Shown piece after piece: positions 1 to 64,000 of a stretch of 64,000 bases of DNA. The notes beneath the pieces were generated by a model. That model was not told the DNA's origin and ran no database searches. It saw only the letters and a program-made list of their open reading frames with translations. The translations under genes were made by a program, and so were the position numbers. Every line of letters starts with the position of its first letter. The first letter of the stretch is position 1. The DNA comes from Blastomonas sp. SL216 (lineage in GTDB: Bacteria; Pseudomonadota; Alphaproteobacteria; Sphingomonadales; Sphingomonadaceae): the NCBI GenBank assembly GCA_026625625.1, contig CP113055.1, positions 3,021,001 to 3,085,000 of the forward strand, in the 5' to 3' direction.

Positions 1-1
1 C

Positions 2-2215
2 GACAATCCGCCGGGCATGGACGGCAAGGAAGCGGCGTTCGGCGCGTTCCTGCGCATCGCATCCAACGGCACGGTGATCGTGAGCAACCCGCATTGCGAA
101 ATGGGGCAGGGCGTCGGCACGGTGCTTGCGCAGATCGTGGCGGAAGAGCTGGGCGCGGACTGGCGCACCATCGCGCTTGAACCCGCACCGCCCGCGCCGG
201 TCTTTGCCAACGCCCGGCTGGCGAGCGAATGGGTGCCGCTGCTGCTGCCCCCCGCGCTGGGGCTGCAGCCCGACGGCAATGATATCCTCATCCGCCGCTG
301 GGCCGCGATGCGCGATTTCGTGGTGACCGCAGGCGATACCGAGATCACGGCCTATGAAGCCAGCTATCGCGCCGCCGCCGCTACTGCCCGCGCGCTGCTG
401 TGCCAGGCCGCGGCCGATCGCTGGGGCGCGGCGGTGGAAGAGACCGACACGCGCGACGGCTTTGTCGTCTGGGGCAACGAGAAGCTGCGCTTTGCCGAAC
501 TCGCGGCCGAGGCGGTCGGCTATCCGGTGCCCGATCCTGCACCCCTGCGCACCAGCCTGCCCGGCAATGTCCGGGCCGAGCCGATCGGCGATGCGCCGCC
601 CTTTGCGCGGCTCGACCTGCCCGCCAAGGTCGATGGCAGCGCGACCTTTGCCGGCGATGTCCGGCTGCCCGACATGGTCTATGCCGCGATCCGCCAGGGC
701 CCGGTTGGCGCGGTGCGGCTGGAAAGCGTCAGCCGCAAGCCGGCACACGGCGTCACCGGGCTGATCGATGTGATCACGGGCGATGACTGGGTGGCGGCAG
801 CGGCGACGAGCTGGTGGGGGGCGGACAAGGCGGTGCGGCTGTTGCGCCCGCGCTTTGCTCATATCGGCGGCCGTTTGAGCGGCGACGAGATTGCCGAGCG
901 GCTCGACAAGGCGCTGGATGGCCCGGACAAGGGCGGGCGCACTGGCTATCGCCTGTTCGCACGCGGCGAGGAGGACGCAGGCTTTGCTGCGGGCAAGGGT
1001 ATCGCCGCACGCTATTCGATCGCTGCTGCGCCGCATGCCACGCTGGAAACCGGGGCGGTGACCGCGCGTTTTGCCGACAACCGGCTCGAGCTGTGGGTGG
1101 CGAGCCAGGCCCCGCAGGTCGCGCGCCGCCGTGCCGCCGCTGCGCTCGGCATTCCTGCTGCACAGGTGCAGATCTATCCGATGCCGGCAGGCGGATCGTT
1201 CGACCGGCGGCTGGATGACGATCTGGTGGCGCCTGCAGCGATCCTGGCGCGCGATCTGCGCCGCCCGGTGCAGCTGATGCGCTCGCGCATGGAAGAGACC
1301 GCTCGCGATCCGGTGCGCACGCCCGCTGCCGCGCGCGTCGCCGCGCTCACCGACGCACAGGCGAATATCCGGGCCTTGTCGGTCAAGATTGCCTGCCCGC
1401 CCAGCGCGCGCGAATTCGCGCAGCGGCTGTTCAACGATGCGCACGGCACCGATGCCATCGATTCGACCAGCGGTGAGGCGGACCGGATGGCGGTGGCAGG
1501 CGCGATGGTGCCCTATGACATCCCGAACCTGGCGGTCGATCATTATCCTGTCCGGATCGACGTGCCCACCGGGCGCTGGCGCGGCAATTCGGCGACCTAT
1601 GGCGTGTTCGTCACGGAAACGTTCATCGACGAGCTGGCGGCGCGGGCGCGGCGCGAGCCCTTGTCCTATCGGGTGCAGATGCTGGGGCAGAATATCCGCC
1701 TCGCCAACTGCCTGACGCGCGTGGCGGGCCTGGCCGAATGGGATGGCGGGCTCGACAATAGCGGGCAGGGCGTGGCCTGTGCCTCGTGGAACAATGCGCA
1801 TATCGCGGTGATCGCCAGCGCCTCGCGCGCCAGCGACGGTCCCGATGGCAGCGCAGGGCGCGGCGGCTTCCGCGTCGAGCGCCTTTCGGCGGTGGTCGAT
1901 GCCGGTCGCATCATCAATCACGACATAGCCTTGCAACAGATCGAGGGCGGCATGATATTCGGCCTGGCGATGGCGATGGGGTGCGCCACCGGCTGGACCG
2001 ATGGTTATCCCGATGCCAGAGCGTTAAGAGACCTTTCCCTGCCGCTGCTCGCGGACATTCCGGAGATCCGTGTGGACCTTATCGAAAGCCAGGAGCCGCC
2101 TGCGGGGCTGGGCGAGATTGGCGTGCCTGCCGTTGCACCTGCGATCGCCAATGCGCTCGCGTCTGCCACCGGTCTTCGCCTGCGCCAGCTTCCCCTTCTG
2201 TCAGGTGGCCTGTGA
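2..2215 (+). CDS. Molybdopterin-binding aldehyde/isoquinoline oxidoreductase subunit, 5' partial
   Basis: Large molybdenum-cofactor subunit of the xanthine dehydrogenase family, closest in layout to isoquinoline 1-oxidoreductase beta subunits, which oxidise aldehydes or N-heterocycles with a separate 2Fe-2S subunit. The frame is open from base 2, and the first ATG (17) already lies inside conserved sequence, so the N-terminus, which often carries a Tat signal, is outside the window. Visible signatures are CEMGQGVGT near the start, the central ARLDLPAKVDGSATFAGDV block of the Ald_Xan_dh_C2 fold, and GLGEIGVPAVAPAIANAL near the C-terminus, which holds the usual active-site Glu. The stop overlaps the putative GTG start of hemH. 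The physiological substrate cannot be told. Confidence 0.85.
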   Translation, partial: DNPPGMDGKEAAFGAFLRIASNGTVIVSNPHCEMGQGVGTVLAQIVAEELGADWRTIALEPAPPAPVFANARLASEWVPLLLPPALGLQPDGNDILIRRWAAMRDFVVTAGDTEITAYEASYRAAAATARALLCQAAADRWGAAVEETDTRDGFVVWGNEKLRFAELAAEAVGYPVPDPAPLRTSLPGNVRAEPIGDAPPFARLDLPAKVDGSATFAGDVRLPDMVYAAIRQGPVGAVRLESVSRKPAHGVTGLIDVITGDDWVAAAATSWWGADKAVRLLRPRFAHIGGRLSGDEIAERLDKALDGPDKGGRTGYRLFARGEEDAGFAAGKGIAARYSIAAAPHATLETGAVTARFADNRLELWVASQAPQVARRRAAAALGIPAAQVQIYPMPAGGSFDRRLDDDLVAPAAILARDLRRPVQLMRSRMEETARDPVRTPAAARVAALTDAQANIRALSVKIACPPSAREFAQRLFNDAHGTDAIDSTSGEADRMAVAGAMVPYDIPNLAVDHYPVRIDVPTGRWRGNSATYGVFVTETFIDELAARARREPLSYRVQMLGQNIRLANCLTRVAGLAEWDGGLDNSGQGVACASWNNAHIAVIASASRASDGPDGSAGRGGFRVERLSAVVDAGRIINHDIALQQIEGGMIFGLAMAMGCATGWTDGYPDARALRDLSLPLLADIPEIRVDLIESQEPPAGLGEIGVPAVAPAIANALASATGLRLRQLPLLSGGL

Positions 2216-3240
2216 GCGGAGCCGAAATCTCGCGATCGGGCATGGTCCCGCCGCCCGAGCATCCGCCGATCCTGAAGCCCAGGGTCGGCGTGCTGCTGAT
2301 CAACCTGGGCACGCCCGCCGCGCCGACGACCAAGGCGGTGCGCGATTATCTGGGCGAATTCCTCTCGGACAAGCGCGTGGTGGAAATCCCCGCCATCGTC
2401 TGGCAGCCGCTGCTGCGCGGCGTCATCCTCAACACCCGCCCGCAGAAATCCGCCGCCGCCTATGCCGAGGTTTGGACCGACCAGGGCTCCCCGCTCGCGG
2501 TCTATTCGCGCCGTCAGGCCGAAGCGCTCAAGACCCGGCTGGGCGATGCGGTGCTGACCGACTATGCGATGCGCTATGGCCAGCCGTCGATCGAATCGCG
2601 GATCAAGGCGATGAAGGACGCGGGGTGCGACCGCATCCTGCTCGCCCCGCTCTATCCGCAATATTCGGGCGCGACCACCGGCACCGCCAACGACAAGGCG
2701 TTCGAGGTGCTGCAGGCGATGCGCTGGCAGCCGGCCATCCGCACGCTTCCCGCCTATCATGACGATCCGGCGCATATCGACGCGCTCAAGCGCAATATCG
2801 AGCATGCCATCGCCTCGCTCGATTTCGAGCCCGAAGAGATCGTCACCAGCTTTCACGGCATGCCGCTGCGCACGCTGCATCTGGGCGATCCCTATCACTG
2901 CCAGTGCCGCAAGACCGCCCGCCTGCTGAGCGAGGCGATGGGGCGCAACCTGATCGTCTCGTTCCAGTCGCGCTTCGGCCGCGCCAAATGGCTCGAGCCC
3001 GCGACCGACGCGACGCTCGAGGCCTTGGGGCGAAAGGGCGTCAAGCGCATCGCCATCGTCGCGCCGGGCTTTTCGGTCGATTGCCTGGAGACGCTGGAGG
3101 AGCTGGCGATGCAGGGGCGCGAACAGTTCGAGCATGCCGGCGGCGAGAAATTCGCCTATCTTCCGTGCCTCAATGCGAGCGCCGAGGGCATGGACATGCT
3201 CGAGACGCTGGTGCGGCGGGAACTCGCAGGCTGGGTTTGA
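2212..3240 (+). CDS. hemH: Ferrochelatase
   Basis: Inserts Fe2+ into protoporphyrin IX, the last step of haem synthesis. The protein shows the family opening GVLLINLGTP, then GSPLAVYSRRQAEAL, the LLAPLYPQYSGATTGT segment, the SFHGMP motif with the metal-binding His, and a C-terminal GFSVDCLETLEEL with the conserved Glu pair. Length is 342 codons from the GTG at 2212, which overlaps the upstream stop as GTGA; an internal ATG at 2242 would give 332 codons, and both fit the family size of about 320-350. Overlap with the upstream oxidoreductase suggests co-transcription, although the functions are unrelated. Confidence 0.95.
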   Translation: MSGAEISRSGMVPPPEHPPILKPRVGVLLINLGTPAAPTTKAVRDYLGEFLSDKRVVEIPAIVWQPLLRGVILNTRPQKSAAAYAEVWTDQGSPLAVYSRRQAEALKTRLGDAVLTDYAMRYGQPSIESRIKAMKDAGCDRILLAPLYPQYSGATTGTANDKAFEVLQAMRWQPAIRTLPAYHDDPAHIDALKRNIEHAIASLDFEPEEIVTSFHGMPLRTLHLGDPYHCQCRKTARLLSEAMGRNLIVSFQSRFGRAKWLEPATDATLEALGRKGVKRIAIVAPGFSVDCLETLEELAMQGREQFEHAGGEKFAYLPCLNASAEGMDMLETLVRRELAGWV

Positions 3241-3250
3241 GGTACTGAGC

Positions 3251-3363
3251 CCTCTCTCCTTCAGGGGAGAGGGTTGGGAGAGGGGCATGCGCAACGCTTC
3301 CCCTCTCAGCTGCGCCTAGGCAGCAAGCTGCCAAGTCTCGCGTCTCTCCCCTGAAGGAGAGAG
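3251..3363. repeat. Intergenic inverted repeat
   Basis: Two 19-base arms (ctctctccttcaggggaga and its reverse complement) at about 3252-3270 and 3343-3361 flank about 70 bases with no coding sequence. Each arm is itself a short hairpin. This looks like a paired REP-type element, and as RNA it could also act as a terminator-like structure behind hemH. Similar GC-rich hairpins occur at 7376-7663. Confidence 0.7.
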
Positions 3364-3458
3364 AGCGGGAATCTCCTCAACAGTTTACAAGCCCTCACCC
3401 TCGACTTGGCACCACAGGCACGGCATATCGTCCTCAACATCAGCAGCAGGGGTGAGCC

Positions 3459-5042
3459 ATGTCCGATATCTTTCTAGGCCTTGGCGGGGGCGAGCGGCAG
3501 ATGCTGGTGCTGGCCCGTGCCAACCGGCATGGCATGGTCGCAGGCGCGACCGGCACCGGCAAGACGGTGACGCTGCAGGGCATTGCCGAAAGCTTCTCTG
3601 CCGAGGGCGTTCCCGTCTTTGTCGCCGATGTGAAGGGCGACCTGGCAGGCATCGCCATGCCCGGTTCGCCCACGCACAAGGCGCACGACAAGCTGGTCGC
3701 GCGCGCGGCCGAAATCGGGCTGGAAGGCTTTGCCTATTCGGACAATCCGGCAGTCTTCTGGGACCTTTATGGCGAGCAAGGCCATCCCATCCGCACCACG
3801 ATCAGCGAAATGGGGCCGCTGCTGCTCGCGCGGCTGATGGGATTGAACGAAACGCAGGAAGGCGTGCTCAACATCGCCTTCCGCTTTGCCGACGAACAGG
3901 GGCTGTTGCTGCTCGATCTGGCCGACCTGCAATCGGTGCTCGCCTATACCGCCGAAAATGCCAGCGAGTTGTCCGCGCGCTTCGGCAATGTCACCAAGGC
4001 CAGCGTCGGCACCATCCAGCGCCAGCTGCTCCAGCTCGAAAGCCAGGGCGCCGCGCAGTTCTTCGGCGAACCCGCGCTCGAGATCGACGATTTCCTGCGC
4101 TGCGACGATCAGGGCCGCGGCTATATCAACGTGCTGGCCGCCGACAAGCTGATGCAGAGCCCCAAGCTTTACGCCACCTTCCTGCTGTGGCTGCTGTCCG
4201 AACTGTTCGAGACGCTGCCCGAAGTCGGCGATCCGGAAAAACCCAAGCTCGTCTTCTTTTTCGACGAGGCGCATCTGCTGTTCGATGACGTGCCGGAGGC
4301 GCTGGAGGAAAAGATCGAGCAGGTCGTCCGCCTGATCCGCTCCAAGGGCGTGGGCGTCTATTTCATCACCCAGAACCCCATCGACATCCCCGAAAAGGTC
4401 GCAGGTCAGCTCGGCAACCGGGTGCAGCACGCGCTGCGCGCCTTCACCCCGCGCGACCAGAAGGCGATCAAGGCGGCAGCGGACACCTTCCGCATCAACC
4501 CCGAACTCGATGTCGAAACCGCGATCACCGAACTGAAGACCGGTGAGGCCTTGGTCTCGACGCTGCTCGAGGACGGGTCTCCCTCGATCACGCAGCGCAC
4601 GCTGATCAAGCCGCCGCGTTCGCGCCTCGGCCCTCTGACCCCCAAGGAGCGCGCGATCATCCAGTCGGTCTCACCGCATGACGGCAAGTACGACACCCGG
4701 GTAGAACGCGAATCGGCCATGGAAGTGCTGGCGCAAAAGGCCGCCGATGCCGCTGCCGTGGCCGAAGAGGTCGAGGCCAAGGGCAAGGAAGAGGTCGCCA
4801 AGCAGCCGCGCAAGACGACATCGATCTGGGCCAAGGCCGGCAATGCGGCAGCTGGCGCGGCGGCGGCATCGGCCGGTGCGGTGATCGCGGGGGCGATTCG
4901 CGGCAAGAAGAGCAGCGCGCGCCCCGTCGCATCGGCGGCCACAGCCGCAGCGGGCGAAGTCGCGACCGAGATCGGCAAGGCGTTTGGCTTTCCGGGCCTG
5001 GGCCGTTTCGCGCGGAATTTGCTGGGCGGGCTGATGCGCTGA
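3459..5042 (+). CDS. HerA-like ATPase (DUF853 family)
   Basis: A 527-residue P-loop ATPase of the HerA/VirB4-like group, often annotated as DUF853 or helicase HerA-like. Walker A GATGTGKT is at residues 29-36, and a Walker B-like [10 protein letters not shown] is near 263-272, followed by ITQNP, a sensor-like motif typical of these proteins. The C-terminus turns into an Ala/Gly-rich, probably membrane-interacting or linker tail. HerA enzymes translocate DNA, but the chromosomal DUF853 members have no settled role. The gene stands alone, with no NurA nuclease beside it. Confidence 0.85.
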
Positions 5043-5061
5043 CAGCCGTTCTGGAATTCTG

Positions 5062-5220
5062 GTTCACGCGAAGACGCGAAGTTTATCGTTCTCCGGCGAA
5101 AGCCGGAGTCCAGAGCGAACTTGGTGCAACATGACTCCTGGGCTCCGGCTTTCGCCGGAGAACGGCTCAGGTCAGGGCGGTGCGCTTTCTCTCTTCGCGC
5201 CTTCGCGCCTTCGCGTGAAC
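5062..5220. repeat. Nested inverted repeat between convergent genes
   Basis: Outer arms gttcacgcgaagacgcgaag (5062-5081) and cttcgcgccttcgcgtgaac (5201-5220) enclose inner arms around 5088-5107 and 5142-5163 built on ctccggcgaaagccggag. The whole segment could fold into one long cruciform. It lies between the convergent 3' ends of the HerA-like gene and the CBS gene. It is likely a MITE- or REP-like repeat and may serve as a bidirectional terminator. Confidence 0.7.
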
Positions 5221-5230
5221 CCCAAAGCCC

Positions 5231-5659
5231 TCAAACGCTCTGGATATAATCCCTGAGCGCCGCCGCCTCGCTTTCGATCTTGTCGATGCGATATTTGACC
5301 AGATCGCCGATCGACACGAAGCCGATCAGCGTCGTGCCCTCGACCACCGGCAGGTGGCGGATGCGCCGCCGGGTCATCAGCGACAGCGCGGACATGACCT
5401 GGGTGTCGGGCGTCACGGTGATGGCAGGGGCGGTCATCGCCTGTTCGACCGGCTGGTCGAGGATGCCGGGCCCGTCCGAATGCAGCCGATAGACCAGGTC
5501 GCGCTCCGAAAAGATCCCCACCACCTCGCCATCGCGCACGATCGGCAGCGCGCCGATGCGCTTTTCCGCCAGCAGATTGGCGGCATCGCGCACGGTCGCA
5601 TCGCAGGTGCAATGATGGACGCTTCCATCGCGGGCGGAAAGAATATGGGCAATCGTCAT
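5231..5659 (-). CDS. Two-CBS-domain protein
   Basis: A 142-residue soluble protein made of a tandem CBS pair. The first repeat holds ANLLAEKRIGALPIV and GIFSERDL, and the second holds MTRRRIRHLPVV and GFVSIGDLVKY. Stand-alone CBS pairs bind adenosine nucleotides and act as energy sensors or regulators, but the partner is not evident from the context. The ATG at 5659 is well placed, and the C-terminal helix ending IQSV closes the second CBS fold as is usual. Confidence 0.9.
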   Translation of the reverse strand: MTIAHILSARDGSVHHCTCDATVRDAANLLAEKRIGALPIVRDGEVVGIFSERDLVYRLHSDGPGILDQPVEQAMTAPAITVTPDTQVMSALSLMTRRRIRHLPVVEGTTLIGFVSIGDLVKYRIDKIESEAAALRDYIQSV

Positions 5660-5800
5660 GGCAAGCGCTCTCCCAAGTCAAGGCCCGGTCGCCTCGTTGA
5701 CCGGCGCTGCTGCATGAGCGCCGCCAGAGCGACTCAAGGCCATGCCATGGTCCCACGAAATGCTTGGAAAGAAAAGCGGTGCGCACCTATATCCACGTCC

Positions 5801-6091
5801 ATGCCTCGATTTTCAAATCTCGACGATCCCGATTATGCCCGCTTTGCCTGGGGCCGCTACTGGCGGGTGATGGGCTGGATGGCTGCGGTCACGACGCTGG
5901 CCATCGTGCTGATCCTGGGCGTGCTGTTCCTGCTGCACGGCTGGGTCTCGATCCATCTCTATATTGCCGCCGCGCTCGGTATCGGCTTTACCATGCTGCT
6001 CACTGCGGCGCTGATGGGGCTGGTCTTCCTCTCCAGCGGCACCGGGCATGATGATTCGATAGACGACGCGCTCGATCCCGACGCGCCTTGA
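5801..6091 (+). CDS. Small two-helix membrane protein
   Basis: A 96-residue protein that I do not recognise as a named family with certainty. It starts with a soluble acidic and aromatic stretch (NLDDPDYARFAWGRYWRVMG). Two hydrophobic segments follow at about residues 28-49 and 55-77, then an acidic tail (HDDSIDDALDPDAP). The ATG at 5801 begins the first stretch with plausible coding sequence. It sits 12 bases ahead of the thioesterase gene, so the two are probably co-transcribed. Confidence 0.7.
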   Translation: MPRFSNLDDPDYARFAWGRYWRVMGWMAAVTTLAIVLILGVLFLLHGWVSIHLYIAAALGIGFTMLLTAALMGLVFLSSGTGHDDSIDDALDPDAP

Positions 6092-6103
6092 AGGGGCCTT
6101 TTG

Positions 6104-6511
6104 ATGTCTGAACCCACTGGATCGCTGACTGCGGGCCGCGAGCCCGTGCTGCGCGTGGTGCCTGCCCCTGCGGACATCAATTCCAACGGCCATATTTTCG
6201 GCGGCTGGGTGCTGGCGCAGATGGATATCGCAGGCGGCATCGTCGCCGGGCGCGAAGTGCAGGGGCCGTGCGCCACCGTCGCCATCGAGACGATGCAGTT
6301 CCTCGCGCCGATCCTGCTGCGCGACATCATCTCGATCTATGGCGAGGTCGAGCGCGTCGGGCGTACCTCGATCGCGATCCGGCTCGACGTCATCGCCACG
6401 CGCGGACGCGGCGCGGAGGAAGTGCGCGTGACCAGCGGGCTGTTCACCTTTGTGGCATTGGACGAGAACCACCGTCCGCGCGCGATCGTTCGGGAAGCGC
6501 CGTTGGTCTGA
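6104..6511 (+). CDS. Acyl-CoA thioesterase, YciA/hotdog family
   Basis: A 135-residue hotdog-fold thioesterase. The early block DINSNGHIFGGWVLAQMD carries the catalytic-loop Asn/Gly and Asp typical of YciA and BACH enzymes, which hydrolyse acyl-CoA to free acid and CoA in the cytosol. The following ATVAIETMQFLAPI is the hotdog helix-to-strand region. I chose the ATG at 6104; a TTG directly before it is in frame but unnecessary. Start spacing suggests an operon with the small membrane protein upstream. Confidence 0.92.
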   Translation: MSEPTGSLTAGREPVLRVVPAPADINSNGHIFGGWVLAQMDIAGGIVAGREVQGPCATVAIETMQFLAPILLRDIISIYGEVERVGRTSIAIRLDVIATRGRGAEEVRVTSGLFTFVALDENHRPRAIVREAPLV

Positions 6512-6559
6512 CCATCCTTTGCGCACCAGCGGAACCCCCGCCTGCGCGGGGGTGACGGG

Positions 6560-7327
6560 TCACTTGCTGGAGAGGTCCGACATCAGATTGCCGACTGTCT
6601 GCACCAGCAGCGCAATGTCGCCGTCGCGCGACAGGCGGTGGTCGCCATCCTTGATGAGCGTCAGCTGCACATCGGTCGATCGCAGCTGCTTGGCCGTTTC
6701 CAGCGCATATTGCCAGGGCACGTCGGGGTCGTTCTGCCCCTGGATCAGCCGCACCGGGCCGTCATAGGCGATCTCGCCGATCAGCACACGGTTGCCCTCG
6801 CCCGATTGCCAAAAGCGGCGCGTGGTCACCATCGGCTCGGGCCCGTATTCGCTTACCCGTTCCAGCCGCCCTTCGGTGAGGATGGTCATCTTCTCCTCCT
6901 GGCTGAAACCCCACATGGTGAAATCGGGCGCAGCGGCGATGCCGATCAGCCCCGCGACGCGCTGCGGACGCCCCAGCGCGGCGAGCAGCGCCAGCCAGCC
7001 GCCCATCGACGATCCGACCAGCAGCACCGGCCCTGTCACCACCGTGTCGATCAGCGCCAGCGCATCGCCCAGCCAGTCGGCCAGCGCCTGCTCCTCGAAC
7101 GCGCCGCTGCTCGATCCGCACCCGGCATAATCGAAGCGCAGCATCGCATGGCCGGTATCCGCCGCCCAGGCATCGAGCGCCAGCGCCTTGGTGCCGGTCA
7201 TGTCGCTGGCATAGCCGGGCAGGAAGACAAGCGTCGGCGCGCCGACGCGCTCGGGCGCTGCGCGGCGATGCGAATAGACGATACGCGGCCGGTCGGCGCG
7301 GTCGAGAAAGCTGAGGCTGTTGGTCAT
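6560..7327 (-). CDS. Alpha/beta hydrolase
   Basis: A 255-residue serine hydrolase of the alpha/beta fold. The oxyanion region PTLVFLPGYASDMTGTKA, the nucleophile elbow VGSSMGGWLAL and a late DGDHRLS supply the expected Ser-Asp-His triad; the acid is probably the Asp in QGQNDPDVPW. It lacks a signal peptide and is probably a cytosolic esterase or acylase of unknown substrate. It is convergent with the thioesterase gene, and hairpin repeats lie upstream of its start. Confidence 0.88.
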   Translation of the reverse strand: MTNSLSFLDRADRPRIVYSHRRAAPERVGAPTLVFLPGYASDMTGTKALALDAWAADTGHAMLRFDYAGCGSSSGAFEEQALADWLGDALALIDTVVTGPVLLVGSSMGGWLALLAALGRPQRVAGLIGIAAAPDFTMWGFSQEEKMTILTEGRLERVSEYGPEPMVTTRRFWQSGEGNRVLIGEIAYDGPVRLIQGQNDPDVPWQYALETAKQLRSTDVQLTLIKDGDHRLSRDGDIALLVQTVGNLMSDLSSK

Positions 7328-7375
7328 GGCTGGCGGCTTAGCCGAGCATCACCTGTCTGGCTAGCCACGCCTCTC

Positions 7376-7663
7376 CCCTCCCTCTGGGGAGGGGTGGCCG
7401 AAGGCCGGGGTGGGGATGCGCGACCTGTGGTGCTCCTGGCCCACCCCGGTGCGGCAAGCCGCACCTGCCCCTCCCGCATGCGGGAGGGGAAAGGGCGTGC
7501 GCATCATCTGCCTCTCCCTCGATGGGAGAGGCAGCGAGACTTGGCGACGTGAGGAGCCTAGTCGCAGCGGTGAGGGTGAGGGCGCGGCTCGGCGCGACAT
7601 CACGACGGAGGCCCTATCTTGCGCGATCACCCCCACCCAACCCTCCCCCATCAAGGGGGAGGG
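7376..7663. repeat. Cluster of four GC-rich hairpin repeats
   Basis: The gene-free stretch 7328-7671 holds at least four short palindromes: around 7376-7395, a perfect 22-base palindrome at 7468-7489 (arms cccctcccgca/tgcgggagggg), 7510-7532 (arms gcctctccc/gggagaggc) and 7641-7663 (arms ccctccccc/gggggaggg). They share a purine-run versus pyrimidine-run design. This looks like a REP-like cluster marking a recombination-prone intergenic region. Confidence 0.7.
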
Positions 7664-7671
7664 CTTCAGGC

Positions 7672-7758
7672 TCAATCGCGCATGAAGATCGCCTCGATCG
7701 GCAGGGCGAACAGATCGGCGATGCGGAAGGCAAGGGGGAGCGAAGGGTCGTATTTAGT
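7672..7758 (-). pseudogene. 3' remnant of an XRE-family regulator
   Basis: On the minus strand the end of an open frame reads KYDPSLPLAFRIADLFALP, then IEAIFMRD and a stop at 7672. This is the characteristic C-terminus of short XRE/Cro helix-turn-helix regulators (family consensus IETGKYDPSL.LAF.IA..F..PIE.IF). Upstream of the Thr-Lys-Tyr codons the similarity stops abruptly at about 7757, exactly where the A+T-rich segment starts. The DNA-binding N-terminus is absent from the sequence on either side. Recognition is from memory of the family, not from a search. Confidence 0.65.
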
Positions 7759-7864
7759 GCCGAGGTTAGGCGTAGGTTGCGACTGGTGAACGAAACATTA
7801 CCGAGGTCGGTCTGGCAACAAGTACTTTATTTTCAAATGATGCCATTTTGTGTATAGCTTAAAC

Positions 7865-8629
7865 ATGATCACTTTTGATTCGGTGCAGCAAGAAATTGAG
7901 TGGGCGAGGTCTAATCTCAATCGAGCTGGGATTTTGTTGGATCAATATGTTGAGAGTCAGCCCTTTTCCTTAGTGATTGAGGATGACGCCGAGACTGGTG
8001 GAAAAATCCACAAAATTAAGCGAATGGTGGATCCACCTACCGAAATCGGTCATTTGATTAGAAATTCTATTCTTGACTTGAAGCACTCGTTCGACAGGTC
8101 TCTTCATGTGGCAGCATTCACTGCCGGAAGGGAGGATTTTAACAAAAATTACCCTTGGTCAGAAAATGTCGCCGGGCTAAAGGCGATTCTGCGCTCGCGC
8201 CAGTCCAAAAATTCGACATCTTTACCTCTCAATATTATCAAGGAGATTTTTCGCCAAAAGCCGTACTCTGGAGAAAAAATGCCGATATCAAGCCGGTATT
8301 TAGTAAGGGAAATGGCTCAAATGGCGAATAATAAGCACTCAATTGGATTTGAGTTTGTTGCTAGGCCTAGCGGGACTATGATTTCGGGTTTCATGTCGTA
8401 TAATGCTTCTATATCGTTTGGTACATGGGACGCGGTGAACAAGGAAAGTGTATTTGTTAGAGTTTGGCCCGGTGGACACGCAGCTTATGGGCAAACTAGC
8501 ATATCCGTCGATATATTCTTCAAGCGAGATGGTCCGATAGGTAAGGTACCGGCTTCGGTTGCGTTAAGAGAATTTTTAAAAAGCGCTCAAATGTCTCTTG
8601 AAGGGTTTCAGCGGGTCTGTGGCGTTTAA
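7865..8629 (+). CDS. A+T-rich orphan protein of unknown function
   Basis: A 254-residue soluble protein not recognised as a known family. It begins MITFDSVQQEIEWARSNLNR at an ATG (7865), with a GTG 15 bases earlier also in frame. Base composition is far more A+T rich than both neighbours, and codon use departs strongly (many aaa, att and ttt codons). A central IGHLIRNSILDLKHSFDRSL stretch with Arg-Asn and Lys-His is vaguely HEPN-like but lacks a clear R-x4-6-H. Flanked by the XRE remnant and thrS, it is probably acquired DNA, of phage or defence-island origin. Confidence 0.75.
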   Translation: MITFDSVQQEIEWARSNLNRAGILLDQYVESQPFSLVIEDDAETGGKIHKIKRMVDPPTEIGHLIRNSILDLKHSFDRSLHVAAFTAGREDFNKNYPWSENVAGLKAILRSRQSKNSTSLPLNIIKEIFRQKPYSGEKMPISSRYLVREMAQMANNKHSIGFEFVARPSGTMISGFMSYNASISFGTWDAVNKESVFVRVWPGGHAAYGQTSISVDIFFKRDGPIGKVPASVALREFLKSAQMSLEGFQRVCGV

Positions 8630-9040
8630 GTTATCTGGATTGATACAGAGCGCCCGATTTGGCTACGTTACACCAAATGGCAATCAGATTTTTTGATGAA
8701 AGTCCCAAGTTGGTTGCACTTGTGATCGGCGAGAAGCTCGTCTCCTGAACTAAGAGGGGGGAGCTTCGTGGTGCGCCTAGTGACTCCCGCCCCCTTCCCC
8801 GCTATACCGAGCGCATGGCGAGCATCCGCACCCTCACTAGCACAACCACTCCGGGCGACCGGGGGCGGGGCTGCGTGGGCTGAAGGGCACGCGGCGCTGG
8901 CCACCCGGAGCGGGTGGCGCGGCGTCGGCTCTCCCGCACTTTCCGGCAAGAAACACAGGCGCATAACCCCTTTTGGGGCGCGGCGCTTTGTGCCATGGCG
9001 CCTCAGGCGCTGCAGGGCGCCAGGAACAGGAAAGACAGTC
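8630..9040. other. Gene-free stretch upstream of thrS
   Basis: The first 100 bases keep the A+T-rich character of the upstream orphan gene. From about 8760 the sequence is GC-rich like the host. No convincing reading frame, tRNA or T-box was seen. GC-rich inverted repeats just before thrS (around 8967-9030) could form a leader structure, but no attenuator could be defined. The thrS promoter must lie here. Confidence 0.5.
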
Positions 9041-11038
9041 ATGTCCCAGCTTTTGAAGATCAGCCTGCCCGATGGATCGGTGCGCGAAATGCCCGAGGGC
9101 TCGACGCCCGCCGATGTCGCCGCCGCGATCGGTCCCGGCCTTGCCAAGGCGGCGATTGCCGCGCGTGTCGATGGCGAGCTGCGCGATATCACGCGCCCCT
9201 TTACCGGCGATGCGCAGCTGGCCTTGGTCACCGCGAAGGACGAGGCCGATGCGCTGGAGCTGGCGCGGCACGATTTCGCGCATGTGCTCGCCGAAGCGGT
9301 GCAGAACCTGTTCCCGGGCACGCAGATCACCTTCGGTCCATCGACCGACGACGGCTTCTATTATGACTTTGCGCCTGCCGAGCGCCCGTTCACTGACGAG
9401 GACCTGCCCGTCATCGAGGCCGAGATGCGCCGCATCATCGCTGCGAACAAGCCGCTCAAGCGCGAGGTGTGGGAACGCGATGCGCTGATCGCGCGCTGGA
9501 CCGAGCAGGGCGAGACGTTCAAGGCCGAATGGGCCGCCGAACTGCCCCAGGGCGACGAAATTACGGTCTATTGGTCGGGGGACGACTGGATGGACATGTG
9601 CCGCGGGCCGCATCTGGCCTCGACCGGCAGGCTCGATCCTGCAGCGTTCAAGCTGACGCGCGTGTCGGGCGCCTATTGGCGGGGCGACCAGCGCAACCCG
9701 CAATTGTCGCGCATCTATGGCACCGGCTGGCTCAACAAGAAGCAGCTCGACGCGCATCTGGTGCGGCTGGAAGAGGCGGCCAAGCGCGATCATCGCAAGA
9801 TCGGGCAGGAAATGGACCTGTTCCACCTGCAGCAGGAGGCGCACGGGTCGGTCTTCTGGCATCCGCGCGGCTTCGTGATCTATCGCGCGCTGGAGGCCTA
9901 TATGCGCCGCCGGCTCGATGCCGCGGGCTATCTGGAGGTCAAGACCCCGCAGGTGATGGACGCGCGCCAATGGGAGCAGTCCGGGCACTGGGGCAAATAT
10001 CGCGAGAACATGTTCGTCATCCCCGACGAGGTGCCCAACACCGAGGATGAAGGCCCGGTCGTGTCGAACGATGCCGCGTGGATGGCCTTGAAGCCGATGA
10101 ACTGCCCGGCGCACGTCCTGATCTTCCGCCAGGGCATCAAGAGCTATCGCGACCTGCCCTTGCGCCTCGCCGAAATGGGCTGCTGTCACCGCAACGAGCC
10201 GCATGGCGCGCTGCACGGGCTGATGCGCGTGCGCCAGTTCACGCAGGACGATGCGCACATCTTTTGCCGCGAGGACCAGCTGGTCGACGAGATCAGCAAA
10301 TTCTGCGACCTGCTCGACGTGGTCTACAAGGATCTGGGTTTTGGCGATTATGCCATCAAGCTCGCGCTGCGCCCCGAAAAGCGGTTCGGCAGTGACGAGA
10401 TGTGGGACTGGTCCGAACAGTCGATGCGCGATGCCGTCGCCGCCACGGGGCGCAACACCGAAGAATGGGGCTGGGAAGAGCTGCCCGGCGAAGGTGCCTT
10501 CTATGCGCCCAAGCTGGAATTCCATCTCACTGATGCGATCGGCCGCACCTGGCAGGTGGGCACGATCCAGACCGATACCGTGCTGCCCGAACGGCTCGAT
10601 GCCAGCTATGTCGCGGAGGATGGCAACCGCCACCGCCCGATCATGCTGCACCGTGCGATCCTGGGAAGCTATGAGCGGTTCATCGGCATCCTGATCGAGC
10701 ATTATGCGGGCAAGTTCCCGCTGTGGCTCGCGCCGGTCCAGGCGGTGGTCGCGACAATCGTGTCCGATGCCGATGATTATGCGCGCGAGGTGGTGGCCCA
10801 GCTTCAGGCGGCGGGCATCCGCGTCGAGGAGGATCTGCGCAACGAGAAGATCAACTACAAGGTGCGCGAGCATTCGGTGGGCCGCGTGCCCAACATCCTG
10901 GTCGTCGGCAAGCAGGAGGCCGAAAAGCGCACCGTGGCGCTTCGCCGCCTGGGCGAACAGCAGCAGCAGTTCCTTTCGCTCGACGAGGCGGTGGCAATGC
11001 TGAAGAACGAGGCGCTTCCGCCCGATCTCAAGGGCTGA
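9041..11038 (+). CDS. thrS: Threonyl-tRNA synthetase
   Basis: Class II synthetase that charges tRNA-Thr in the cytosol. The 665 residues follow the full bacterial plan: N-terminal TGS domain (residues 1-60), editing domain with the metal-site segment [17 protein letters not shown], catalytic core with [12 protein letters not shown], the zinc-binding MNCPAH, and [16 protein letters not shown] (motif 2 region). The C-terminal anticodon-binding domain starts near WLAPVQAVV. The ATG at 9041 begins the TGS domain correctly, and longer in-frame starts upstream have no homology. A strong terminator follows 23 bases after the stop. Confidence 0.97.
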
Positions 11039-11060
11039 CACGCCCAGCATCGGTTGAAGC

Positions 11061-11100
11061 AAAAGCCCCCTGTTCCACCACCGGAACAGGGGGCTTTTTC
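11061..11100 (+). terminator. Rho-independent terminator of thrS
   Basis: A perfect 12-base stem (gccccctgttcc/ggaacagggggc) around a six-base loop, preceded by aaaa and followed by ttttt. It lies 23 bases after the thrS stop, and its symmetry also lets it work for the convergent receptor gene. Confidence 0.92.
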
Positions 11101-11189
11101 ATGCCCGCGCCATGCCGCTCTCGCGCAAAAGAAAAGGGCGCGATGGCCAAGCCACCGCGCCCCGATCCTCTCCCGCGAGGGGAAACGTC

Positions 11190-14100
11190 TTAGAAGGTCA
11201 CGCGAACCCCGAAACGCACCGCCCAGAGCGAGCCGCGCAGATCGACAGCCTCGGCCGGAGCCGTGAAGGTGGTGCCGGTGCGGTTGGCGAACTGGTACTG
11301 CGCGCAGGTGTTGGTGCCCTGCGCAACGCAGGTCACGTTGGCGATCGTGCCGTAATAGGGGAAGCCAACCTGACGGATGGTGCCCCAATCGGAGTCGAGC
11401 AGGTTGAGGACGTTCTCGACGTCCGCCAGCAGTTCGACCTTGGTGCCCAGCACGAACGGCACTTCCTGACGCAGCGACAGGTCGAGCTTGTTGTAGCGCG
11501 GGGTGCGACCGATGTTCTTCGGCGCGATGCGGCCCTGATACTTGTTCAGCTCGGAATTCTGAACGAAGCTCTGGAAACCGGCAAAGTCGAAGTTTGTAGC
11601 ATAGGTCACCAGCGGATCAGCCGTCCGCGACGCGACGTTGGGCACGTACGCCAGATAACGGTTGTTGGTACCGGTGACACCGAAGACCGCCGAACGTAGG
11701 TTACCCGATGCCTGGTCGGCAAAGGTGTAGCTGTAACGCTGACCCGAGAGCGAGTTGAAGAACAGCTCGAACCGGGTGGTGTTGTCGCCGAACAGCTTGG
11801 CGTCATAGCCCATGACGATGCGGAAGGCATCGTCACGCTGATAGTTGGACGTGCCATAAGCCGCGAAGTTCGGGTCCACGACCGCCGCGTTGGTGTAGTT
11901 CGAGAACGCCACCGACGAGGTGCCGGAGTTGGTGTCCTTGGCGCGCTGGTAGGTATAGGCACCGCCGAGGCGGAAGCCGTTTTCCCAGCGCTTGTCGAAC
12001 CGTGCGACCACGTTCCAGCTGTAACCGCGATCGTCGTTGGTCAGCAGGATGTCGGTGTTGGTGGTTGCACCCTGGCCAGCCAGGACGCTGTAGCGCGGAC
12101 GGCCATCGGGCAGAACGCCGGTCACGACCGAACGCAGATCGGTCCAGGTCAGACCCGACTTCACCTTCGACCAGACCACATCCACACCGAAGTTCCAGTT
12201 GTCGCCCAGGAAGCCGAGATCAGCATTGTAATCCACGGTGCCCGAAACGCGCCACTGCGACGGGATCTTGTAGTTCGGATCCAGTGCGTTGGTCGGCGAC
12301 TGCGCGGTACCGGCGGTGCGGATCGCATCAACCAGCGCCTGCGGAATACCGGTGCCGCCCGAAACGTTGTTCAGCGTCGCTGCACCGATCGCGTTCTGCT
12401 GCGCAGCGCTCAAACCGGTGACGCCCGAAATGGTGAAGGTGTCAGGAGCGCCGCCCGTGCCGGGAACACGACGAACCTGCACGTTACCCAGCGTCGGACC
12501 GGGGTTCGAATAGCTGTTCGAAATCCACACATTGGGGTTGCCGCCGCCGAACAGACCGGCCGAACCGCGGACGGTCAGGCGATCGGTCGGCTTCCAGTTG
12601 AGGCCGAAGCGCGGCTGGAACAGCTGGCGACCGTTGAGGGTCTGAGCGTTGGTGAAACCGAAGCGGTTGAAGAAGTCGTTGTTGACGAACGGACGATCGG
12701 GGGTGTCGAACAGGTCCCAGCGGAAGCCGGCGGTGACCACCAGGGTGTCGGTGACGTCAACGGTATCCTGCAGACCGAAGGTCCAGCTGTTGTTTTCGAA
12801 ATCGGCGGTGACCGTATCGATGCCGCCACGCAGAGGAGCCGAGAAGTTCAGCTCATTGGCCTGACGGTTCTGCAGACCTGCGATCGAGTCGAAATACCAG
12901 GCACCCGAGACGCGCTGGGCGAACAGGTTGCGGATATCCTGGGTGCGACGCTCGGCAATCAGCTTGAGCGTGTGGTTGTTCAGCTGCAGCGTGGCCTGGA
13001 ACTCGATGTTCAGCGACTGCGCATCGAGCTCGTTCGCCTGGCGGCTGATGTCCGGACCGAAGGTGAGCTGACGCTGGCCTGCGGTACAGGTCAGTGCCGC
13101 CGTGGCAATCGTCTGATTGGTAATCGGAGCAGGCGAGGTCGGGTCGAGACAGGTGCGGAACTCACCGAAGGACGCTGCGCCGAACGGCTGCTGGATGCGG
13201 ACATAATCGGCATAGGACACGCGCAGCTGGGTCGAGAAATTGTCGGTCCACTGGTCGTTGAACTGGACGATGCCGAAATGGTTGGTCGCGCCCTGGTTGT
13301 AGTTGTTCGACAGGTACGAGAAAGTGGGGTTGGTCGCTGTCAGCGCACCGATACCGGTCTGGCCAGCGGTGACGTTACCCTTGTTGTAGATATAGGTGAA
13401 CGTGGCGCGGTGACCGTCGGCGATGTTCCAGTCGACCTTGGCAACGACCTTGTCATCCTTCTCGGGAATGTTGCCGCCGACACCCTGGGTGTCGAAATTA
13501 TAGACGTTCTGGGCGATCGCGCTGATATTGCTGAGCTGGGCATCGGAAATGCCGAGCGCTCCGGGCAGGATGGGGGCAGGCACGACGTCCCGCAGCCGCT
13601 CATAGGTCAGCGAGAAGAACAGCTTGTCCTCGATGATCGGGCCGGTCAGCTGCGCGGTGTAGATCTTCGATTCGAAGGCGCCGGTACGACGAACGCCGCG
13701 GGCAGTGTCGCCGCGCAGGCTGTCATCGCCGTAATAGAAGCCGGCAAGGCCCGAGAACTCGTTCGAGCCCGACTTCAGCTGCGCGTTGATCGCGCCGCCC
13801 TGGAAAAAGCCCTGCTGGATGTCGACGGGAGCGACTTCCACCGAGAACTCGCCGATTGCATCGAGCGGAACCGGACCACGGGTCGAAACAAGGCCGCCGG
13901 CTTCCAGACCGAAGGGATCGCCAAAGGCGACGCCGTCAACGGTGAAGCGGTTGAAGCGGTTGTTCTGTCCTGCGATCGAGATCGCGCCGCCATTGGTCGG
14001 ATCGAGGTTCACGCGCGGGTCGCGCGCGGCCAGGTTGCGGATGTCGCGGTTGACGTTCGAGACGCCTGCGATGTCGCGAGCGGTCAGCACGGTGCCGGCG

Positions 14101-14501
14101 CCCGATTCGAGCGGGGTCGATGCGGCGATCGACGAAGCGGTCACGACGATGACGGCTTCGGACTGCAGTTCGACCGGCAGACGGAAGGGCTGGCCAGCCT
14201 GGAGGAAGATGTCGGTGACCGACGACTGTTCAAAGCCCGATGCGTTGACTTCGACCGTGAACGGGCCGCCCAGACGCAGACCGACGGCGCTGAAGTTGCC
14301 TTCGGCGTCGGTGGTGGTGGTGGCCACGGTGCCCGACGGCGTGTGGATCACCTTGACGTCGGCATTGGCAACCGGTGCGCCATTGGCGGTGACGGAACCA
14401 CGGACCGACGAGGTCGTTTCCTGTGCGTGCGCCGGTGCGGCCATGACGGTGGCCAGCGAAAGCGCCGCGGCGCTTGCCGCGAGATAATAGCGAATCTGCA
14501 T
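11190..14501 (-). CDS. Oar-like TonB-dependent receptor with carboxypeptidase-regulatory domain
   Basis: A 1103-residue outer-membrane protein. The Sec signal peptide is cleaved after AHA (about residue 26). A CarboxypepD_reg-like domain follows (SVRGSVTANGAPVANADVKV), then a plug with ARDPRVNLD and a long beta-barrel ending GVRVTF with the expected terminal Phe. This matches the Oar/OmpA-related TonB-receptor group that in sphingomonads takes up large ligands, often peptides or surface-degradation products. Monocistronic, with about 445 gene-free bases upstream. The substrate is not inferable. Confidence 0.93.
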   Translation of the reverse strand: MQIRYYLAASAAALSLATVMAAPAHAQETTSSVRGSVTANGAPVANADVKVIHTPSGTVATTTTDAEGNFSAVGLRLGGPFTVEVNASGFEQSSVTDIFLQAGQPFRLPVELQSEAVIVVTASSIAASTPLESGAGTVLTARDIAGVSNVNRDIRNLAARDPRVNLDPTNGGAISIAGQNNRFNRFTVDGVAFGDPFGLEAGGLVSTRGPVPLDAIGEFSVEVAPVDIQQGFFQGGAINAQLKSGSNEFSGLAGFYYGDDSLRGDTARGVRRTGAFESKIYTAQLTGPIIEDKLFFSLTYERLRDVVPAPILPGALGISDAQLSNISAIAQNVYNFDTQGVGGNIPEKDDKVVAKVDWNIADGHRATFTYIYNKGNVTAGQTGIGALTATNPTFSYLSNNYNQGATNHFGIVQFNDQWTDNFSTQLRVSYADYVRIQQPFGAASFGEFRTCLDPTSPAPITNQTIATAALTCTAGQRQLTFGPDISRQANELDAQSLNIEFQATLQLNNHTLKLIAERRTQDIRNLFAQRVSGAWYFDSIAGLQNRQANELNFSAPLRGGIDTVTADFENNSWTFGLQDTVDVTDTLVVTAGFRWDLFDTPDRPFVNNDFFNRFGFTNAQTLNGRQLFQPRFGLNWKPTDRLTVRGSAGLFGGGNPNVWISNSYSNPGPTLGNVQVRRVPGTGGAPDTFTISGVTGLSAAQQNAIGAATLNNVSGGTGIPQALVDAIRTAGTAQSPTNALDPNYKIPSQWRVSGTVDYNADLGFLGDNWNFGVDVVWSKVKSGLTWTDLRSVVTGVLPDGRPRYSVLAGQGATTNTDILLTNDDRGYSWNVVARFDKRWENGFRLGGAYTYQRAKDTNSGTSSVAFSNYTNAAVVDPNFAAYGTSNYQRDDAFRIVMGYDAKLFGDNTTRFELFFNSLSGQRYSYTFADQASGNLRSAVFGVTGTNNRYLAYVPNVASRTADPLVTYATNFDFAGFQSFVQNSELNKYQGRIAPKNIGRTPRYNKLDLSLRQEVPFVLGTKVELLADVENVLNLLDSDWGTIRQVGFPYYGTIANVTCVAQGTNTCAQYQFANRTGTTFTAPAEAVDLRGSLWAVRFGVRVTF

Positions 14502-14946
14502 GTGTCATTCCCCGTTTCTTGCCGCCCATGGGACACTGGCGGCGATGAAAGCGCTCTCAAAAATCAAGAGATGAGCGGCGCACTAGGGGGCGCTAAGGAC
14601 AGAAAAGCGAAACGAATGTGAAGGAAATGTGACAGATTTAAGTCACGATATGACGGTTCGCTTGGGAATCGTTCGCAAATGCACCAAACCATTGAAATAG
14701 CGATGTAAATTGGCGCATTCCAGCCTTGCTGCGGGCAAGGCGATCCGCTGCCCAGTCGCCGCTGCATGACGTTTTGTTCGCAACTGCGGCATAAATGACA
14801 CGCTGCCCGGGCTGGCTGCGCGGGCGGCCGTTACAATTGCCCCAACGTGGCGACGACTCGCGCCAAAAGAAGGGGACGCAAAGCCTTCGCCCTGCGTCCC
14901 CCTGATAATCTTCAGCAATCTGGCCGGAATATCCGGACGTGAAGGG
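14502..14946. other. Gene-free stretch between the TonB receptor and clpX
   Basis: About 445 bases upstream of the receptor gene and downstream of clpX, both on the minus strand. It contains a stem-loop behind clpX (14872-14901) and a relatively A+T-rich part at 14595-14720 where the receptor promoter is expected. No ORF with plausible coding character and no RNA gene was recognised. Confidence 0.5.
14872..14901 (-). terminator. Stem-loop behind clpX
   Basis: Arms ggggacgca and tgcgtcccc flank a 12-base loop, 46 bases downstream of the clpX stop on the minus strand. The trailing bases (ttcttttggcg on the minus strand) are moderately T-rich. Probable terminator. Confidence 0.65.
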
Positions 14947-16221
<1,275 letters not shown>

Positions 16222-16387
16222 AGCTCTTCCTTCTGTTCCGGCTGCATTATGCCCGGAACGTAACGTTTCAGCCTAGTGCCTAAAATGCGAAATTCAACAC
16301 GCAACACCGGTGACGGGCACCGGTATTGCGCGCAGGCTCGCGGCGGCCATGGCGTGCGACGCACCCTGTCATAGGGTGCAATCCTTG

Positions 16388-17014
16388 TTAATTCCCTGCC
16401 TCTTCGGACGGCGTCGGGCGCTTTTCCATCACATGATCGACCAGACCGAAGTCCTTGGCTTCCTGGGCTTCCAAGAAGGTGTCGCGGTCCATGGCCTTTT
16501 CGATTTCCTCGAGCTTGCGGCCGGTGAACTGCACGTACAGGTCGTTCATACGCTTGCGGATTCGCAGGATTTCGCGCGCCTGGATCTCGATATCCGATGC
16601 CATGCCGCGCGCACCGCCCGAGGGCTGGTGCACCATGATGCGGGCATTGGCGAGCGCGGTGCGCATACCGGGTTCGCCTGCAGCCAGCAGGAAGCTGCCC
16701 ATCGATGCAGCCTGGCCGATGCACACCGTGCCGACGCGCGGACGGATATATTGCATGGTGTCATAGATCGCCATGCCTGCCGTCACCACGCCGCCGGGCG
16801 AGTTGATATACATGAAGATGTCCTTTTTCGGATTCTCCGATTCCAGGAACAGCAGCTGCGCGACGATGAGCGAGGCCATGTTGTCCTCGATCTCGCCGGT
16901 CACGAACACGATCCGTTCACGCAGCAGCCGCGAGAAAATGTCAAAGCTGCGCTCTCCGCGGTTCGACTGTTCGATGACAATCGGGACCAGGGCATCGCGG
17001 ACGGTATCGTACAT
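16388..17014 (-). CDS. clpP: ATP-dependent Clp protease proteolytic subunit
   Basis: Tetradecameric serine protease. The 208 residues contain the catalytic triad Ser104 ([11 protein letters not shown]), His129 (MVHQPSGG) and Asp178 (MDRDTFL). It begins with the short propeptide typical of the family. It is transcribed toward clpX on the same strand. The 60-base gap upstream holds its ribosome-binding site, and the MFS transporter gene ends there. Confidence 0.98.
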
Positions 17015-17074
17015 ATGGGCCTTCTTTCTGCGCTTTTGGTTCGCTGGTCTAAATCGGCCTGTTTGCGCGCAAGT

Positions 17075-18439
17075 TCAAGCCCCGATGCGTTGCCCCCTGC
17101 CGACCATCAGAGTTGCAGCCGCGCCGCACAGCATGAGCACGCCTGCCAGCAGGATCGCGTTGCGCGGATCGGAGCCGAGCAGCGGGCCGTAGATCAGCGG
17201 CATCGTCATCGTCTCGATCAGCATCGGCACGACGATGAACATGTTGAATATGCCCATATAAACCCCGGTCCGCTCGGGCGGGATGCAATCGGCCAGCATC
17301 ACATAGGTGTTGCCCATCATCCCCGCCCAGCCCAGGCCGATGCCGATCATCGGCACGAACATCGCCGCGCGGCTGTCGAGCATCGGCAGGCTCAGCATCG
17401 CGATTCCGGATGCCACCAGACAGACGGCGTGGACCGGCTTGGCCCCCATTTTCCGGACGATGGGGATCAGCACCAGCGCGGCGATGAACGACACCGCATT
17501 ATAGGCCACGCCCATCTGCTGCGCGGTCAGCGAGGCCGAGATGAAATCGGCGCTGGTCGCGCGCGCGCCTTCGCCTGCCGGGAACAATGTGCGCGACACC
17601 GACAGCGCGATGAACTGCCAATAGACGAACATCGCATACCATTGGCACAGCATCGCCCAGGCCAACTGGCGCATCGGGCGCGGCATGGCGACAAAGGCAT
17701 CGCGGATTTCGGCCAGGGCAGCGCCAGCGCCCATCGGCTTTGCCGCCATTTCGGCCAGCTCGGCCTCGGACAGCTTCAGTTCGGGCACGCGCAGCACCGA
17801 CCAGACGATGGTCGAGATCGACAGGATCGCGCCGATGACAAAGGCGATGCGGACGATGACGGGTATGCCGTTGATGTCGACCAGGTTCTGGCTGATTCCG
17901 AACGACACGAGCAGGCTGGGTGCGGCATAGGATAGGCATTGCGCCAGCCCCGTGAACGCGCTCTGCACCAGAAAGCCTGCAGGCCGCTGCACAGGCTCCA
18001 GACGGTCGGCGACATAGGCGCGGTACGGCTCCATGGTGATGTTGTTGCCCGCATCGAGCAGCCAGAGCAGGCTCGCAGCCGTCCACAATGTGCTCGAATA
18101 GGGCATCAGGAACAGGCACAGCGAACAGATCACCGCGCCGATCAGGAAATAGGGGGTGCGCCGGCCGAGCTTCGAGCGGGTGCGGTCGGAGAGCGCGCCG
18201 ACCAGCGGCTGGATCAGCAGGCCGGTCATCGGACCTGCCAGCCAGAGCAGCGGCATCGTCGCCTCGTCCGCGCCCAGAAAGGTATAGATCGGCGTCATGT
18301 TGGCCTGTTGCAGGCCAAAGCTGAACTGCAGGCCGAAAAAGCCCAGATTCATCTCGACGATTCGCGGCAGCGACAGGCGCGGCGGTGCCGATGGGCGGGT
18401 CGCGAATTCGGGGGCCGGAGCATGCGCGGCGCTGGTCAT
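17075..18439 (-). CDS. MFS sugar (probably sucrose) transporter
   Basis: A 454-residue, 12-helix inner-membrane permease. It resembles the GPH/SucP-like MFS carriers: GLQFSFGLQQANMTPIYTFLGA in helix 1 and GALSDRTRSKLGRRTPYFLIGA as the conserved loop 2-3 motif (D-R-T-R-S-K-x-G-R-R). I place the start at the ATG 18439, preceded by aaggagagg; a longer frame to 18553 runs through the operator region and is unlikely. It is divergent from the TonB receptor, with GH68 and fructokinase genes next, so it most likely imports sucrose or a fructoside across the inner membrane. Confidence 0.85.
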   Translation of the reverse strand: MTSAAHAPAPEFATRPSAPPRLSLPRIVEMNLGFFGLQFSFGLQQANMTPIYTFLGADEATMPLLWLAGPMTGLLIQPLVGALSDRTRSKLGRRTPYFLIGAVICSLCLFLMPYSSTLWTAASLLWLLDAGNNITMEPYRAYVADRLEPVQRPAGFLVQSAFTGLAQCLSYAAPSLLVSFGISQNLVDINGIPVIVRIAFVIGAILSISTIVWSVLRVPELKLSEAELAEMAAKPMGAGAALAEIRDAFVAMPRPMRQLAWAMLCQWYAMFVYWQFIALSVSRTLFPAGEGARATSADFISASLTAQQMGVAYNAVSFIAALVLIPIVRKMGAKPVHAVCLVASGIAMLSLPMLDSRAAMFVPMIGIGLGWAGMMGNTYVMLADCIPPERTGVYMGIFNMFIVVPMLIETMTMPLIYGPLLGSDPRNAILLAGVLMLCGAAATLMVGRGQRIGA

Positions 18440-18525
18440 ATGCCTCTCCTTATGTCCATGCGGCGTCTTGCCTTGCGCCTTGATAGCCATGCTATGCCGC
18501 CGGGCCAACGCTTGGCAAGCTTTTT

Positions 18526-18539
18526 TGCAATCGATTGCA
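18526..18539. promoter_or_regulatory. LacI-family operator, primary palindrome
   Basis: Perfect 14-base palindrome tgcaatcgattgca with a central CG, the hallmark of LacI/GalR-type operators. It lies in the divergent promoter between the sugar transporter and its TonB receptor. No LacI-family gene is in the window, so the regulator would act in trans. Confidence 0.7.
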
Positions 18540-18548
18540 CATTCTGCT

Positions 18549-18562
18549 TGCAATCGTTTGCT
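18549..18562. promoter_or_regulatory. LacI-family operator, degenerate copy
   Basis: tgcaatcgtttgct matches 11 of 14 positions of the palindrome located 23 bases earlier, centre to centre, about two helical turns. Two phased sites suggest cooperative repression of one or both divergent promoters. Confidence 0.6.
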
Positions 18563-18618
18563 AACTTGCTAGCGTCGATGGTCATAGCCGACTAACCGGC
18601 AGGTTCAGGAGAGATGTG

Positions 18619-21096
18619 ATGTCGATTTCCAAGGCTCTGCGCGCATCGAGCGCCACTGCGGCGCTTGCCGCTGCATTTTTCAGTTTCACCCCCGCTGCCC
18701 TGGCGCAGGACACCGCCGCACAGGACGATTCCGACCAGAACGAAGTCATCGTCGTGACCGCCGTGGCGCGCGGCGCGAACGTGCTCGACAGCTCGGTCTC
18801 GGTCAGCGCGATCGACGCCGACCAGATCGCGACCACCGCACCGCGCAGCGCGGCTGAAATCTTCCGCAACATCCCCGGCATCCGCTCCGAATCATCGGGT
18901 GGCGAAGGCAATGCCAATATCGCCGTGCGCGGTCTGCCGATCGCCTCGGGCGGTGCCAAGTTCCTGCAGCTGCAGGAAGACGGCCTGCCGATCCTTGAAT
19001 TCGGCGACATCACCTTCGGCAACTCGGACATCTTCCTGCGCTCGGACCTCAACATCGCCCGGGTCGAGGCGATTCGCGGCGGCTCGGCCTCGACCTTCGC
19101 CTCCAACTCGCCCGGCGGCGTGATCAACATGATCTCCAAGACCGGCAAGGGCCAGGACGGCGGCACCATCCAGGCGACGCTCGGTCTCGATTATGACGAA
19201 AAGCGCTTCGACTTCGATTATGGCGGCACGCTGGCCGAAGACCTGTATTTCCACATGGGCGGTTTCGTCCGCCAGGGCGAGGGCCCGCGCGATATCGGCT
19301 ATGACGGCAACCGCGGCGGCCAGTTCAAGATCAACATCACCAAGGAATTCACCGGCGGCTTCATCCGCTTTTACGGGAAGTATCTGAACGACCGCGCAGT
19401 CGCCTATCTGCCCAACCCGGTCCGCGTGACCGGGACCAACGGCAACCCCAATTATTCCAACGTACCCGGCTTCGACATCAGCGGCGACAGCCTGCACTCG
19501 CGCTTCTTCCGTTCGGCGCTGAGCCTTGATGGCAACAACCAGGCGCGGCGCTTTGACATCACCGACGGCCAGCGACCGCTGGTCAAGGCCTTCGGCTTCG
19601 AGGGCGAGTTCGAGGTGGCCGATGGCTGGACGGTGACCAACCGCTTCCGCTTCTCCGACGTGTCGGGCAGCTTTGCCTCGCCGTTCCCGGGATCGATCGA
19701 TACCGCCGCCAACACCGCGACGGCGCTGGCTGGTGCAGGCTCGCGCCTGGTCTTCGCCAATGGCCTGCAGGCCGGGCAGAACGTTCCCGGCAACGCGCTG
19801 GTGGCCAGCGTCGTGCTGTTCAACACGCGGCTCAACAGCCTCGACAATATCACCAACGACCTGCGCATCACCGGCGATTTCGAGCTGGGCAGCGGCAAGG
19901 CCACGCTGACGGCCGGCTTCTACAAGTCGCGTCAGGACATCAACACCGACTGGCTGTGGACCTCGCACCTGCTCGAAGTGCGTGGGGGCGGCAATGCCGC
20001 GCTGATCGACGTGGTGGCGGCCAATGGCCAGCGTCGCAGCGATCTTGGCACCGTGGCCTATTCGGCCAGCTTCTTCGGCAATTGCTGCCGCCGCAGCTAT
20101 GACCTGCAGTACGATACCAATGCGCCCTTCGCCTCGCTGTCGCTCGAATTCGACCGTCTGACGGTCGATGGCAGCATCCGCTATGATTTCGGCGATGCCT
20201 CGGGCAGCACCTTCGGCTCTGATCTGGGCGGTGGCCGCGTCGGCATCACCAGATTCGATTTCAACGGCAGCGGCACGATCAGCCCCGCTGAAGCGCAGAC
20301 CGCGACCATCCCGCTGGGTGCACCCGCGCTGGTCGACTACAGCTACAATTATTTCAGCTACTCGCTGGGCGTGAACTATCGCGTGTCGGATGATCTCGCG
20401 CTGTTCGCCCGTTACAGCAAGGGCGGCCGCGCCAATGCCGACCGCATCCTGTTCAACAACGACAATGTGAACTTCGTCACCGGCGACATCCGCAGCGAAG
20501 GCATTGCGATCGACTTCGTCAAGCAGGCGGAAGCGGGCGTGAAATACCGTTCGGGCGGCCTCGCGCTCTATGCCACCGGCTTCTACGCGGAGACCGAGGA
20601 AACCAACTTCGAAGCAACCAGCCGCCAGACCTTCGACCGTCAGTTCAAGGCGCACGGCATCGAGCTCGAAGCCTCGTATCGCACCGGCGGCTTCACCTTC
20701 AGCGCGGGCGGCACCTATACCGATGCCGAAATCAGCCGCGACCGGATCAGCCCCGCCAACCAGGGCAACAAGCCGCGCCGCCAGGCCGATTTCATCTATC
20801 AGCTGAGCGGTCAGTACGAGCAGGACATGTTCACGCTGGGCGCCAACATGGTCGGCACGACGGACAGCTTTGCGCAGGACAACAACCTGCTCGTGCTGCC
20901 CGGCTTTGCCCAGGTGAACGCCTTTGTCGCAGTGCGCCCGTTCGACCGGGTCCAGCTGTCGCTCAACGCCAACAACCTGTTCGACACGCGCGGCTTTACC
21001 GAGGCGGAAGAGGGCGCGATCCCGGCCAATGGCATCGTTCGCGCGCGTTCGATCAACGGCCGCACCATCTCGGCCACGCTGCGCTACGACTTCTGA
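18619..21096 (+). CDS. TonB-dependent receptor for sucrose or a fructoside
   Basis: An 825-residue outer-membrane active transporter. The signal peptide is cleaved after ALA (about residue 30) before QDTAAQDD. A short TonB-box-like EVIVVTAVARG follows, then the plug (RNIPGIRSESSGGEGNANIA) and a barrel ending ISATLRYDF with the C-terminal Phe. I place the start at ATG 18619; a GTG directly before it is possible. The next genes encode a GH68 sucrase and a fructokinase, 8 bases and an overlap away. So the receptor most probably brings sucrose or short fructosides into the periplasm, under LacI-type control. Confidence 0.88.
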   Translation: MSISKALRASSATAALAAAFFSFTPAALAQDTAAQDDSDQNEVIVVTAVARGANVLDSSVSVSAIDADQIATTAPRSAAEIFRNIPGIRSESSGGEGNANIAVRGLPIASGGAKFLQLQEDGLPILEFGDITFGNSDIFLRSDLNIARVEAIRGGSASTFASNSPGGVINMISKTGKGQDGGTIQATLGLDYDEKRFDFDYGGTLAEDLYFHMGGFVRQGEGPRDIGYDGNRGGQFKINITKEFTGGFIRFYGKYLNDRAVAYLPNPVRVTGTNGNPNYSNVPGFDISGDSLHSRFFRSALSLDGNNQARRFDITDGQRPLVKAFGFEGEFEVADGWTVTNRFRFSDVSGSFASPFPGSIDTAANTATALAGAGSRLVFANGLQAGQNVPGNALVASVVLFNTRLNSLDNITNDLRITGDFELGSGKATLTAGFYKSRQDINTDWLWTSHLLEVRGGGNAALIDVVAANGQRRSDLGTVAYSASFFGNCCRRSYDLQYDTNAPFASLSLEFDRLTVDGSIRYDFGDASGSTFGSDLGGGRVGITRFDFNGSGTISPAEAQTATIPLGAPALVDYSYNYFSYSLGVNYRVSDDLALFARYSKGGRANADRILFNNDNVNFVTGDIRSEGIAIDFVKQAEAGVKYRSGGLALYATGFYAETEETNFEATSRQTFDRQFKAHGIELEASYRTGGFTFSAGGTYTDAEISRDRISPANQGNKPRRQADFIYQLSGQYEQDMFTLGANMVGTTDSFAQDNNLLVLPGFAQVNAFVAVRPFDRVQLSLNANNLFDTRGFTEAEEGAIPANGIVRARSINGRTISATLRYDF

Positions 21097-21104
21097 CGCG
21101 CACG

Positions 21105-22253
21105 ATGACGACTGCCTGGACCGCCGCGCATATCGCCGCTCTTGAAGGTCAGCCCCTGCCGGTGCCGGGGCTGATCGGAGAGGATGATGTGCGGCGGATC
21201 CTGCCCGATCTGCTGCTGTGGGACATGTGGCCGCTGCAGCAGGCCAATGGCACGCTCGCATCGGTGGCGGGGGGCAGCCTGTGGATGGTGCTTGCCGCAC
21301 CCGACCGGGGCGATCCCATCCTGCGCCATTTCGAGGCGAAGATCCGGCTGCTCCATCTCGATGTCCATGGCTGGCACGATCTGGGCGACATGCTGCCGCC
21401 GGGCCTCGGCGATTTCGAACGCGAATGGTCAGGCTCTGCGGTGCTGGAGGGGGACAGGGTCACGCTCTATTTCACCGCAGCCGGCTATGCCGACCGCCCC
21501 GGCGGCTTTCAGCAGCGGCTGGGCGAGACCCAGGGCGTGCTGCAGCCCGATGGCCGCATCACCGGCTGGTCGGCGGTGCGCGAAAGCGTGGTCGCCGATG
21601 GCGCGGTCTATCTGCCCGCCGACAAGCACGAGGGCGCGCCGGGCACGGTCAAGGCGTTCCGCGACCCGGCCTTTTTCATCGATCCTGCAGATGGTACCCG
21701 CTATCTGGTCTTCACCGGATCGCTGGCGGCATCGGACAGCGCCTTCAACGGCGCGGTCGGGCTGGCGCGGATGAACGATGCCGGCCAGTGGCAGCTGCTG
21801 CCGCCGATCATCCATGCCGATACGCTGAACAACGAGCTTGAGCGCGCGCAGATCATCGCGCATCAAGGCCTGTATTATGCCTTCTGGTCCACGCAAAACT
21901 CGGTGTTCAACCCTGAAGGCCCGACCGGGCCGACCGGTTTTTACGGCATGGTCGGCGAATCGGTGACCGGCCCCTGGCGCCCGCTCAACGGCACCGGCCT
22001 GGTGATCGCCAATCCCGATGAAGAGCCGATGCAATGCTATAGCTGGTTCGCCAGCGCCGACCTGCTGGTGTGCGGCTTTGTCGATCATTGGGGGCTGAAG
22101 GGCCGCAAACCGACCGATAGCGCGCTGATCGCGGCAGAGACGTTCGGCGGCACGCCCGCCCCGATGGTGCGGATCGCGCTCGACGGTGATCGCTCGCGCA
22201 TCGTCGAGGTCTTCGCGATGGACCGGCTGCACGCGGTCTGCGATGTCGGCTGA
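21105..22253 (+). CDS. GH68 family sucrase/levansucrase, no signal peptide
   Basis: A 382-residue five-bladed propeller enzyme acting on sucrose. GH68 signatures are present: the nucleophile Asp40 in WDMWPLQ (39-45), EWSGSA at 107-112, the stabiliser Asp187 in FRDP (185-188), and acid/base Glu246 in ELERAQ (244-249). The protein starts directly with the catalytic domain and has no secretion signal, unlike exported levansucrases. It therefore probably hydrolyses sucrose in the cytoplasm after import. It is co-transcribed with the receptor upstream and overlaps the fructokinase gene downstream. Confidence 0.85.
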   Translation: MTTAWTAAHIAALEGQPLPVPGLIGEDDVRRILPDLLLWDMWPLQQANGTLASVAGGSLWMVLAAPDRGDPILRHFEAKIRLLHLDVHGWHDLGDMLPPGLGDFEREWSGSAVLEGDRVTLYFTAAGYADRPGGFQQRLGETQGVLQPDGRITGWSAVRESVVADGAVYLPADKHEGAPGTVKAFRDPAFFIDPADGTRYLVFTGSLAASDSAFNGAVGLARMNDAGQWQLLPPIIHADTLNNELERAQIIAHQGLYYAFWSTQNSVFNPEGPTGPTGFYGMVGESVTGPWRPLNGTGLVIANPDEEPMQCYSWFASADLLVCGFVDHWGLKGRKPTDSALIAAETFGGTPAPMVRIALDGDRSRIVEVFAMDRLHAVCDVG

Positions 22254-23118
22254 CCGTCCGCTGCTCGGCGCGATCGAGGCGGGCGGCACCAAATTCGTGC
22301 TGGGTGTCGGCCATGGGCCCGATGCGATCATCGAGCAGGTCCAGATCCCCACCCGCGATCCCGAGGTGACGCTGGCAGAGAGCCTCGCCTTTTTTGCGCG
22401 GCACCCGGACGTGGCGGCCATCGGCATAGGCTCGTTCGGCCCGCTGGAGCGCAACCGCAGCGACGCGAAATGGGGGCATATCCTGTCCACCCCCAAGCCC
22501 GGCTGGAGCGATTGCGACCTTGCCGGAACCATCGCGCGCGCCCTGAACGTGCCGGTCGCCTTCGATACCGATGTCAATGCCGCAGCCCTCGCCGAGGCGC
22601 GGCTGGGCGCGGCGCGCAATGCCACGGTCAGCGTCTATATCACCATCGGCACCGGGATCGGCGGCGGGGTGATTGCCGACGGGCAGATTGTCGGCGGAAA
22701 GGCGCATCCGGAGCTTGGCCATATGCGCCCGCGCCGCGCGGCGGATGACCAGGATTTTGCCGGGCATTGCCCGTTTCATGGCGATTGTCTGGAAGGGCTG
22801 GCGAGCGGCCCGGCGATCATCGCGCGCTGGGGCCAGTCGCTTTCGCACCTGGCCCCCGATCATGGCGCGCATGGCCTGATCGCAGGCTATCTTGCCGAGG
22901 CCTGCAACACGCTGCGCGCGGCGCTTGCGCCCGATGCCATCGTGCTCGGCGGCGGGGTGATGGGCACGCCGGGCCTGTTCGATCGGATCGTGGCCGAGGC
23001 CGCCGCGCGCGACGGCGGCTATTTCGCCTTGCCCGCAGCGCAGGTGATCCGCCGCCCCGCGCTCAGCCCCGTATCGGGGCTGGCAGGGGCCTTCCTGCTG
23101 GCGGCGGATCTCCTCTAA
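22243..23118 (+). CDS. ROK-family fructokinase
   Basis: Phosphorylates fructose released by the GH68 enzyme. The 291 residues show the ROK phosphate motif GAIEAGGTKF, the catalytic Asp region FDTDVNAAALAEA and the ATP-binding TIGTGIGGG. The zinc site appears as HPELGHM with CPFHGDCLEGLASGPA. The ATG at 22243 lies within the end of the GH68 gene (11-base overlap), so translation is coupled. With the transporter, receptor and sucrase it completes a route from outside sucrose to fructose 6-phosphate. Confidence 0.9.
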   Translation: MSADRPLLGAIEAGGTKFVLGVGHGPDAIIEQVQIPTRDPEVTLAESLAFFARHPDVAAIGIGSFGPLERNRSDAKWGHILSTPKPGWSDCDLAGTIARALNVPVAFDTDVNAAALAEARLGAARNATVSVYITIGTGIGGGVIADGQIVGGKAHPELGHMRPRRAADDQDFAGHCPFHGDCLEGLASGPAIIARWGQSLSHLAPDHGAHGLIAGYLAEACNTLRAALAPDAIVLGGGVMGTPGLFDRIVAEAAARDGGYFALPAAQVIRRPALSPVSGLAGAFLLAADLL

Positions 23119-23124
23119 GCCGCG

Positions 23125-24012
23125 TTACTCGGCTGCTGCTGCGGCAAGCTTATCCTGCGTGCGCAGCTCGAAATCGCTGGCATCATGGCGCTCGTGCAGC
23201 TGCTGGCTCAGGTCATCGCCAAAGGCGCGGTTGACGATGCGCCCGCGCTTGACCGCCGGGCGTTCGCCAATCTGGTCTGCCCAGCGCAGCAGATGGGTAT
23301 ATTCATGCGCCTGGAGAAACTCGGCCGCGTTATAGACCTGGCCGGTCGCGACACCGGCATACCAGGGCCAGATCGCGATATCGGCGATCGAATAGTCGCT
23401 GCCCGCCATATATTCGTGATCGGCAAGGTGCCGGTTGAGCACGTCGAGCTGGCGCTTGGTTTCCATCGTGAAGCGGTCGATGCAATATTCGATCTTGAGC
23501 GGCGCATAGGCATAGAAATGGCCGAAGCCGCCGCCGAGATACGGCGCGCTGCCCATCTGCCAGAACAGCCAGTTCATCGCCTCGGTGCGCTTGATCGGGT
23601 CGCTGGGCAGAAACGCGCCGAACTTCTCTGCCAGATAGAGCAGGATCGAACCCGATTCGAACAGCCGCACCGGCTCGGGGCCGCTGCGATCCATCAACGC
23701 GGGGATCTTGCTGTTGGGGTTGATCGCGACGAAATCGCTGCCGAACTGTCCGCCCTGGCGGATGTCGATCAGCCAGGCATCATATTCGGCGCCCGAATGG
23801 CCCGCCGCCAGCAGCTCTTCCAGCATCACGGTGACCTTCACGCCATTGGGCGTCGCCATCGAATAGAGCTGCAGCGGATGCTGGCCGACCGGCAGTTCCT
23901 TGTCGTGCGTCGCGCCGGCTATCGGCCGGTTGATATTGGCAAAGGCACCGCCATTGTCCTTGTTCCAGGTCCAGATGGCAGGCGGCGTATAGTCGGCGGG
24001 AAAATTGGTCAT
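23125..24012 (-). CDS. yghU: Glutathione transferase/disulfide-bond oxidoreductase, YghU type
   Basis: A 295-residue cytosolic glutathione transferase of the Nu/YghU class. The N-terminal extension PPAIWTWNKDNGGAFANINRP is diagnostic. The thioredoxin fold follows with PNGVKVTVMLEEL and NPNSKIPAL (cis-Pro), then LFESGSILLYLAE and the all-helical C-terminal domain. YghU enzymes bind two glutathiones and show disulfide reductase activity. It is convergent with the fructokinase gene, and the two stops are a few bases apart. Confidence 0.92.
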   Translation of the reverse strand: MTNFPADYTPPAIWTWNKDNGGAFANINRPIAGATHDKELPVGQHPLQLYSMATPNGVKVTVMLEELLAAGHSGAEYDAWLIDIRQGGQFGSDFVAINPNSKIPALMDRSGPEPVRLFESGSILLYLAEKFGAFLPSDPIKRTEAMNWLFWQMGSAPYLGGGFGHFYAYAPLKIEYCIDRFTMETKRQLDVLNRHLADHEYMAGSDYSIADIAIWPWYAGVATGQVYNAAEFLQAHEYTHLLRWADQIGERPAVKRGRIVNRAFGDDLSQQLHERHDASDFELRTQDKLAAAAAE

Positions 24013-24157
24013 GGATCGGGCCTTTCGCGATCAGGTCGCGATGCCAGGGCCGGATCGCGACGACAGGGGCGTCATCGGCCAAGATGGACGCGGCGTGGCA
24101 CCAGTCAAGGGACCAGCAGCGCGGAACCTGCTGCGTGAGCGTTGTGCACATGCGAAA

Positions 24158-24183
24158 AAGGGCGGCCGTTGCCGACCGCCCCT
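24158..24183 (-). terminator. Terminator of the small secreted protein gene
   Basis: Read on the minus strand, a stem aggggcgg/ccgccctt closes around a roughly 10-base loop and is followed by a T-run (tttttcgc). It lies 33 bases after the stop of the 73-residue gene. Confidence 0.7.
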
Positions 24184-24215
24184 TCCCGAATCAGTACCTG
24201 ATTGCCTTGCGGCGA

Positions 24216-24437
24216 TCAGGGGCTGTTGGGCTCATCATCGTCAGAGATGACGATGATGCCGCCCACGACGGCGGCAGCGGCCACGACACCAATGATGATG
24301 CCGGTGCTGCCTTCTGCGTCGCTCTCTTCGCTCGAGGCGCTGACGCGGGCTGCGGAGGTCGCAGCCTGTGCCAGAACCGGAGCGCCGACCATGGTGGTCA
24401 GAGCAAGCGCAGCCAGTGCGGTCTTTGCAAGTTTCAT
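24216..24437 (-). CDS. Small exported or membrane-anchored protein
   Basis: A 73-residue protein with a signal peptide (MKLAKTALAALALTTMVGAP, cut after AQA). A Ser/Glu/Asp-rich linker follows, then one Val/Ile/Ala/Gly transmembrane segment (IIIGVVAAAAVVGGIIVI) and an acidic end DDDEPNSP. No family name is known to me, but such proteins are common in sphingomonads. A clear terminator and its own upstream space indicate a single-gene unit. Confidence 0.75.
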   Translation of the reverse strand: MKLAKTALAALALTTMVGAPVLAQAATSAARVSASSEESDAEGSTGIIIGVVAAAAVVGGIIVISDDDEPNSP

Positions 24438-24559
24438 AGGATTGTCCCTTCAGACATGCTGCTAGCGGCTGCGGTATCCCACAGCTTATTAGCAAATGCA
24501 ACATGCGTTGGGCGCAATTATAGCGGAATTCACCTCAGTTTTTGGCTGTTTTGAAGCCC

Positions 24560-25267
24560 TTACAGCATGTCGAGCAGTCCCATGGCCGCCATTTGTAACG
24601 GCGCAAGATAAACCGCATCATCAAAGGATACGCTATTGGTCAGCGCATAGAAACGGTGTGCTCTGTCTTCGCTCAGCCCCATTTCACGGTAAAAATTGAT
24701 ATATTCGCGGTGGACGGGATCATCCGAGGGCAAGTCGCGGGCCTCGCGGCCAAGCTCGTCGCGCCAGCTGTGCACGGCGAATTCGGCGTGCGAATCGGCC
24801 CTGCGCCTCACGCCTGCCAGGAACAGTTCGACCGCGCCCGAGCGGACCGATCCGCCAGCAGGCACCAATGTCTCGATTCGCGCCTTGCGCAGCATCCGGG
24901 CGAGGCGCAGGTTCGCCTCGTCATCCTCTGATCCGGGGCACTCGATCATCCGCAAGGTGCGGATTCCGGGAAAGGCCTGCAGCATGGCGGCAAACTGCCG
25001 GGGCGTGCGCGAATCGACCACGCCGATCATGTCGGCGCTGGTCGTATCGGTGACGCGGAACGGGCCGAATGTCGCGAGCGCAGGCGCTGACGGCTCGGGC
25101 GCTTCCTGCGTTTCCTCGGTCCAGCTCAGCTCCTCGCGCCAGGCGATGGCATCCGTCTCGATCACCGGCGTGATGATCGTCAGGCTGACCTCGCGCGCCT
25201 CGATGCGATGGGGACACAGGATCAGCGCCAGCAAGGCAAGGACGGGCAGGGGACGGAAAAGCGACAT
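24560..25267 (-). CDS. Exported protein, degenerate ClpP/crotonase-like (COG3904-type)
   Basis: A 235-residue periplasmic protein with a signal peptide ending near HRIEA. The arrangement FPGIRTLRMIECPGSEDDEANLRLA, RKARIETLVPAGGSVRSGAVELFLAG and FAVHSW, then a C-terminal HREYINFYREMGL, resembles COG3904-type periplasmic proteins with a ClpP-like fold. In those the strand after the T-x-V element carries the nucleophile and the H-x-W/Q strand the His. Here SVRSGA would supply the Ser. The assignment is by pattern only, and a non-catalytic role is possible. Confidence 0.55.
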   Translation of the reverse strand: MSLFRPLPVLALLALILCPHRIEAREVSLTIITPVIETDAIAWREELSWTEETQEAPEPSAPALATFGPFRVTDTTSADMIGVVDSRTPRQFAAMLQAFPGIRTLRMIECPGSEDDEANLRLARMLRKARIETLVPAGGSVRSGAVELFLAGVRRRADSHAEFAVHSWRDELGREARDLPSDDPVHREYINFYREMGLSEDRAHRFYALTNSVSFDDAVYLAPLQMAAMGLLDML

Positions 25268-25431
25268 GAGCGGGCATCGGCACCAGGTGGATGATCCACC
25301 ATCGATGCGCCCGCCGATTTGCCTGCAGGTTGACGAACATGGTCAGGCAGAAGCGTTAAGCCCAGGTTATCTCGCGGGCCCGCGCCCCGTCAAAGCCAGC
25401 GATTGCAGGGCCTTGGGCCCGGCCAATGTGG

Positions 25432-25896
25432 TTACTGCCCCTCTGCCAGCGCGGCAAGCTGATCGGCCATCACCGCCCAGCCGGATTCGAAACCCATCGC
25501 CTTGTGCTGTTCACAGGCCTCTCTGGTCCAGTGCCAGGTGGTGGCGACATAGCGCGTGCCTTCGCCTTCGGGCGCGATCTCCAGGCAGCCAACCATGAAC
25601 GCGGTCTGCGGTATCCACCCGCTGCGAAAGGCATCGGTAAAGACGATGCGCTTGCCCGGTGTCACCTCCAGCAGCACGCCATCGCCCTCATGGCTTTCGC
25701 CATCGGGGCCGCGCATCATCGTCGCCATCCGCCCGCCCGATCGCCAGTCGATCTCGATGATCTCGGTCCGCCAGGGGCGGGGGCACCAATAGTCTTCCAG
25801 CCTTTCGGTCATCACCTGCCACACCCTGTCCGGCGGCGCGGCGATATGGCGAGTGACGCGCAGCGGATAGCCGGGTTCGTCCTGTGCTTCGGTCAT
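25432..25896 (-). CDS. SRPBCC (AHSA1/START-like) protein
   Basis: A 154-residue helix-grip protein of the AHSA1 subgroup. It opens with YPLRVTRHIAAPPDRVWQVMT and continues with DWRSGGRMATMMRG and the C-terminal helix HKAMGFESGWAVMADQLAAL. These proteins bind hydrophobic ligands; in this subgroup the function is mostly unknown. It lies 45 bases behind the DUF1428 gene on the same strand and is probably co-transcribed with it. An HxlR regulator is divergent, a common arrangement for AHSA1 genes. Confidence 0.85.
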   Translation of the reverse strand: MTEAQDEPGYPLRVTRHIAAPPDRVWQVMTERLEDYWCPRPWRTEIIEIDWRSGGRMATMMRGPDGESHEGDGVLLEVTPGKRIVFTDAFRSGWIPQTAFMVGCLEIAPEGEGTRYVATTWHWTREACEQHKAMGFESGWAVMADQLAALAEGQ

Positions 25897-25941
25897 GATC
25901 TTGGTCCTACCAGCGAGAAGATGGCGCCCTGCTGGGCGCGG

Positions 25942-26325
25942 TCAGGCGGTCAATTCGACCACGGGAACGAAGCCGCCGAAGATCAGCCGCTTGCCGTCGA
26001 AGGGCATGGGGTTCCTTTCCGGGTCCATGCGCGGATCGAGCCTGGCGGGGTCGGTCATCATCTCCTGCATCTTGGCCATCGCGGCATCGCGCGTTGCCTT
26101 GTCCGGCCATTCGATCCAGCTGAACAGCACGGCCTCGCCATCCTGCGCCTGGACGGCGCGCCGGAAATCGGTGGTGTGGCCGGCGGGCACATCATCGCCC
26201 CAGCATTCGACGATGCGCAGCGCGCCCAATTCCATGAACACCGCATCGCCCATGCGGGCATGTTCGATAAATCTGTCCCGATTGGCTTCGGGGCAGGCAA
26301 TCACGAATCCGTCGATATAGGTCAT
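25942..26325 (-). CDS. DUF1428 family protein
   Basis: A 127-residue member of DUF1428, a ferredoxin-like dimeric alpha/beta-barrel family of unknown function. MTYIDGFVIACPEANRDRF is the family start, and DPRMDPERNPMPFDGKRLIF the family C-terminal signature with the conserved M-P-F-D-G-K-R. It is the first gene of a short minus-strand unit with the SRPBCC gene, divergent from the HxlR regulator. Confidence 0.92.
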   Translation of the reverse strand: MTYIDGFVIACPEANRDRFIEHARMGDAVFMELGALRIVECWGDDVPAGHTTDFRRAVQAQDGEAVLFSWIEWPDKATRDAAMAKMQEMMTDPARLDPRMDPERNPMPFDGKRLIFGGFVPVVELTA

Positions 26326-26546
26326 GGGTACGGGTCCTTGTCGCAGAAGGAAGGGTCAGGGTGGCAAAGGCACGTTTCAGGCCGAGTCGGCCGCAGCCTC
26401 GATTGCGGCGAGGGCGATTTTCACGATCGCTGGAGGGGCAGTCTCGCTCATCGGCGCATCCTCGCTTGGCCCGGCCGCCTGTTTCTGCGACTCGGGGGGC
26501 TGTCGTTGCCCAGAGTGACCAGCCGTGTTACAAAAAGCAACTGTTT

Positions 26547-26563
26547 AGTTATTATTTATAACT
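26547..26563. promoter_or_regulatory. Putative HxlR operator
   Basis: A 17-base A+T-rich palindrome with perfect 6-base arms (agttat/ataact) around tattt, 13 bases before the HxlR start, in an otherwise GC-rich region. Its placement fits autoregulation and possible control of the divergent DUF1428-SRPBCC unit. Confidence 0.5.
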
Positions 26564-26575
26564 TCGGGGGATGGG

Positions 26576-27244
26576 TTGCCCAAAAGGCTGTATGACGATG
26601 CGTGCGGCACCGCGCACGCGCTGGAACTGGTTGGCGAACGCTGGGGGTTGCTGGTGATGCGCGAGCTGATGCTCGGGCCCCGGCGGTTCAACGAATTACG
26701 TGCCGATCTGCCGGGGATCAGCGCCAATGTCCTGACCCAGCGGCTGGAAGGGCTGGAGGCCAGGCACCTGCTCGTCCGCCGCCGCCTGCCGCCGCCCGCC
26801 TCGGCCCAGGTCTATGAACTGACCCCCTGGGGCTATGAGGCCGAACCGCTGATCCAGATGCTCGGCCGCTGGGCGGCGCGCTCGCCCTGGCATGATCCGA
26901 CGCTGCCGATCAGCGGCGTGTCGGTGATGCTGTCCTTCCGCACGATGATCGACCGGGCGCGGGTGGGCAAACTCAAGTGCACCACCGGCTTTGTCTTTGG
27001 CGACATGACCTATGTCGGCCAGCTCGATTCCACCGGCATCGCCATCGCGCGCGGCGATGCGCAGGGATGCGACCTTGTATTCACCGGAACCCCGCATGCG
27101 CTGGCAGGCGCGGTCTATGGCGGGGTGCCGCTCGCCGCGCTGGAAGCCGAAGGGATGCTGCATGTGCAAGGCGATCCTGCGCTGATTGCGCGCTTCCTCA
27201 CCCTGTTCCCGTTGCCCGAGCGGGTAGAATTGCCTCCGGAATGA
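26576..27244 (+). CDS. HxlR-family regulator with C-terminal sterol-carrier-like domain
   Basis: A 222-residue DNA-binding protein. Residues 1-100 are a winged helix of the HxlR/DUF24 type (CGTAHALELVGERWGLLVMRE, LPGISANVLTQRLEGLE and a DNA-contacting wing ending YELTPWGYEAEPL). The second half resembles the SCP2-like sensor domain found in the longer HxlR members. An early Cys (residue 10) could be redox active. The start is a TTG at 26576; the nearest ATG (26571) is out of frame. Confidence 0.88.
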   Translation: MPKRLYDDACGTAHALELVGERWGLLVMRELMLGPRRFNELRADLPGISANVLTQRLEGLEARHLLVRRRLPPPASAQVYELTPWGYEAEPLIQMLGRWAARSPWHDPTLPISGVSVMLSFRTMIDRARVGKLKCTTGFVFGDMTYVGQLDSTGIAIARGDAQGCDLVFTGTPHALAGAVYGGVPLAALEAEGMLHVQGDPALIARFLTLFPLPERVELPPE

Positions 27245-27321
27245 AGCAATCGCGCGCTTTTCCCTCGACTCCCTGACATCGGCGCGTCAGGCTCGCTCCC
27301 GGAACAAACAGGGGGCAGCGC

Positions 27322-28334
27322 ATGGTCGCCATCGTCCAGACCGTAGCCTATCTGGGGCTGGAGGCGCGCAGCGTCGAGGCGCAGGTCCAGATCTCGCCCG
27401 GCATGCAAAAGGGCATCGCGGTGGTCGGCCTGCCCGACAAGGCGGTGGGCGAAAGCCGCGAGCGGGTGCGCGCCGCGATCGCTTCGCTGGGCCTGTCGCT
27501 GCCGCCCAAGCGCATTACCGTCAACCTTTCGCCGGCGGACCTGCCCAAGGAAGGATCGCATTACGATCTGCCGATCGCGCTGGCGCTGCTCGCCGCGATG
27601 GGGATCATCGATGCAGAGCTGGTCAGCGAATATGTCGCGGTGGGCGAACTGGCGCTGGATGGGCGCATCGCCGCCTCGCCTGGCGTTCTGCTCGCCGCGC
27701 TCCATGCCTCGGCGACCGGCCGGTCGTTGATCTGCCCGGCGGTGCAGGGTGCAGAAGCCGCCTGGGCGGGCGGCATCGATGTCATTGCCGCGCCCGACCT
27801 GCTCACCCTGCTCAATCACCTGAAAGGCCATGGCCGCCTGAGCCCGCCCCAACCCGGGATAGCCGCCGAGCCTGAACCGGGACCGGACCTCAAACAGGTC
27901 AAGGGCCAGGAAACCGCCAAGCGCGCGTTGGAGATCGCAGCTGCCGGAGGGCACAACCTGGTGATGGTCGGGCCACCCGGCGCGGGCAAATCGCTGATGG
28001 CATCCTGCCTGCCCGGCATATTGCCGCCGCTGACGCCGCAGGAAGCGCTGGAAGTCTCGATGGTGGCCAGCGTTGCAGGCACGCTGACCGATGGCCGGAT
28101 CAGCCGGGCGCGCCCGTTTCGCGCACCGCATCACAGCGCCTCGATGGCGGCGCTGGTCGGCGGCGGGCTCAAGGTGCGGCCTGGCGAGGTGTCGATGGCG
28201 CATCTGGGCGTCCTGTTCCTCGACGAGCTTCCCGAATTCCAGCGCACCGTGCTCGATTCGCTGCGCCAGCCGCTCGAAACAGGCGAGGTCAGCGTTGCGC
28301 GCGCAAATGCGCATGTCACCTTTCCGGCGCGGGT
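27322..28334 (+). pseudogene. comM: comM/yifB, 5' part, interrupted by the integrated element
   Basis: N-terminal two thirds of the Mg-chelatase-like AAA+ helicase ComM (YifB), which in naturally competent bacteria drives branch migration during integration of incoming DNA. Present are the Lon-like domain opening VQTVAYLGLEARSVEAQVQI, Walker A GPPGAGKS (217-224) and Walker B GVLFLDELPEF. Coding similarity ends at VTFPARV. The valine codon gt-c at 28333 is the junction, after which the frame runs 8 foreign codons to a stop at 28359. The remaining 3' part is at 43488-43988. Joined at the shared gt, the two parts give 503 codons, the usual YifB length. Confidence 0.93.
28333..28334. other. Left attachment junction (attL) crossover dinucleotide
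   Basis: Chromosomal ccggcgcg-g-GT is followed by element sequence caagctcgcaac. Only GT is shared with the right junction, as expected for a serine recombinase that makes a 2-base staggered cut. Confidence 0.75.
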
Positions 28335-28470
28335 CAAGCTCGCAACACACGTAAACTGAAACACCGGGCGCCTGTTTTCAACCAGTAGTTGAAATAACGT
28401 CAGCGTTTCAATTGATTGGTGAGTGTTTCGCCTTCGTGGTATAACAGGTCATTCAACGGGAGGAACACTG

Positions 28471-28713
28471 ATGAGCAGTCGGCAGCTCGACGAAATTCAG
28501 GAGCAAAAACAAGCCGAAGCGGTAGCAGCCGCACTCGCCATTTCAGTCGATGATCTCAATGCTCTGGAGTGGGATTTGTCGGCTCATGAGAGCGACGACG
28601 GGCTCCTGTATGGCTACAATGTCGAGTTTGGTGAAGGCTCCGATCCTAAGGTGCTGGCTCGAATTCCTGGCCTAGTGAACGGTTCGTGGGTTAGGATCGG
28701 CCCTGATCTATAA
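28471..28713 (+). CDS. Small orphan protein at the left end of the element
   Basis: An 80-residue acidic soluble protein, unrecognised. It begins MSSRQLDEIQEQKQAEAVAA, and its second half is beta-rich (LLYGYNVEFGEGSDPKVLAR). The ATG at 28471 has a good gggaggaac site upstream. It is followed after 11 bases by another small gene, so the pair looks like an operon of antitoxin-toxin size, but no toxin family is evident. Confidence 0.7.
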   Translation: MSSRQLDEIQEQKQAEAVAAALAISVDDLNALEWDLSAHESDDGLLYGYNVEFGEGSDPKVLARIPGLVNGSWVRIGPDL

Positions 28714-28724
28714 GGGAGGTTACC

Positions 28725-29087
28725 TTGCCAGCGTTCTTTGTCCCGATGGTCGAACCCGAGAAGCAGGAGGAGGCCTACGCTGAACTTGCTCGATTAATTG
28801 GTGCTGGTGCCCATGCGCCGGGCAGACGCATTTACTCGATGACTTGGAAGCATGACGGTGTTGAGTGGACCGCAACTGTGGGCGAAACGCTGCGCGGGAC
28901 AGAGACAAAGAAGATCGGACGAGGCAGAGCCGCGACCTACCGGGACATACCGCGCAGGACGGATGATACGGTCTTGGCGATCTACTCAGGCGTGCCTTAC
29001 ATGATCGCTCATGACAACAAGAGCCGATATTGGAACCTGCCAATCCTAGCCGGTGATCCATCTCGAGTAGAGATGTTTGATACTTAG
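28725..29087 (+). CDS. Orphan protein, TTG start
   Basis: A 120-residue protein of unknown family. The start is TTG at 28725, supported by gggaggt directly upstream and the tight 11-base gap to the preceding gene. Visible features are a helical start (VEPEKQEEAYAELARLIGAG) and then strands with SMTWKHDGVEWTATVGE and YMIAHDNKSRYWNLPILAG. The latter part recalls small phage or plasmid proteins that carry a short W/H-rich sheet. No catalytic motif was found. Confidence 0.7.
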   Translation: MPAFFVPMVEPEKQEEAYAELARLIGAGAHAPGRRIYSMTWKHDGVEWTATVGETLRGTETKKIGRGRAATYRDIPRRTDDTVLAIYSGVPYMIAHDNKSRYWNLPILAGDPSRVEMFDT

Positions 29088-29129
29088 GAAGGCGCTTGTC
29101 GGGTGCAGAACCCACTGAAATCAGTGCAT

Positions 29130-29390
29130 TTAGCTTTCATCTGGTGTCGGTGGGCCTTCGACGATAACTTCGTATCCGTTTAGATCGATGTAAACGACCA
29201 AGCCACCGGGCTCCGAAAAATCATAGATCGGCGGTTTATCCTCGGTGATCCGAACCGAGATGATTGATCCTGCGCGAAGGCCCTTTTTGTAGCTTGTAGT
29301 TTTGATGTGGACGACCGATCCGACGGGCGGCACACAATCAGCTTCCGTGGAGAAAAGCACGCTTCCGCTGAGCGCAAACTGTAACTTCAT
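29130..29390 (-). CDS. Orphan 86-residue protein
   Basis: Probably a beta-barrel-like soluble protein (MKLQFALSGSVLFSTEAD, GSVVHIKTTSYKKGLRAG, GGLVVYIDLNGYEVIVEG); no family was recognised. I chose the ATG at 29390, which follows the upstream stop by 16 bases; a longer frame to 29456 would overlap the upstream gene. It is the last gene of a minus-strand trio with the membrane-anchored and zinc-ribbon proteins. Confidence 0.65.
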   Translation of the reverse strand: MKLQFALSGSVLFSTEADCVPPVGSVVHIKTTSYKKGLRAGSIISVRITEDKPPIYDFSEPGGLVVYIDLNGYEVIVEGPPTPDES

Positions 29391-29406
29391 CTTCTCAGTC
29401 CCTTGT

Positions 29407-29853
29407 TTAAAACACGTCGTCGGTGATCGTTTTTTCACCGCCGTCAACGTCGTCATCCCACGTCAGTTTGACCGTCGCCCGCCGGGGGGATTGCATATGA
29501 ACGCGCACTTGCAGATTAATGGCTTGATGGGGCTCGAGGGATGGAAAAGGGAACTTATCCATCGTCCCGCCCACGCGAAATAAATCCTCACCATCCAAAA
29601 CCTCGAAGCGGATGTTTCGAGCCACCCCCTTGCCACGATTGTAAATCCGATACTGATAGGCGGATTTGCCGGTTTTCACGAAGTTGGCTGACAGATCGCC
29701 CTTTTTGGCTGCGACTGTTTCGCCAGTCTCCTTCTCGATCAAAAGAGCGTTTAGCCTTCGCGTAAGCTCGTCGCCCTTCCGCTGCCGCCAAAGCGTGAAG
29801 CCAGAGAGGCCAAACGCAGCGACTGCCATTACATCACTGATCGTTACTTCCAT
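29407..29853 (-). CDS. Membrane-anchored orphan protein
   Basis: A 148-residue protein with one N-terminal hydrophobic segment (residues 6-21, VAAFGLSGFTLW) followed by a basic stretch. That predicts a signal anchor with the rest in the cytoplasm or periplasm. The C-terminal half reads like an Ig/beta-sandwich (YQYRIYNRGKGVARNIRFEV, LQVRVHMQSPRRATVKLTW). No family was identified. Its start overlaps the end of the zinc-ribbon gene by 10 bases, which implies translational coupling. Confidence 0.7.
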   Translation of the reverse strand: MEVTISDVMAVAAFGLSGFTLWRQRKGDELTRRLNALLIEKETGETVAAKKGDLSANFVKTGKSAYQYRIYNRGKGVARNIRFEVLDGEDLFRVGGTMDKFPFPSLEPHQAINLQVRVHMQSPRRATVKLTWDDDVDGGEKTITDDVF

Positions 29854-30083
29854 TTTTTGAACATTTTCGAGAAGTCGGCCTTCACGTCCTTCAGCACCTC
29901 TGCCTTCAGGGCATCCACCTCGGCTTCAATGCGAGCGCCGTTCGCTTCCCGCAATTCGTCCTTCGTCATCACTCGATCACATCGGACGCAACGCACTTCC
30001 GGATCGCCATCATCGTGCTCGAAGCTCTCGCCTCCGCAGGTGGGGCATTGGTAAGTGATTGATCGATCGTAGTTGTCCTTCAT
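29844..30083 (-). CDS. Small zinc-ribbon protein
   Basis: A 79-residue protein with a clear four-cysteine zinc ribbon: CPTCGG at residues 12-17 and CVRCD about 16 residues later. A charged helical tail follows, rich in Lys and Glu (AEVDALKAEVLKDVKADF). It resembles the small ECs_2282-type putative zinc-binding proteins found on phages and islands, which is a tentative recognition. First gene of the minus-strand trio. Confidence 0.75.
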   Translation of the reverse strand: MKDNYDRSITYQCPTCGGESFEHDDGDPEVRCVRCDRVMTKDELREANGARIEAEVDALKAEVLKDVKADFSKMFKKWK

Positions 30084-30158
30084 ACGTTCTATCTCCGCTC
30101 AGCTCTTGGAACAATAACAGAACATATGGAAACTTGACTAGGCATATTCTCCGCACAT

Positions 30159-31508
30159 TTAGTGCTTGAGGGCGTGCCGGCACTCGCGAATGAGTTTATC
30201 GGGTTGGTCCGACGTGAAAACCATGTCGATAATGTCGCGCACGATGCGCGCGCGTGGCGGAATTCTCAGCTCATCGCTAGGATGGAAGAACGTCTGGTGA
30301 GCTAGTTTCATCCCCTGGACGAGTGCTTCGATATTGTGGTTCGCAACGAGGTCGAAACTGGCCGTGTCCCAAGGGTTTCTCTTAGCTGCATCGACGCAGA
30401 CATCGCCAACTGTGACCTGCCGGGAAACGGCGGTGTCAGCGGCATGGAAGCGAGGCCGATAACCAAATTCAGCCTCTCTGGTGCGAGGCAATTTCAGGAC
30501 GCCTGAACCGAGATAATCGCCCAAACCCTGCTGACTTCCGACAAGCGACGCATCGCCGACGCCTGTGCCGACCATCGACCAACCTTTCTGGTCGAGGAAA
30601 GCGCCGCAATAGACTTGGTAATTGGCCGACATCAGCGAATGGCTGGCACTGTCGAAACTGAACTGCAGGGCTGAATGGATATGACGGCGCACGGCGCGCT
30701 GCACAACCGTGTAGAGGCAGGCCAGATCGAGTTCTGACTTGCCCAGAATGTGGACCCATTGAGCATTTTCCAGCAGGCCGTCGTCGCGCAGATCGATCAG
30801 CCTTTGCAGAAGCAGGCTGAAGTCCTCGCGATGGCCAGCGGCAAAGGACCAGCCCTCGAACGCATAATGCTTTACATGCTCATACCATGCCTTGCTCTCT
30901 GCCTCGGTTCGCCCCTGAAGGACGTTGAGGAATTTGGTCGCGCCGGGTGTGCGCTCGACAACAAATTGTTGGTTGTTAAGCGATGTCTGGACCAGTGCGG
31001 CGTTGAAGTCCTCCGCCTGTCGGTTGCTGGCAGCGCCCTGTTCGATAAGGGGGCCATGGCCTTCTTTGCGAAGCCGTTCAGTATGTGTGGCGATCTGGCC
31101 GCTCTTGATGCCGCCAGTCGGAAAATCCAGCACCATCGAGAAATCGGTGTTGGCCTGCATCCATCGCATCATGCGTCGGACGGTTTCGGGACCACGATAT
31201 GTGATTTTGCCGGTCTGAACCTGATATCCGCCGCTGTCCCCCACTACGATCGAGCGGCTCCGGTCACGCGCGCTGACGATCGTGGGTGGATCGTTCTCGT
31301 GGATAGATTTGGCGGCCTGACCCGCGCTAAACAGCGCCCACGGATAGTGGAAAAGCTTGCTCTGGGGATCGAGGAAATTGAGGTCCTGCGCGGCGAATGG
31401 CAGCGGTCGGCGGAATGATCCGCCGTGGGCGAAACGGGCATAGCCAAAACTGAGCGCGGGTAGATAAATGGCGCAATTTTCGAAGCTGTTCTCGTAGGAT
31501 ACGGTCAT
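30159..31508 (-). CDS. DpdA-like transglycosylase (TGT superfamily)
   Basis: A 449-residue protein with the order of motifs of tRNA-guanine transglycosylases. DSGGYQ is at 91-96 (the general-base Asp loop) and LDFP at 127-130. NVLQG at 195-199 corresponds to the queuine enzyme's VQGG, GWSFAAG at 219-225 to its AIGG, and HILG at 253-256 to its MGVG. FSFDSAS at 283-289 holds Asp286 where the nucleophile sits, and VANHN at 388-392 matches the C-terminal His-Asn. Of the usual Cys3-His zinc site only Cys371 and His391 are obvious. Presence on a mobile island points to DpdA, which inserts preQ0-type bases into DNA, rather than a housekeeping enzyme. ATG 31508 was chosen; GTG 31514 is possible. The gene is divergent from a 501-residue orphan. 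Confidence 0.75.
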   Translation of the reverse strand: MTVSYENSFENCAIYLPALSFGYARFAHGGSFRRPLPFAAQDLNFLDPQSKLFHYPWALFSAGQAAKSIHENDPPTIVSARDRSRSIVVGDSGGYQVQTGKITYRGPETVRRMMRWMQANTDFSMVLDFPTGGIKSGQIATHTERLRKEGHGPLIEQGAASNRQAEDFNAALVQTSLNNQQFVVERTPGATKFLNVLQGRTEAESKAWYEHVKHYAFEGWSFAAGHREDFSLLLQRLIDLRDDGLLENAQWVHILGKSELDLACLYTVVQRAVRRHIHSALQFSFDSASHSLMSANYQVYCGAFLDQKGWSMVGTGVGDASLVGSQQGLGDYLGSGVLKLPRTREAEFGYRPRFHAADTAVSRQVTVGDVCVDAAKRNPWDTASFDLVANHNIEALVQGMKLAHQTFFHPSDELRIPPRARIVRDIIDMVFTSDQPDKLIRECRHALKH

Positions 31509-31556
31509 TCGCACTCACTTGATCGCGCGCATGGTGAGCGCCTCAGTTACTTTCTC

Positions 31557-31581
31557 GAAATCTTTGGGGCCTAAAGATTTC
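31557..31581. promoter_or_regulatory. Inverted repeat in the divergent DpdA-like/orphan promoter
   Basis: Perfect 9-base arms gaaatcttt and aaagatttc around ggggcct, placed midway in the 97-base divergent gap. Its core (tttgggg-cc-aaa) resembles the motif repeated at 35138-35151 and 41729-41742. Likely an operator coupling both transcription units. Confidence 0.6.
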
Positions 31582-31605
31582 CAAACCTTTAGCCCGGAGT
31601 TCACC

Positions 31606-33111
31606 ATGTCATCAGCCGCCCCCGCGATCAGCAACAGCGAGACGGCGGACAACGCGAATGGAGAGTTATTCAGGCAGATAAAGGCGCTCGCTGGAGAATT
31701 TGAAAAACGGGACATCAACGCAAAGGACGCTCTCTATGCTGCCTTGGAAGCATTATTTGCGTTCGTGATGAACCTTGAAACCGAAGCCGAGCGACGGCAA
31801 TTTATCCAAGTGCAGGGCGGCAACTGGGGTAAGGTCGCTCGGGACAATCCCTTTCAACCCTTCGTCAAGCTCGCCTTCGACGGTGACGGCATAAGCGATA
31901 CCTCGCGCAGCCAATATGCTTCGGTTCTACGATATGCCGAGTTCGCCCGCGACAAAGCCATGCCGCTGGCTGACTGGTTGCGAACCTCGGGCGGCATCGA
32001 TGGGCTTTATAAGGACGCTATCGACTTTTTCCCAAAGCCGCACAAGCACATCGAGCAGGCAAAACTCGAAGCGGCGGTAAGATCGATCAAAGAGCGACAA
32101 TTGAGCGAAAAGTTCGATATCCAGACCGCCGATGTCGCGGAGGGTTACGTTATGGCGCTCCTGCACGTCGATGCGAAGGGCAACGCGCATGTCGTAGAAT
32201 ATACGGAGCGTGATCAGGCCAAGCTGGATGGTCTGTTTGAGAAACTCGCCAAGGCAGAAGTGAAGAAGGCAGTGGAAGCTGAGAAGCCGCTATTCGCGCT
32301 GTGCCGCGCAATCCGCCTGCTCACCAGCATCGTTCCGGCGGGTAAATCAAACACGGATCGGCTCATCACCTTGTCGCGGCAGATCGATGAGGATGGCGGC
32401 GTTGCTGTCATGGTTCGAGCCATCTCTACCGCCTATGAAGGACCGCTTGGCGAGGTGTTACTCGGCGATATGATCGATTGGGTGCCTGCCGATGGTTTGT
32501 TGGCACTTGGACAATCCGACGCTGTGCGCTTCTGTGAAGCTTTCACCTTGAGCGGGGGATGGGCGTTTGATGGGCGCATGTTGGCTCATGATGCTGCAAC
32601 CGTTGCAGACATCATTTTGCTCGACAGCATCCCCGCCGTCCCGAAGGGCAAATCCTATTTCAAGCGTCGGGCTGACTTTCAGCAGATCGCTCCCATCATC
32701 GTAGAGTGTGACGGCGCAGTTGGATTTCAGGGCCAGTGTCGGCGCAATGCCAAGGGTAAGGCATATCGTGGCGTCCTTACGCTTGATTGGACGGGGCAGC
32801 ATCTGCGCTACCAGCCATATGCGGCAGGCGGTGCCAGTCACGATATTTTCGGATTGAACATTGATCCAAAGTTTGGAGATGACCGTATGTTCGGTTGTGA
32901 CATGCTCGTCGGCCTGTGTGCTATTGCTGATGAACTTCAATCCGACCTGACAGGGTGGCTGGTGAGCACGCCGGAAGAAGACAACTGCGCGATGCTGATC
33001 GACCATGTGGCGGGCAAAGATCGGATCAACATTGTGATGCCGCTCGTGAAAACGGCAAACGGACATACCACACAGACAAACGTGGCTTTGCCCACTCCCG
33101 CGAAAGTTTGA
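31606..33111 (+). CDS. Orphan 501-residue protein divergent from the DpdA-like gene
   Basis: A large soluble protein without a recognised domain. The N-terminal 90 residues are helical and acidic. A helix-rich middle follows (SQYASVLRYAEFARDKAMPLADWL), recalling phage or plasmid replication-associated proteins, then a Lys/Glu-rich helix (LEKLAKAEVKKAVEAEKPL). The C-terminal third is beta-rich with paired short motifs CDGAVGFQGQCRR and TLDWTGQHLRYQPYAAGG. ATG 31606 has cggag 7 bases upstream; a longer frame to 31519 would cross the operator. It is followed after 5 bases by the next gene. Confidence 0.75.
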   Translation: MSSAAPAISNSETADNANGELFRQIKALAGEFEKRDINAKDALYAALEALFAFVMNLETEAERRQFIQVQGGNWGKVARDNPFQPFVKLAFDGDGISDTSRSQYASVLRYAEFARDKAMPLADWLRTSGGIDGLYKDAIDFFPKPHKHIEQAKLEAAVRSIKERQLSEKFDIQTADVAEGYVMALLHVDAKGNAHVVEYTERDQAKLDGLFEKLAKAEVKKAVEAEKPLFALCRAIRLLTSIVPAGKSNTDRLITLSRQIDEDGGVAVMVRAISTAYEGPLGEVLLGDMIDWVPADGLLALGQSDAVRFCEAFTLSGGWAFDGRMLAHDAATVADIILLDSIPAVPKGKSYFKRRADFQQIAPIIVECDGAVGFQGQCRRNAKGKAYRGVLTLDWTGQHLRYQPYAAGGASHDIFGLNIDPKFGDDRMFGCDMLVGLCAIADELQSDLTGWLVSTPEEDNCAMLIDHVAGKDRINIVMPLVKTANGHTTQTNVALPTPAKV

Positions 33112-33116
33112 TAGCC

Positions 33117-33836
33117 ATGAAGCATTCGTCTTCAACGAATGAATTGCCTCTAGAATGGGGCAGCTTCCTCGCCGCACTGAAAAGCTATATCGATGATATG
33201 AAGCCAAAGATCGACGAAATATATGACTATCCATTTTTCACGCCCGATGATTTTGCATGGGAGCGCGGCACACAGGCTCAGAAAAATGTAGCCCTGCGAA
33301 AGCACTATAACCTTAAATGGCTTGCCGCTAGCGAACAGGATTGCCTCGCCAGCAAGGAAGCTATTACGCGCCAATATATAGTCAATTTTGGCGGTATCAG
33401 GAAAAACTCGGACGAGAGAATTAGCCGCTACGCGCAGGCTTCGGACGAGGAATTGGCCCACGGGAAGCTCGCCGGTGTAGCGTCATGGTCAAAGGTATTG
33501 TCAATTCGCGATCCCGCGGCTTATGCGATCTACGACGCACGGGTGGCATTTTCGCTTAATGCTCTACAGCTGCAAAGGCTTGGACATGTAGGCGTATGGT
33601 TCCCGCTCCTTCCCACTCAGAACGCTACATTAAAGCGGGTTCAGCGGCCATTTGCCAACATCAAGCCCAAGTTGGAACATCGCATAAAGTCTAAGTTTGC
33701 TTATCGTCGCTACATGGAGGCGTTAAGCCACGCGGTCGGTAACGGCGCTCCCGATGACGGTGAGATGATCTTGTTTGCCGTGGCACCGAAACTTGCTCGA
33801 GATTGGGCAAGCGCCAATATCCCCGCAAAAGCGTAA
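33117..33836 (+). CDS. Orphan protein, possible OGG-fold glycosylase relative
   Basis: A 239-residue soluble protein five bases behind the 501-residue orphan and surely co-transcribed. The segment GVASWSKVLSIRDPAAYAIY and the following DARVAFSLNALQL look like the S-K-x-L...P..Y.IYD.RV signature of OGG-fold (8-oxoguanine glycosylase-like) proteins seen in defence islands. This is a tentative match by memory. A helix-hairpin-helix is not obvious. If correct, the pair would combine a base-inserting and a base-recognising enzyme, divergently transcribed. Confidence 0.7.
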   Translation: MKHSSSTNELPLEWGSFLAALKSYIDDMKPKIDEIYDYPFFTPDDFAWERGTQAQKNVALRKHYNLKWLAASEQDCLASKEAITRQYIVNFGGIRKNSDERISRYAQASDEELAHGKLAGVASWSKVLSIRDPAAYAIYDARVAFSLNALQLQRLGHVGVWFPLLPTQNATLKRVQRPFANIKPKLEHRIKSKFAYRRYMEALSHAVGNGAPDDGEMILFAVAPKLARDWASANIPAKA

Positions 33837-33884
33837 CGATCAGCGATCTTGCAGAGTTTGCAGCCTGCCCGATGAGCATTAGGA

Positions 33885-34424
33885 TCAGGCAGGTGCAATG
33901 ATGCGATAAACACTGGTCCTGCTTACGTTGAGTTGTCGCGCAATGGCACTGGGGGAAAATCCTTCACCGTTGAGGCGATGAATCGTCTCGCGGTCAATCG
34001 ACGCAGAGCGTCCTCGATATGCGCCTCTTGATTTAGCCTTCTCAATACCGTCGCGTTGGCGCTCTCGGCGCAGATCGTTCTCGAACTCGGCGACAGCTCC
34101 GAGTATAGCGAGGGTCAATTTCCCTGTGCTGGTCGCCGTGTCGATGGACTGGCGCAAGCAATGAAATGCGACGCCCCGCGCAGTCAGCTTTTCCAACATG
34201 GCATAAAGATCGGTGAGGGACCGCGCGAAGCGATCCAGGCGTGAAACGACCAGCGTGTCACCATCCCGCATGAACTCCATCATTTCAGTCAGCCCGGCGC
34301 GGGAGGTGTTGGTGCCGGTTGCTTTGTCGGTGAAGATGCGTTCGCAGCCATGCGCGTTGAGCTCGTCCAGCTGGACGTCAAGGTTCTGGTCAGTTGTGGA
34401 TACACGCGCATAGCCGACGATCAT
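33885..34424 (-). CDS. Small serine recombinase (resolvase/invertase)
   Basis: A 179-residue Tn3-resolvase/Hin-type enzyme. The catalytic region is GYARVSTTDQNLDVQLDEL, with Ser at about residue 8, plus RLDRFARS and EFENDLRRERQRDGI on the E-helix. A C-terminal helix-turn-helix follows (NGEGFSPSAIARQLNVSRTS). ATG 34424 follows a strong aggaggcag site. No transposase accompanies it and no invertible segment was found next to it, so it may resolve element dimers or be a relic of an earlier transposon. Confidence 0.92.
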   Translation of the reverse strand: MIVGYARVSTTDQNLDVQLDELNAHGCERIFTDKATGTNTSRAGLTEMMEFMRDGDTLVVSRLDRFARSLTDLYAMLEKLTARGVAFHCLRQSIDTATSTGKLTLAILGAVAEFENDLRRERQRDGIEKAKSRGAYRGRSASIDRETIHRLNGEGFSPSAIARQLNVSRTSVYRIIAPA

Positions 34425-34615
34425 GCTGCCTCCTGTAGCAATAGGGTCTTTGACCCGCATCGTCTGTTGTCACATTTGCAAGAGAGCAACCTTATTGTGA
34501 CAGAATTTCAGGGCGTTTGTGCTGTCGCGCATGGGTAAACCCATAAAGTGTGCGGGCGGGGCCGCGCCTTCCCTGATATATTATCAGTTAACCCGATTTT
34601 GCTATTTGTCGCGTC

Positions 34616-35119
34616 ATGAACGATATGCCCCGCGATCTACACGTCAGCGAAAGCTTAACGCGAGAGCAATGGCTGGAACGCGCGCATGTGTTTCGCAGCA
34701 AATTGATCGAACGGTGCGCGCAGGTTGAGCGGTGGGCGACGAAGGCGGCCAATTCAATCCTGCCACCTGCAACCGGGAAGTCACGACCCGCGATGGTTCT
34801 GCTGGGACATAAAATTGAAGAGGTGCGTGATCTTGCACGCAAACACCCCGACCGCTTTGGCAACGCCGTCAAAGTGATCGAGCGGCTCAATCAATTCCAG
34901 CCTTATGCTGAACTTCGGAGCGAACTGGCTCATGCGACAACGGAAGTTGTCATCCTCGAAAATGGCGAAGCGCAATTGCAGTTCAATAACGCCGGGCTGT
35001 GCCACCAGCTTATCGAGCGCAGGATTGTGCTGACCGGCGAAGCAGCGAGGCAAATAGCCAAAGATTTGGCGGACCTGACCAATCAGATACAGCAGCTAAG
35101 CACGAAGCCCAGCTCTTAG
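34616..35119 (+). CDS. Orphan protein with HEPN-type R-x4-H motif
   Basis: A 167-residue all-helical protein. LRSELAHAT at 100-108 gives R101-x4-H106, the active-site signature of HEPN ribonucleases, in a helix followed by a short strand pair. Many HEPN proteins on islands are toxins or RNases in defence systems, often paired with an MNT nucleotidyltransferase, which is absent here. The motif is short and could be chance. ATG 34616. Confidence 0.65.
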   Translation: MNDMPRDLHVSESLTREQWLERAHVFRSKLIERCAQVERWATKAANSILPPATGKSRPAMVLLGHKIEEVRDLARKHPDRFGNAVKVIERLNQFQPYAELRSELAHATTEVVILENGEAQLQFNNAGLCHQLIERRIVLTGEAARQIAKDLADLTNQIQQLSTKPSS

Positions 35120-35137
35120 TCCGACCGGTTGGTCATT

Positions 35138-35151
35138 TTTTGGGGACCAAA
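35138..35151. repeat. Repeated motif copy 1 (ttttggggaccaaa)
   Basis: Fourteen bases identical, in inverted orientation, to 41729-41742, with further A/T similarity on both sides, and close to the core of the operator at 31557-31581. It lies between the convergent ends of the HEPN-motif and DUF6626-like genes. Confidence 0.6.
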
Positions 35152-35161
35152 GTTTTTACGG

Positions 35162-35428
35162 TCAGAGGCAGCGGTCAAATGCCGCGATCATGGCCCGCTT
35201 TGCAAGGGCCGCAGCGTCGTCGGCATCCTCCGGCAATCCGGCTGCCCTAGAAATATCGGTCAGACGTAGAGCGGTCTTCACCAAAGAGCGCAAGCTGGGA
35301 CGCGCTCCAGAACAGCGAAGATAGTCATAATAGCGCGGACTATGGCCGAGATATTCCGTCGAGAATATTGCGTGGTTGTGTGCTTGTCCTGTATTGTGAA
35401 GAAATACAAAAACGTCGTCGAGGATCAT
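35162..35428 (-). CDS. DUF6626-like small protein
   Basis: An 88-residue protein beginning MILDDVFVFLHNTGQAHNHA and continuing FSTEYLGHSPRYYDYLRCSG. That pattern is typical of DUF6626, short helical proteins on rhizobial and sphingomonad islands with no known function. ATG 35428 has tggaggcgc just upstream; an ATG-like start at 35446 is less well placed. Confidence 0.65.
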   Translation of the reverse strand: MILDDVFVFLHNTGQAHNHAIFSTEYLGHSPRYYDYLRCSGARPSLRSLVKTALRLTDISRAAGLPEDADDAAALAKRAMIAAFDRCL

Positions 35429-35551
35429 ACTGCGCGCCTCCATCAAGTGCGGGAACGCTTGTATTTATCCTCAGATCGACCGCCCCGGATAAATAGAAAA
35501 ATACGAGGCCGCTAACGAGAGAGCCGAAACAATCGGCCGGAAGGAAACTGT

Positions 35552-36004
35552 ATGATACCTACGATAACCGGAACACCGGATACTGAGGCGCGCTATCGGG
35601 CGGGCCTCATCTCAACGATGACAGATTTTGCCCCGACGCTATTTGTCACATTCGTTTTCAATCGAGCCATCACTATCAGCAAGGCAGAGGGGGACCTGAC
35701 GAAGTTTCGCCGCTGGGTGTATCGCAGCGCCACGGGCAAGAGGCGCGGCCCCGGCGGTGAGATGCCGTATATGGCTGCCGTCGAACATGAGGGCACCAAC
35801 CTCCATATACACGCCCTTTTCAATGTGCCGTCCGACCTGATCCCACGCTTCGAACAGCATGGTCCACGGCTCTGGCAGAAGATTATGAAGAGCGGCAATC
35901 TCGACATTCAGGCCGTATCCGACGTGACCGGCGTCGCGCATTACATCACCAAAGAGCTGACCACCGGCACCAGCCACCAGCTCCTTCTATCCCCCACCTC
36001 TTAA
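35552..36004 (+). CDS. HUH Rep-like endonuclease, short
   Basis: A 150-residue protein with the layout of rolling-circle Rep proteins. An FVTFVFNR strand (motif 1) at 31-38 comes first. MAAVEHEGTNLHIHALFNV then contains H85-I-H87 (the HUH metal site), and VAHYITKEL follows with Tyr131 as candidate nucleophile. It is shorter than plasmid Reps and has no helicase. Such Rep-like proteins on islands replicate or mobilise ssDNA, or are remnants of inoviral or plasmid replicons. A hairpin lies 62 bases downstream. Start ATG with aaggaa upstream. Confidence 0.7.
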   Translation: MIPTITGTPDTEARYRAGLISTMTDFAPTLFVTFVFNRAITISKAEGDLTKFRRWVYRSATGKRRGPGGEMPYMAAVEHEGTNLHIHALFNVPSDLIPRFEQHGPRLWQKIMKSGNLDIQAVSDVTGVAHYITKELTTGTSHQLLLSPTS

Positions 36005-36350
36005 ACTCGCCCGCTCTCCCCTTGGCCGTGCTGGGGGACAACGGATCGTGGCCACCGCGAATATGTTCACTGCATCGTCGTTCAGATGGTGCAGTGAATA
36101 GTATTGGAAGAGTAGATAGATCGACACACCATCAGCCACACAGGCAGATGAAGAACCACAGACACATTATACGAGACTGGTAACAACCAAACCAGACCCT
36201 CACGATGCTGATACGAAGCATGGAAAGGGGTATATCTGTGGTTACGGCGAATGAATTAATTTCCTGATATTTCTGGTAATTAACGCCAATCTTCGGTCGT
36301 CCTTTTGGACGACGACGTTATCGCTTCGCCTTGTCCGAAACAGCAAGGAG
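36005..36350. other. Gene-free stretch after the Rep-like gene
   Basis: About 346 bases with no plausible ORF. It contains a hairpin (36066-36098) and then an A+T-rich, ca/ga-rich run (36100-36200). It could hold a replication or nick site for the Rep-like protein and the promoter of the DUF6641 operon. Confidence 0.5.
36066..36098. repeat. Hairpin downstream of the HUH Rep-like gene
   Basis: Perfect 9-base arms ttcactgca/tgcagtgaa around a 15-base loop. The position, just after a HUH-nuclease gene, fits a double-strand origin or nick-site hairpin, but it could also be a terminator without a T-run. Confidence 0.55.
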
Positions 36351-36356
36351 ATGCTC

Positions 36357-36815
36357 ATGTCGATCCTCAAGTCCCTCAAACTTGCCGCTGCCACACCGGC
36401 AAATCCCGGTGCGTCCGAACATTCCTTCCGCACCAAGCTGCTGCGCTACCTCGAAGAGCAGCGGGCATTGGCGGAGGCGGAAATCGCAGGAACGCCGTTT
36501 CAGGCAACCAAGAAGGTCACGCGCACCAACGAGGCGGGCGAAAAAGTCCGCGTTGAAGCAGCGCGACAGATCCGCAAGGGCTGGTTCAAGGACGCCGGTG
36601 GCAAGCTGTTTTTCCAGCTTCGCTACGGCAGCAAGCCGCTGGAATTTGCCAAGGGCATGAACGCTGTATCCGTTCAGGATATCAGTGAACTGCCGGTCAT
36701 CATCGGCTCCATCATTGATGCCATCAACGCAGGGGAGCTTGATCCGCAACTGACGGCGGCCATCGCGGAGCGCAAAGCCAACTTTAAGCCCAAGGCAAAG
36801 AAGGCAGCAGCCTGA
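36357..36815 (+). CDS. DUF6641 family protein
   Basis: A 152-residue protein starting MSILKSLKLAAATPANPG, with LLRYLEEQRALAEAEIAG and a central RKGWFKDAGGKLFFQLRYGS. This matches the layout of DUF6641, a plasmid and island protein family of unknown function. The tail is Lys/Ala-rich. ATG 36357 has aaggag six bases upstream; ATG 36351 would abut the site. It is one base from the DUF3768 gene, in the same operon. Confidence 0.78.
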   Translation: MSILKSLKLAAATPANPGASEHSFRTKLLRYLEEQRALAEAEIAGTPFQATKKVTRTNEAGEKVRVEAARQIRKGWFKDAGGKLFFQLRYGSKPLEFAKGMNAVSVQDISELPVIIGSIIDAINAGELDPQLTAAIAERKANFKPKAKKAAA

Positions 36816-36816
36816 T

Positions 36817-37152
36817 ATGGCGGATATGGTGAGGCGGGCAGCGATTGCCCGCCTCAACGACCGCCTACGCACCACGGGTCTCGGCGGCTCGATATTCATG
36901 ACCGCCGGTATCGCGGCATTGCCAGAGGCAGTGCGAAATGCAGCCATCTTGGCCGTGCGCCAGTTCTCCGCATTCACCCAGGACAATGACCCGCATGGCG
37001 AACATGATTGCGCGGTGCTGACGGTGCAGGATCAGCGGGTCATCTGGAAGATCGACTACTATCCGCGCGATGATACCGGGAGTGATCCTGACCCAGCCGA
37101 TCCGGCGACCACGAAGCGCGTCCTAACGATCATGCTGGCGGAGGAATACTGA
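36817..37152 (+). CDS. DUF3768 family protein
   Basis: A 111-residue protein of DUF3768, common on alphaproteobacterial plasmids and islands and of unknown role. The signature NDPHGEHDCAVLTVQDQRVIW is present as F-x-x-x-NDPHGEHDxG-like, followed by KIDYYPRD. It is two bases from the preceding stop and two from the next small gene. Confidence 0.85.
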   Translation: MADMVRRAAIARLNDRLRTTGLGGSIFMTAGIAALPEAVRNAAILAVRQFSAFTQDNDPHGEHDCAVLTVQDQRVIWKIDYYPRDDTGSDPDPADPATTKRVLTIMLAEEY

Positions 37153-37154
37153 CC

Positions 37155-37334
37155 ATGTGGCGCTACCAGCTCATCGATTTATCGGAACAGCATATCCGGC
37201 AACTTCGCCTGCTCATCAAGCTCAACCGTGCAGAAGCCTACGTCATCGTCAGAACCGATAAGCCTTGGCCACCGGAGATACTGCTCCATCCGCGTCAGCA
37301 TGACGCCAAGATTGCGCGTGAGGCCATCAACTGA
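37155..37334 (+). CDS. Small protein of the DUF6641-DUF3768 operon
   Basis: A 59-residue frame beginning MWRYQLIDLSEQHIRQLRLL and ending HDAKIAREAIN. It starts two bases after the DUF3768 stop and has the same codon character. Its 3' end overlaps the convergent NotI-like gene by 8 bases. The function is unknown. The tight spacing and the full use of the gap support a real gene. Confidence 0.65.
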   Translation: MWRYQLIDLSEQHIRQLRLLIKLNRAEAYVIVRTDKPWPPEILLHPRQHDAKIAREAIN

Positions 37335-38307
37335 GTTCTTCGCTGTGCTCTACAGTCATATCCTGACCGATTGCGGATTTGCCCAAGCGCAAAACCTTTT
37401 TTCGAGCTTGAGCTGTTTTTTCTAACAAGAAATTATCGATTTGGCCCTGAAACGCTTCTTGGCTCAAAGGTATTGCTGCGGTTAGCGCCTCGATGGAACT
37501 TTCAAGCGTGGTAGCAATCGTGTCTGCCAACTTCAACTTGCCGGTCGTCTCATCATATTCCACGACGAACCAAACAATGTCGCAGTTTGAAAGATGTTTG
37601 ACGGTCACAAAGGAGCCAAGCGACGATCGGAAAGGTGTGTCGATGACCACAGACATTTTTTTCCCCCATCGCCGCAATGTTGGAATTTTTGTTTGAAGTT
37701 GCGGCATCAGCCTTTTTGGGCCTGACGATCGGTAATCAGGCCTCCGGTTTGCATCCGGGAAGATATGTTCAGATGGGTCTTCATATTGCTTGATGTGTCC
37801 TCCCATACCTTCGCCTGAGAAATACACTGCTTGAAGCTCTAACGCGCACCACCGGGAACTGTCTGCTGGATCGATTAGGATGCTATCGATGCGACCAACA
37901 GCCTCACCTTCCTTTTCCTCGATCTCGTCCAAGCCCACAGCAGACGTGAGGAACTGCACTTCTTTCAGAACAATTGGTGTTTCAACGTTCAGAATTTGGG
38001 TGCCGACGATTTCGAAGATGAAGTTATCCTCCCAAAAACGGGAAGGGCATAATGTGACAAGCGGCCCATTGTGCAAGACGGTCCCGTTGCCTTGCAAAGT
38101 TCGCTTTTGGACTGTGCAGATACCGCCTTTTTTGTTGCAGGTGGCTCCCGGCTGTGCAGCTTGTCGGAACGGGCAAGGCAACCCCGAGAGCTTGGCGGAC
38201 CCCATCGATGCGAGAGCTTTAAGTTCATCCGCTGTGTAATCGTTTATGCGCCGACCATACCACTCTGCTATGCCGTAACGGCTACGTTCTTTTCCTGCCG
38301 TCGCCAC
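37327..38307 (-). CDS. NotI-family type II restriction endonuclease
   Basis: A 326-residue enzyme resembling NotI, whose fold carries a cysteine-bound iron and a PD-(D/E)xK-type site. Cys45, Cys57, Cys64 and Cys87 occur in the family spacing (CPFR, CNKKGGIC, LVTLCPSRFW). The catalytic run is GRIDSILID with Asp141, then LELQ with Glu157 and Gln159, the E-x-Q variant seen in NotI. GTG start at 38307, with aggggc upstream. It lies 79 bases behind the cytosine methyltransferase gene. Recognition of an 8-base GC-only site like NotI's is an inference. Confidence 0.82.
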   Translation of the reverse strand: MATAGKERSRYGIAEWYGRRINDYTADELKALASMGSAKLSGLPCPFRQAAQPGATCNKKGGICTVQKRTLQGNGTVLHNGPLVTLCPSRFWEDNFIFEIVGTQILNVETPIVLKEVQFLTSAVGLDEIEEKEGEAVGRIDSILIDPADSSRWCALELQAVYFSGEGMGGHIKQYEDPSEHIFPDANRRPDYRSSGPKRLMPQLQTKIPTLRRWGKKMSVVIDTPFRSSLGSFVTVKHLSNCDIVWFVVEYDETTGKLKLADTIATTLESSIEALTAAIPLSQEAFQGQIDNFLLEKTAQARKKVLRLGKSAIGQDMTVEHSEELS

Positions 38308-38386
38308 TCAAATTTGCCCCTAAGTTATCCACTCCAGGGACAAACTACACGCTAATTTGAGCGAGGAAAGGGGTTAGTCGTGGCGG

Positions 38387-39544
38387 CTAGCAGGCCACCG
38401 CAAGAGAAGGGCGAAATCCATCACCCGCCTCGGTGCGCTCCGACGCATCTATGAGTGTTTCCGCAACTCTCTTTCCGAGAATTGGCGGGACAGCATTTCC
38501 GACTTGAACATACTGTTCGGTCCGACTGCCCTTGAACACGAATTGATCCGGGAATGATTGCAATCTTGCTGCCTCCCGAACGGTTATCGAACGATCCTGC
38601 GTTGGATGAATATAAGCTCCCCAATGGACATCGCATTTGGTCAAAATTGTGCATGCCAAATCGGTGGGACGAGGACGTCCATAACGCTTGGTATGATCGC
38701 TACGTTTTGCTCTTTTCATGCCTTCAGGCAAAAGGTGGACTGGTATGTCGCGCCACGATCCCCCCTGCGGAATGTGCTGCATCCGCAGCATATTCGTCTG
38801 TGACAACTTCGATGCTGAGTGATTATGAACTAACTCCGCACTGCCCCGCAGTTCACGTTGATATTCATTAACAGCGCCAGTGGCATAAGGCAGCAGCTCG
38901 GCGGCTTCGCCATTTGCTAGAACTGGCAGGTCCGAGATCGCATCCCAGATTGTGACAAACTTTTCTCGATCTGAACCATGTGTTGCATCGGGAAACAAAA
39001 TTGGCGCGTCGGTTCTGGTTGCGATAAAGAAAACTCGCCGCCGCTCCTGTGGCACACCGTATTCTTCAGCCTTCAGAATACGTTTTTTCACCCGATACCC
39101 CAATGTCCCCATACCGCGCTCGATCTCATCAACGATTTGCCCGCCTGCGATCGAGGTGATGCCCGTCACGTTCTCCATGACTAACCACTTGGGCCTTAAG
39201 CCATCTACGATACGGAGATATTCGCGGAAGAGACCCGCGCGCGGATCATCCACGCCCCGCTGATGATTATATACCGAGTAACCTTGGCATGGTGGGCCTC
39301 CAACTAAAACGTCAAGTTCACCCTTCTTAAGCCCTGCTGCCTTCAGCAAAGCTTGCGTGCTTACTTTTTGTATCGGTCCTCCGAGAAACTTGGCTTCGTG
39401 ATGAGTTGAAGAAAACGTTGCCCCTGAAGGTTCGTCATAGTCTTGACCTGCAAGCACATGAAAACCGGCCTGTCGAAATCCTTCAGACAGACCACCAGCG
39501 CCGCAGAACAAGTCCACGGCTGTCAGATTAGGTCGGTTGCTCAT
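38387..39544 (-). CDS. DNA cytosine-5 methyltransferase
   Basis: A 385-residue C5 methyltransferase with the motifs in order: I DLFCGAGG (11-18), IV GGPPCQGYS with catalytic Cys86, VI MENV (123-126), VIII QERRRVFF (166-173), and IX/X (RLQSFPDQFVF, QVGNAVPP). It protects the site cut by the NotI-like nuclease next door. Its ATG overlaps the stop of the RHH gene as ATGA, so the regulator and methyltransferase are translationally coupled. Confidence 0.95.
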   Translation of the reverse strand: MSNRPNLTAVDLFCGAGGLSEGFRQAGFHVLAGQDYDEPSGATFSSTHHEAKFLGGPIQKVSTQALLKAAGLKKGELDVLVGGPPCQGYSVYNHQRGVDDPRAGLFREYLRIVDGLRPKWLVMENVTGITSIAGGQIVDEIERGMGTLGYRVKKRILKAEEYGVPQERRRVFFIATRTDAPILFPDATHGSDREKFVTIWDAISDLPVLANGEAAELLPYATGAVNEYQRELRGSAELVHNHSASKLSQTNMLRMQHIPQGGSWRDIPVHLLPEGMKRAKRSDHTKRYGRPRPTDLACTILTKCDVHWGAYIHPTQDRSITVREAARLQSFPDQFVFKGSRTEQYVQVGNAVPPILGKRVAETLIDASERTEAGDGFRPSLAVAC

Positions 39545-39744
39545 GCCATTTTCCTGCGTTCACGAGGAAGCGCAAGCGGAAGCTGTGCATCTTCGTTTCG
39601 ATATTTCATCATAAATTCAATTATTGCCTGCCGCCCAACCCAAGCCATCGACACGTTATGGCGTTCGGCTAGTGCCAGCAATTCTTGGTGTTCGGCATCG
39701 GAAAGGCCCACCGATAAGCGAGGCGGCTTTGTAGCAGATATCAT
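39541..39744 (-). CDS. Ribbon-helix-helix-type small regulator
   Basis: A 67-residue basic protein with the ribbon-helix-helix pattern: a short strand KPPRLSVGLSD, then two helices (EHQELLALAERHNVSMAWVG and RQAIIEFMMKYR). I chose the ATG at 39744, which has gaggggc upstream; the longer frame to 39876 would consume the operator. Placed first in the operon, it is likely the controller of restriction-modification timing, in the role usually taken by an XRE-type C protein. Confidence 0.75.
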   Translation of the reverse strand: MISATKPPRLSVGLSDAEHQELLALAERHNVSMAWVGRQAIIEFMMKYRNEDAQLPLALPRERRKMA

Positions 39745-39769
39745 GTCGCCCCTCTCTCGCGGCCTAATC

Positions 39770-39796
39770 TGCTGCAATGTGCAGCACGTTGCAGCA
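39770..39796. promoter_or_regulatory. Putative RHH operator upstream of the R-M operon
   Basis: A 27-base run built on tgctgca repeats: an inverted pair tgctgca/tgcagca (39770-39786) followed by a third half-site ttgcagca. It lies 26 bases before the RHH start. Tandem and inverted half-sites fit cooperative RHH binding and autoregulation. Confidence 0.6.
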
Positions 39797-40044
39797 TCAT
39801 GATGTAAACTGCTGCTGATAGCAAGCCGGGATGGGGTCTGATTTTGCATAAAGCGATCAGAACATATCAGGAACATAAACGCAATGTGTGTTTGCTAATA
39901 GGGTTGTTGTCATGTGGTCCCTGAAGGCAAGCCGTTCCTGCCCTATGAGGGTCAAGAGGGGCCTTTCTAACTTGTCGGGGGCCTGGGTTGCGAGCGGGTT
40001 GGATTGACCCTGTGAGATGCTGATAGGAGCTTCGTGAGGGCGCG
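39797..40044. other. Rest of the intergenic stretch before the R-M operon
   Basis: No gene is seen. A further gctgctgatagcaag half-site follows the operator. The remainder, between the R-M promoter and the exonuclease stop, carries no recognisable structure. Confidence 0.4.
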
Positions 40045-41445
40045 CTAGCAGGACGCGCTGAGAATTCTTGTTACTTGCGCCCGATCAGCGAGATATTTAA
40101 CAACGGCATCGAGAATAGCCGCTTCGTCGCCATTACCTTGTTCCATCCGCGCCACTGCTTCGGCTTGAGCATCGGCAATGGTCGTCCATGCGGTTTTCTC
40201 ATAGCCGTCACCTGCCAGACGCGCGGCTATCTTGGCAGCAATCTTTGCGCGAATGTTCTCCGGCAGCAGATCAGGGCGGTGTTCATAAATCAGGCGACGG
40301 CCCAGTGCGATAAGCCGAACGTCGCCAAACCCTTCAACGATTGCGGGTCGATCTTCCCAAGCGGCAAGGTGAAACGCTGCCATCCGGTTCTCATCGGCGC
40401 GCCCGACGAAACCAGAGTAGATTTGCTCTTCGACAAATTCCGATGCGGGCCGGTCCTGCTTGGCGGACAGGCGAATTAACCGCGCACAGAATTCTGTATC
40501 GGCCTGTATCCTATGTGCGCGCTCCAACAGGTCGCCAGCAGCATCACCACCGAAATGCTCATATTCGGACAATGCTTGCAGGGTCGGCGCGGCATTTGTG
40601 CGAATACGCCGGACGGGTTTTGGTGAGCGTGTAAGCCACGCGGCCAACTCTTCATCAGTCATGGCGCGAAGCTGGTCAATGTCGATAGCGAGGTTCAGAG
40701 CAAGCACGGTGCCAGCGTTGCCGGGTTCGTGACCTATCTTGGTCAGCGCGAATTGGTAGGGAAGATTATAGAAGCTTTCCGTGAGGATGAAGCACGGCTC
40801 CGCATTCAGAAGCGTTGCCACGGAAGCCTTGTCCGATAGATGAACGGCATCAGCCCATAGCTCAGGCGCGTTGTCACGGATCAGCCGAGCAACATGAATT
40901 GTTGCTTCTACATCGGCCAGAGCATCATGAGCGTTCAGGTGATTGAAGCCGTTTTCCGGTGCTAATCGGTCCAGCCTGAATGTGGGTTTCCCCTTGTCAC
41001 CGACCGGCACGATGATGGCGTCCGGCACCAAGACCGACGCGGCTTGCGCGATCTTTAGAATATCGATCCGGCAATTGCCGCCGGTATTCGTCAGATATGG
41101 CGAATGTAGCGACTGGTATAATGCCTGACGCAGCAAGTGCTCGTCAAACCCAAGGGTGTTCCAGCCAGTGAAGATGCTCGGCGACCATGCCGCCAACTTC
41201 GCCCGGATTTCGCACATCATTTCATAATGGCTGGGTAGGGCAGGGTCGGTAATCTGCTCCATCCTGATCCGCGTGACGCATAACGCACCGGGTGATGGCA
41301 CGATGTGCGGCATCAGGCGGCATCGGATTTCAAAGCGGTCAATTTCGTTTAGGTCATCATCGGTGCAGATAGCGGCAAACTGAAGAATTTGATCGAAACT
41401 GGTGTTCGTGCCGGTCGTTTCCGTATCATAGAAAACAAACCCCAT
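40045..41445 (-). CDS. ExoI-like DEDDh exonuclease
   Basis: A 466-residue protein. The N-terminal DEDDh domain shows YDTETTGTNTSFDQILQFAA (D-x-E), WNTLGFDEHLLRQALY and, later, HDALADVEATIHVARLI with the catalytic His-Asp. The order and spacing follow exodeoxyribonuclease I (SbcB), including the SH3-like and C-terminal helical parts with WLTRSPKPVRRIRTN. It would degrade single-stranded DNA 3' to 5'. ATG 41445 starts one residue before the fold; a 5' extension to 41466 is less likely. It follows a 65-residue gene by 17 bases. Confidence 0.88.
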   Translation of the reverse strand: MGFVFYDTETTGTNTSFDQILQFAAICTDDDLNEIDRFEIRCRLMPHIVPSPGALCVTRIRMEQITDPALPSHYEMMCEIRAKLAAWSPSIFTGWNTLGFDEHLLRQALYQSLHSPYLTNTGGNCRIDILKIAQAASVLVPDAIIVPVGDKGKPTFRLDRLAPENGFNHLNAHDALADVEATIHVARLIRDNAPELWADAVHLSDKASVATLLNAEPCFILTESFYNLPYQFALTKIGHEPGNAGTVLALNLAIDIDQLRAMTDEELAAWLTRSPKPVRRIRTNAAPTLQALSEYEHFGGDAAGDLLERAHRIQADTEFCARLIRLSAKQDRPASEFVEEQIYSGFVGRADENRMAAFHLAAWEDRPAIVEGFGDVRLIALGRRLIYEHRPDLLPENIRAKIAAKIAARLAGDGYEKTAWTTIADAQAEAVARMEQGNGDEAAILDAVVKYLADRAQVTRILSASC

Positions 41446-41462
41446 TGATCGCCCCGCTTGTC

Positions 41463-41660
41463 TCAAATTCCTGACGAAATTAACGCCGCCAGTAAATCAC
41501 CGTGCCCGACGAACCTGCCGTCCCGATCACGTGTTTCACCTCGCTCAATATCATACCAGCCAACCAGCCTGCCATTTTTGTCGCGGCCAGTGTTTCTTCC
41601 TCCGGCGCGGTCAGACCAACCCAACAAAAGACCATTTCTGTCTCGAAACACCTGTCGCAT
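41463..41660 (-). CDS. Small repeat protein ahead of the exonuclease
   Basis: A 65-residue protein built from three hairpin-like repeats of the form R-D-x-x-G-R/L-x-x-G-W/H-x-D: FRDRNGLLLGWSD, GRDKNGRLVGWYD and TRDRDGRFVGHGD. Such Asp/Gly-rich small repeat proteins are widespread in alphaproteobacteria, without known function. A good aggaggcaa site precedes ATG 41660. Co-transcribed with the exonuclease gene. Confidence 0.75.
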   Translation of the reverse strand: MRQVFRDRNGLLLGWSDRAGGRNTGRDKNGRLVGWYDIERGETRDRDGRFVGHGDLLAALISSGI

Positions 41661-41728
41661 CGTTTTGCCTCCTAAGTTGAGGCCGTTCGATCAAGCGTCT
41701 TAGGCGCTAAGCGTCAACCTTCGAAAAG

Positions 41729-41742
41729 TTTGGTCCCCAAAA
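41729..41742. repeat. Repeated motif copy 2 (tttggtccccaaaa)
   Basis: Reverse complement of the motif at 35138-35151, with the flanking A-run also shared. It lies 69 bases upstream of the 65-residue gene, in the presumed promoter of the exonuclease operon. Confidence 0.6.
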
Positions 41743-41815
41743 GACTTATGGATAGACCCGCTTCGAAGAGGGCAAGAGTAAAGAGCGCAGACCGAAAATA
41801 CAGACTACAATTCAT

Positions 41816-43432
41816 TCAAGAGAGCACATATGCACCCTCAAGCATCCGACCTTCCTCATCGAACAGCCACCAGCTTTCATCGTCAGGTTCGATCCTGAAC
41901 AACCCTGTTGGCGTGATAGCAATACGTTTGATAAGCCGCCGAAGCGTCATGTTGGCCCGACCCCGCGCATAAATGCGAACTTCGTCGTTCTCACTTGTCA
42001 GGTCCGCACGTAGTCGTTCCACCAATTCGACATCGTCCTCGCTCGCTGGTTTGGATGTCTCGATGGCTAAGGCTTTCTGCGCCGCTCCGATCTCTTCGAC
42101 CTGTTCCTCGATCTTGGCTTCGAGCGCGCCGATGCGTTGGACGATCGCCTTCGGCGGGGAGGGCGCATTTACCTCGCGACCTTCTATTATTCCAATCAGG
42201 TTATCCAAGGCTGCTTGGTCAGCGTCCTTGAGCCTGACCATTTCCGCTATGCGTTGCCGGAGTTCGTGCCCGGCTGAATTGCTACCGCGCCGATCGACAA
42301 GCTGTGGCAGGAGTTCGTCGAGAACGGTCGCCTCCACGACATCATAGTTTAGGACGGTTTTGTTGTCGCAAGCCATTTTTCTGCGCGCACGGTCGCAAAG
42401 TAAGCGACGATAGGTTTTTCGGCGATATTTCACCACCTCGCCGTTGACCTTATTATAACTCTGAGCGGTGTCGGTGGTGTGGCGGAAATGAGCACCACCG
42501 CCACACTGATCACAAAATACCATTTGCGATAGAAGATTGCGATTGCCGTGGGTCTTCGTTGTTTTCTGGTTGCCCTTACGCATAGCGAGCGCAGCTTGAG
42601 CCCGGTTCCATTTTTCAGTGGGGATCGCCTGCGGCCAAAAGTTGGGGGACAGGGTTTTGCCGTCCGTTGTGACATATTCACCAAGCACGGTGCGTTTGGT
42701 GAGCAGACGATAGATATAGCTGTAGAACCAGCCGTTGTTGCCGCGCTTTTGTGCAGGAGGCGTCCAACTTGGCTCCTCACGATCGTGCAGGATGGTCACT
42801 ATGCGGTGGATGCCAACGCCGTCGATATATAAATCGTAGATGTCATTGAGAACTTTCGCGCGATGCTTGTTTAGCACCATTTCGCCATCGACACGGTCGA
42901 TCCAAAGCGGAGTGTTGGGGATCGGAGCAGTCTGAGTGCCTTCAGCAATTGCGGCGAACCGCGCCTCCCATGTCGCAGTCGTTCGATCACTTTTCTTTTT
43001 GCTCTCTTGGTGTGCTTGCTGGGCAGAGATTATGAGCCTGAAAACATCGAGGAGTTCTCCGCTCTCTTCGCTCCTGTAGATCTGACCGTCGTGATAGGTC
43101 GCTACGTTAACGCCGTTCTCGTTGAGCGCCCACATCAACTGCGCGGCAGCCTTGGCCCCTTGGCGGCTCAAGCGGTCGATGTTTTCTACGACCAGTGTTT
43201 TGCCATGATGGAAACCGTTTTTTGCCTCCAACTCGAACTCGTGAAGCGAGGAACCTTCGAGCCGGTTTGCACCGTGGAAGGCGCTGCGCCCTTCGTCGAT
43301 GATTGTTTTCTCTACTGCCCAGCCCTGAGTGGCCGCGAACTCCAACCCCAGCTTTTTCTGTCGGTCTAAGGAATAACCTTTGCTCTGCTCTGCACTAGAA
43401 AACCGGGCGTAAATGATAGCAATCTGAGACAT
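41816..43432 (-). CDS. Large serine recombinase (integrase of the element)
   Basis: A 538-residue phage-type integrase. The resolvase domain (1-150) carries the catalytic Ser12 in YARFSSAEQ and NIDRLSRQG. The recombinase domain (about 160-285) is next, then a zinc-ribbon domain with Cys307, Cys310, Cys346 and Cys355. A coiled coil at about 430-485 is the usual directionality control. The ATG at 43432 is only 55 bases from the right junction, as expected for an integrase next to attP. No recombination directionality factor was recognised; one of the small genes may serve. Confidence 0.96.
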   Translation of the reverse strand: MSQIAIIYARFSSAEQSKGYSLDRQKKLGLEFAATQGWAVEKTIIDEGRSAFHGANRLEGSSLHEFELEAKNGFHHGKTLVVENIDRLSRQGAKAAAQLMWALNENGVNVATYHDGQIYRSEESGELLDVFRLIISAQQAHQESKKKSDRTTATWEARFAAIAEGTQTAPIPNTPLWIDRVDGEMVLNKHRAKVLNDIYDLYIDGVGIHRIVTILHDREEPSWTPPAQKRGNNGWFYSYIYRLLTKRTVLGEYVTTDGKTLSPNFWPQAIPTEKWNRAQAALAMRKGNQKTTKTHGNRNLLSQMVFCDQCGGGAHFRHTTDTAQSYNKVNGEVVKYRRKTYRRLLCDRARRKMACDNKTVLNYDVVEATVLDELLPQLVDRRGSNSAGHELRQRIAEMVRLKDADQAALDNLIGIIEGREVNAPSPPKAIVQRIGALEAKIEEQVEEIGAAQKALAIETSKPASEDDVELVERLRADLTSENDEVRIYARGRANMTLRRLIKRIAITPTGLFRIEPDDESWWLFDEEGRMLEGAYVLS

Positions 43433-43453
43433 GACGCTTGGTAACTCAGCAAT

Positions 43454-43489
43454 AGTTGCTTTTTAGTTTACTTGTATTGCAACTTGCGT
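43454..43489. promoter_or_regulatory. Right end of the element with integrase upstream repeat
   Basis: An inverted repeat agttgc (43454-43459)/gcaact (43479-43484) surrounds an A+T-rich spacer and ends at the attR crossover gt (43488-43489). It could be an integrase arm site and contains the recombinase promoter region. Confidence 0.5.
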
Positions 43490-43988
43490 GCAGATGATCG
43501 CGGCGATGAACCCGTGCCGCTGCGGCCATCTGGGCGATCCTGCGCTCGGCTGCTCGCGCGCCCCGCGCTGCGCGGCGGACTATCAGGCCAAGGTCTCAGG
43601 CCCGCTGCTCGACCGCATCGACCTGCATGTCGAGGTAGAAGCCGTCACCGCCGCCGACCTCACCCTGCCCCCGCCCGCCGAGGGCTCGGCCGAGGTCGCG
43701 GCAAGGGTCGCCGCCGCCCGCGCGCTCCAGACCGCGCGCTATGCCGACATCAAGGCGCGCACCAATGCCGAGATCGACGGCGAAGCGCTGGAGCGCTTTG
43801 CCACCCCGGACGAACCGGCACGCCAGCTGCTGGCAAGGGCGGCCGAAGCGATGCGGCTATCGGCGCGGGGGTACACACGGGTGCTTAGGGTGGCGCGCAC
43901 GATCGCTGACCTGAGCGGCGCGGAGACGGTGGGGAGGGTGCATGTCGCCGAGGCGCTGAGCTATCGACGGCGGGCACCGGTGGGGTGA
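43488..43988 (+). pseudogene. comM: comM/yifB, 3' part, separated by the element
   Basis: C-terminal third of ComM starting exactly at the shared valine codon (gtg). The conserved QMIAAMNPCRCGHLGDPALG follows, then the SGPLLDRIDLHVEV arginine-finger segment and the C-terminal helix RGYTRVLRVARTIADLSG. It has no start signal of its own. The protein cannot be produced intact while the element is present. In the rejoined gene the junction reads A-R-V-Q-M-I-A-A-M-N, as in intact homologues. Confidence 0.93.
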
Positions 43989-44007
43989 GGGAGTATCAGG
44001 CGGCAAA

Positions 44008-45417
44008 ATGAGGAACGTTCTCGCAAATGGATTGGCCTGTCTATCCAGATGGTTGACGACCTTCATGGTGATGGTCTCAATGACCATGGCGATTGTCGCG
44101 TGTGGTCCAGAGCAGAAGCCGTTCCCTGAAATTGACAGGGCCAAACTGCGCATCAAGTTGGAGCGCACGGGATGTTTCGGATCTTGCCCACGCTACCAAG
44201 TGAGCATCGATGGCAACGGTAATGTCATTTTTGACACTGGCCCAACGTCAACAGAGATGGGTTTCGGAAATGGTCCGGACTATTCTATTGAAACGGGTGT
44301 CAGGGTGTCTGGTAAATATCATTCGCATATAAGTCCGGCAAAGATTGATGCGTTGATTCATCAGTTTCAGAGCGTCGGTTTTTTCGATCTCGAAGACGAA
44401 TATGTTTCCGAAGTTACGGACAATCCGACTTATGTTGTGTCAATCGATACCGGGAATGGCAAAAAATCGGTTGTTGATTATGCAGGCGAAGATGTCGGGA
44501 TGTCGCCAGCGGTAACGCGACTGGAAGACGCGATTGATGAAGCTGCTGGGACTGATCGCTGGATCAAGGGCACGCCTGAGATCATTCCCATGCTGAAGGC
44601 TGTGGGCACCGACTTTTCCGGCGTGATCGGGCTGGAACTGATGGATGCTGCAGCCGAAAGAAACGATATCGCCACGATGATCCGGCTCAAGTCGCGGGGT
44701 GCGCCACTCTATATCAAAGGCGGCCCAAACCCCTTCAGGTCCGCAACCTACGCAGGCCATAATCAGGCAGCTTTATGGCTCCTGCAAAATGGAGCTGCGG
44801 CTGAAAACTCGGCCTATGATAGCGCTTTGGGTGATGCTGTCTCGTTGGCCCGTCACGCGCCGTTCCGCGTTCTAAGCCGTGATCCAAGGCTCAGAAATAT
44901 CGGGCAGCGCAAGGCTACAGAGTTGCTGGCAATAGCAGCCGCAAACGCAGATGTCAGACTGGTGAGGTATTTCTTGGCCTTGGGAGCCAATCCCCGTGGC
45001 ATAGGTGAGATGAAAGGCGCGTCTGATCCACCACTATTCAAGGCCGCTAATGGAGGGTTGGTGAATGACCATGGCTTCGGAGTTGGGGAGCGACGAAAGG
45101 TCGTTGCTATGCTCCTGAAAGCAGGGGCCGGGACAGCGCATACCCAATACGGTTATCCTCAAAGCATTTTGTGGGCAGTAGATGACCCGACCATAGCCGA
45201 GATGCTAATCAACGCAGGTGCCAATCCGAATTTTCGCGACGACGAAGGTGAGCACATTCTGTTCAGCATATCCGATGACGATGTGGCGATGGTGCTGATT
45301 GCCCACGGCGCAGACCTCGACGCGGTACGCCCAGCCGATGGTATGACTTTGGGTCGCTGGGCCCGGTATCAGGGCTGGCGCAGAGTCGTCGACCTGTTGA
45401 ACCGGAAGGGGCTGTAA
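44008..45417 (+). CDS. Ankyrin-repeat lipoprotein with DUF6438 domain
   Basis: A 469-residue probable lipoprotein. The signal helix is followed by AIVAC, a lipobox. The DUF6438-type domain (about residues 40-170) carries LERTGCFGSCPRYQVSIDGN, with the Cys pair of the family. The C-terminal half has four to six degenerate ankyrin repeats (LMDAAAERNDIATMIRLKSR, TYAGHNQAALWLLQNGA, DPTIAEMLINAGANPNFRD). A periplasmic interaction role is likely; the target is unknown. It is the first host gene after comM, with a terminator behind it. Confidence 0.8.
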   Translation: MRNVLANGLACLSRWLTTFMVMVSMTMAIVACGPEQKPFPEIDRAKLRIKLERTGCFGSCPRYQVSIDGNGNVIFDTGPTSTEMGFGNGPDYSIETGVRVSGKYHSHISPAKIDALIHQFQSVGFFDLEDEYVSEVTDNPTYVVSIDTGNGKKSVVDYAGEDVGMSPAVTRLEDAIDEAAGTDRWIKGTPEIIPMLKAVGTDFSGVIGLELMDAAAERNDIATMIRLKSRGAPLYIKGGPNPFRSATYAGHNQAALWLLQNGAAAENSAYDSALGDAVSLARHAPFRVLSRDPRLRNIGQRKATELLAIAAANADVRLVRYFLALGANPRGIGEMKGASDPPLFKAANGGLVNDHGFGVGERRKVVAMLLKAGAGTAHTQYGYPQSILWAVDDPTIAEMLINAGANPNFRDDEGEHILFSISDDDVAMVLIAHGADLDAVRPADGMTLGRWARYQGWRRVVDLLNRKGL

Positions 45418-45420
45418 CAG

Positions 45421-45448
45421 AAACGGCGGAGCATAGGCCCCGCCGTTT
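45421..45448. terminator. Terminator behind the ankyrin lipoprotein
   Basis: Stem aaacggcgg/ccgccgttt around a ten-base loop, three bases after the stop. It lies between convergent genes, so it can serve both strands. Confidence 0.75.
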
Positions 45449-45506
45449 CGCTGTTTCGACACTTAGCACAGCGGAGCCCCCCGACCCCGCTGCCGTCATC
45501 CCATCA

Positions 45507-46289
45507 TCACTGCGCGGTCCAGCCGCCGTCGACCGGGATCGCGGTGCCGGTGATCTGGGCTGCGGCCTCGCTCGAGAGGAACGCGGCGAGTTCGCCCATC
45601 TGTTCGGGGGTGGCGAACTGCTTGCTGGGCTGCTTTTCGATCAGCAGCTTTTCGGTTGCAGCTTCCACGCTGATGCCCTGGTCGGCAGCCATGGCTTCGA
45701 TCTGCTTCTGCACCAGCGGGGTGTGGACCCAGCCGGGGCAGATGGTGTTCGAAGTGATGCCGGTGCCGGCGTTTTCCAGCGCGACCACCTTGGAGAGACC
45801 GACGACGCCGTGCTTGGCGGCGACATAGGCGGCCTTGTGCTTGCTGGCGATCAGGCCGTGCACCGATCCGATATTGATGATGCGGCCAAAGCCCTTCTTC
45901 TTCATGTGCGGCAGCGCGGCCTGGATGGCGAAGAAGATACCCGACAGGTTGATTGCGATCACCGCGTGCCACTTGGCTTCGGGGAAATCCTCGACCGCGT
46001 CGGTGTGCTGGATGCCGGCATTGTTGACCAGGATATCGACCGAGCCCAGCTTTTCGACGCACAGTTCGACCATCGCGCGGACATCATCCGGCTTGGACAT
46101 GTCGGCGTTGCTGTACACGACCTCGACGCCGTATTTGGCGGCGAGCCCGGCGCGCTCCTTTTCGATCTCGTCGGCATCGCCGAAGCCGGTGATGACCAGA
46201 TTGGCCCCCTTGGACGCCAGCACGTTGGCGATGCCCAGACCAATTCCGCTGGTCGAGCCGGTGACGATGGCGTTCAAACCCTTGAGCAT
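45507..46289 (-). CDS. bdhA: 3-Hydroxybutyrate dehydrogenase
   Basis: Short-chain dehydrogenase interconverting 3-hydroxybutyrate and acetoacetate with NAD. The 260 residues contain TGSTSGIG (10-17), NNAG, INIGSVHG with the catalytic Ser, and YVAAKHGVVGLSK with Tyr-Lys. The GWVHTPLVQKQIEAMAADQG loop and the LLIEKQPSKQF segment are specific for BdhA. It is divergent from the patatin gene, followed on that strand by two acetoacetate decarboxylases, so the cluster handles ketone bodies or PHB breakdown products. Confidence 0.93.
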   Translation of the reverse strand: MLKGLNAIVTGSTSGIGLGIANVLASKGANLVITGFGDADEIEKERAGLAAKYGVEVVYSNADMSKPDDVRAMVELCVEKLGSVDILVNNAGIQHTDAVEDFPEAKWHAVIAINLSGIFFAIQAALPHMKKKGFGRIINIGSVHGLIASKHKAAYVAAKHGVVGLSKVVALENAGTGITSNTICPGWVHTPLVQKQIEAMAADQGISVEAATEKLLIEKQPSKQFATPEQMGELAAFLSSEAAAQITGTAIPVDGGWTAQ

Positions 46290-46440
46290 GTGATTTCCCC
46301 TTCAGAGCAGTTGCAAGACGCGGCCCGGAGGAATGTTCGCAGTTGCAGCGAATCACTCTTGCCGACTCGTCTAACGTGAGTTACCCCTAGGTTCCAACGG
46401 AAAAAGACGGGTTTCGCGACAGTTTCTGGGGGGACAAGCG

Positions 46441-47529
46441 ATGGCCAAGTCAGGTCCGTCGTCGGCAGCCTATGCTGCGGATGCGAAACCGAAAAATACC
46501 CAATATGTTGCAGCCGCGAACAGCAAGCCGGTCAACCTGGCGTTGCAGGGCGGTGGTGCGCATGGGGCCTTTGCCTGGGGGGTGCTCGACAAGCTGCTCG
46601 AGGACGGGCGGCTCAAGTTCGATGCGGTAAGCGCCACCAGCGCGGGCGCGATGAACGCCACCGTGCTGGGCTATGGCCTGACCATCGGCGGCGCGGATGG
46701 TGCCCGCGAAGAGCTCGAGAAATTCTGGAAGAAAATCAGCGACGAAGGTGCCAAGGGGCCGCTCCAGCCATCGTGGATCGACAAGGCGATGGGCAACCAC
46801 AGCCTCGATTTCAGCCCGGCCTTCATGTTCATGGACATATTGTCGCGCGTGATGTCGCCCTATGAACTGAACCCGTTCAACTTCAATCCGCTGCGCCAGG
46901 TGCTCGAAAGCAGCGTCGATTTCGGCGTGCTGCGCGAAGGGTGCCCGATCAAGCTGTTCCTGTCGGCCACCAATGTCCGCACCGGCAAGGTGCGCATGTT
47001 CGAAAATCACGAGATCGGCCCCGATCAGGTCCTGGCATCGGGCTGCCTGCCCTTCATGTTCCAGACGATCGAGATCGATGGCGAGGCCTATTGGGACGGC
47101 GGCTATATGGGCAATCCGGCCATTTTCCCGCTGATCTACGGCAGCCAGACCAATGATGTGGTGATCGTCCACATCAATCCGCTCAACCGCAGCGAAATCC
47201 CCAAAACGGCCAAGGACATCCTCAACCGCATCAACGAGATCAGCTTCAACTCGAGCCTGATGCGCGAGATGCGCGCCATCGCCTTTGTCACGCATCTCAT
47301 CGACGACGGTCAGCTCAACGACGACAAGCATCGGCGGATGCTGATCCACTCGATCCAGGACGAGGAGTTCATGGAGAGCCTGGGCGTCACCAGCAAGCTG
47401 AACCCCGACTGGTCTTTCATGAAGAAGCTGCGCGATGTCGGGCGGCAGAGCGCCACCCAGTGGCTCGACAGCCATTTCGATGATGTCGGCACCCGCTCAT
47501 CGGCCGATATCAAGGCCTCCTTCCTCTGA
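46441..47529 (+). CDS. Patatin-like phospholipase
   Basis: A 362-residue serine lipid hydrolase. GGGAHG at 37-42 forms the oxyanion hole, ATSAGA at 65-70 holds Ser67, and WDGGYMGNP later supplies the dyad Asp. It lies divergent from bdhA. In Legionella the corresponding BdhA and PatD act together, and this pairing recurs in PHB-related clusters. It lacks an obvious signal peptide, so it is probably cytosolic or granule-associated. Confidence 0.9.
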   Translation: MAKSGPSSAAYAADAKPKNTQYVAAANSKPVNLALQGGGAHGAFAWGVLDKLLEDGRLKFDAVSATSAGAMNATVLGYGLTIGGADGAREELEKFWKKISDEGAKGPLQPSWIDKAMGNHSLDFSPAFMFMDILSRVMSPYELNPFNFNPLRQVLESSVDFGVLREGCPIKLFLSATNVRTGKVRMFENHEIGPDQVLASGCLPFMFQTIEIDGEAYWDGGYMGNPAIFPLIYGSQTNDVVIVHINPLNRSEIPKTAKDILNRINEISFNSSLMREMRAIAFVTHLIDDGQLNDDKHRRMLIHSIQDEEFMESLGVTSKLNPDWSFMKKLRDVGRQSATQWLDSHFDDVGTRSSADIKASFL

Positions 47530-47585
47530 ATTCCTGCCCTTTTGTGTTTCCGTAATGTCCACCATGACAGGGGGTTTACCGAACA

Positions 47586-48341
47586 ATGACGCCTGAAGAG
47601 ATTCTCAAGCTGCCATCCATGCCGGCAGCCGCGCCCAGCTATCCGCTGGGTCCGTACCGCTTCATCAACCGCGAATTCATGATCGTCACCTATGAGACCG
47701 ATCCGGTCGCGCTGCGCGCTGCGGTGCCCGAGCCGCTGGTGCCGAACGAAGACAATCTCGTGCTCTACGAGTGGATCAAGATGCCCGACAGTTCGGGCTT
47801 CGGAGACTATACCGAAAGCGGCATCGTCATCCCCTGCACCTTCAATGGCGAGCCGATCAACTATACTGCGCAAATGTATCTCGACGACCAGCCGCCGATC
47901 GACGGTGGTCGCGAGATCTGGGGTTTCCCCAAGAAATACGCGCTGCCCAAGCTGGTGGTCGCATCGGACACGCTGACCGGCACCTTGAGCTATGCCGGGC
48001 AGACGGTGGCGATGGGCACCATGGCCTATAAGTGGCAGGAAGCACCGGGCGGCTGCGAGGCGCAGGCCAAATCGATGACCAAGACCTCGTGCAACCTCAA
48101 GATCATCCCCGATGTCGATGGCAGCCCCAAGATCTGCCAGCTCGTCGCCTATAATCTTGAGGATATCACGGTGAAGGGATGCTGGGTCAGCCCGGCGCGG
48201 CTGCAGCTGATCCCGCATGTCAACGCGCCGGTCGCGGACCTGCCGATCCTGCGTATCGTCGGCGGCAAGCATTTCGTCAGCGACCTCACCCTGCCGCACG
48301 GCCGGGTACTGTTTGACTATATCAAAGACGCCGCGGGCTGA
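47586..48341 (+). CDS. adc: Acetoacetate decarboxylase, first paralogue
   Basis: A 251-residue member of the acetoacetate decarboxylase family, converting acetoacetate to acetone and CO2 through a Schiff-base lysine. GREIWGFPKKYALPKL holds the Lys-Lys active site, with conserved ALRAAVPEPLVPNED before it. It lies 56 bases behind the patatin gene and 13 before the second copy. Confidence 0.9.
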   Translation: MTPEEILKLPSMPAAAPSYPLGPYRFINREFMIVTYETDPVALRAAVPEPLVPNEDNLVLYEWIKMPDSSGFGDYTESGIVIPCTFNGEPINYTAQMYLDDQPPIDGGREIWGFPKKYALPKLVVASDTLTGTLSYAGQTVAMGTMAYKWQEAPGGCEAQAKSMTKTSCNLKIIPDVDGSPKICQLVAYNLEDITVKGCWVSPARLQLIPHVNAPVADLPILRIVGGKHFVSDLTLPHGRVLFDYIKDAAG

Positions 48342-48354
48342 GGAGGCAAAGACC

Positions 48355-49092
48355 ATGAACAAGCAGGATGTGCTGAAGCTCAGCTCCATGCCGTTGCAGA
48401 GCCCGACTTACCCTGTGGGCCCGTACAAGTTCTTCGAACGCCAGTACATGATCATCAATTACCGGACCGATCCGGCGAAGATCCGCGCGATGCTGCCCGA
48501 ACCGCTGCAGCCCGATGGCGATATGGTCTCGGTCCAGTGGCTCGACCTGCCCGATGGCGAGGGCTTTGGCGCCTATTCGGCCGTGGCGCAGGCAATCCCC
48601 TGCAGCTTCAACGGCGAGAAGTGCACTTTTCTGACGCAAATGTATGTCGACAATTGCCCGCCGCTCGCCGGAGGCCGCGAGATCTGGGGCTATCCGATGA
48701 AATACGGCATTGCCAAGCTCAAGACCGTGGGCGACACGCTGACCGGCGAACTGACCTATTCGGGCCAGACCGTCGCCAATGGCACGATGGTCTACAAGCA
48801 TAGCGGACCGACCGACCCAGCCGAGATCGAGGCGTTGCTCAAGCGCACGCAGGTGACGCTGAAGCTGATCCCCGATATCGATGGCACGCCCGCGATCGCG
48901 CAGCTGGTCGGCATCAATTTCGCCGATATCGTGGTCAAGGGCGCGTGGACCGGCCGGGCGCGGGTGGAGCTGATCGATTCGGTCAACTGCCCGCTCGCCG
49001 ACCTTCCGGTGCTCGACCATGTCGGCGGCCTGCACCTGGTCACCGACATGACGCTGCCTTATGGCCGCGTGCTGCACGATTATCTGGCCTGA
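48355..49092 (+). CDS. adc: Acetoacetate decarboxylase, second paralogue
   Basis: A 245-residue paralogue of the preceding enzyme, sharing the opening LKLSSMP, GPYKFFERQYMIINYRTDP and GREIWGYPMKYGIAKL. Here the first Lys of the active-site pair is replaced (PMK for PKK). Since the second Lys is the Schiff-base residue it may still be active, but with a shifted pKa or substrate. ATG 48355 follows gaggaggcaaag. A tandem duplication within the operon is likely. Confidence 0.9.
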   Translation: MNKQDVLKLSSMPLQSPTYPVGPYKFFERQYMIINYRTDPAKIRAMLPEPLQPDGDMVSVQWLDLPDGEGFGAYSAVAQAIPCSFNGEKCTFLTQMYVDNCPPLAGGREIWGYPMKYGIAKLKTVGDTLTGELTYSGQTVANGTMVYKHSGPTDPAEIEALLKRTQVTLKLIPDIDGTPAIAQLVGINFADIVVKGAWTGRARVELIDSVNCPLADLPVLDHVGGLHLVTDMTLPYGRVLHDYLA

Positions 49093-49158
49093 ACCCGGCC
49101 CTTATTCAAAGTCACTCCTGACCCCGGCGGGCCTGACGGCTCTGCCGGGGTTTTGGTG

Positions 49159-49506
49159 TCAAAGCAGATCCGCGACCAGCTCCTTGGGGCGGCACAGCTT
49201 CACGCCCCTGGGGCTGACCACGATCGGGCGGTTGAGCAGGATCGGGTGCGCCACCATCGCATCGATGATCGCATCGTCGCTGACGTCCGCAGCATCCAGT
49301 CCCAGATCCTGCACCAGCGGCTCCTTGGCGCGGAGCAGCCCGCGCGCGCCTTCACCGGCGCGCGCGACCAGGTCTTCAAGCGTGTCGCGCGTCGGCGGGG
49401 TCTTCAGATATTCGATGATCGCGGGCTCGTGCCCGGCCTCGCGGATTGCGGCGAGCACATTGCGCGAGGTGCCGCATTTCGGGTTGTGATAGATCGTGAT
49501 CTGCAT
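49159..49506 (-). CDS. arsC: Arsenate reductase, ArsC glutaredoxin type
   Basis: A 115-residue thioredoxin-fold protein of the ArsC/Spx family. IYHNPKCGTSRN gives the catalytic Cys11. The C-terminal NRPIVVSPRGVKLCRPKELV matches the arsenate-binding Arg region. It has no other ars genes around it, so a general thiol reductase role is possible. Confidence 0.88.
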   Translation of the reverse strand: MQITIYHNPKCGTSRNVLAAIREAGHEPAIIEYLKTPPTRDTLEDLVARAGEGARGLLRAKEPLVQDLGLDAADVSDDAIIDAMVAHPILLNRPIVVSPRGVKLCRPKELVADLL

Positions 49507-49534
49507 CGGGGTCTCTTTTCCGACTTGAATGAAA

Positions 49535-50038
49535 TCAGGGTTCGCCGTCCCAGTAATCCAGGCTTTCGCCGCTGCGCTGGATCACCTCGAAGGGCTGGGC
49601 GCGCGACAGGCCGGCCTCGGCCATGAACTTGCCCGAATCGGGATATTCATAGATTTCCGGGTCGTCCTGAGTGCTGATCGCCAGGTATTTCAGCGGCGCG
49701 TCGGATGTGTTGATGATCTGGCGGGGGTAATCCGGACCTGGCGGCACCGTGATGACATCGCCCGCACTGATCGGCACACGCTCGCCTGCGACCCGCAGCG
49801 TTCCGCTGCCTTCCAGGATCACGAACATCTCTTCCTGCGCATGGTGCAGATGATAGGGACAGGCGATCTTGCCCGGCGCAACGATCAGCACTGCCGCGCC
49901 GAGCTTGGTCGCTGGCGTGCCTTCGGTCAGCCGGGCATGGTGAAAGTCGACGCTCGCGGTGCGGGTGCGATGTTCAAGCGCAATGGTATCGAAATTTCGA
50001 ACCAGCCGCGCCTTCAGCATCTCGGACCGGTCGCTCAT
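49535..50038 (-). CDS. Cupin-domain protein
   Basis: A 167-residue single-cupin protein. PYHLHHAQEEMFVILEGSGT carries cupin motif 1 (H-x-H-x3-E), and RVPISAGDVITVPPG follows. The end has the second metal His replaced, with the motif ALKYLAISTQDDPEIYEYPD. The substrate is unknown. It lies 28 bases ahead of arsC on the same strand. Confidence 0.85.
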   Translation of the reverse strand: MSDRSEMLKARLVRNFDTIALEHRTRTASVDFHHARLTEGTPATKLGAAVLIVAPGKIACPYHLHHAQEEMFVILEGSGTLRVAGERVPISAGDVITVPPGPDYPRQIINTSDAPLKYLAISTQDDPEIYEYPDSGKFMAEAGLSRAQPFEVIQRSGESLDYWDGEP

Positions 50039-50065
50039 CCCGCTGCCCCTTCCGTTTGCGAAACC

Positions 50066-50608
50066 TCAGAACGGAACGTCGTCGTTCAGATCGTCGTCAA
50101 AGCCGCCGCCGCCCCAGCCGCTCGACGAGCCGCCATCGTTGAAGCCGCGCGCGCCGCCGCCTGCGCCGCCGCCCGAAGAACCGCCGCCGCTGCGCCCGCC
50201 GCCAAAGTCGCCGCCGCCGCCGCCCATGCCGCCGCCGCCACCGGCACCGCGACCCTGGGCGCTGTCGAGCATGGTCAGCACCGCGCCGGGGCCCTGCAGC
50301 ACCACTTCGGTGGTGTAGCGGTCATTGCCCTGCTGGTCCTGCCATTTGCGGGTGCGCAGCTGGCCTTCGACATAGATCTTGCTGCCCTTGCGCAGGAAGC
50401 GCTCGGCCACGCCTGCCAGGCCGTCGCCGAACACCGCGACGGTGTGCCAGTCGGTGCGCTCCTGCTTTTCGCCGCTATTGCGGTCCTTCCAGGTCTCGGT
50501 GGTGGCGAGGCGCAGATTGGCGACCTTGCCGCCATTCTGGAAGCTGCGGACTTCGGGGTCGGCCCCCAGATTGCCGATCAGGATGACCTTGTTGACGCTG
50601 CCCGACAT
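50066..50608 (-). CDS. ssb: Single-stranded DNA-binding protein
   Basis: A 180-residue SSB with the OB fold ([58 protein letters not shown]). A long Gly/Ser-rich linker follows (about 115-165), and the C-terminal tip [10 protein letters not shown] binds partner proteins. The linker includes many GGG runs and some Arg/Phe. Single-gene unit. Confidence 0.96.
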
Positions 50609-50678
50609 ATGCTTTCCTCAGGATTATGATGCTGTGATGGATGGTGCCCGGCACTATGCCGATGGCACGATGCGGCGT

Positions 50679-52535
50679 CTATAGCCCCAAAGCGGTCGCG
50701 GTCCAGAAGGTAATCCCGGCAGCGACCCAGGCCAGGCCGAACAGATAGCCCAGCATGAATATCGGCCATTTCCAGCCATTGGTTTCGCGCCGCGTGACCG
50801 CGATCGTCGATATGCACTGCGGCGCGAACACGAACCAGGCGAGGAAGGCGAGCGCGGTCGGCAGCGACCAGCGCCCGGCGAGCCGCTCGCCCAAGGCCTG
50901 AGCCTGTTCGTCCTCGTCGGTGGCGTCGATCGCATAGGTGGTCGCGAGCGCCGAGACCGCGACCTCGCGTGCGGCCATGGCCGGGATCAGCGCCAGCGCG
51001 ATGTCGCGCGAAAAGCCGATCGGCGCGACCACCGGTTCCAGCACGCTCGCGATCCGCCCGGCGGCCGAATATTCGGACTGGCTCATGCTGCTGCCGGCGG
51101 GCACCTGCGGATAGCTCAGCAACAGCCACAGGCCGATGGTGACGGCAAAGATGATCGTGCCCGCGCGGCGCAGGAACAGCCAGGCGCGCTGCCACAGGCC
51201 CAGCGCCAGATCGGCGATGCGCGGCATCTGATATTTGGGCATTTCCATCAGGAAGCCGCTCGCACCGCCCTTGGCGACAGTGGAGCGCAGCACCAGGGCG
51301 ACGACCATCGCGCCGATGATGCCGAAGACATAGAGGCCGAACAGCACCAGCCCCTGCAGCCCGATGGCGGGGCCGACGGTGATCTTGGGGATGAACGCGG
51401 CGATGATCACGGTATAGACCGGCAGCCGCGCCGAACAGGTCATCAGCGGCGCGATCAGGATCGTGGTCAGCCGGTCCTTCTCGTCCGAAATGCTGCGCGT
51501 CGCCATGATACCGGGGATCGCGCAGGCAAAGCTGGAGAGCAGCGGGATGAACGAACGGCCCGACAGGCCGACACTGGCCATCAGCCGGTCCATGATGAAC
51601 GCGGCGCGCGCCATATAGCCGGTCGCCTCCATCATCAGGATGAAGAAGAACAGGATGACGATCTGCGGCAGGAAGACGACGACAGCTCCCACGCCTTTAA
51701 CGATGCCCTCAACAACAAGCGAGCGCAGGAAGCCCGCGGGAATGCTCTGCATTGCAAGACTGGCTACAGCCTCTTGGCCCGCCTCCAGCGCGTCGGCAAA
51801 GGGCGAGGCCCAGCTGAACACCGCCTGGAAGATGACGAACAGCAGCCCGAACAGGATCACCGGCCCGGCAAAGGGGTGAAGCAGCACCGCATCCGCGCGG
51901 TCGGTCCAGCGGCGGCTCTGCGTCTGGCTGACGATCGCGGCATTGGCGATATGCTCGGCGCGCCTGCGGCGGGCGCGCATGTCGGGCTCGCCCAGCGGCG
52001 CGTGGGGGACCTGTTTCGTCAGGATGACGCTGTCGAGTGCAGCGGCCAGCTCGGTCAGGCCGCGCCTGCGCACCGCGACGGTGGGGATGACCGGCACGCC
52101 GAGATCTGCCGCCAGCCGCGCCGCGTCGAGCGTCAGCCCGTCGCGTTCGGCCAGGTCCACCATGTTGAGCGCGATGACGGTCGGCAGGCCCAGCTGCAGC
52201 AGCTCCAGCGCGAAGACCAGATGCTGGTCGAGATTCGCCGAATCGAGCACGATCACCAGCGCATCGGGCTGGCGCTCGCCGGTCTGGCGGCCCATCACCA
52301 CGTCGCGGGTCACGGCTTCGTCGGGGCTGGTGGGATCGAGGCTGTAGCTGCCGGGAAGGTCGATCAGCTCGCCCGGGCGGCCATCGGCAAAGGCAAAGCG
52401 GCCCGATTTGCGCTCGACCGTCACGCCGGGATAGTTTGCGATCTTCTGCCGCGCGCCGGTCAGCGCGTTGAACAGCGCGCTCTTGCCGGCATTGGGGTTG
52501 CCGACCAGCGCGATCAGCGGCTGGTGCCGGGTCAT
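50679..52535 (-). CDS. feoB: Ferrous iron transport protein B
   Basis: A 618-residue inner-membrane Fe2+ transporter. The G domain at the N-terminus has GNPNAGKS (12-19) and LIDLPGSYSL with the G2/G3 equivalents, plus the NMVDLAERDG G4 motif. The membrane part follows with two Gate regions. It is of the shorter alphaproteobacterial class. The start overlaps the feoA stop as ATGA, so the two are coupled. Confidence 0.95.
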   Translation of the reverse strand: MTRHQPLIALVGNPNAGKSALFNALTGARQKIANYPGVTVERKSGRFAFADGRPGELIDLPGSYSLDPTSPDEAVTRDVVMGRQTGERQPDALVIVLDSANLDQHLVFALELLQLGLPTVIALNMVDLAERDGLTLDAARLAADLGVPVIPTVAVRRRGLTELAAALDSVILTKQVPHAPLGEPDMRARRRRAEHIANAAIVSQTQSRRWTDRADAVLLHPFAGPVILFGLLFVIFQAVFSWASPFADALEAGQEAVASLAMQSIPAGFLRSLVVEGIVKGVGAVVVFLPQIVILFFFILMMEATGYMARAAFIMDRLMASVGLSGRSFIPLLSSFACAIPGIMATRSISDEKDRLTTILIAPLMTCSARLPVYTVIIAAFIPKITVGPAIGLQGLVLFGLYVFGIIGAMVVALVLRSTVAKGGASGFLMEMPKYQMPRIADLALGLWQRAWLFLRRAGTIIFAVTIGLWLLLSYPQVPAGSSMSQSEYSAAGRIASVLEPVVAPIGFSRDIALALIPAMAAREVAVSALATTYAIDATDEDEQAQALGERLAGRWSLPTALAFLAWFVFAPQCISTIAVTRRETNGWKWPIFMLGYLFGLAWVAAGITFWTATALGL

Positions 52536-52783
52536 GCTGCGGCTCCCGGTTCGCGCAGGGTGATCGCGCGGGCGTGGACGCGGCGGATTGCCACCGTCAT
52601 CCGGCCGATGCTGAGCGCGATCGGATCGCGCCCGAAAAAGATGCCGCGATGCCGGATCGAGACCATCGCGCCTTCGTCCACGCCCAGCGCGCGCAGGCGC
52701 TTGCCCTCGTCTGGGGGCAGGACGCTCCAGTCGATCGCGGCAATCTCCGCGCGCTGGCCGGTGGGAAGCTGGTCAAGAAGCAT
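52532..52783 (-). CDS. feoA: Ferrous iron transport protein A
   Basis: An 83-residue SH3-fold partner of FeoB. LDQLPTGQRAEIAAI and RLRALGVDEGAMVSI are characteristic, and it ends with VHARAITLREPGAAA. I chose the ATG at 52783; longer frames upstream have no FeoA-like sequence. No feoC was found. Confidence 0.88.
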   Translation of the reverse strand: MLLDQLPTGQRAEIAAIDWSVLPPDEGKRLRALGVDEGAMVSIRHRGIFFGRDPIALSIGRMTVAIRRVHARAITLREPGAAA

Positions 52784-52898
52784 GGTGGTTTTGCGAACCG
52801 CTATCAATATCCGCCCGCGCGCGCCAGCGAATTCTTGGGGTCTGGCGGCATGATCAGCCACCCTTGGCGACACCCGGCCGCTGGGCTAGGCCTGTGCC

Positions 52899-54494
52899 AT
52901 GGGCAACAGCAGCATAGCGCCGGACGCGATCATCATCGGCGGGGGGCATAACGGGCTGGTTTGCGCGTTCTACCTGGCGCGCGCGGGGCTGAAGGTGCGG
53001 ATCGTCGAGGCCCGGCATGTCGTGGGTGGCGCGGCGGTCACACAGGAGTTCCACCCCGGTTTCCGCAACTCGGTGGCCAGCTATACCGTCAGCCTGCTGC
53101 AGCCGCGGGTGATTGCGGACATGGGGCTGGAACGGCGCGGATACCGCGTCATCGAACGGCCGGTCTCGAATTTCCTGCCGCTGCCGCACAGCGACCATCT
53201 GATTCTGGGCGGCGGGCTTGAGCGGACTCAGGCCGAATTCGCGCGCTTCTCGAAGCGCGATGCCGAGGCGCTGCCGGGCTATTACGCGATGCTCGACCGG
53301 GTCGCCGATGTGCTGCGCGATCTGGCGCTGCGGTCGCCGCCCAATATCGGCGGCGGCGTGCCCGGGCTGGTCGAGGCTCTGACCACCGGTCGGCTGCTGT
53401 CGCGGCTGCCGCGCGAAGTGCAGCGCGACATGCTGGAGCTGTTCACCAGATCGGCGCGCGAGTTCCTCGGCCAATGGTTCGAAAGCGCCCCCGTCCAGGC
53501 CGCGTTCGGGTTCGATGCGGTGGTCGGCAATTATGCCAGCCCCGATACGCCGGGCTCTGCCTATGTGCTGCTGCACCATGTGTTTGGGCAAGTGAATGGC
53601 AACAAGGGCAGCTGGGGTCATGTCGTCGGCGGCATGGGCAGCATCACCCGGATGATGGCGGAGGCCTGTTCCGAACAGGGCGTGGAGATCACCCTCAATG
53701 CACCGGTCGAACAGGTGCTGGTCGAGGGAGGGCGCGCCACGGGCGTGCGCCTCGCCAGCGGCGAAGAGCTTCGTGCAGCGCGAATCATCGCCAATGTGGG
53801 GCCAGCATTGCTCTACGGGCGGCTGGTGCCCGACGCGGCGCTGCCGGAGGATTTTGCGCGCCGGATGCGCGGCTATGCGACCGGATCGGGCAGCTTCCGG
53901 ATGAATGTCGCGCTCGATCGCCTGCCGAATTTCGCCAGCCTGCCCGGAGACGGCGAGCATCTGCGCGCGGGCATCGTCATCGCGCCCAGCCTCGATTACA
54001 TGGACCGCGCGTTCACCGACGCGAAGCTGCATGGCTGGTCACGCGCACCGATTGTCGAGATGCTGATTCCCTCGATCGTCGATGACAGCCTGGCACCTGC
54101 AGGGGCCCATGTCGCCAGCCTGTTCTGCCAGCAGTTCGACCCGGCGCTCGAATGGACGCCGGAACAGGAAGCGGCGGCAGCGGACACGATCATCGACACG
54201 GTCGAGGCGCATGCACCGGGCTTTCGCGCCTCGATCCTCGGGCGGCAGGTGCTCAGCCCCAAGGGGCTGGAGCGCACCTTCGGGCTGGTCGGCGGCGATA
54301 TCTTCCACGGACGGATGAGCCTCGACCAGCTCTGGGCGGCGCGGCCGGTGCTGGGCCATGCCGATTATCGCGGGCCGCTGAAGGGCCTGTACATGTGCGG
54401 GTCGGGCACGCATCCGGGCGGCGGGGTCACCGGCGCACCGGGGCACAATGCAGCCAGGGCCATATTGTCCGACCGGCGCTGGCGGCGCGGCTGA
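52899..54494 (+). CDS. FAD-dependent oxidoreductase, PYROXD2/phytoene desaturase-like
   Basis: A 531-residue flavoprotein. GGGHNGLVCAFYLARAGLKV is the dinucleotide-binding fold and EARHVVGGAAVT the second glycine motif. GGGVTGAPGHNAARAIL near the C-terminus is the third signature of the NAD(P)/FAD amine-oxidase-like group. It has no carotenoid-synthesis neighbours and resembles the PYROXD2 group, so a carotene desaturase role is unlikely. It is divergent from feoA. Confidence 0.85.
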   Translation: MGNSSIAPDAIIIGGGHNGLVCAFYLARAGLKVRIVEARHVVGGAAVTQEFHPGFRNSVASYTVSLLQPRVIADMGLERRGYRVIERPVSNFLPLPHSDHLILGGGLERTQAEFARFSKRDAEALPGYYAMLDRVADVLRDLALRSPPNIGGGVPGLVEALTTGRLLSRLPREVQRDMLELFTRSAREFLGQWFESAPVQAAFGFDAVVGNYASPDTPGSAYVLLHHVFGQVNGNKGSWGHVVGGMGSITRMMAEACSEQGVEITLNAPVEQVLVEGGRATGVRLASGEELRAARIIANVGPALLYGRLVPDAALPEDFARRMRGYATGSGSFRMNVALDRLPNFASLPGDGEHLRAGIVIAPSLDYMDRAFTDAKLHGWSRAPIVEMLIPSIVDDSLAPAGAHVASLFCQQFDPALEWTPEQEAAAADTIIDTVEAHAPGFRASILGRQVLSPKGLERTFGLVGGDIFHGRMSLDQLWAARPVLGHADYRGPLKGLYMCGSGTHPGGGVTGAPGHNAARAILSDRRWRRG

Positions 54495-54514
54495 CGAGGA
54501 CGCCCGGCTGCAAC

Positions 54515-54551
54515 GAAAAACCCCCGCGAGGCTGAGCCTGGCGGGGGTCTT
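54515..54551 (-). terminator. Terminator between the oxidoreductase and tig
   Basis: Stem acccccgc/gcgggggt around a 14-base loop, with an A-run to its left, which becomes a T-run on the minus strand. It lies 26 bases after the tig stop. Confidence 0.85.
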
Positions 54552-54576
54552 GATCGTTTCAGCGAAGATCCGAAGA

Positions 54577-56181
54577 TCAGGCCTTCTTGGCAGCCGCCTT
54601 CTTGGCCGGAGCCTTTTTGGCAGGCTTGGCTTCCTCGGCGGTTTCAGCCGGAGCCTCTTCCTTCTTGGCAGCGGCCTTTTTGGGGGCAGCCTTTTTCGCG
54701 GGCTTTTCGGCCGCTTCAGCAGCAGGCTCGGCCTCGGTTTCGGCGTCCTTCTTCACCGCAGCCTTTTTCGGCGCGGCCTTCTTGGCCTTGGGCTTTTCGT
54801 CGTGATCATGGCCATGATCGTGGCCGCAATCGGGACCATGGACATGGCCGTCCTCGTCCGCCTCGATCGCTGCTTCCAGCTCTTCGCGGGTCACGGCGCG
54901 CTCGGTGATCGTTGCCTTGTCGAACAGGAAGTCGACGACCTTGTCTTCATAAAGCGGTGCGCGCAGCTGGGCGGCGGCCATCGGCGTGTTGCGGATATAC
55001 TCGGCAAAGCGCTGACGGTCTTCCTGGCGATACTGCTGCGCGGCCTGCGCGATCAGCATGTTCATTTCCTGCTGCGAGACTTCGACGCCATTGGCCTGGC
55101 CGATTTCGGAGAGCAGCAGGCCCAGGCGTACGCGGCGCACGGCGATCGAATGATATTCGTCGCGGTCCTTTTCCATCTCGGCACGGGCGGCCTCGACATC
55201 CTCTTCCTGCGCGGCTTCCTGCTCAAGCTGCGCCCAGATCTGGTTGAACTCGGCCTCGACCATCGAGGGCGGAACCTCGAAGTCGTGATTGGCGGCGAGC
55301 TGATCGAGCAGGCGACGCTTCATATGCGTGCGGGTCAGGCCGTTCAGTTCCTGCTCCAGCTGGCCCTTGATCAGGCCGGTCAGCTGTTCCAGGCTTTCCA
55401 GGCCCAGCGACTTGGCGAAATCGTCGTCCAGCTTGGTTTCGCCGGGCTTCTTCACTTCGCCGACGACGATGTCGAAGGTCGCGGCCTTGCCGGCGAGATC
55501 GGCAGCGCCGTAGTTTTCCGGGAAGGTCACGTTGATGACCGCTTCGTCATTGGCCTTCAGGCCGACGAGCTGATCTTCGAAACCGGGGATGAGCTGGCCC
55601 GAACCGATGACCACGGCCATGCCTTCGCCCTTGCCGCCTTCGAACGGCACGCCATCGACCTTGCCTTCGAAGTCGATGACGACCTGGTCGCCTTCCTTGG
55701 CCTTGTAGCTCTTGGCGGCGGCTTCATAGCTCTTCTGGCCGTCGGCGATGCGCTGCAGCGCTTCGGTCACGGCTTCTTCGGCGGGCTCGACCGTCAGGCG
55801 CTCCAGCGTGATCGAATCGATCGACGGGGCAGGCACTTCGGGCAGAACTTCCAGCGAAACCTTGACTTCGGCATCCTTGCCGGCGGCATAATCCTCGTTG
55901 AGGTCGACCGAAGGCTGGATGGCGGGACGCAGGTTGTTGTCGCGGATCGCCTTGTCGACGCTTTCCTGGATCGAGGCGTTGAGCGCGTCGGCATGGATCG
56001 AATCGCCATGCATCTTGCGAATCAGGTTGGCGGGCACCTTGCCGGGGCGGAAGCCGGGCATGCGCACCTGCGGCGCAATCTTCTTCACTTCCGCATCGAC
56101 CCGGGCATCCAGATCCTTGGCGGGGATGGTGATGGTATAGGCCCGCTTCAGGCCCTCGTTCAGCGTCTCGACAATCTGCAT
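54577..56181 (-). CDS. tig: Trigger factor with His-rich and Lys/Ala-rich tail
   Basis: Ribosome-bound chaperone and prolyl isomerase. The 534 residues have the N-terminal ribosome-binding domain with GFRPGKVPANLIRK (the G-F-R-x-G-K-x-P loop), a PPIase domain (DQVVIDFEGKVDGVPFEGG to GFEDQLVGLK), and the helical arms. Residues 441-534 are extra: DGHVHGPDCGHDHGHDHDE (His-rich, metal-binding-like), then repeats of PKKAA, PAKKA and AAKKE resembling histone H1. The ATG at 56181 begins MQIVETLNEG, and frames extending to 56280 pass into the tRNA gene. Confidence 0.95.
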   Translation of the reverse strand: MQIVETLNEGLKRAYTITIPAKDLDARVDAEVKKIAPQVRMPGFRPGKVPANLIRKMHGDSIHADALNASIQESVDKAIRDNNLRPAIQPSVDLNEDYAAGKDAEVKVSLEVLPEVPAPSIDSITLERLTVEPAEEAVTEALQRIADGQKSYEAAAKSYKAKEGDQVVIDFEGKVDGVPFEGGKGEGMAVVIGSGQLIPGFEDQLVGLKANDEAVINVTFPENYGAADLAGKAATFDIVVGEVKKPGETKLDDDFAKSLGLESLEQLTGLIKGQLEQELNGLTRTHMKRRLLDQLAANHDFEVPPSMVEAEFNQIWAQLEQEAAQEEDVEAARAEMEKDRDEYHSIAVRRVRLGLLLSEIGQANGVEVSQQEMNMLIAQAAQQYRQEDRQRFAEYIRNTPMAAAQLRAPLYEDKVVDFLFDKATITERAVTREELEAAIEADEDGHVHGPDCGHDHGHDHDEKPKAKKAAPKKAAVKKDAETEAEPAAEAAEKPAKKAAPKKAAAKKEEAPAETAEEAKPAKKAPAKKAAAKKA

Positions 56182-56248
56182 CGGCTTAAACTCTTGTCTT
56201 TCCATAATAAGAAAGGGCAATCCTGCCCTTTCCCGGCCATCCATGCGA

Positions 56249-56333
56249 TGGTGCGGGCGAAGGGACTTGAACCCCCACATCTTTCGATACCAGAACCTAA
56301 ATCTGGCGCGTCTACCAGTTTCGCCACGCCCGC
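56249..56333 (-). tRNA. tRNA-Leu (UAG)
   Basis: On the minus strand an 85-base cloverleaf with acceptor arms gcgggcg/cgcccgc, the anticodon stem ccaga/tctgg with loop tttaggt (anticodon UAG), a long variable arm, the T-arm sequence ggttcaagtcc and an encoded CCA end. It decodes CUA leucine codons, lies upstream of tig and is transcribed in the same direction. Confidence 0.93.
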
Positions 56334-56463
56334 GTCGCGGTAATCAAGCGTGCGCGTCTAAAGAAGGTTGCCGCAAAGGGCAAGGGGGCGCGTCCCGCCC
56401 GCCTGTCCCGCCCGCAACCGGTTGATCGAACAGGCGTAGGTGCGGATGAAAGGAGCCCTTTTC

Positions 56464-56649
56464 ATGGCCACACGTCCCGAAGACCCCGCGATTCCCCCGC
56501 CCGACCGGATCGACCCGCAGAGCCCTACCGAACTGCCGGTCAACGACCCGCCGATGGAGGACCCGGTGCAGCAGCCGCCCGAGATCGATCCCGTCGGTCC
56601 CGACATAATCGAGCCCGATCGCGGCCCCGACGAGCTGCCGCAGCTCTGA
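56464..56649 (+). CDS. Small Pro/Asp-rich protein
   Basis: A 61-residue low-complexity protein (MATRPEDPAIPPPDRIDPQS, PGPDELPQL-type ending). A good aaaggagc site lies before ATG 56464. No function is known. It is acidic and probably unfolded. Similar short proline-rich proteins are common in sphingomonads. It sits between tRNA-Leu and the convergent M16 gene. Confidence 0.65.
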   Translation: MATRPEDPAIPPPDRIDPQSPTELPVNDPPMEDPVQQPPEIDPVGPDIIEPDRGPDELPQL

Positions 56650-56657
56650 CCCTCTGA

Positions 56658-59588
56658 TCAGCGACCCGAGGGTGCAGCGGCCTCCTCGGGCAGCACCACG
56701 AACGACCAGGCCTTGTCCTTGAGCAGATATTTGGCGGCCAGCGCCTGCATCTTCTCCGGCGTCGTTACGGTATAATCGGGCAAAATCGTGCGCAGCGCCG
56801 AGATGCGGCGCGGATCGCGCGTCGCTCCCTGAAGCTGGTTGAGCCAGAAATTGTTGCCCGTGCTGGCGCGCGAGACCAGCTGGCGCAGCGGCTCGGTGGC
56901 GCGGGCCAGTTCATCCTCGCTCACCGGCTTGGCGGCGAGATCTGCAGCGATGCTGTTGGCAATCTCGAAGAACTTGCCGACATTTTCGGGTGCAAGCTGC
57001 CCGATCACGCCGATATAGCCGCCCTTGTCGAAGGCGATCGGCCAGTTGTTGACGACCTGCGGCGCATAGCTTGCCCCGGCCTGGGCGCGGAGCTGATCGA
57101 ACAACCGGCTGTTGAAGATCGCGGTCAGGATTTCCAGCTGACGGCTTTCCTGCACGCCCGGAAGTCCGCCACCCGTCGGCCAGCCGACAAAGGCCGCCGC
57201 CTGATCGGGCGCGCCTTCGTGCCGCACGACCACCGGCTCGCTATTGGGCGCGGGGAAGCTGACCGTATCGGGCCCGGCCACCACCGGCACCGGCTGGCGC
57301 GGGGGCAGCGCGCCAAAGGTCCTTTCCAGCGCGGCGATCGCCTCTGCCCGGTCGAAATCGCCGAACAGCAGCACCTCGATCGGCCCTTGCTGAAGCACCG
57401 GTTCCCAGGTGGCGCGGAACGCCTCGGGCGTCAGCTGCGCGGCATCCTCGGGGCTCGGCACCTTCCAGCGCGGATCGCGGTTGCGGGTGAGATAGTTGAG
57501 ATCACGTTCCAGCACGGTCTGCGGCGACATGCTGAAGCTGCGATAGGCCAGCTCCGTCCCCGCCTTGGCGCGGCGTACCGGGTTGGCGTCCCAGCGCGGG
57601 TTGGCCAGCTTGGTCGCGAACAGCTTGAGCTGATCTTCCAGATCGGCGCGGCGGGTATCGGCAGAGAAGGAGAAAGCGTCGTTCTCGACCTCGAAGCCGA
57701 AGCCGATGCGGCGGCCCGTGGTCAGCCGGTCGAGCCCTTCCTGGCCGATCTCGCCAATGCCGCTGGCGACCAGCGCCGACTGGCCCGACCAGACCAGCGA
57801 AGGCTTGTCCGCCGGAAACGCCTGATAGCCGTTGCCGAAGCGCACCTTGACCATGATCTTTGAGACTTCGGCATCATTGGGGTAGAGTATGGCCTTCACC
57901 CCGTTCGACAGCTCGATCATCTCGGTCTCGAGCAGCTGCAGGTTGGTCGTCGCCACAACCGAGCCGGGGGCGCCCAGCTTGGGTAGATCGTCGAACGTGA
58001 CATTGGCCGCAGCAAGCCGTGCGCTGGCATCGGCGCCGACATCGCGGGTCAGCGCGGCATTGAGCAGCTGCTCGCCATCGGCAACGGCCTTGGGCGAGAC
58101 CAGGATGGCGCGGGTGGTGATGCCGGTAAACTGGCGCCTGGTCGATTCGAGCAGGCGTTCGGGCGTGTACATCGCCTTCATGCCGCGAAACACGTCGAGC
58201 GCGGTCTGGGGCGAGGCAATGGTCTCGCGGATGTCTACCGCACCGATGATGTCATCGGCCTGCTTGGCCCCGGCCTCGGTCGCCGCGCTTTCCACGCGGA
58301 CGGCAAGCGCGGCATCGAACTCGGCCAGCTCGCGGGTGATTTCCTCGGGCGTCGGCGGCGTGGTGGTCGCATCGGCGAGCACGCCGCGCACGTCGTTCAG
58401 CGCTGCCTGCCAGTCGTCGCCGATCGGCACGATCGAGACGAAGGTGCCGTCGACCGAGCGGTTGACATCCTCCTGGTTGACCTGCGCCTGCAGATAGCTG
58501 CCGCCGCCGCGCGCGCGGCCTTCCAGCCTGCGGTTGATCAGCTGGGTCGCGACCAGATCGATCAGCAGCTGCTGGTTATAGTCGATAGTGTCGTTGACCG
58601 GCTTCCACGGGCGCAGGATCGCCATGCTGACCAGATAGGGAAAGCCGGGCTCGACAATGGTGCGCGCCACGGGCTGCGCGGGATCGGGCTGGCCGAAACC
58701 GGGATAGGGGGCCTGTTTGCCCTTGACCTTCCAGTCGCCATAATAGGTCTGGATCAGCTTTTCGAGCGTTGCCGGATCGACATCGCCCGCGATCGAGATC
58801 ACGGTGTTTTCCGGGCGATACCAGCGCTGGTGAAAGGCGCGCACGGCATCCGATGTTGCCGCGTTCAGCGTCTCGATCTTGCCGATCGGCGAGCGTTCGG
58901 CAAGCTTCTGCCCGGCAAAGAACAGCTGGCGCGTCGCATCGCCGACGCGGACCTGCGCGCCCGATCGTTCGCGCAATTCGGCCATGACCACCGGCACCTC
59001 GGCCTTGACCGCTTCGCCGGTCAGCCCCGGCTCGCGGATCATGCCCGACAAAATCTTCATGCTCTCGTCGAGCCCGGCAGGCGTCGCGGCGGGCAGATCG
59101 AGCTTGTACACGGTGTGCGTCGGCGTGGTTTCGGCATTGCTGTCGCTGCCGAAGCTTGCCCCCTGGCGCTGCCAGATACGGATCGCCTCGCCATCGGGCA
59201 CATATTTGGAGCCGCGGAAGGTGAGATGCTCGAGCAGATGGGCATAGCCCTGCTCGGCATCGGTCTCCATCATCGATCCGGCATCGATGCGCACGCGGAT
59301 CGCCACCTGGCCAGGCGGCACGCCGTTGCGCCGCACCGCATAGCGCACACCGTTGCTCAGCTCGCCAAAGGTCCAGCCCTTGTCCACCGGCACGTTGCTG
59401 CCCTTGTACAGCCAGGGGGTCTTTTCACCCGGCTCCAGATTGGGTGGCCGCAGCGGCTTGCCGTTTTCATCCTTGCCGCTGGCCACCGGTTCGCCCGGCA
59501 GGTTCGCAAGCAGCGGCGGAGAAACAACGAGCGAGAGGGCCGCAAGAGCAGCGGCCACGGGCGCACAGCGCATCAGGGGGAAAGTCAT
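56658..59588 (-). CDS. M16 family zinc protease (two-domain, exported)
   Basis: A 976-residue pitrilysin-type peptidase. It has an N-terminal signal sequence (MTFPLMRCAPVAAALAALSL, ending around SPPLLA). HLLEH at 117-121 is the inverted zinc motif (H-x-x-E-H), with the downstream Glu in the M16 helix. Two M16 halves are present, the second without the zinc motif, and the end has the typical LPEEAAAPSGR. ATG 59588. It probably acts in the periplasm on small peptides. Confidence 0.9.
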   Translation of the reverse strand: MTFPLMRCAPVAAALAALSLVVSPPLLANLPGEPVASGKDENGKPLRPPNLEPGEKTPWLYKGSNVPVDKGWTFGELSNGVRYAVRRNGVPPGQVAIRVRIDAGSMMETDAEQGYAHLLEHLTFRGSKYVPDGEAIRIWQRQGASFGSDSNAETTPTHTVYKLDLPAATPAGLDESMKILSGMIREPGLTGEAVKAEVPVVMAELRERSGAQVRVGDATRQLFFAGQKLAERSPIGKIETLNAATSDAVRAFHQRWYRPENTVISIAGDVDPATLEKLIQTYYGDWKVKGKQAPYPGFGQPDPAQPVARTIVEPGFPYLVSMAILRPWKPVNDTIDYNQQLLIDLVATQLINRRLEGRARGGGSYLQAQVNQEDVNRSVDGTFVSIVPIGDDWQAALNDVRGVLADATTTPPTPEEITRELAEFDAALAVRVESAATEAGAKQADDIIGAVDIRETIASPQTALDVFRGMKAMYTPERLLESTRRQFTGITTRAILVSPKAVADGEQLLNAALTRDVGADASARLAAANVTFDDLPKLGAPGSVVATTNLQLLETEMIELSNGVKAILYPNDAEVSKIMVKVRFGNGYQAFPADKPSLVWSGQSALVASGIGEIGQEGLDRLTTGRRIGFGFEVENDAFSFSADTRRADLEDQLKLFATKLANPRWDANPVRRAKAGTELAYRSFSMSPQTVLERDLNYLTRNRDPRWKVPSPEDAAQLTPEAFRATWEPVLQQGPIEVLLFGDFDRAEAIAALERTFGALPPRQPVPVVAGPDTVSFPAPNSEPVVVRHEGAPDQAAAFVGWPTGGGLPGVQESRQLEILTAIFNSRLFDQLRAQAGASYAPQVVNNWPIAFDKGGYIGVIGQLAPENVGKFFEIANSIAADLAAKPVSEDELARATEPLRQLVSRASTGNNFWLNQLQGATRDPRRISALRTILPDYTVTTPEKMQALAAKYLLKDKAWSFVVLPEEAAAPSGR

Positions 59589-59726
59589 GGGGCAATGTAT
59601 AGGCAGCGCCATGATGACTGGCCAGTGAATATGCGGCGGGCCGCCCGGGCTCTTACGGACGGCTGGCAAGGCGGCATAAACAAATTGCGCCTTGCGCCGA
59701 TGCCGATGCTGCACCAGATAACCCTC

Positions 59727-60302
59727 ATGCTGATAGAGACCGAAACCACGCCCAACCCCGCCACGCTCAAATTCCTGCCCGGACGCACGGTCATGGACAT
59801 GGGCACCCGCGACTTTGCCTCGCCCGAAGAGGCGGAAGCCTCGCCGCTCGCCGAAGCGATCTTCAGCCTGGGCGATGTCACCGGCGTGTTCTTCGGCCAT
59901 AATTTCATCTCGGTAACTTCGGGCCCCGGCGCCGACTGGTCCAGCCTCAAGGGCGATGTGCTCTCGGTGCTCCTCGACCATTTCTCCGCCGACATGCCGC
60001 TGTTCCGCGCGGCCAGCGCTGCGGGCATTGCGGTCCCGCCCGAGGAATCGGATTGGCCGAGCAATCCGGAGGACGCCGATATCGTCGAGCAGATCAAGGA
60101 GCTGCTCGAAACGCGCGTGCGCCCGGCAGTGGCCAATGATGGCGGCGATATCGTCTATCGCGGCTTCGACAAGGGCGTGGTCTATCTGCAGATGCAGGGC
60201 GCGTGTTCGGGCTGTCCCTCGTCCAGCGCGACGCTCAAGCACGGCATCGAATCGCTGCTCAAGCATTATGTGCCCGAAGTGATCGAAGTCCGCGCCGCCT
60301 GA
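59727..60302 (+). CDS. nfuA: NfuA-type iron-sulfur scaffold
   Basis: A 191-residue iron-sulfur carrier. The Nfu N-terminal domain ([19 protein letters not shown]) is followed by the NifU-like C-terminal domain, with [18 protein letters not shown] carrying Cys160 and Cys163. ATG 59727. It delivers 4Fe-4S clusters to apoproteins. It leads a run of plus-strand genes that continues through the nitroreductase and tsaB. Confidence 0.92.
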
Positions 60303-60337
60303 CGGCTTCTTCCTCCCCAGTTCCAGAAAGCTCTTCC

Positions 60338-60937
60338 ATGACCGCACCGCTTGACGATGCCGCGCTCGACCAGCTGTTCCGCACCGCGCGCACCTATAAT
60401 GGCTATACCGACCAACAGGTGACGACCGAGCAGCTGCATGCCATCTGGGACCTGATGAAAATGGGGCCGACCTCGGCCAACATGCTGCCATCGCGGATGG
60501 TCTGGTGCGTGTCGGACGAAGCCAAGCAGAAGCTGGCGGCGTGCTGCATGGAGGCGAATGCCAAGAAGATCCTGGCCGCGCCGGTCAGCGTCGTCATCGG
60601 CATGGACCTCGAATTTCACGAGCTGCTGCCCGAGCTGTTTCCGCATACCGATGCGCGCAGCTGGTTTGTCGGCCACGAAAAGGCCGAGTTCCGCCGTATC
60701 TCGGCGCTGCGCAATTCCTCGCTGCAGGGCGCGTATTTCATCCTCGCCGCACGCGCGCTGGGGCTGGATACCGGCCCGATGTCGGGCTTTGACAATGCCG
60801 CGGTCGATCAGGCCTTTTTCGCCGACCAGCCCAATGTGAAGTCGAACTTCATCTCGACTCTGGGCTATGGCGACCCCTCGACGATTTTCGGTCGCAGCCC
60901 GCGTCCGGGTTTTGACCGGTTCAACACAATCAGCTAG
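60338..60937 (+). CDS. rutE: RutE-like malonic semialdehyde reductase (nitroreductase family)
   Basis: A 199-residue flavin-dependent reductase of the RutE/HadB branch. [35 protein letters not shown] and [14 protein letters not shown] are the family marks. RutE reduces malonic semialdehyde in pyrimidine degradation, but no other rut genes are here, so a related oxidoreductase role is possible. ATG 60338. Confidence 0.85.
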
Positions 60938-60949
60938 CGGCCTTCGGGT

Positions 60950-61606
60950 ATGCCACCCGATGCCTCCCGCCTGCTGGTCATCGATACCGCGACCGAAGCC
61001 TGTTCGGTGGCGCTGTTCGATGGCGCGACGTTGATTGCCAGCGACCATGCGGTGATGGGCCGCGGCCATGCCGAGCGGCTGGTGCCGATGATCGCCGCGC
61101 TGCCCGATCGGGGGCGCGCCGATGCGATTGTGGTTAATTGCGGGCCCGGCAGCTTTACCGGGGTGCGCGTCGGTCTGGCGGCGGCGCGCGCGCTGGCCCT
61201 GGCCTGGGATGTGCCGGTCAGCGGCTATTCGACGCACAGCCTGGTCGCTGCGATGGCGCTGGCTGCGCATCCGGGCGCAGCCGGAATCGATATCGTGATG
61301 ACGGGCGGCCATGGCGAATATTTCGTCCAGAGCTTTGACGGCCAGGGCGCGGCGACCGGTCCGCTCGCCTCGCTGCTGCCCGATGTGGCGGTTGCCGCGT
61401 GCCGGCATGATCTGGTCGCGGGCAGTATGGCCGAGCCGCTGGTGACCGCGCGCGGCTCTGGCACTGCGCTGACACTGCTGCCTGATGCGCGGTCGGCGCT
61501 GCTGCTGTCGGAACAGGCGCGCAGCCTGGCTGCCGATCCGATCTACGGGCGGGGGGCGGATGCCAAGCCGATGGCGACGATCCCGGCAGCGGCGGGCCCA
61601 GGCTGA
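60950..61606 (+). CDS. tsaB: tRNA threonylcarbamoyladenosine biosynthesis protein TsaB
   Basis: A 218-residue ASKHA-fold protein, the dimerisation partner of TsaD in t6A formation. It starts LLVIDTATEACSVALFDGA, then VVNCGPGSFTGVRVGLAAARAL is the conserved G-P-G-S-F-T-G-x-R signature. It overlaps rimI as TGATG, the usual tsaB-rimI pairing. Confidence 0.95.
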   Translation: MPPDASRLLVIDTATEACSVALFDGATLIASDHAVMGRGHAERLVPMIAALPDRGRADAIVVNCGPGSFTGVRVGLAAARALALAWDVPVSGYSTHSLVAAMALAAHPGAAGIDIVMTGGHGEYFVQSFDGQGAATGPLASLLPDVAVAACRHDLVAGSMAEPLVTARGSGTALTLLPDARSALLLSEQARSLAADPIYGRGADAKPMATIPAAAGPG

Positions 61607-62133
61607 TGCCCGATGACCGCAGCCCTCGCAGCCCCGATGGCGCGCCCGGGTTCCAGCTGATCGGCGGGCTGGCCGCAGAAGATGCGCTGGGTCCTGTGAT
61701 GCAGGTCATGCAGCAGGCCTTTGACCCGCTTTATGGCGAAGCTTGGAACCACAGCCAGACCCGTTCGATGCTGGCCATGCCGCTCACGCACCTGCTGCTT
61801 GCGGAAACGATTGCATCCGAACCGGATGCATCTGGCACGCCGGTGGGATTTGCCATGACGCGGCGGGTTGCTGATGAGGAAGAATTGCTGCTGATCGCGG
61901 TCGCCCCAAAATGGCGTCAATTCGGCGCGGGCTCCGCGCTTTTGAACCAAGTGGTTGAGAATGCGAGGGATGCGGGTGTGAACCGGCTTCACCTGGAGAT
62001 GCGATCCAATAATCCCGCAATGCGGCTTTACTCAAAATTCGGATTTCATCCCGTGGGTTTACGTAAAGACTATTACCAGGGTTCAGATAGTCGTCGCTAC
62101 GATGCGCTCACCATGGCCATGATGTTGCGCTGA
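61606..62133 (+). CDS. rimI: Ribosomal-protein-alanine N-acetyltransferase RimI-like
   Basis: A 175-residue GNAT enzyme. LIAVAPKWRQFGAGSALLNQ is motif A (acetyl-CoA pyrophosphate loop R/Q-x-x-G-x-G/A), with LHLEMRSNNPAMRLYSKFGF and a terminal HPVGLRKDYYQG next. It acetylates protein N-termini, classically S18. Start overlaps the tsaB stop. Confidence 0.93.
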   Translation: MPDDRSPRSPDGAPGFQLIGGLAAEDALGPVMQVMQQAFDPLYGEAWNHSQTRSMLAMPLTHLLLAETIASEPDASGTPVGFAMTRRVADEEELLLIAVAPKWRQFGAGSALLNQVVENARDAGVNRLHLEMRSNNPAMRLYSKFGFHPVGLRKDYYQGSDSRRYDALTMAMMLR

Positions 62134-62294
62134 ATATAATTGACAAAAACACTGAAAATGTTAGTTACAACTAGCCCATTTCTCTGGAAGCATTAAGGGC
62201 GTTGACGTAGCTCAAACACTCTTGCATATCGCGTCGGCCTGCAAACCGGCGGGATTAGTGGTCGCAAATCACAAAAGAAACGGGATGAAGGATT

Positions 62295-62723
62295 ATGGCA
62301 GAAGCAGAACTCGACATGCGTGAAACGCTGATTTCATTGACGGCAGATATTGTGGCTGCCCATGTCAGTAACAACAGTGTTGCGGTCTCAGACATTCCCG
62401 GACTGATCGAGAACGTTCACCGCGCGCTCAATGGCCTGACGCCGGGCGAAGTTGCTGCCGAAGCAGAGCTGCCCGAACCGGCAGTATCTGTTCGCGCCTC
62501 GGTCAAGCCGGACTATATCGTCTGCCTGGAAGACGGCAAGAAGCTGAAGATGCTCAAGCGGCATCTGATGACCCACTATAACATGACGCCGGAAGAATAT
62601 CGGGCGCGCTGGAATCTGCCTGCCGATTATCCGATGGTGGCGCCCAATTACGCTGCAACCCGCCGCGAACTCGCCAAGAAGATCGGTCTGGGTCGCAAAC
62701 CGGGCAAGCGCCCGGCCAAGTAA
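62295..62723 (+). CDS. mucR: MucR/Ros family zinc-finger regulator
   Basis: A 142-residue transcription regulator that represses or silences A+T-rich loci in alphaproteobacteria. The zinc finger is C-x2-D-x9-H-x3-H (from CLEDGKKLKMLKRHLMTHY). The N-terminal half LISLTADIVAAHVSNNSVAV is the oligomerisation part, and the end is basic (KKIGLGRKPGKRPAK). About 160 A+T-richer bases upstream could hold its promoter and autoregulatory sites. MucR may also influence the A+T-rich comM island. Confidence 0.95.
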   Translation: MAEAELDMRETLISLTADIVAAHVSNNSVAVSDIPGLIENVHRALNGLTPGEVAAEAELPEPAVSVRASVKPDYIVCLEDGKKLKMLKRHLMTHYNMTPEEYRARWNLPADYPMVAPNYAATRRELAKKIGLGRKPGKRPAK

Positions 62724-62886
62724 CCGCTGTTCCGGGCGGTCGCGGCGTCGCTGGCGGTTGCATTTGCGGCGTTGCACGATAGATTGGCGGCCATGCGCGG
62801 AGATGTTTTTTCCGCGCTGGCCAGCCACCGTGCATCATCGCCCGGCAGGATGGCCTCCACCATCAACGGCATTTTGAAGGGGCAGC

Positions 62887-63309
62887 ATGCGCCAGAAAAT
62901 CGACCTGGAGGCGTTGTGCGCCGATCGTGGTCTCAGGATCACCGATCAGCGGCGCGTGATCGCGCGCGTGCTTTCCGAAGCCGAAGACCATCCCGATGTC
63001 GAGCGGCTGCACGAGCGCGCCTCTGCCATCGACCCGCGCATCTCGATCGCCACGGTCTATCGCACGGTGCGCCTGTTCGAAGAGGCGGGCATTCTGGACC
63101 GCCACGATTTCGGTGATGGCCGCGCGCGCTATGAAGCCGCGCCCGAAGCGCATCATGACCATCTGATCGATGTCGAGACCGGCAAGGTGCTCGAATTCGT
63201 CGATCCCGAGCTGGAAGCGCTGCAGAAGCTGATTGCCGAGCGGCTGGGCTACCGGCTGGTCGACCATCGCATGGAACTGTACGGCGTCGCGCTCGACCGC
63301 AAGGATTGA
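62887..63309 (+). CDS. fur: Fur family metalloregulator
   Basis: A 140-residue metal-sensing repressor. The winged helix has RITDQRRVIARVLSEAEDHP and ISIATVYRTVRLFEEAGIL. The sensor part has HHDHLIDVETGKVLEFVDPE, in which the C-x2-C of enterobacterial Fur is missing (Asp and Thr in place). That is typical of alphaproteobacterial Fur, which retains the His/Asp/Glu sensor site. Nine bases later begins the acyltransferase gene. Confidence 0.93.
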   Translation: MRQKIDLEALCADRGLRITDQRRVIARVLSEAEDHPDVERLHERASAIDPRISIATVYRTVRLFEEAGILDRHDFGDGRARYEAAPEAHHDHLIDVETGKVLEFVDPELEALQKLIAERLGYRLVDHRMELYGVALDRKD

Positions 63310-63317
63310 CGGCGCGC

Positions 63318-64000
63318 ATGAGCGAGGCCGAAGCTGCGCCCGTCGCCCCCAAGCCTGTACCGCTTTATCCCGACACGCCGGATATGGCGCATCTGCACTG
63401 GCGCGATCCGGGGCTGATCGGGCGCATCCGGCTCGCCCTGCGGGTGCTGCTGATCGTGCTGATGCTGATCGTGTGCGTGCCGCTCTATTATGTCTGGCGG
63501 ACGCTCAGACTCTCCAATCCCTGGCCCAAATTGTTCCTGCGCGGCGTCGGGCGGGCGTGCGGTGCCAAGGTGCGGGTGGTCGGCACACCGCTCAAGCGCG
63601 ATGTGTTCTATATCGCCAATCATCTGAGCTGGCTCGACATTCCCGTGATTGCCGGGCGCAATGGCAGCGCCTTTGTCGCGCAGGACGGCATCAAGAGCTG
63701 GCCGGTGATCGGCTGGCTGTGCAAGCTCAATGACACCGTGTTCGTATCGCGCACCAACCGTCTGGGGATCGCCGGGCAGATCAACGAGCTGCGCGATGCG
63801 CTCGCCGAAACCTGGGCGATCACCATCTTTCCCGAAGGCACAACCACCGATGGCAGCAAGCTGCTGCCGTTCAAGTCGCCGCTGCTGCAGGTGCTCGATC
63901 CGCCGCCGCCCGGCGTGCTGGTCCAGCCGATGTACCTGGACTATGGCGCGGACGCCCATGACATCGCCTGGGTGGGCGAGGAAACCGCGCCCAACAACGC
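63318..64000 (+). CDS. 1-Acyl-glycerol-3-phosphate acyltransferase-like (PlsC), 3' partial
   Basis: Membrane-associated acyltransferase, 227 codons visible and open at the window end. The signature NHLSWLDIPV contains H-x4-D, and FPEGTTTDG is motif III. A transmembrane segment (LLIVLMLIVCVPLYYVW) precedes them. The start ATG 63318 is 9 bases after the fur stop. It is one of the PlsC-family enzymes that add the second acyl chain or ornithine-lipid chain; the exact substrate is not clear. Confidence 0.88.
   Translation, partial: MSEAEAAPVAPKPVPLYPDTPDMAHLHWRDPGLIGRIRLALRVLLIVLMLIVCVPLYYVWRTLRLSNPWPKLFLRGVGRACGAKVRVVGTPLKRDVFYIANHLSWLDIPVIAGRNGSAFVAQDGIKSWPVIGWLCKLNDTVFVSRTNRLGIAGQINELRDALAETWAITIFPEGTTTDGSKLLPFKSPLLQVLDPPPPGVLVQPMYLDYGADAHDIAWVGEETAPNN

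Follow-up and report, generated by a model that had tools for sequence, protein, structure and literature searches.

A candidate DNA-modification module pairing a DpdA-like transglycosylase with a putative clamp-like partner on an element inserted in comM

The locus examined here raises the question of whether a gene resembling tRNA-guanine transglycosylases (TGTs), carried by a bacterial mobile element, serves DNA modification, and which of its neighbours serve with it. The window, that is, the whole stretch of DNA that was analysed, comprises 64,000 nucleotides of Blastomonas sp. SL216 (contig CP113055.1). Three open reading frames reported in an initial annotation were recovered as described: the gene of a 449-aa enzyme (30159–31508, reverse strand, ATG at 31508), ORF501 (31606–33111, forward strand, 501 aa, ATG at 31606) and the gene of a 239-aa protein (33117–33836, forward strand). 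The reading favoured here, on balance and with modest confidence, is that the element, which interrupts comM, carries a DNA-modification module whose DpdA-like enzyme is tethered by a clamp.

The element covers approximately 28347–43490 (ends read by eye) and splits comM/yifB, with positions 1–157 of the Mg_chelatase profile matched on the left and positions 150–206 on the right. A large serine recombinase, the probable integrase, is encoded at the right end (41816–43432, reverse strand; Pfam matches Resolvase, Recombinase and Zn_ribbon_recom), and the element also encodes a NotI-family nuclease and a C5-methyltransferase, which bears out the earlier placement of the genes on a mobile element near restriction genes. 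Between the divergent start codons lies a perfect inverted repeat with 8-nt arms and a 7-nt spacer (31558–31580), a possible operator, overlapped by an imperfect pair of 13-nt arms (85%) at 31568–31595. The repeat had been described as part of a shared divergent promoter, which is unproven because a promoter scan between the start codons returned no sigma-70-like promoter.

The 449-aa enzyme was modelled with AlphaFold (AF2) at a pLDDT of 89.6 and a pTM of 0.91. The best PDB matches of the model were archaeosine TGT (1iq8), TGT (6fso) and, third, the DpdA of the bacterial Dpd island (7ui4, E 2.3e-4), with tRNA TGTs ranking as high as DpdA. The model also matched the structure of a 464-aa protein of Vibrio phage nt-1 (R9TGF0, E 1.2e-8), which was taken to be DpdA2, judged from the phage and the length. 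At the sequence level, a profile of the enzyme family matched DpdA2 (L109) at E 1.6e-5 and two canonical TGTs at E 2.4e-7; a search of the nt-1 and 9g phage genomes with profile A1 found nothing. Residues D91, S92, G94, Q96, D128 and D286 were invariant in an alignment of 27 sequences, in agreement with the ordered TGT motifs, Asp91 and Asp286 included, noted previously; these presumably represent the catalytic Asp pair and the DSGG-Q motif of TGTs. The enzyme was unmatched in Pfam at E 1, PF01702 (canonical tRNA TGT) included, and in NCBIfam, PADLOC and PHROGs; the ordinary tRNA tgt that the host genome encodes separately matched PF01702 at E 6.1e-155. The CxCxxC-H zinc site is a feature of canonical tRNA TGTs; CxCxxC was absent from the 449-aa sequence, read by eye, and present in the two canonical TGTs. 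On its predicted fold and motifs, the protein is a member of the TGT superfamily.

A TGT fold by itself does not separate a DNA from an RNA substrate, and the two top structural matches, both tRNA TGTs, would suit an element-borne transglycosylase that acts, in addition to the host's, on tRNA or some other RNA. That reading is improbable, given that the host already has its own tRNA tgt, that kin phage enzymes adjoin clamp-like and polymerase genes, and that the enzyme is like nt-1 DpdA2, from a phage whose DNA carries dPreQ0 according to the available text of PMC6884629. Phage DpdA and nt-1 DpdA2, as that text describes them, share with the enzyme the TGT fold and the DSGG-Q and Asp motifs, although the sequence link between nt-1 DpdA2 and the enzyme family is at profile level only. 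DNA is the inferred substrate in the DpdA-like module favoured here.

Partners were sought in 13 bacterial TGT loci, and the ORF501 family was linked by sequence in 10 of these 13. ORF501 matched a 286-aa protein of genome G096 by phmmer (E 1.3e-6), and an HMM of the N-terminal domain built with ORF501 left out found it among 912 ORFs (E 0.0025). Searches for related loci with single proteins or with the partner alignment gave none that was confirmed, and tblastn of plasmids with the partner proteins gave no match. Two matches were rejected as chance: one to ORF501 in G266 (L018, E 6.7e-4), lying on the strand opposite a long ORF of flagellar appearance, judged by eye, and one in G157 (E 7.4e-4), with one stop inside. 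Two further element genes have relatives in other module loci, namely those of a DUF6626-like protein (35162–35446, reverse strand; matched at E 2.4e-4 with the L126 member as phmmer query, which itself matches PF20331 at E 7.8e-26) and of a DUF6641-like protein (36351–36815, forward strand; PF20346, E 7.7e-4, below the gathering score), and an HMM from the DUF6641 members of the window and L127 matched five more loci. Judged by sequence similarity, the recurring set is the TGT, the ORF501 family, DUF6641 and DUF6626. The two DUF neighbours had been overlooked in the initial annotation. Its central proposal, a DpdA-like TGT with new partners on a mobile element, is upheld by the family profile, the AF2 model, the PDB matches and the bacterial loci. 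The Dpd island differs in its partners, and as noted earlier no dpdB, dpdC or other dpd gene was recognised; scans of 10 window proteins against Pfam, NCBIfam and PADLOC, libraries that may hold no dpd models, named none.

The 239-aa gene follows ORF501 after a gap of 5 nt, and the three genes had been proposed as a possible module; recurrence beside the TGT held for the ORF501 family and failed for the 239-aa family, which was absent, at E 0.01, from all 12 bacterial TGT loci other than that of the window. The 239-aa protein was therefore rejected as a module member and is probably a neighbour outside it. Its relatives were present on eight plasmid records, and the TGT profile found nothing in the five plasmid stretches examined of those eight. 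The proposed OGG fold has weak support, as a distant likeness of the family, PF21790 (OGG) matching two of five members (best E 0.0015) and leaving the window member unmatched. The protein was seen in two genomes, a sample too small to interpret. A minimal anti-phage system of TGT, ORF501 and OGG-like protein, marking self and attacking unmarked DNA, would be in keeping with the adjacency of the three genes and with the restriction genes on the same element; it is very improbable in view of the 12 other bacterial loci and the five plasmid stretches examined of eight, and the trio matched no PADLOC model.

The clamp-tethered module depends on the nature of ORF501, which combines an N-terminal helical domain with a putative clamp-like C-terminal half. 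Its AF2 model had a mean pLDDT of 42 and was confident in the N part only (about residues 40–140), and the best match in a fold search had an E of 0.17. The C-terminal half scored E 0.47 against the viral clamp-like profile and E 0.063 against the C-termini of other partners. Among the latter, the L104 C-terminus alone matched the viral clamp at E 9e-5, and 60 shuffles, the control being run for L104 only, reached 0.0098 at best. Seven partner C-termini together gave E 2.1e-5, and four together gave E 1.3e-6, the best subset of those tried. Taken alone, those of L105, L121 and L122 matched weakly (E 0.0027–0.028), and those of L124, L126, L127 and L004 gave no clamp match (E 0.19–0.53). The C-termini of some bacterial partners thus appear, by sequence, to resemble the viral clamp-like protein, and from this we infer a sliding-clamp-like C-terminal half in ORF501.

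Alternatively, ORF501 could be a DNA-binding or regulatory protein and no clamp, with a DpdA-like enzyme marking DNA independently of replication. The sequence link of ORF501 to other partners runs through the helical N-domain only, N-domain-only partners without the clamp half occur (L014, L123), and the window enzyme is without a clamp-binding tail. We regard this as less likely, because partner C-termini, that of L104 by itself and those of four partners jointly, resemble the viral clamp-like protein, a clamp-loader-like ATPase is encoded in one operon (L123, between the N-domain protein and the TGT; phrog_168, E 9.8e-33) and viral relatives of the enzyme adjoin a clamp-like gene. In G096, whose order is represented by one genome, the N-domain protein and the loader are present and a TGT of this enzyme family is absent.

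Relatives of the enzyme were found in large phages, with preQ0-pathway genes annotated nearby in Vibrio phage 2.275.O and a PA5oct-like phage; kinship with phage enzymes, some encoded beside preQ0 genes, is shown. Among 83 mutually related viral loci (the top 80 of 594 matches, with three phages added), a clamp-like gene lay upstream of the enzyme on the same strand in 75 and within ≤1.4 kb in 72, and was absent from the flank in eight; within the flanks examined, FolE was encoded in 36, QueD in four and QueE in two. Three viral clamp-like proteins were scanned: one matched phrog_223 at E 6.7e-5, a family annotated 'DNA polymerase processivity factor', and another carries a PCNA annotation. 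Two viral clamp-like proteins had no Pfam match, and one had no PDB match. The motif [SNDGAE]LF, defined post hoc after inspection of the tails, occurred within the last 60 aa of 58 of these 83 viral enzymes and, after clustering at 80%, in 24 of 38 clusters, being absent in 14; within the last 70 aa it occurred in 25 of 38 clusters, against a shuffled mean of 5.8 and a maximum of 15. The tail motif was present in 66/67 DNA polymerases of the same viral loci, and the C-terminal peptide of those 58 viral enzymes is like these polymerase tails. The window enzyme has no [SNDGAE]LF tail motif. The link to replication, in the form of clamp-like gene, clamp loader and polymerase-like tail, had escaped the initial annotation.

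In the favoured module, the TGT-fold enzyme, of a phage DpdA-like clade, would replace guanine in DNA by a 7-deazaguanine of host origin; preQ0, made by the pathway of queC, which the host genome encodes, is the most likely one. ORF501 would be a clamp-like scaffold that holds the enzyme on DNA and lets it mark new DNA during copying, and phage relatives appear to do likewise by binding the phage sliding clamp through their polymerase-like tail. The likely benefit would be protection of the element, or the host, from restriction. A more specific version, in which an element-borne clamp, with a clamp loader in some elements, loads the enzyme at the fork to mark the element's new DNA with 7-deazaguanine while phage relatives are tethered by the tail, is tentative. 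A precedent is T4 alpha-glucosyltransferase, which modifies DNA and binds gp45, the sliding clamp of the phage; it works like the proposed module, although its chemistry differs from base exchange. According to the available text of PMC13216743, the dominance of alpha-glucosylation in T4 does not stem chiefly from clamp binding. No clamp or polymerase-like tail link is described for phage DpdA in the available text of PMC6884629. Literature searches, beyond which no absence from print is claimed, found no DpdA–sliding clamp link in the text available, nothing joining DpdA with a processivity factor and nothing joining PA5oct with tRNA-guanine transglycosylase, and PA5oct was not named among the matches listed for queuosine, 7-deazaguanine or Wroclawvirus.

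If this reading is true, 7-deazaguanine marking of DNA would be tied to the replication machinery, and a base-exchange enzyme would have a means of reaching guanines in sufficient number, and early enough, for copied DNA to be protected. It would also single out a partner family that lacks annotation and a tail motif of the phage enzymes, both of them directly testable.

The enzyme (window 30159-31508, minus strand), a 449-aa DpdA-like TGT-fold protein, gave no Pfam, NCBIfam, PADLOC or PHROG match at E 1. Searched singly against PDB sequences it returned nothing of note (best E 0.18), and a 31-sequence profile placed a designed protein at the top (E 0.62), followed by queuine tRNA-ribosyltransferases (E 1.4). 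The family profile aligned to two canonical TGTs (E 2.4e-7), and the motif blocks of both sides fell in register; the CxCxxC zinc motif was absent from the enzyme sequence, read by eye. A structure model was built from 27 sequences (the window, 9 further bacterial and 17 viral), with a pLDDT of 89.6 and a pTM of 0.91. Its top four PDB fold matches were all of the TGT family, namely archaeosine TGT 1iq8 (E 3.4e-5), TGT 6fso (E 2.0e-4), DpdA 7ui4 (E 2.3e-4) and QTRT1/2 9hn7 (E 1.1e-3), and the fifth was an unrelated protein (E 0.016). The likeness to TGT and DpdA proposed in the initial annotation was thus borne out by structure, and the three ORFs, TGT-type motifs and inverted repeat described there were all found in the window sequence.

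Among viral structure models, the enzyme model was matched by R9TGF0, a 464-aa Vibrio phage nt-1 protein (E 1.2e-8). It was taken for DpdA2 since it comes from the same phage and has the same length as L109:19913-21307 (YP_008125322), named DpdA2 in the available portion of PMC6884629. The family profile matched nt-1 DpdA2 at E 1.6e-5. No enzyme-family match turned up when the nt-1 and 9g genomes were searched with a profile, so that the link to known DpdA, as judged by sequence, is remote. Phage DpdA, DpdA2 and dPreQ0 in phage DNA are described in the same portion of PMC6884629, and an excerpt of PMC12137116 describes phage DpdA mutants that evade a modification-dependent restriction system. 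The host genome has queC and a canonical tgt.

The comM gene was split by the mobile element, of which a serine recombinase (window 41816-43432) is the likely integrase. The same element carried a NotI-family nuclease (E 2.1e-56) adjoining a C5-methyltransferase (37327-39544, minus strand), probably a type II restriction-modification pair. An Exonuclease I-like protein at 40045-41466 (minus strand) matched the PADLOC RTasSbcB model (DRT) at E 7.4e-128. A REP_ORF2-G2P replication-associated match (35552-36004, plus strand; E 8.9e-7) may be a trace left by a replicating element. The 239-aa protein (33117-33836, plus strand) had relatives on Bacteroidota and Proteobacteria plasmids (L009, L010, L011, L012, L013), near plasmid replication genes in two of these five stretches.

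Tblastn with the enzyme returned 13 phage records (about 284-469 kb) and one Azospirillum plasmid. In overlapping samples of whole genomes, some of which (including G000) were counted more than once, matches were found in 3/385 of the class (single-sequence query, one judged chance), 4/398 of the phylum, 6/296 of the window's own order, 2/200 of the order of G722, 1/15 of the order of G287 and 0/1 of the order of G096. With ORF501 (31606-33111, plus strand) as query, the 3/385 matches comprised the window itself, a hit in G096 (E 1.9e-5) and a third that was put down to chance. One genome, G1055, had TGT genes of the family at three separate contig places (L122, L125, L127).

At least 594 viral stretches encoded enzyme relatives, and the best 80 of these plus three named phages made up the 83 viral loci. 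A clamp-like gene lay upstream of the enzyme on the same strand in 75/83, within 1.4 kb in 72 and at 3-4 kb in L024, L026 and L035; none was seen within the flank of L001, L020, L021, L022, L023, L027, L089 and L092, the last two having a short upstream flank. Members of a T4-type DNA polymerase cluster were present in 67/83 loci, and FolE, QueD and QueE in 36, 4 and 2, respectively, within the flanks fetched. All three clamp-like proteins scanned matched phrog_12062 (function unassigned in PHROGs) and one matched phrog_223 ('DNA polymerase processivity factor', E 6.7e-5); a further one bears a PCNA label in its own record. On that phrog_223 match and that label rests the predicted clamp identity of the viral gene; Pfam gave no match for two of the clamp-like proteins and the PDB none for one.

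Viral enzymes often carried a terminal tail that contains an xLF peptide. The motif [SNDGAE]LF, picked after the tails were seen and counted over loci related to each other, occurred in the last 70 aa of 65/83 enzymes and 25/38 clusters (80% clustering), against a mean of 5.8 and maximum of 15 for shuffled tails and 21/227 body stretches; for the last 60 aa the counts were 58/83 and 24/38. Among the 14 motif-less clusters, six (L022, L023, L024, L026, L027, L035) had no such tail by eye and also no near clamp-like gene, and in the remaining eight, likewise read by eye, the motif was replaced by variants (TLF and NFF, for example) or was missing altogether. L001, L020 and L021 had a tail and no clamp-like gene in the flank. 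In the 67 loci with a polymerase end, picked by a short conserved string near that end, [STNQKDGAE][LF]F occurred in the last 12 residues of 66 polymerases, and 49 of the 67 enzymes had a stricter motif within their final 60 aa (shuffled mean 6.8, maximum 15). The closest pair was that of Vibrio phage 2.275.O, whose polymerase and enzyme each terminate in a DLF-x-W peptide. The T4 polymerase binds gp45 via its C-terminus. Binding of T4 alpha-glucosyltransferase to gp45 is confirmed in the part of PMC13216743 available, but that work finds the dominance of alpha-glucosylation to be due chiefly to something other than this binding, a reason for caution with a clamp-tether reading.

The co-occurrence of neighbours raised in the initial annotation held for the ORF501 family: a sequence-linked partner neighboured the TGT in 10 of 13 bacterial loci. 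The N-domain linked the partners of the window, L014, L121, L122, L123, L124, L126 and L127, and the C-terminus those of L104 and L105, being like the viral clamp-like profile and weakly like L121/L122. In L004 a convergent 560-aa neighbour agreed in size and place only; no partner was seen in L106, where the TGT is truncated, or L125, which starts at a contig edge. In eight loci (L014, L104, L105, L121, L122, L124, L126, L127) the partner was the gene immediately upstream of the TGT, in the same orientation, and in the window it was divergent; partner and TGT of L123 were separated by a clamp-loader-like ATPase (phrog_168, E 9.8e-33). DUF6641-like proteins were found in the window, L104, L106, L124, L126 and L127, and DUF6626-like proteins in the window, L104, L124, L126 and L127. 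G096 (L019 4654-7773) speaks against strict coupling of partner and TGT: it encodes a 286-aa protein resembling ORF501, together with a loader-like ATPase (phrog_168, E 5.8e-24) and both DUF proteins, and no TGT of the family was found in its genome.

The AF2 model of ORF501 had a mean pLDDT of 42, with a confident stretch only at about residues 40-140, and its fold search gave no match below E 0.17. The N-domain matched the G096 protein (phmmer E 1.3e-6). Its link to the remaining partners came from a model lacking ORF501 and G096, with E 0.0025 in a set of 912 ORFs. As single comparisons, partner C-termini matched the viral clamp-like profile at E 9e-5 (L104), 0.0027 (L105), 0.027 (L121), 0.028 (L122), 0.19 (L127), 0.31 (L004), 0.39 (L126) and 0.53 (L124). 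Seven combined gave E 2.1e-5, and L104, L105, L121 and L122 gave E 1.3e-6, the best of the subsets tried (others 3.7e-4 and 9.2e-4). The best of 60 shuffles, made for the L104 C-terminus only, reached E 0.0098, and partner N-terminal halves 0.03 or worse. Since the ORF501 C-terminus itself gave E 0.47 against the viral clamp-like profile, the clamp role that may be proposed for ORF501 in the window leans on those relatives.
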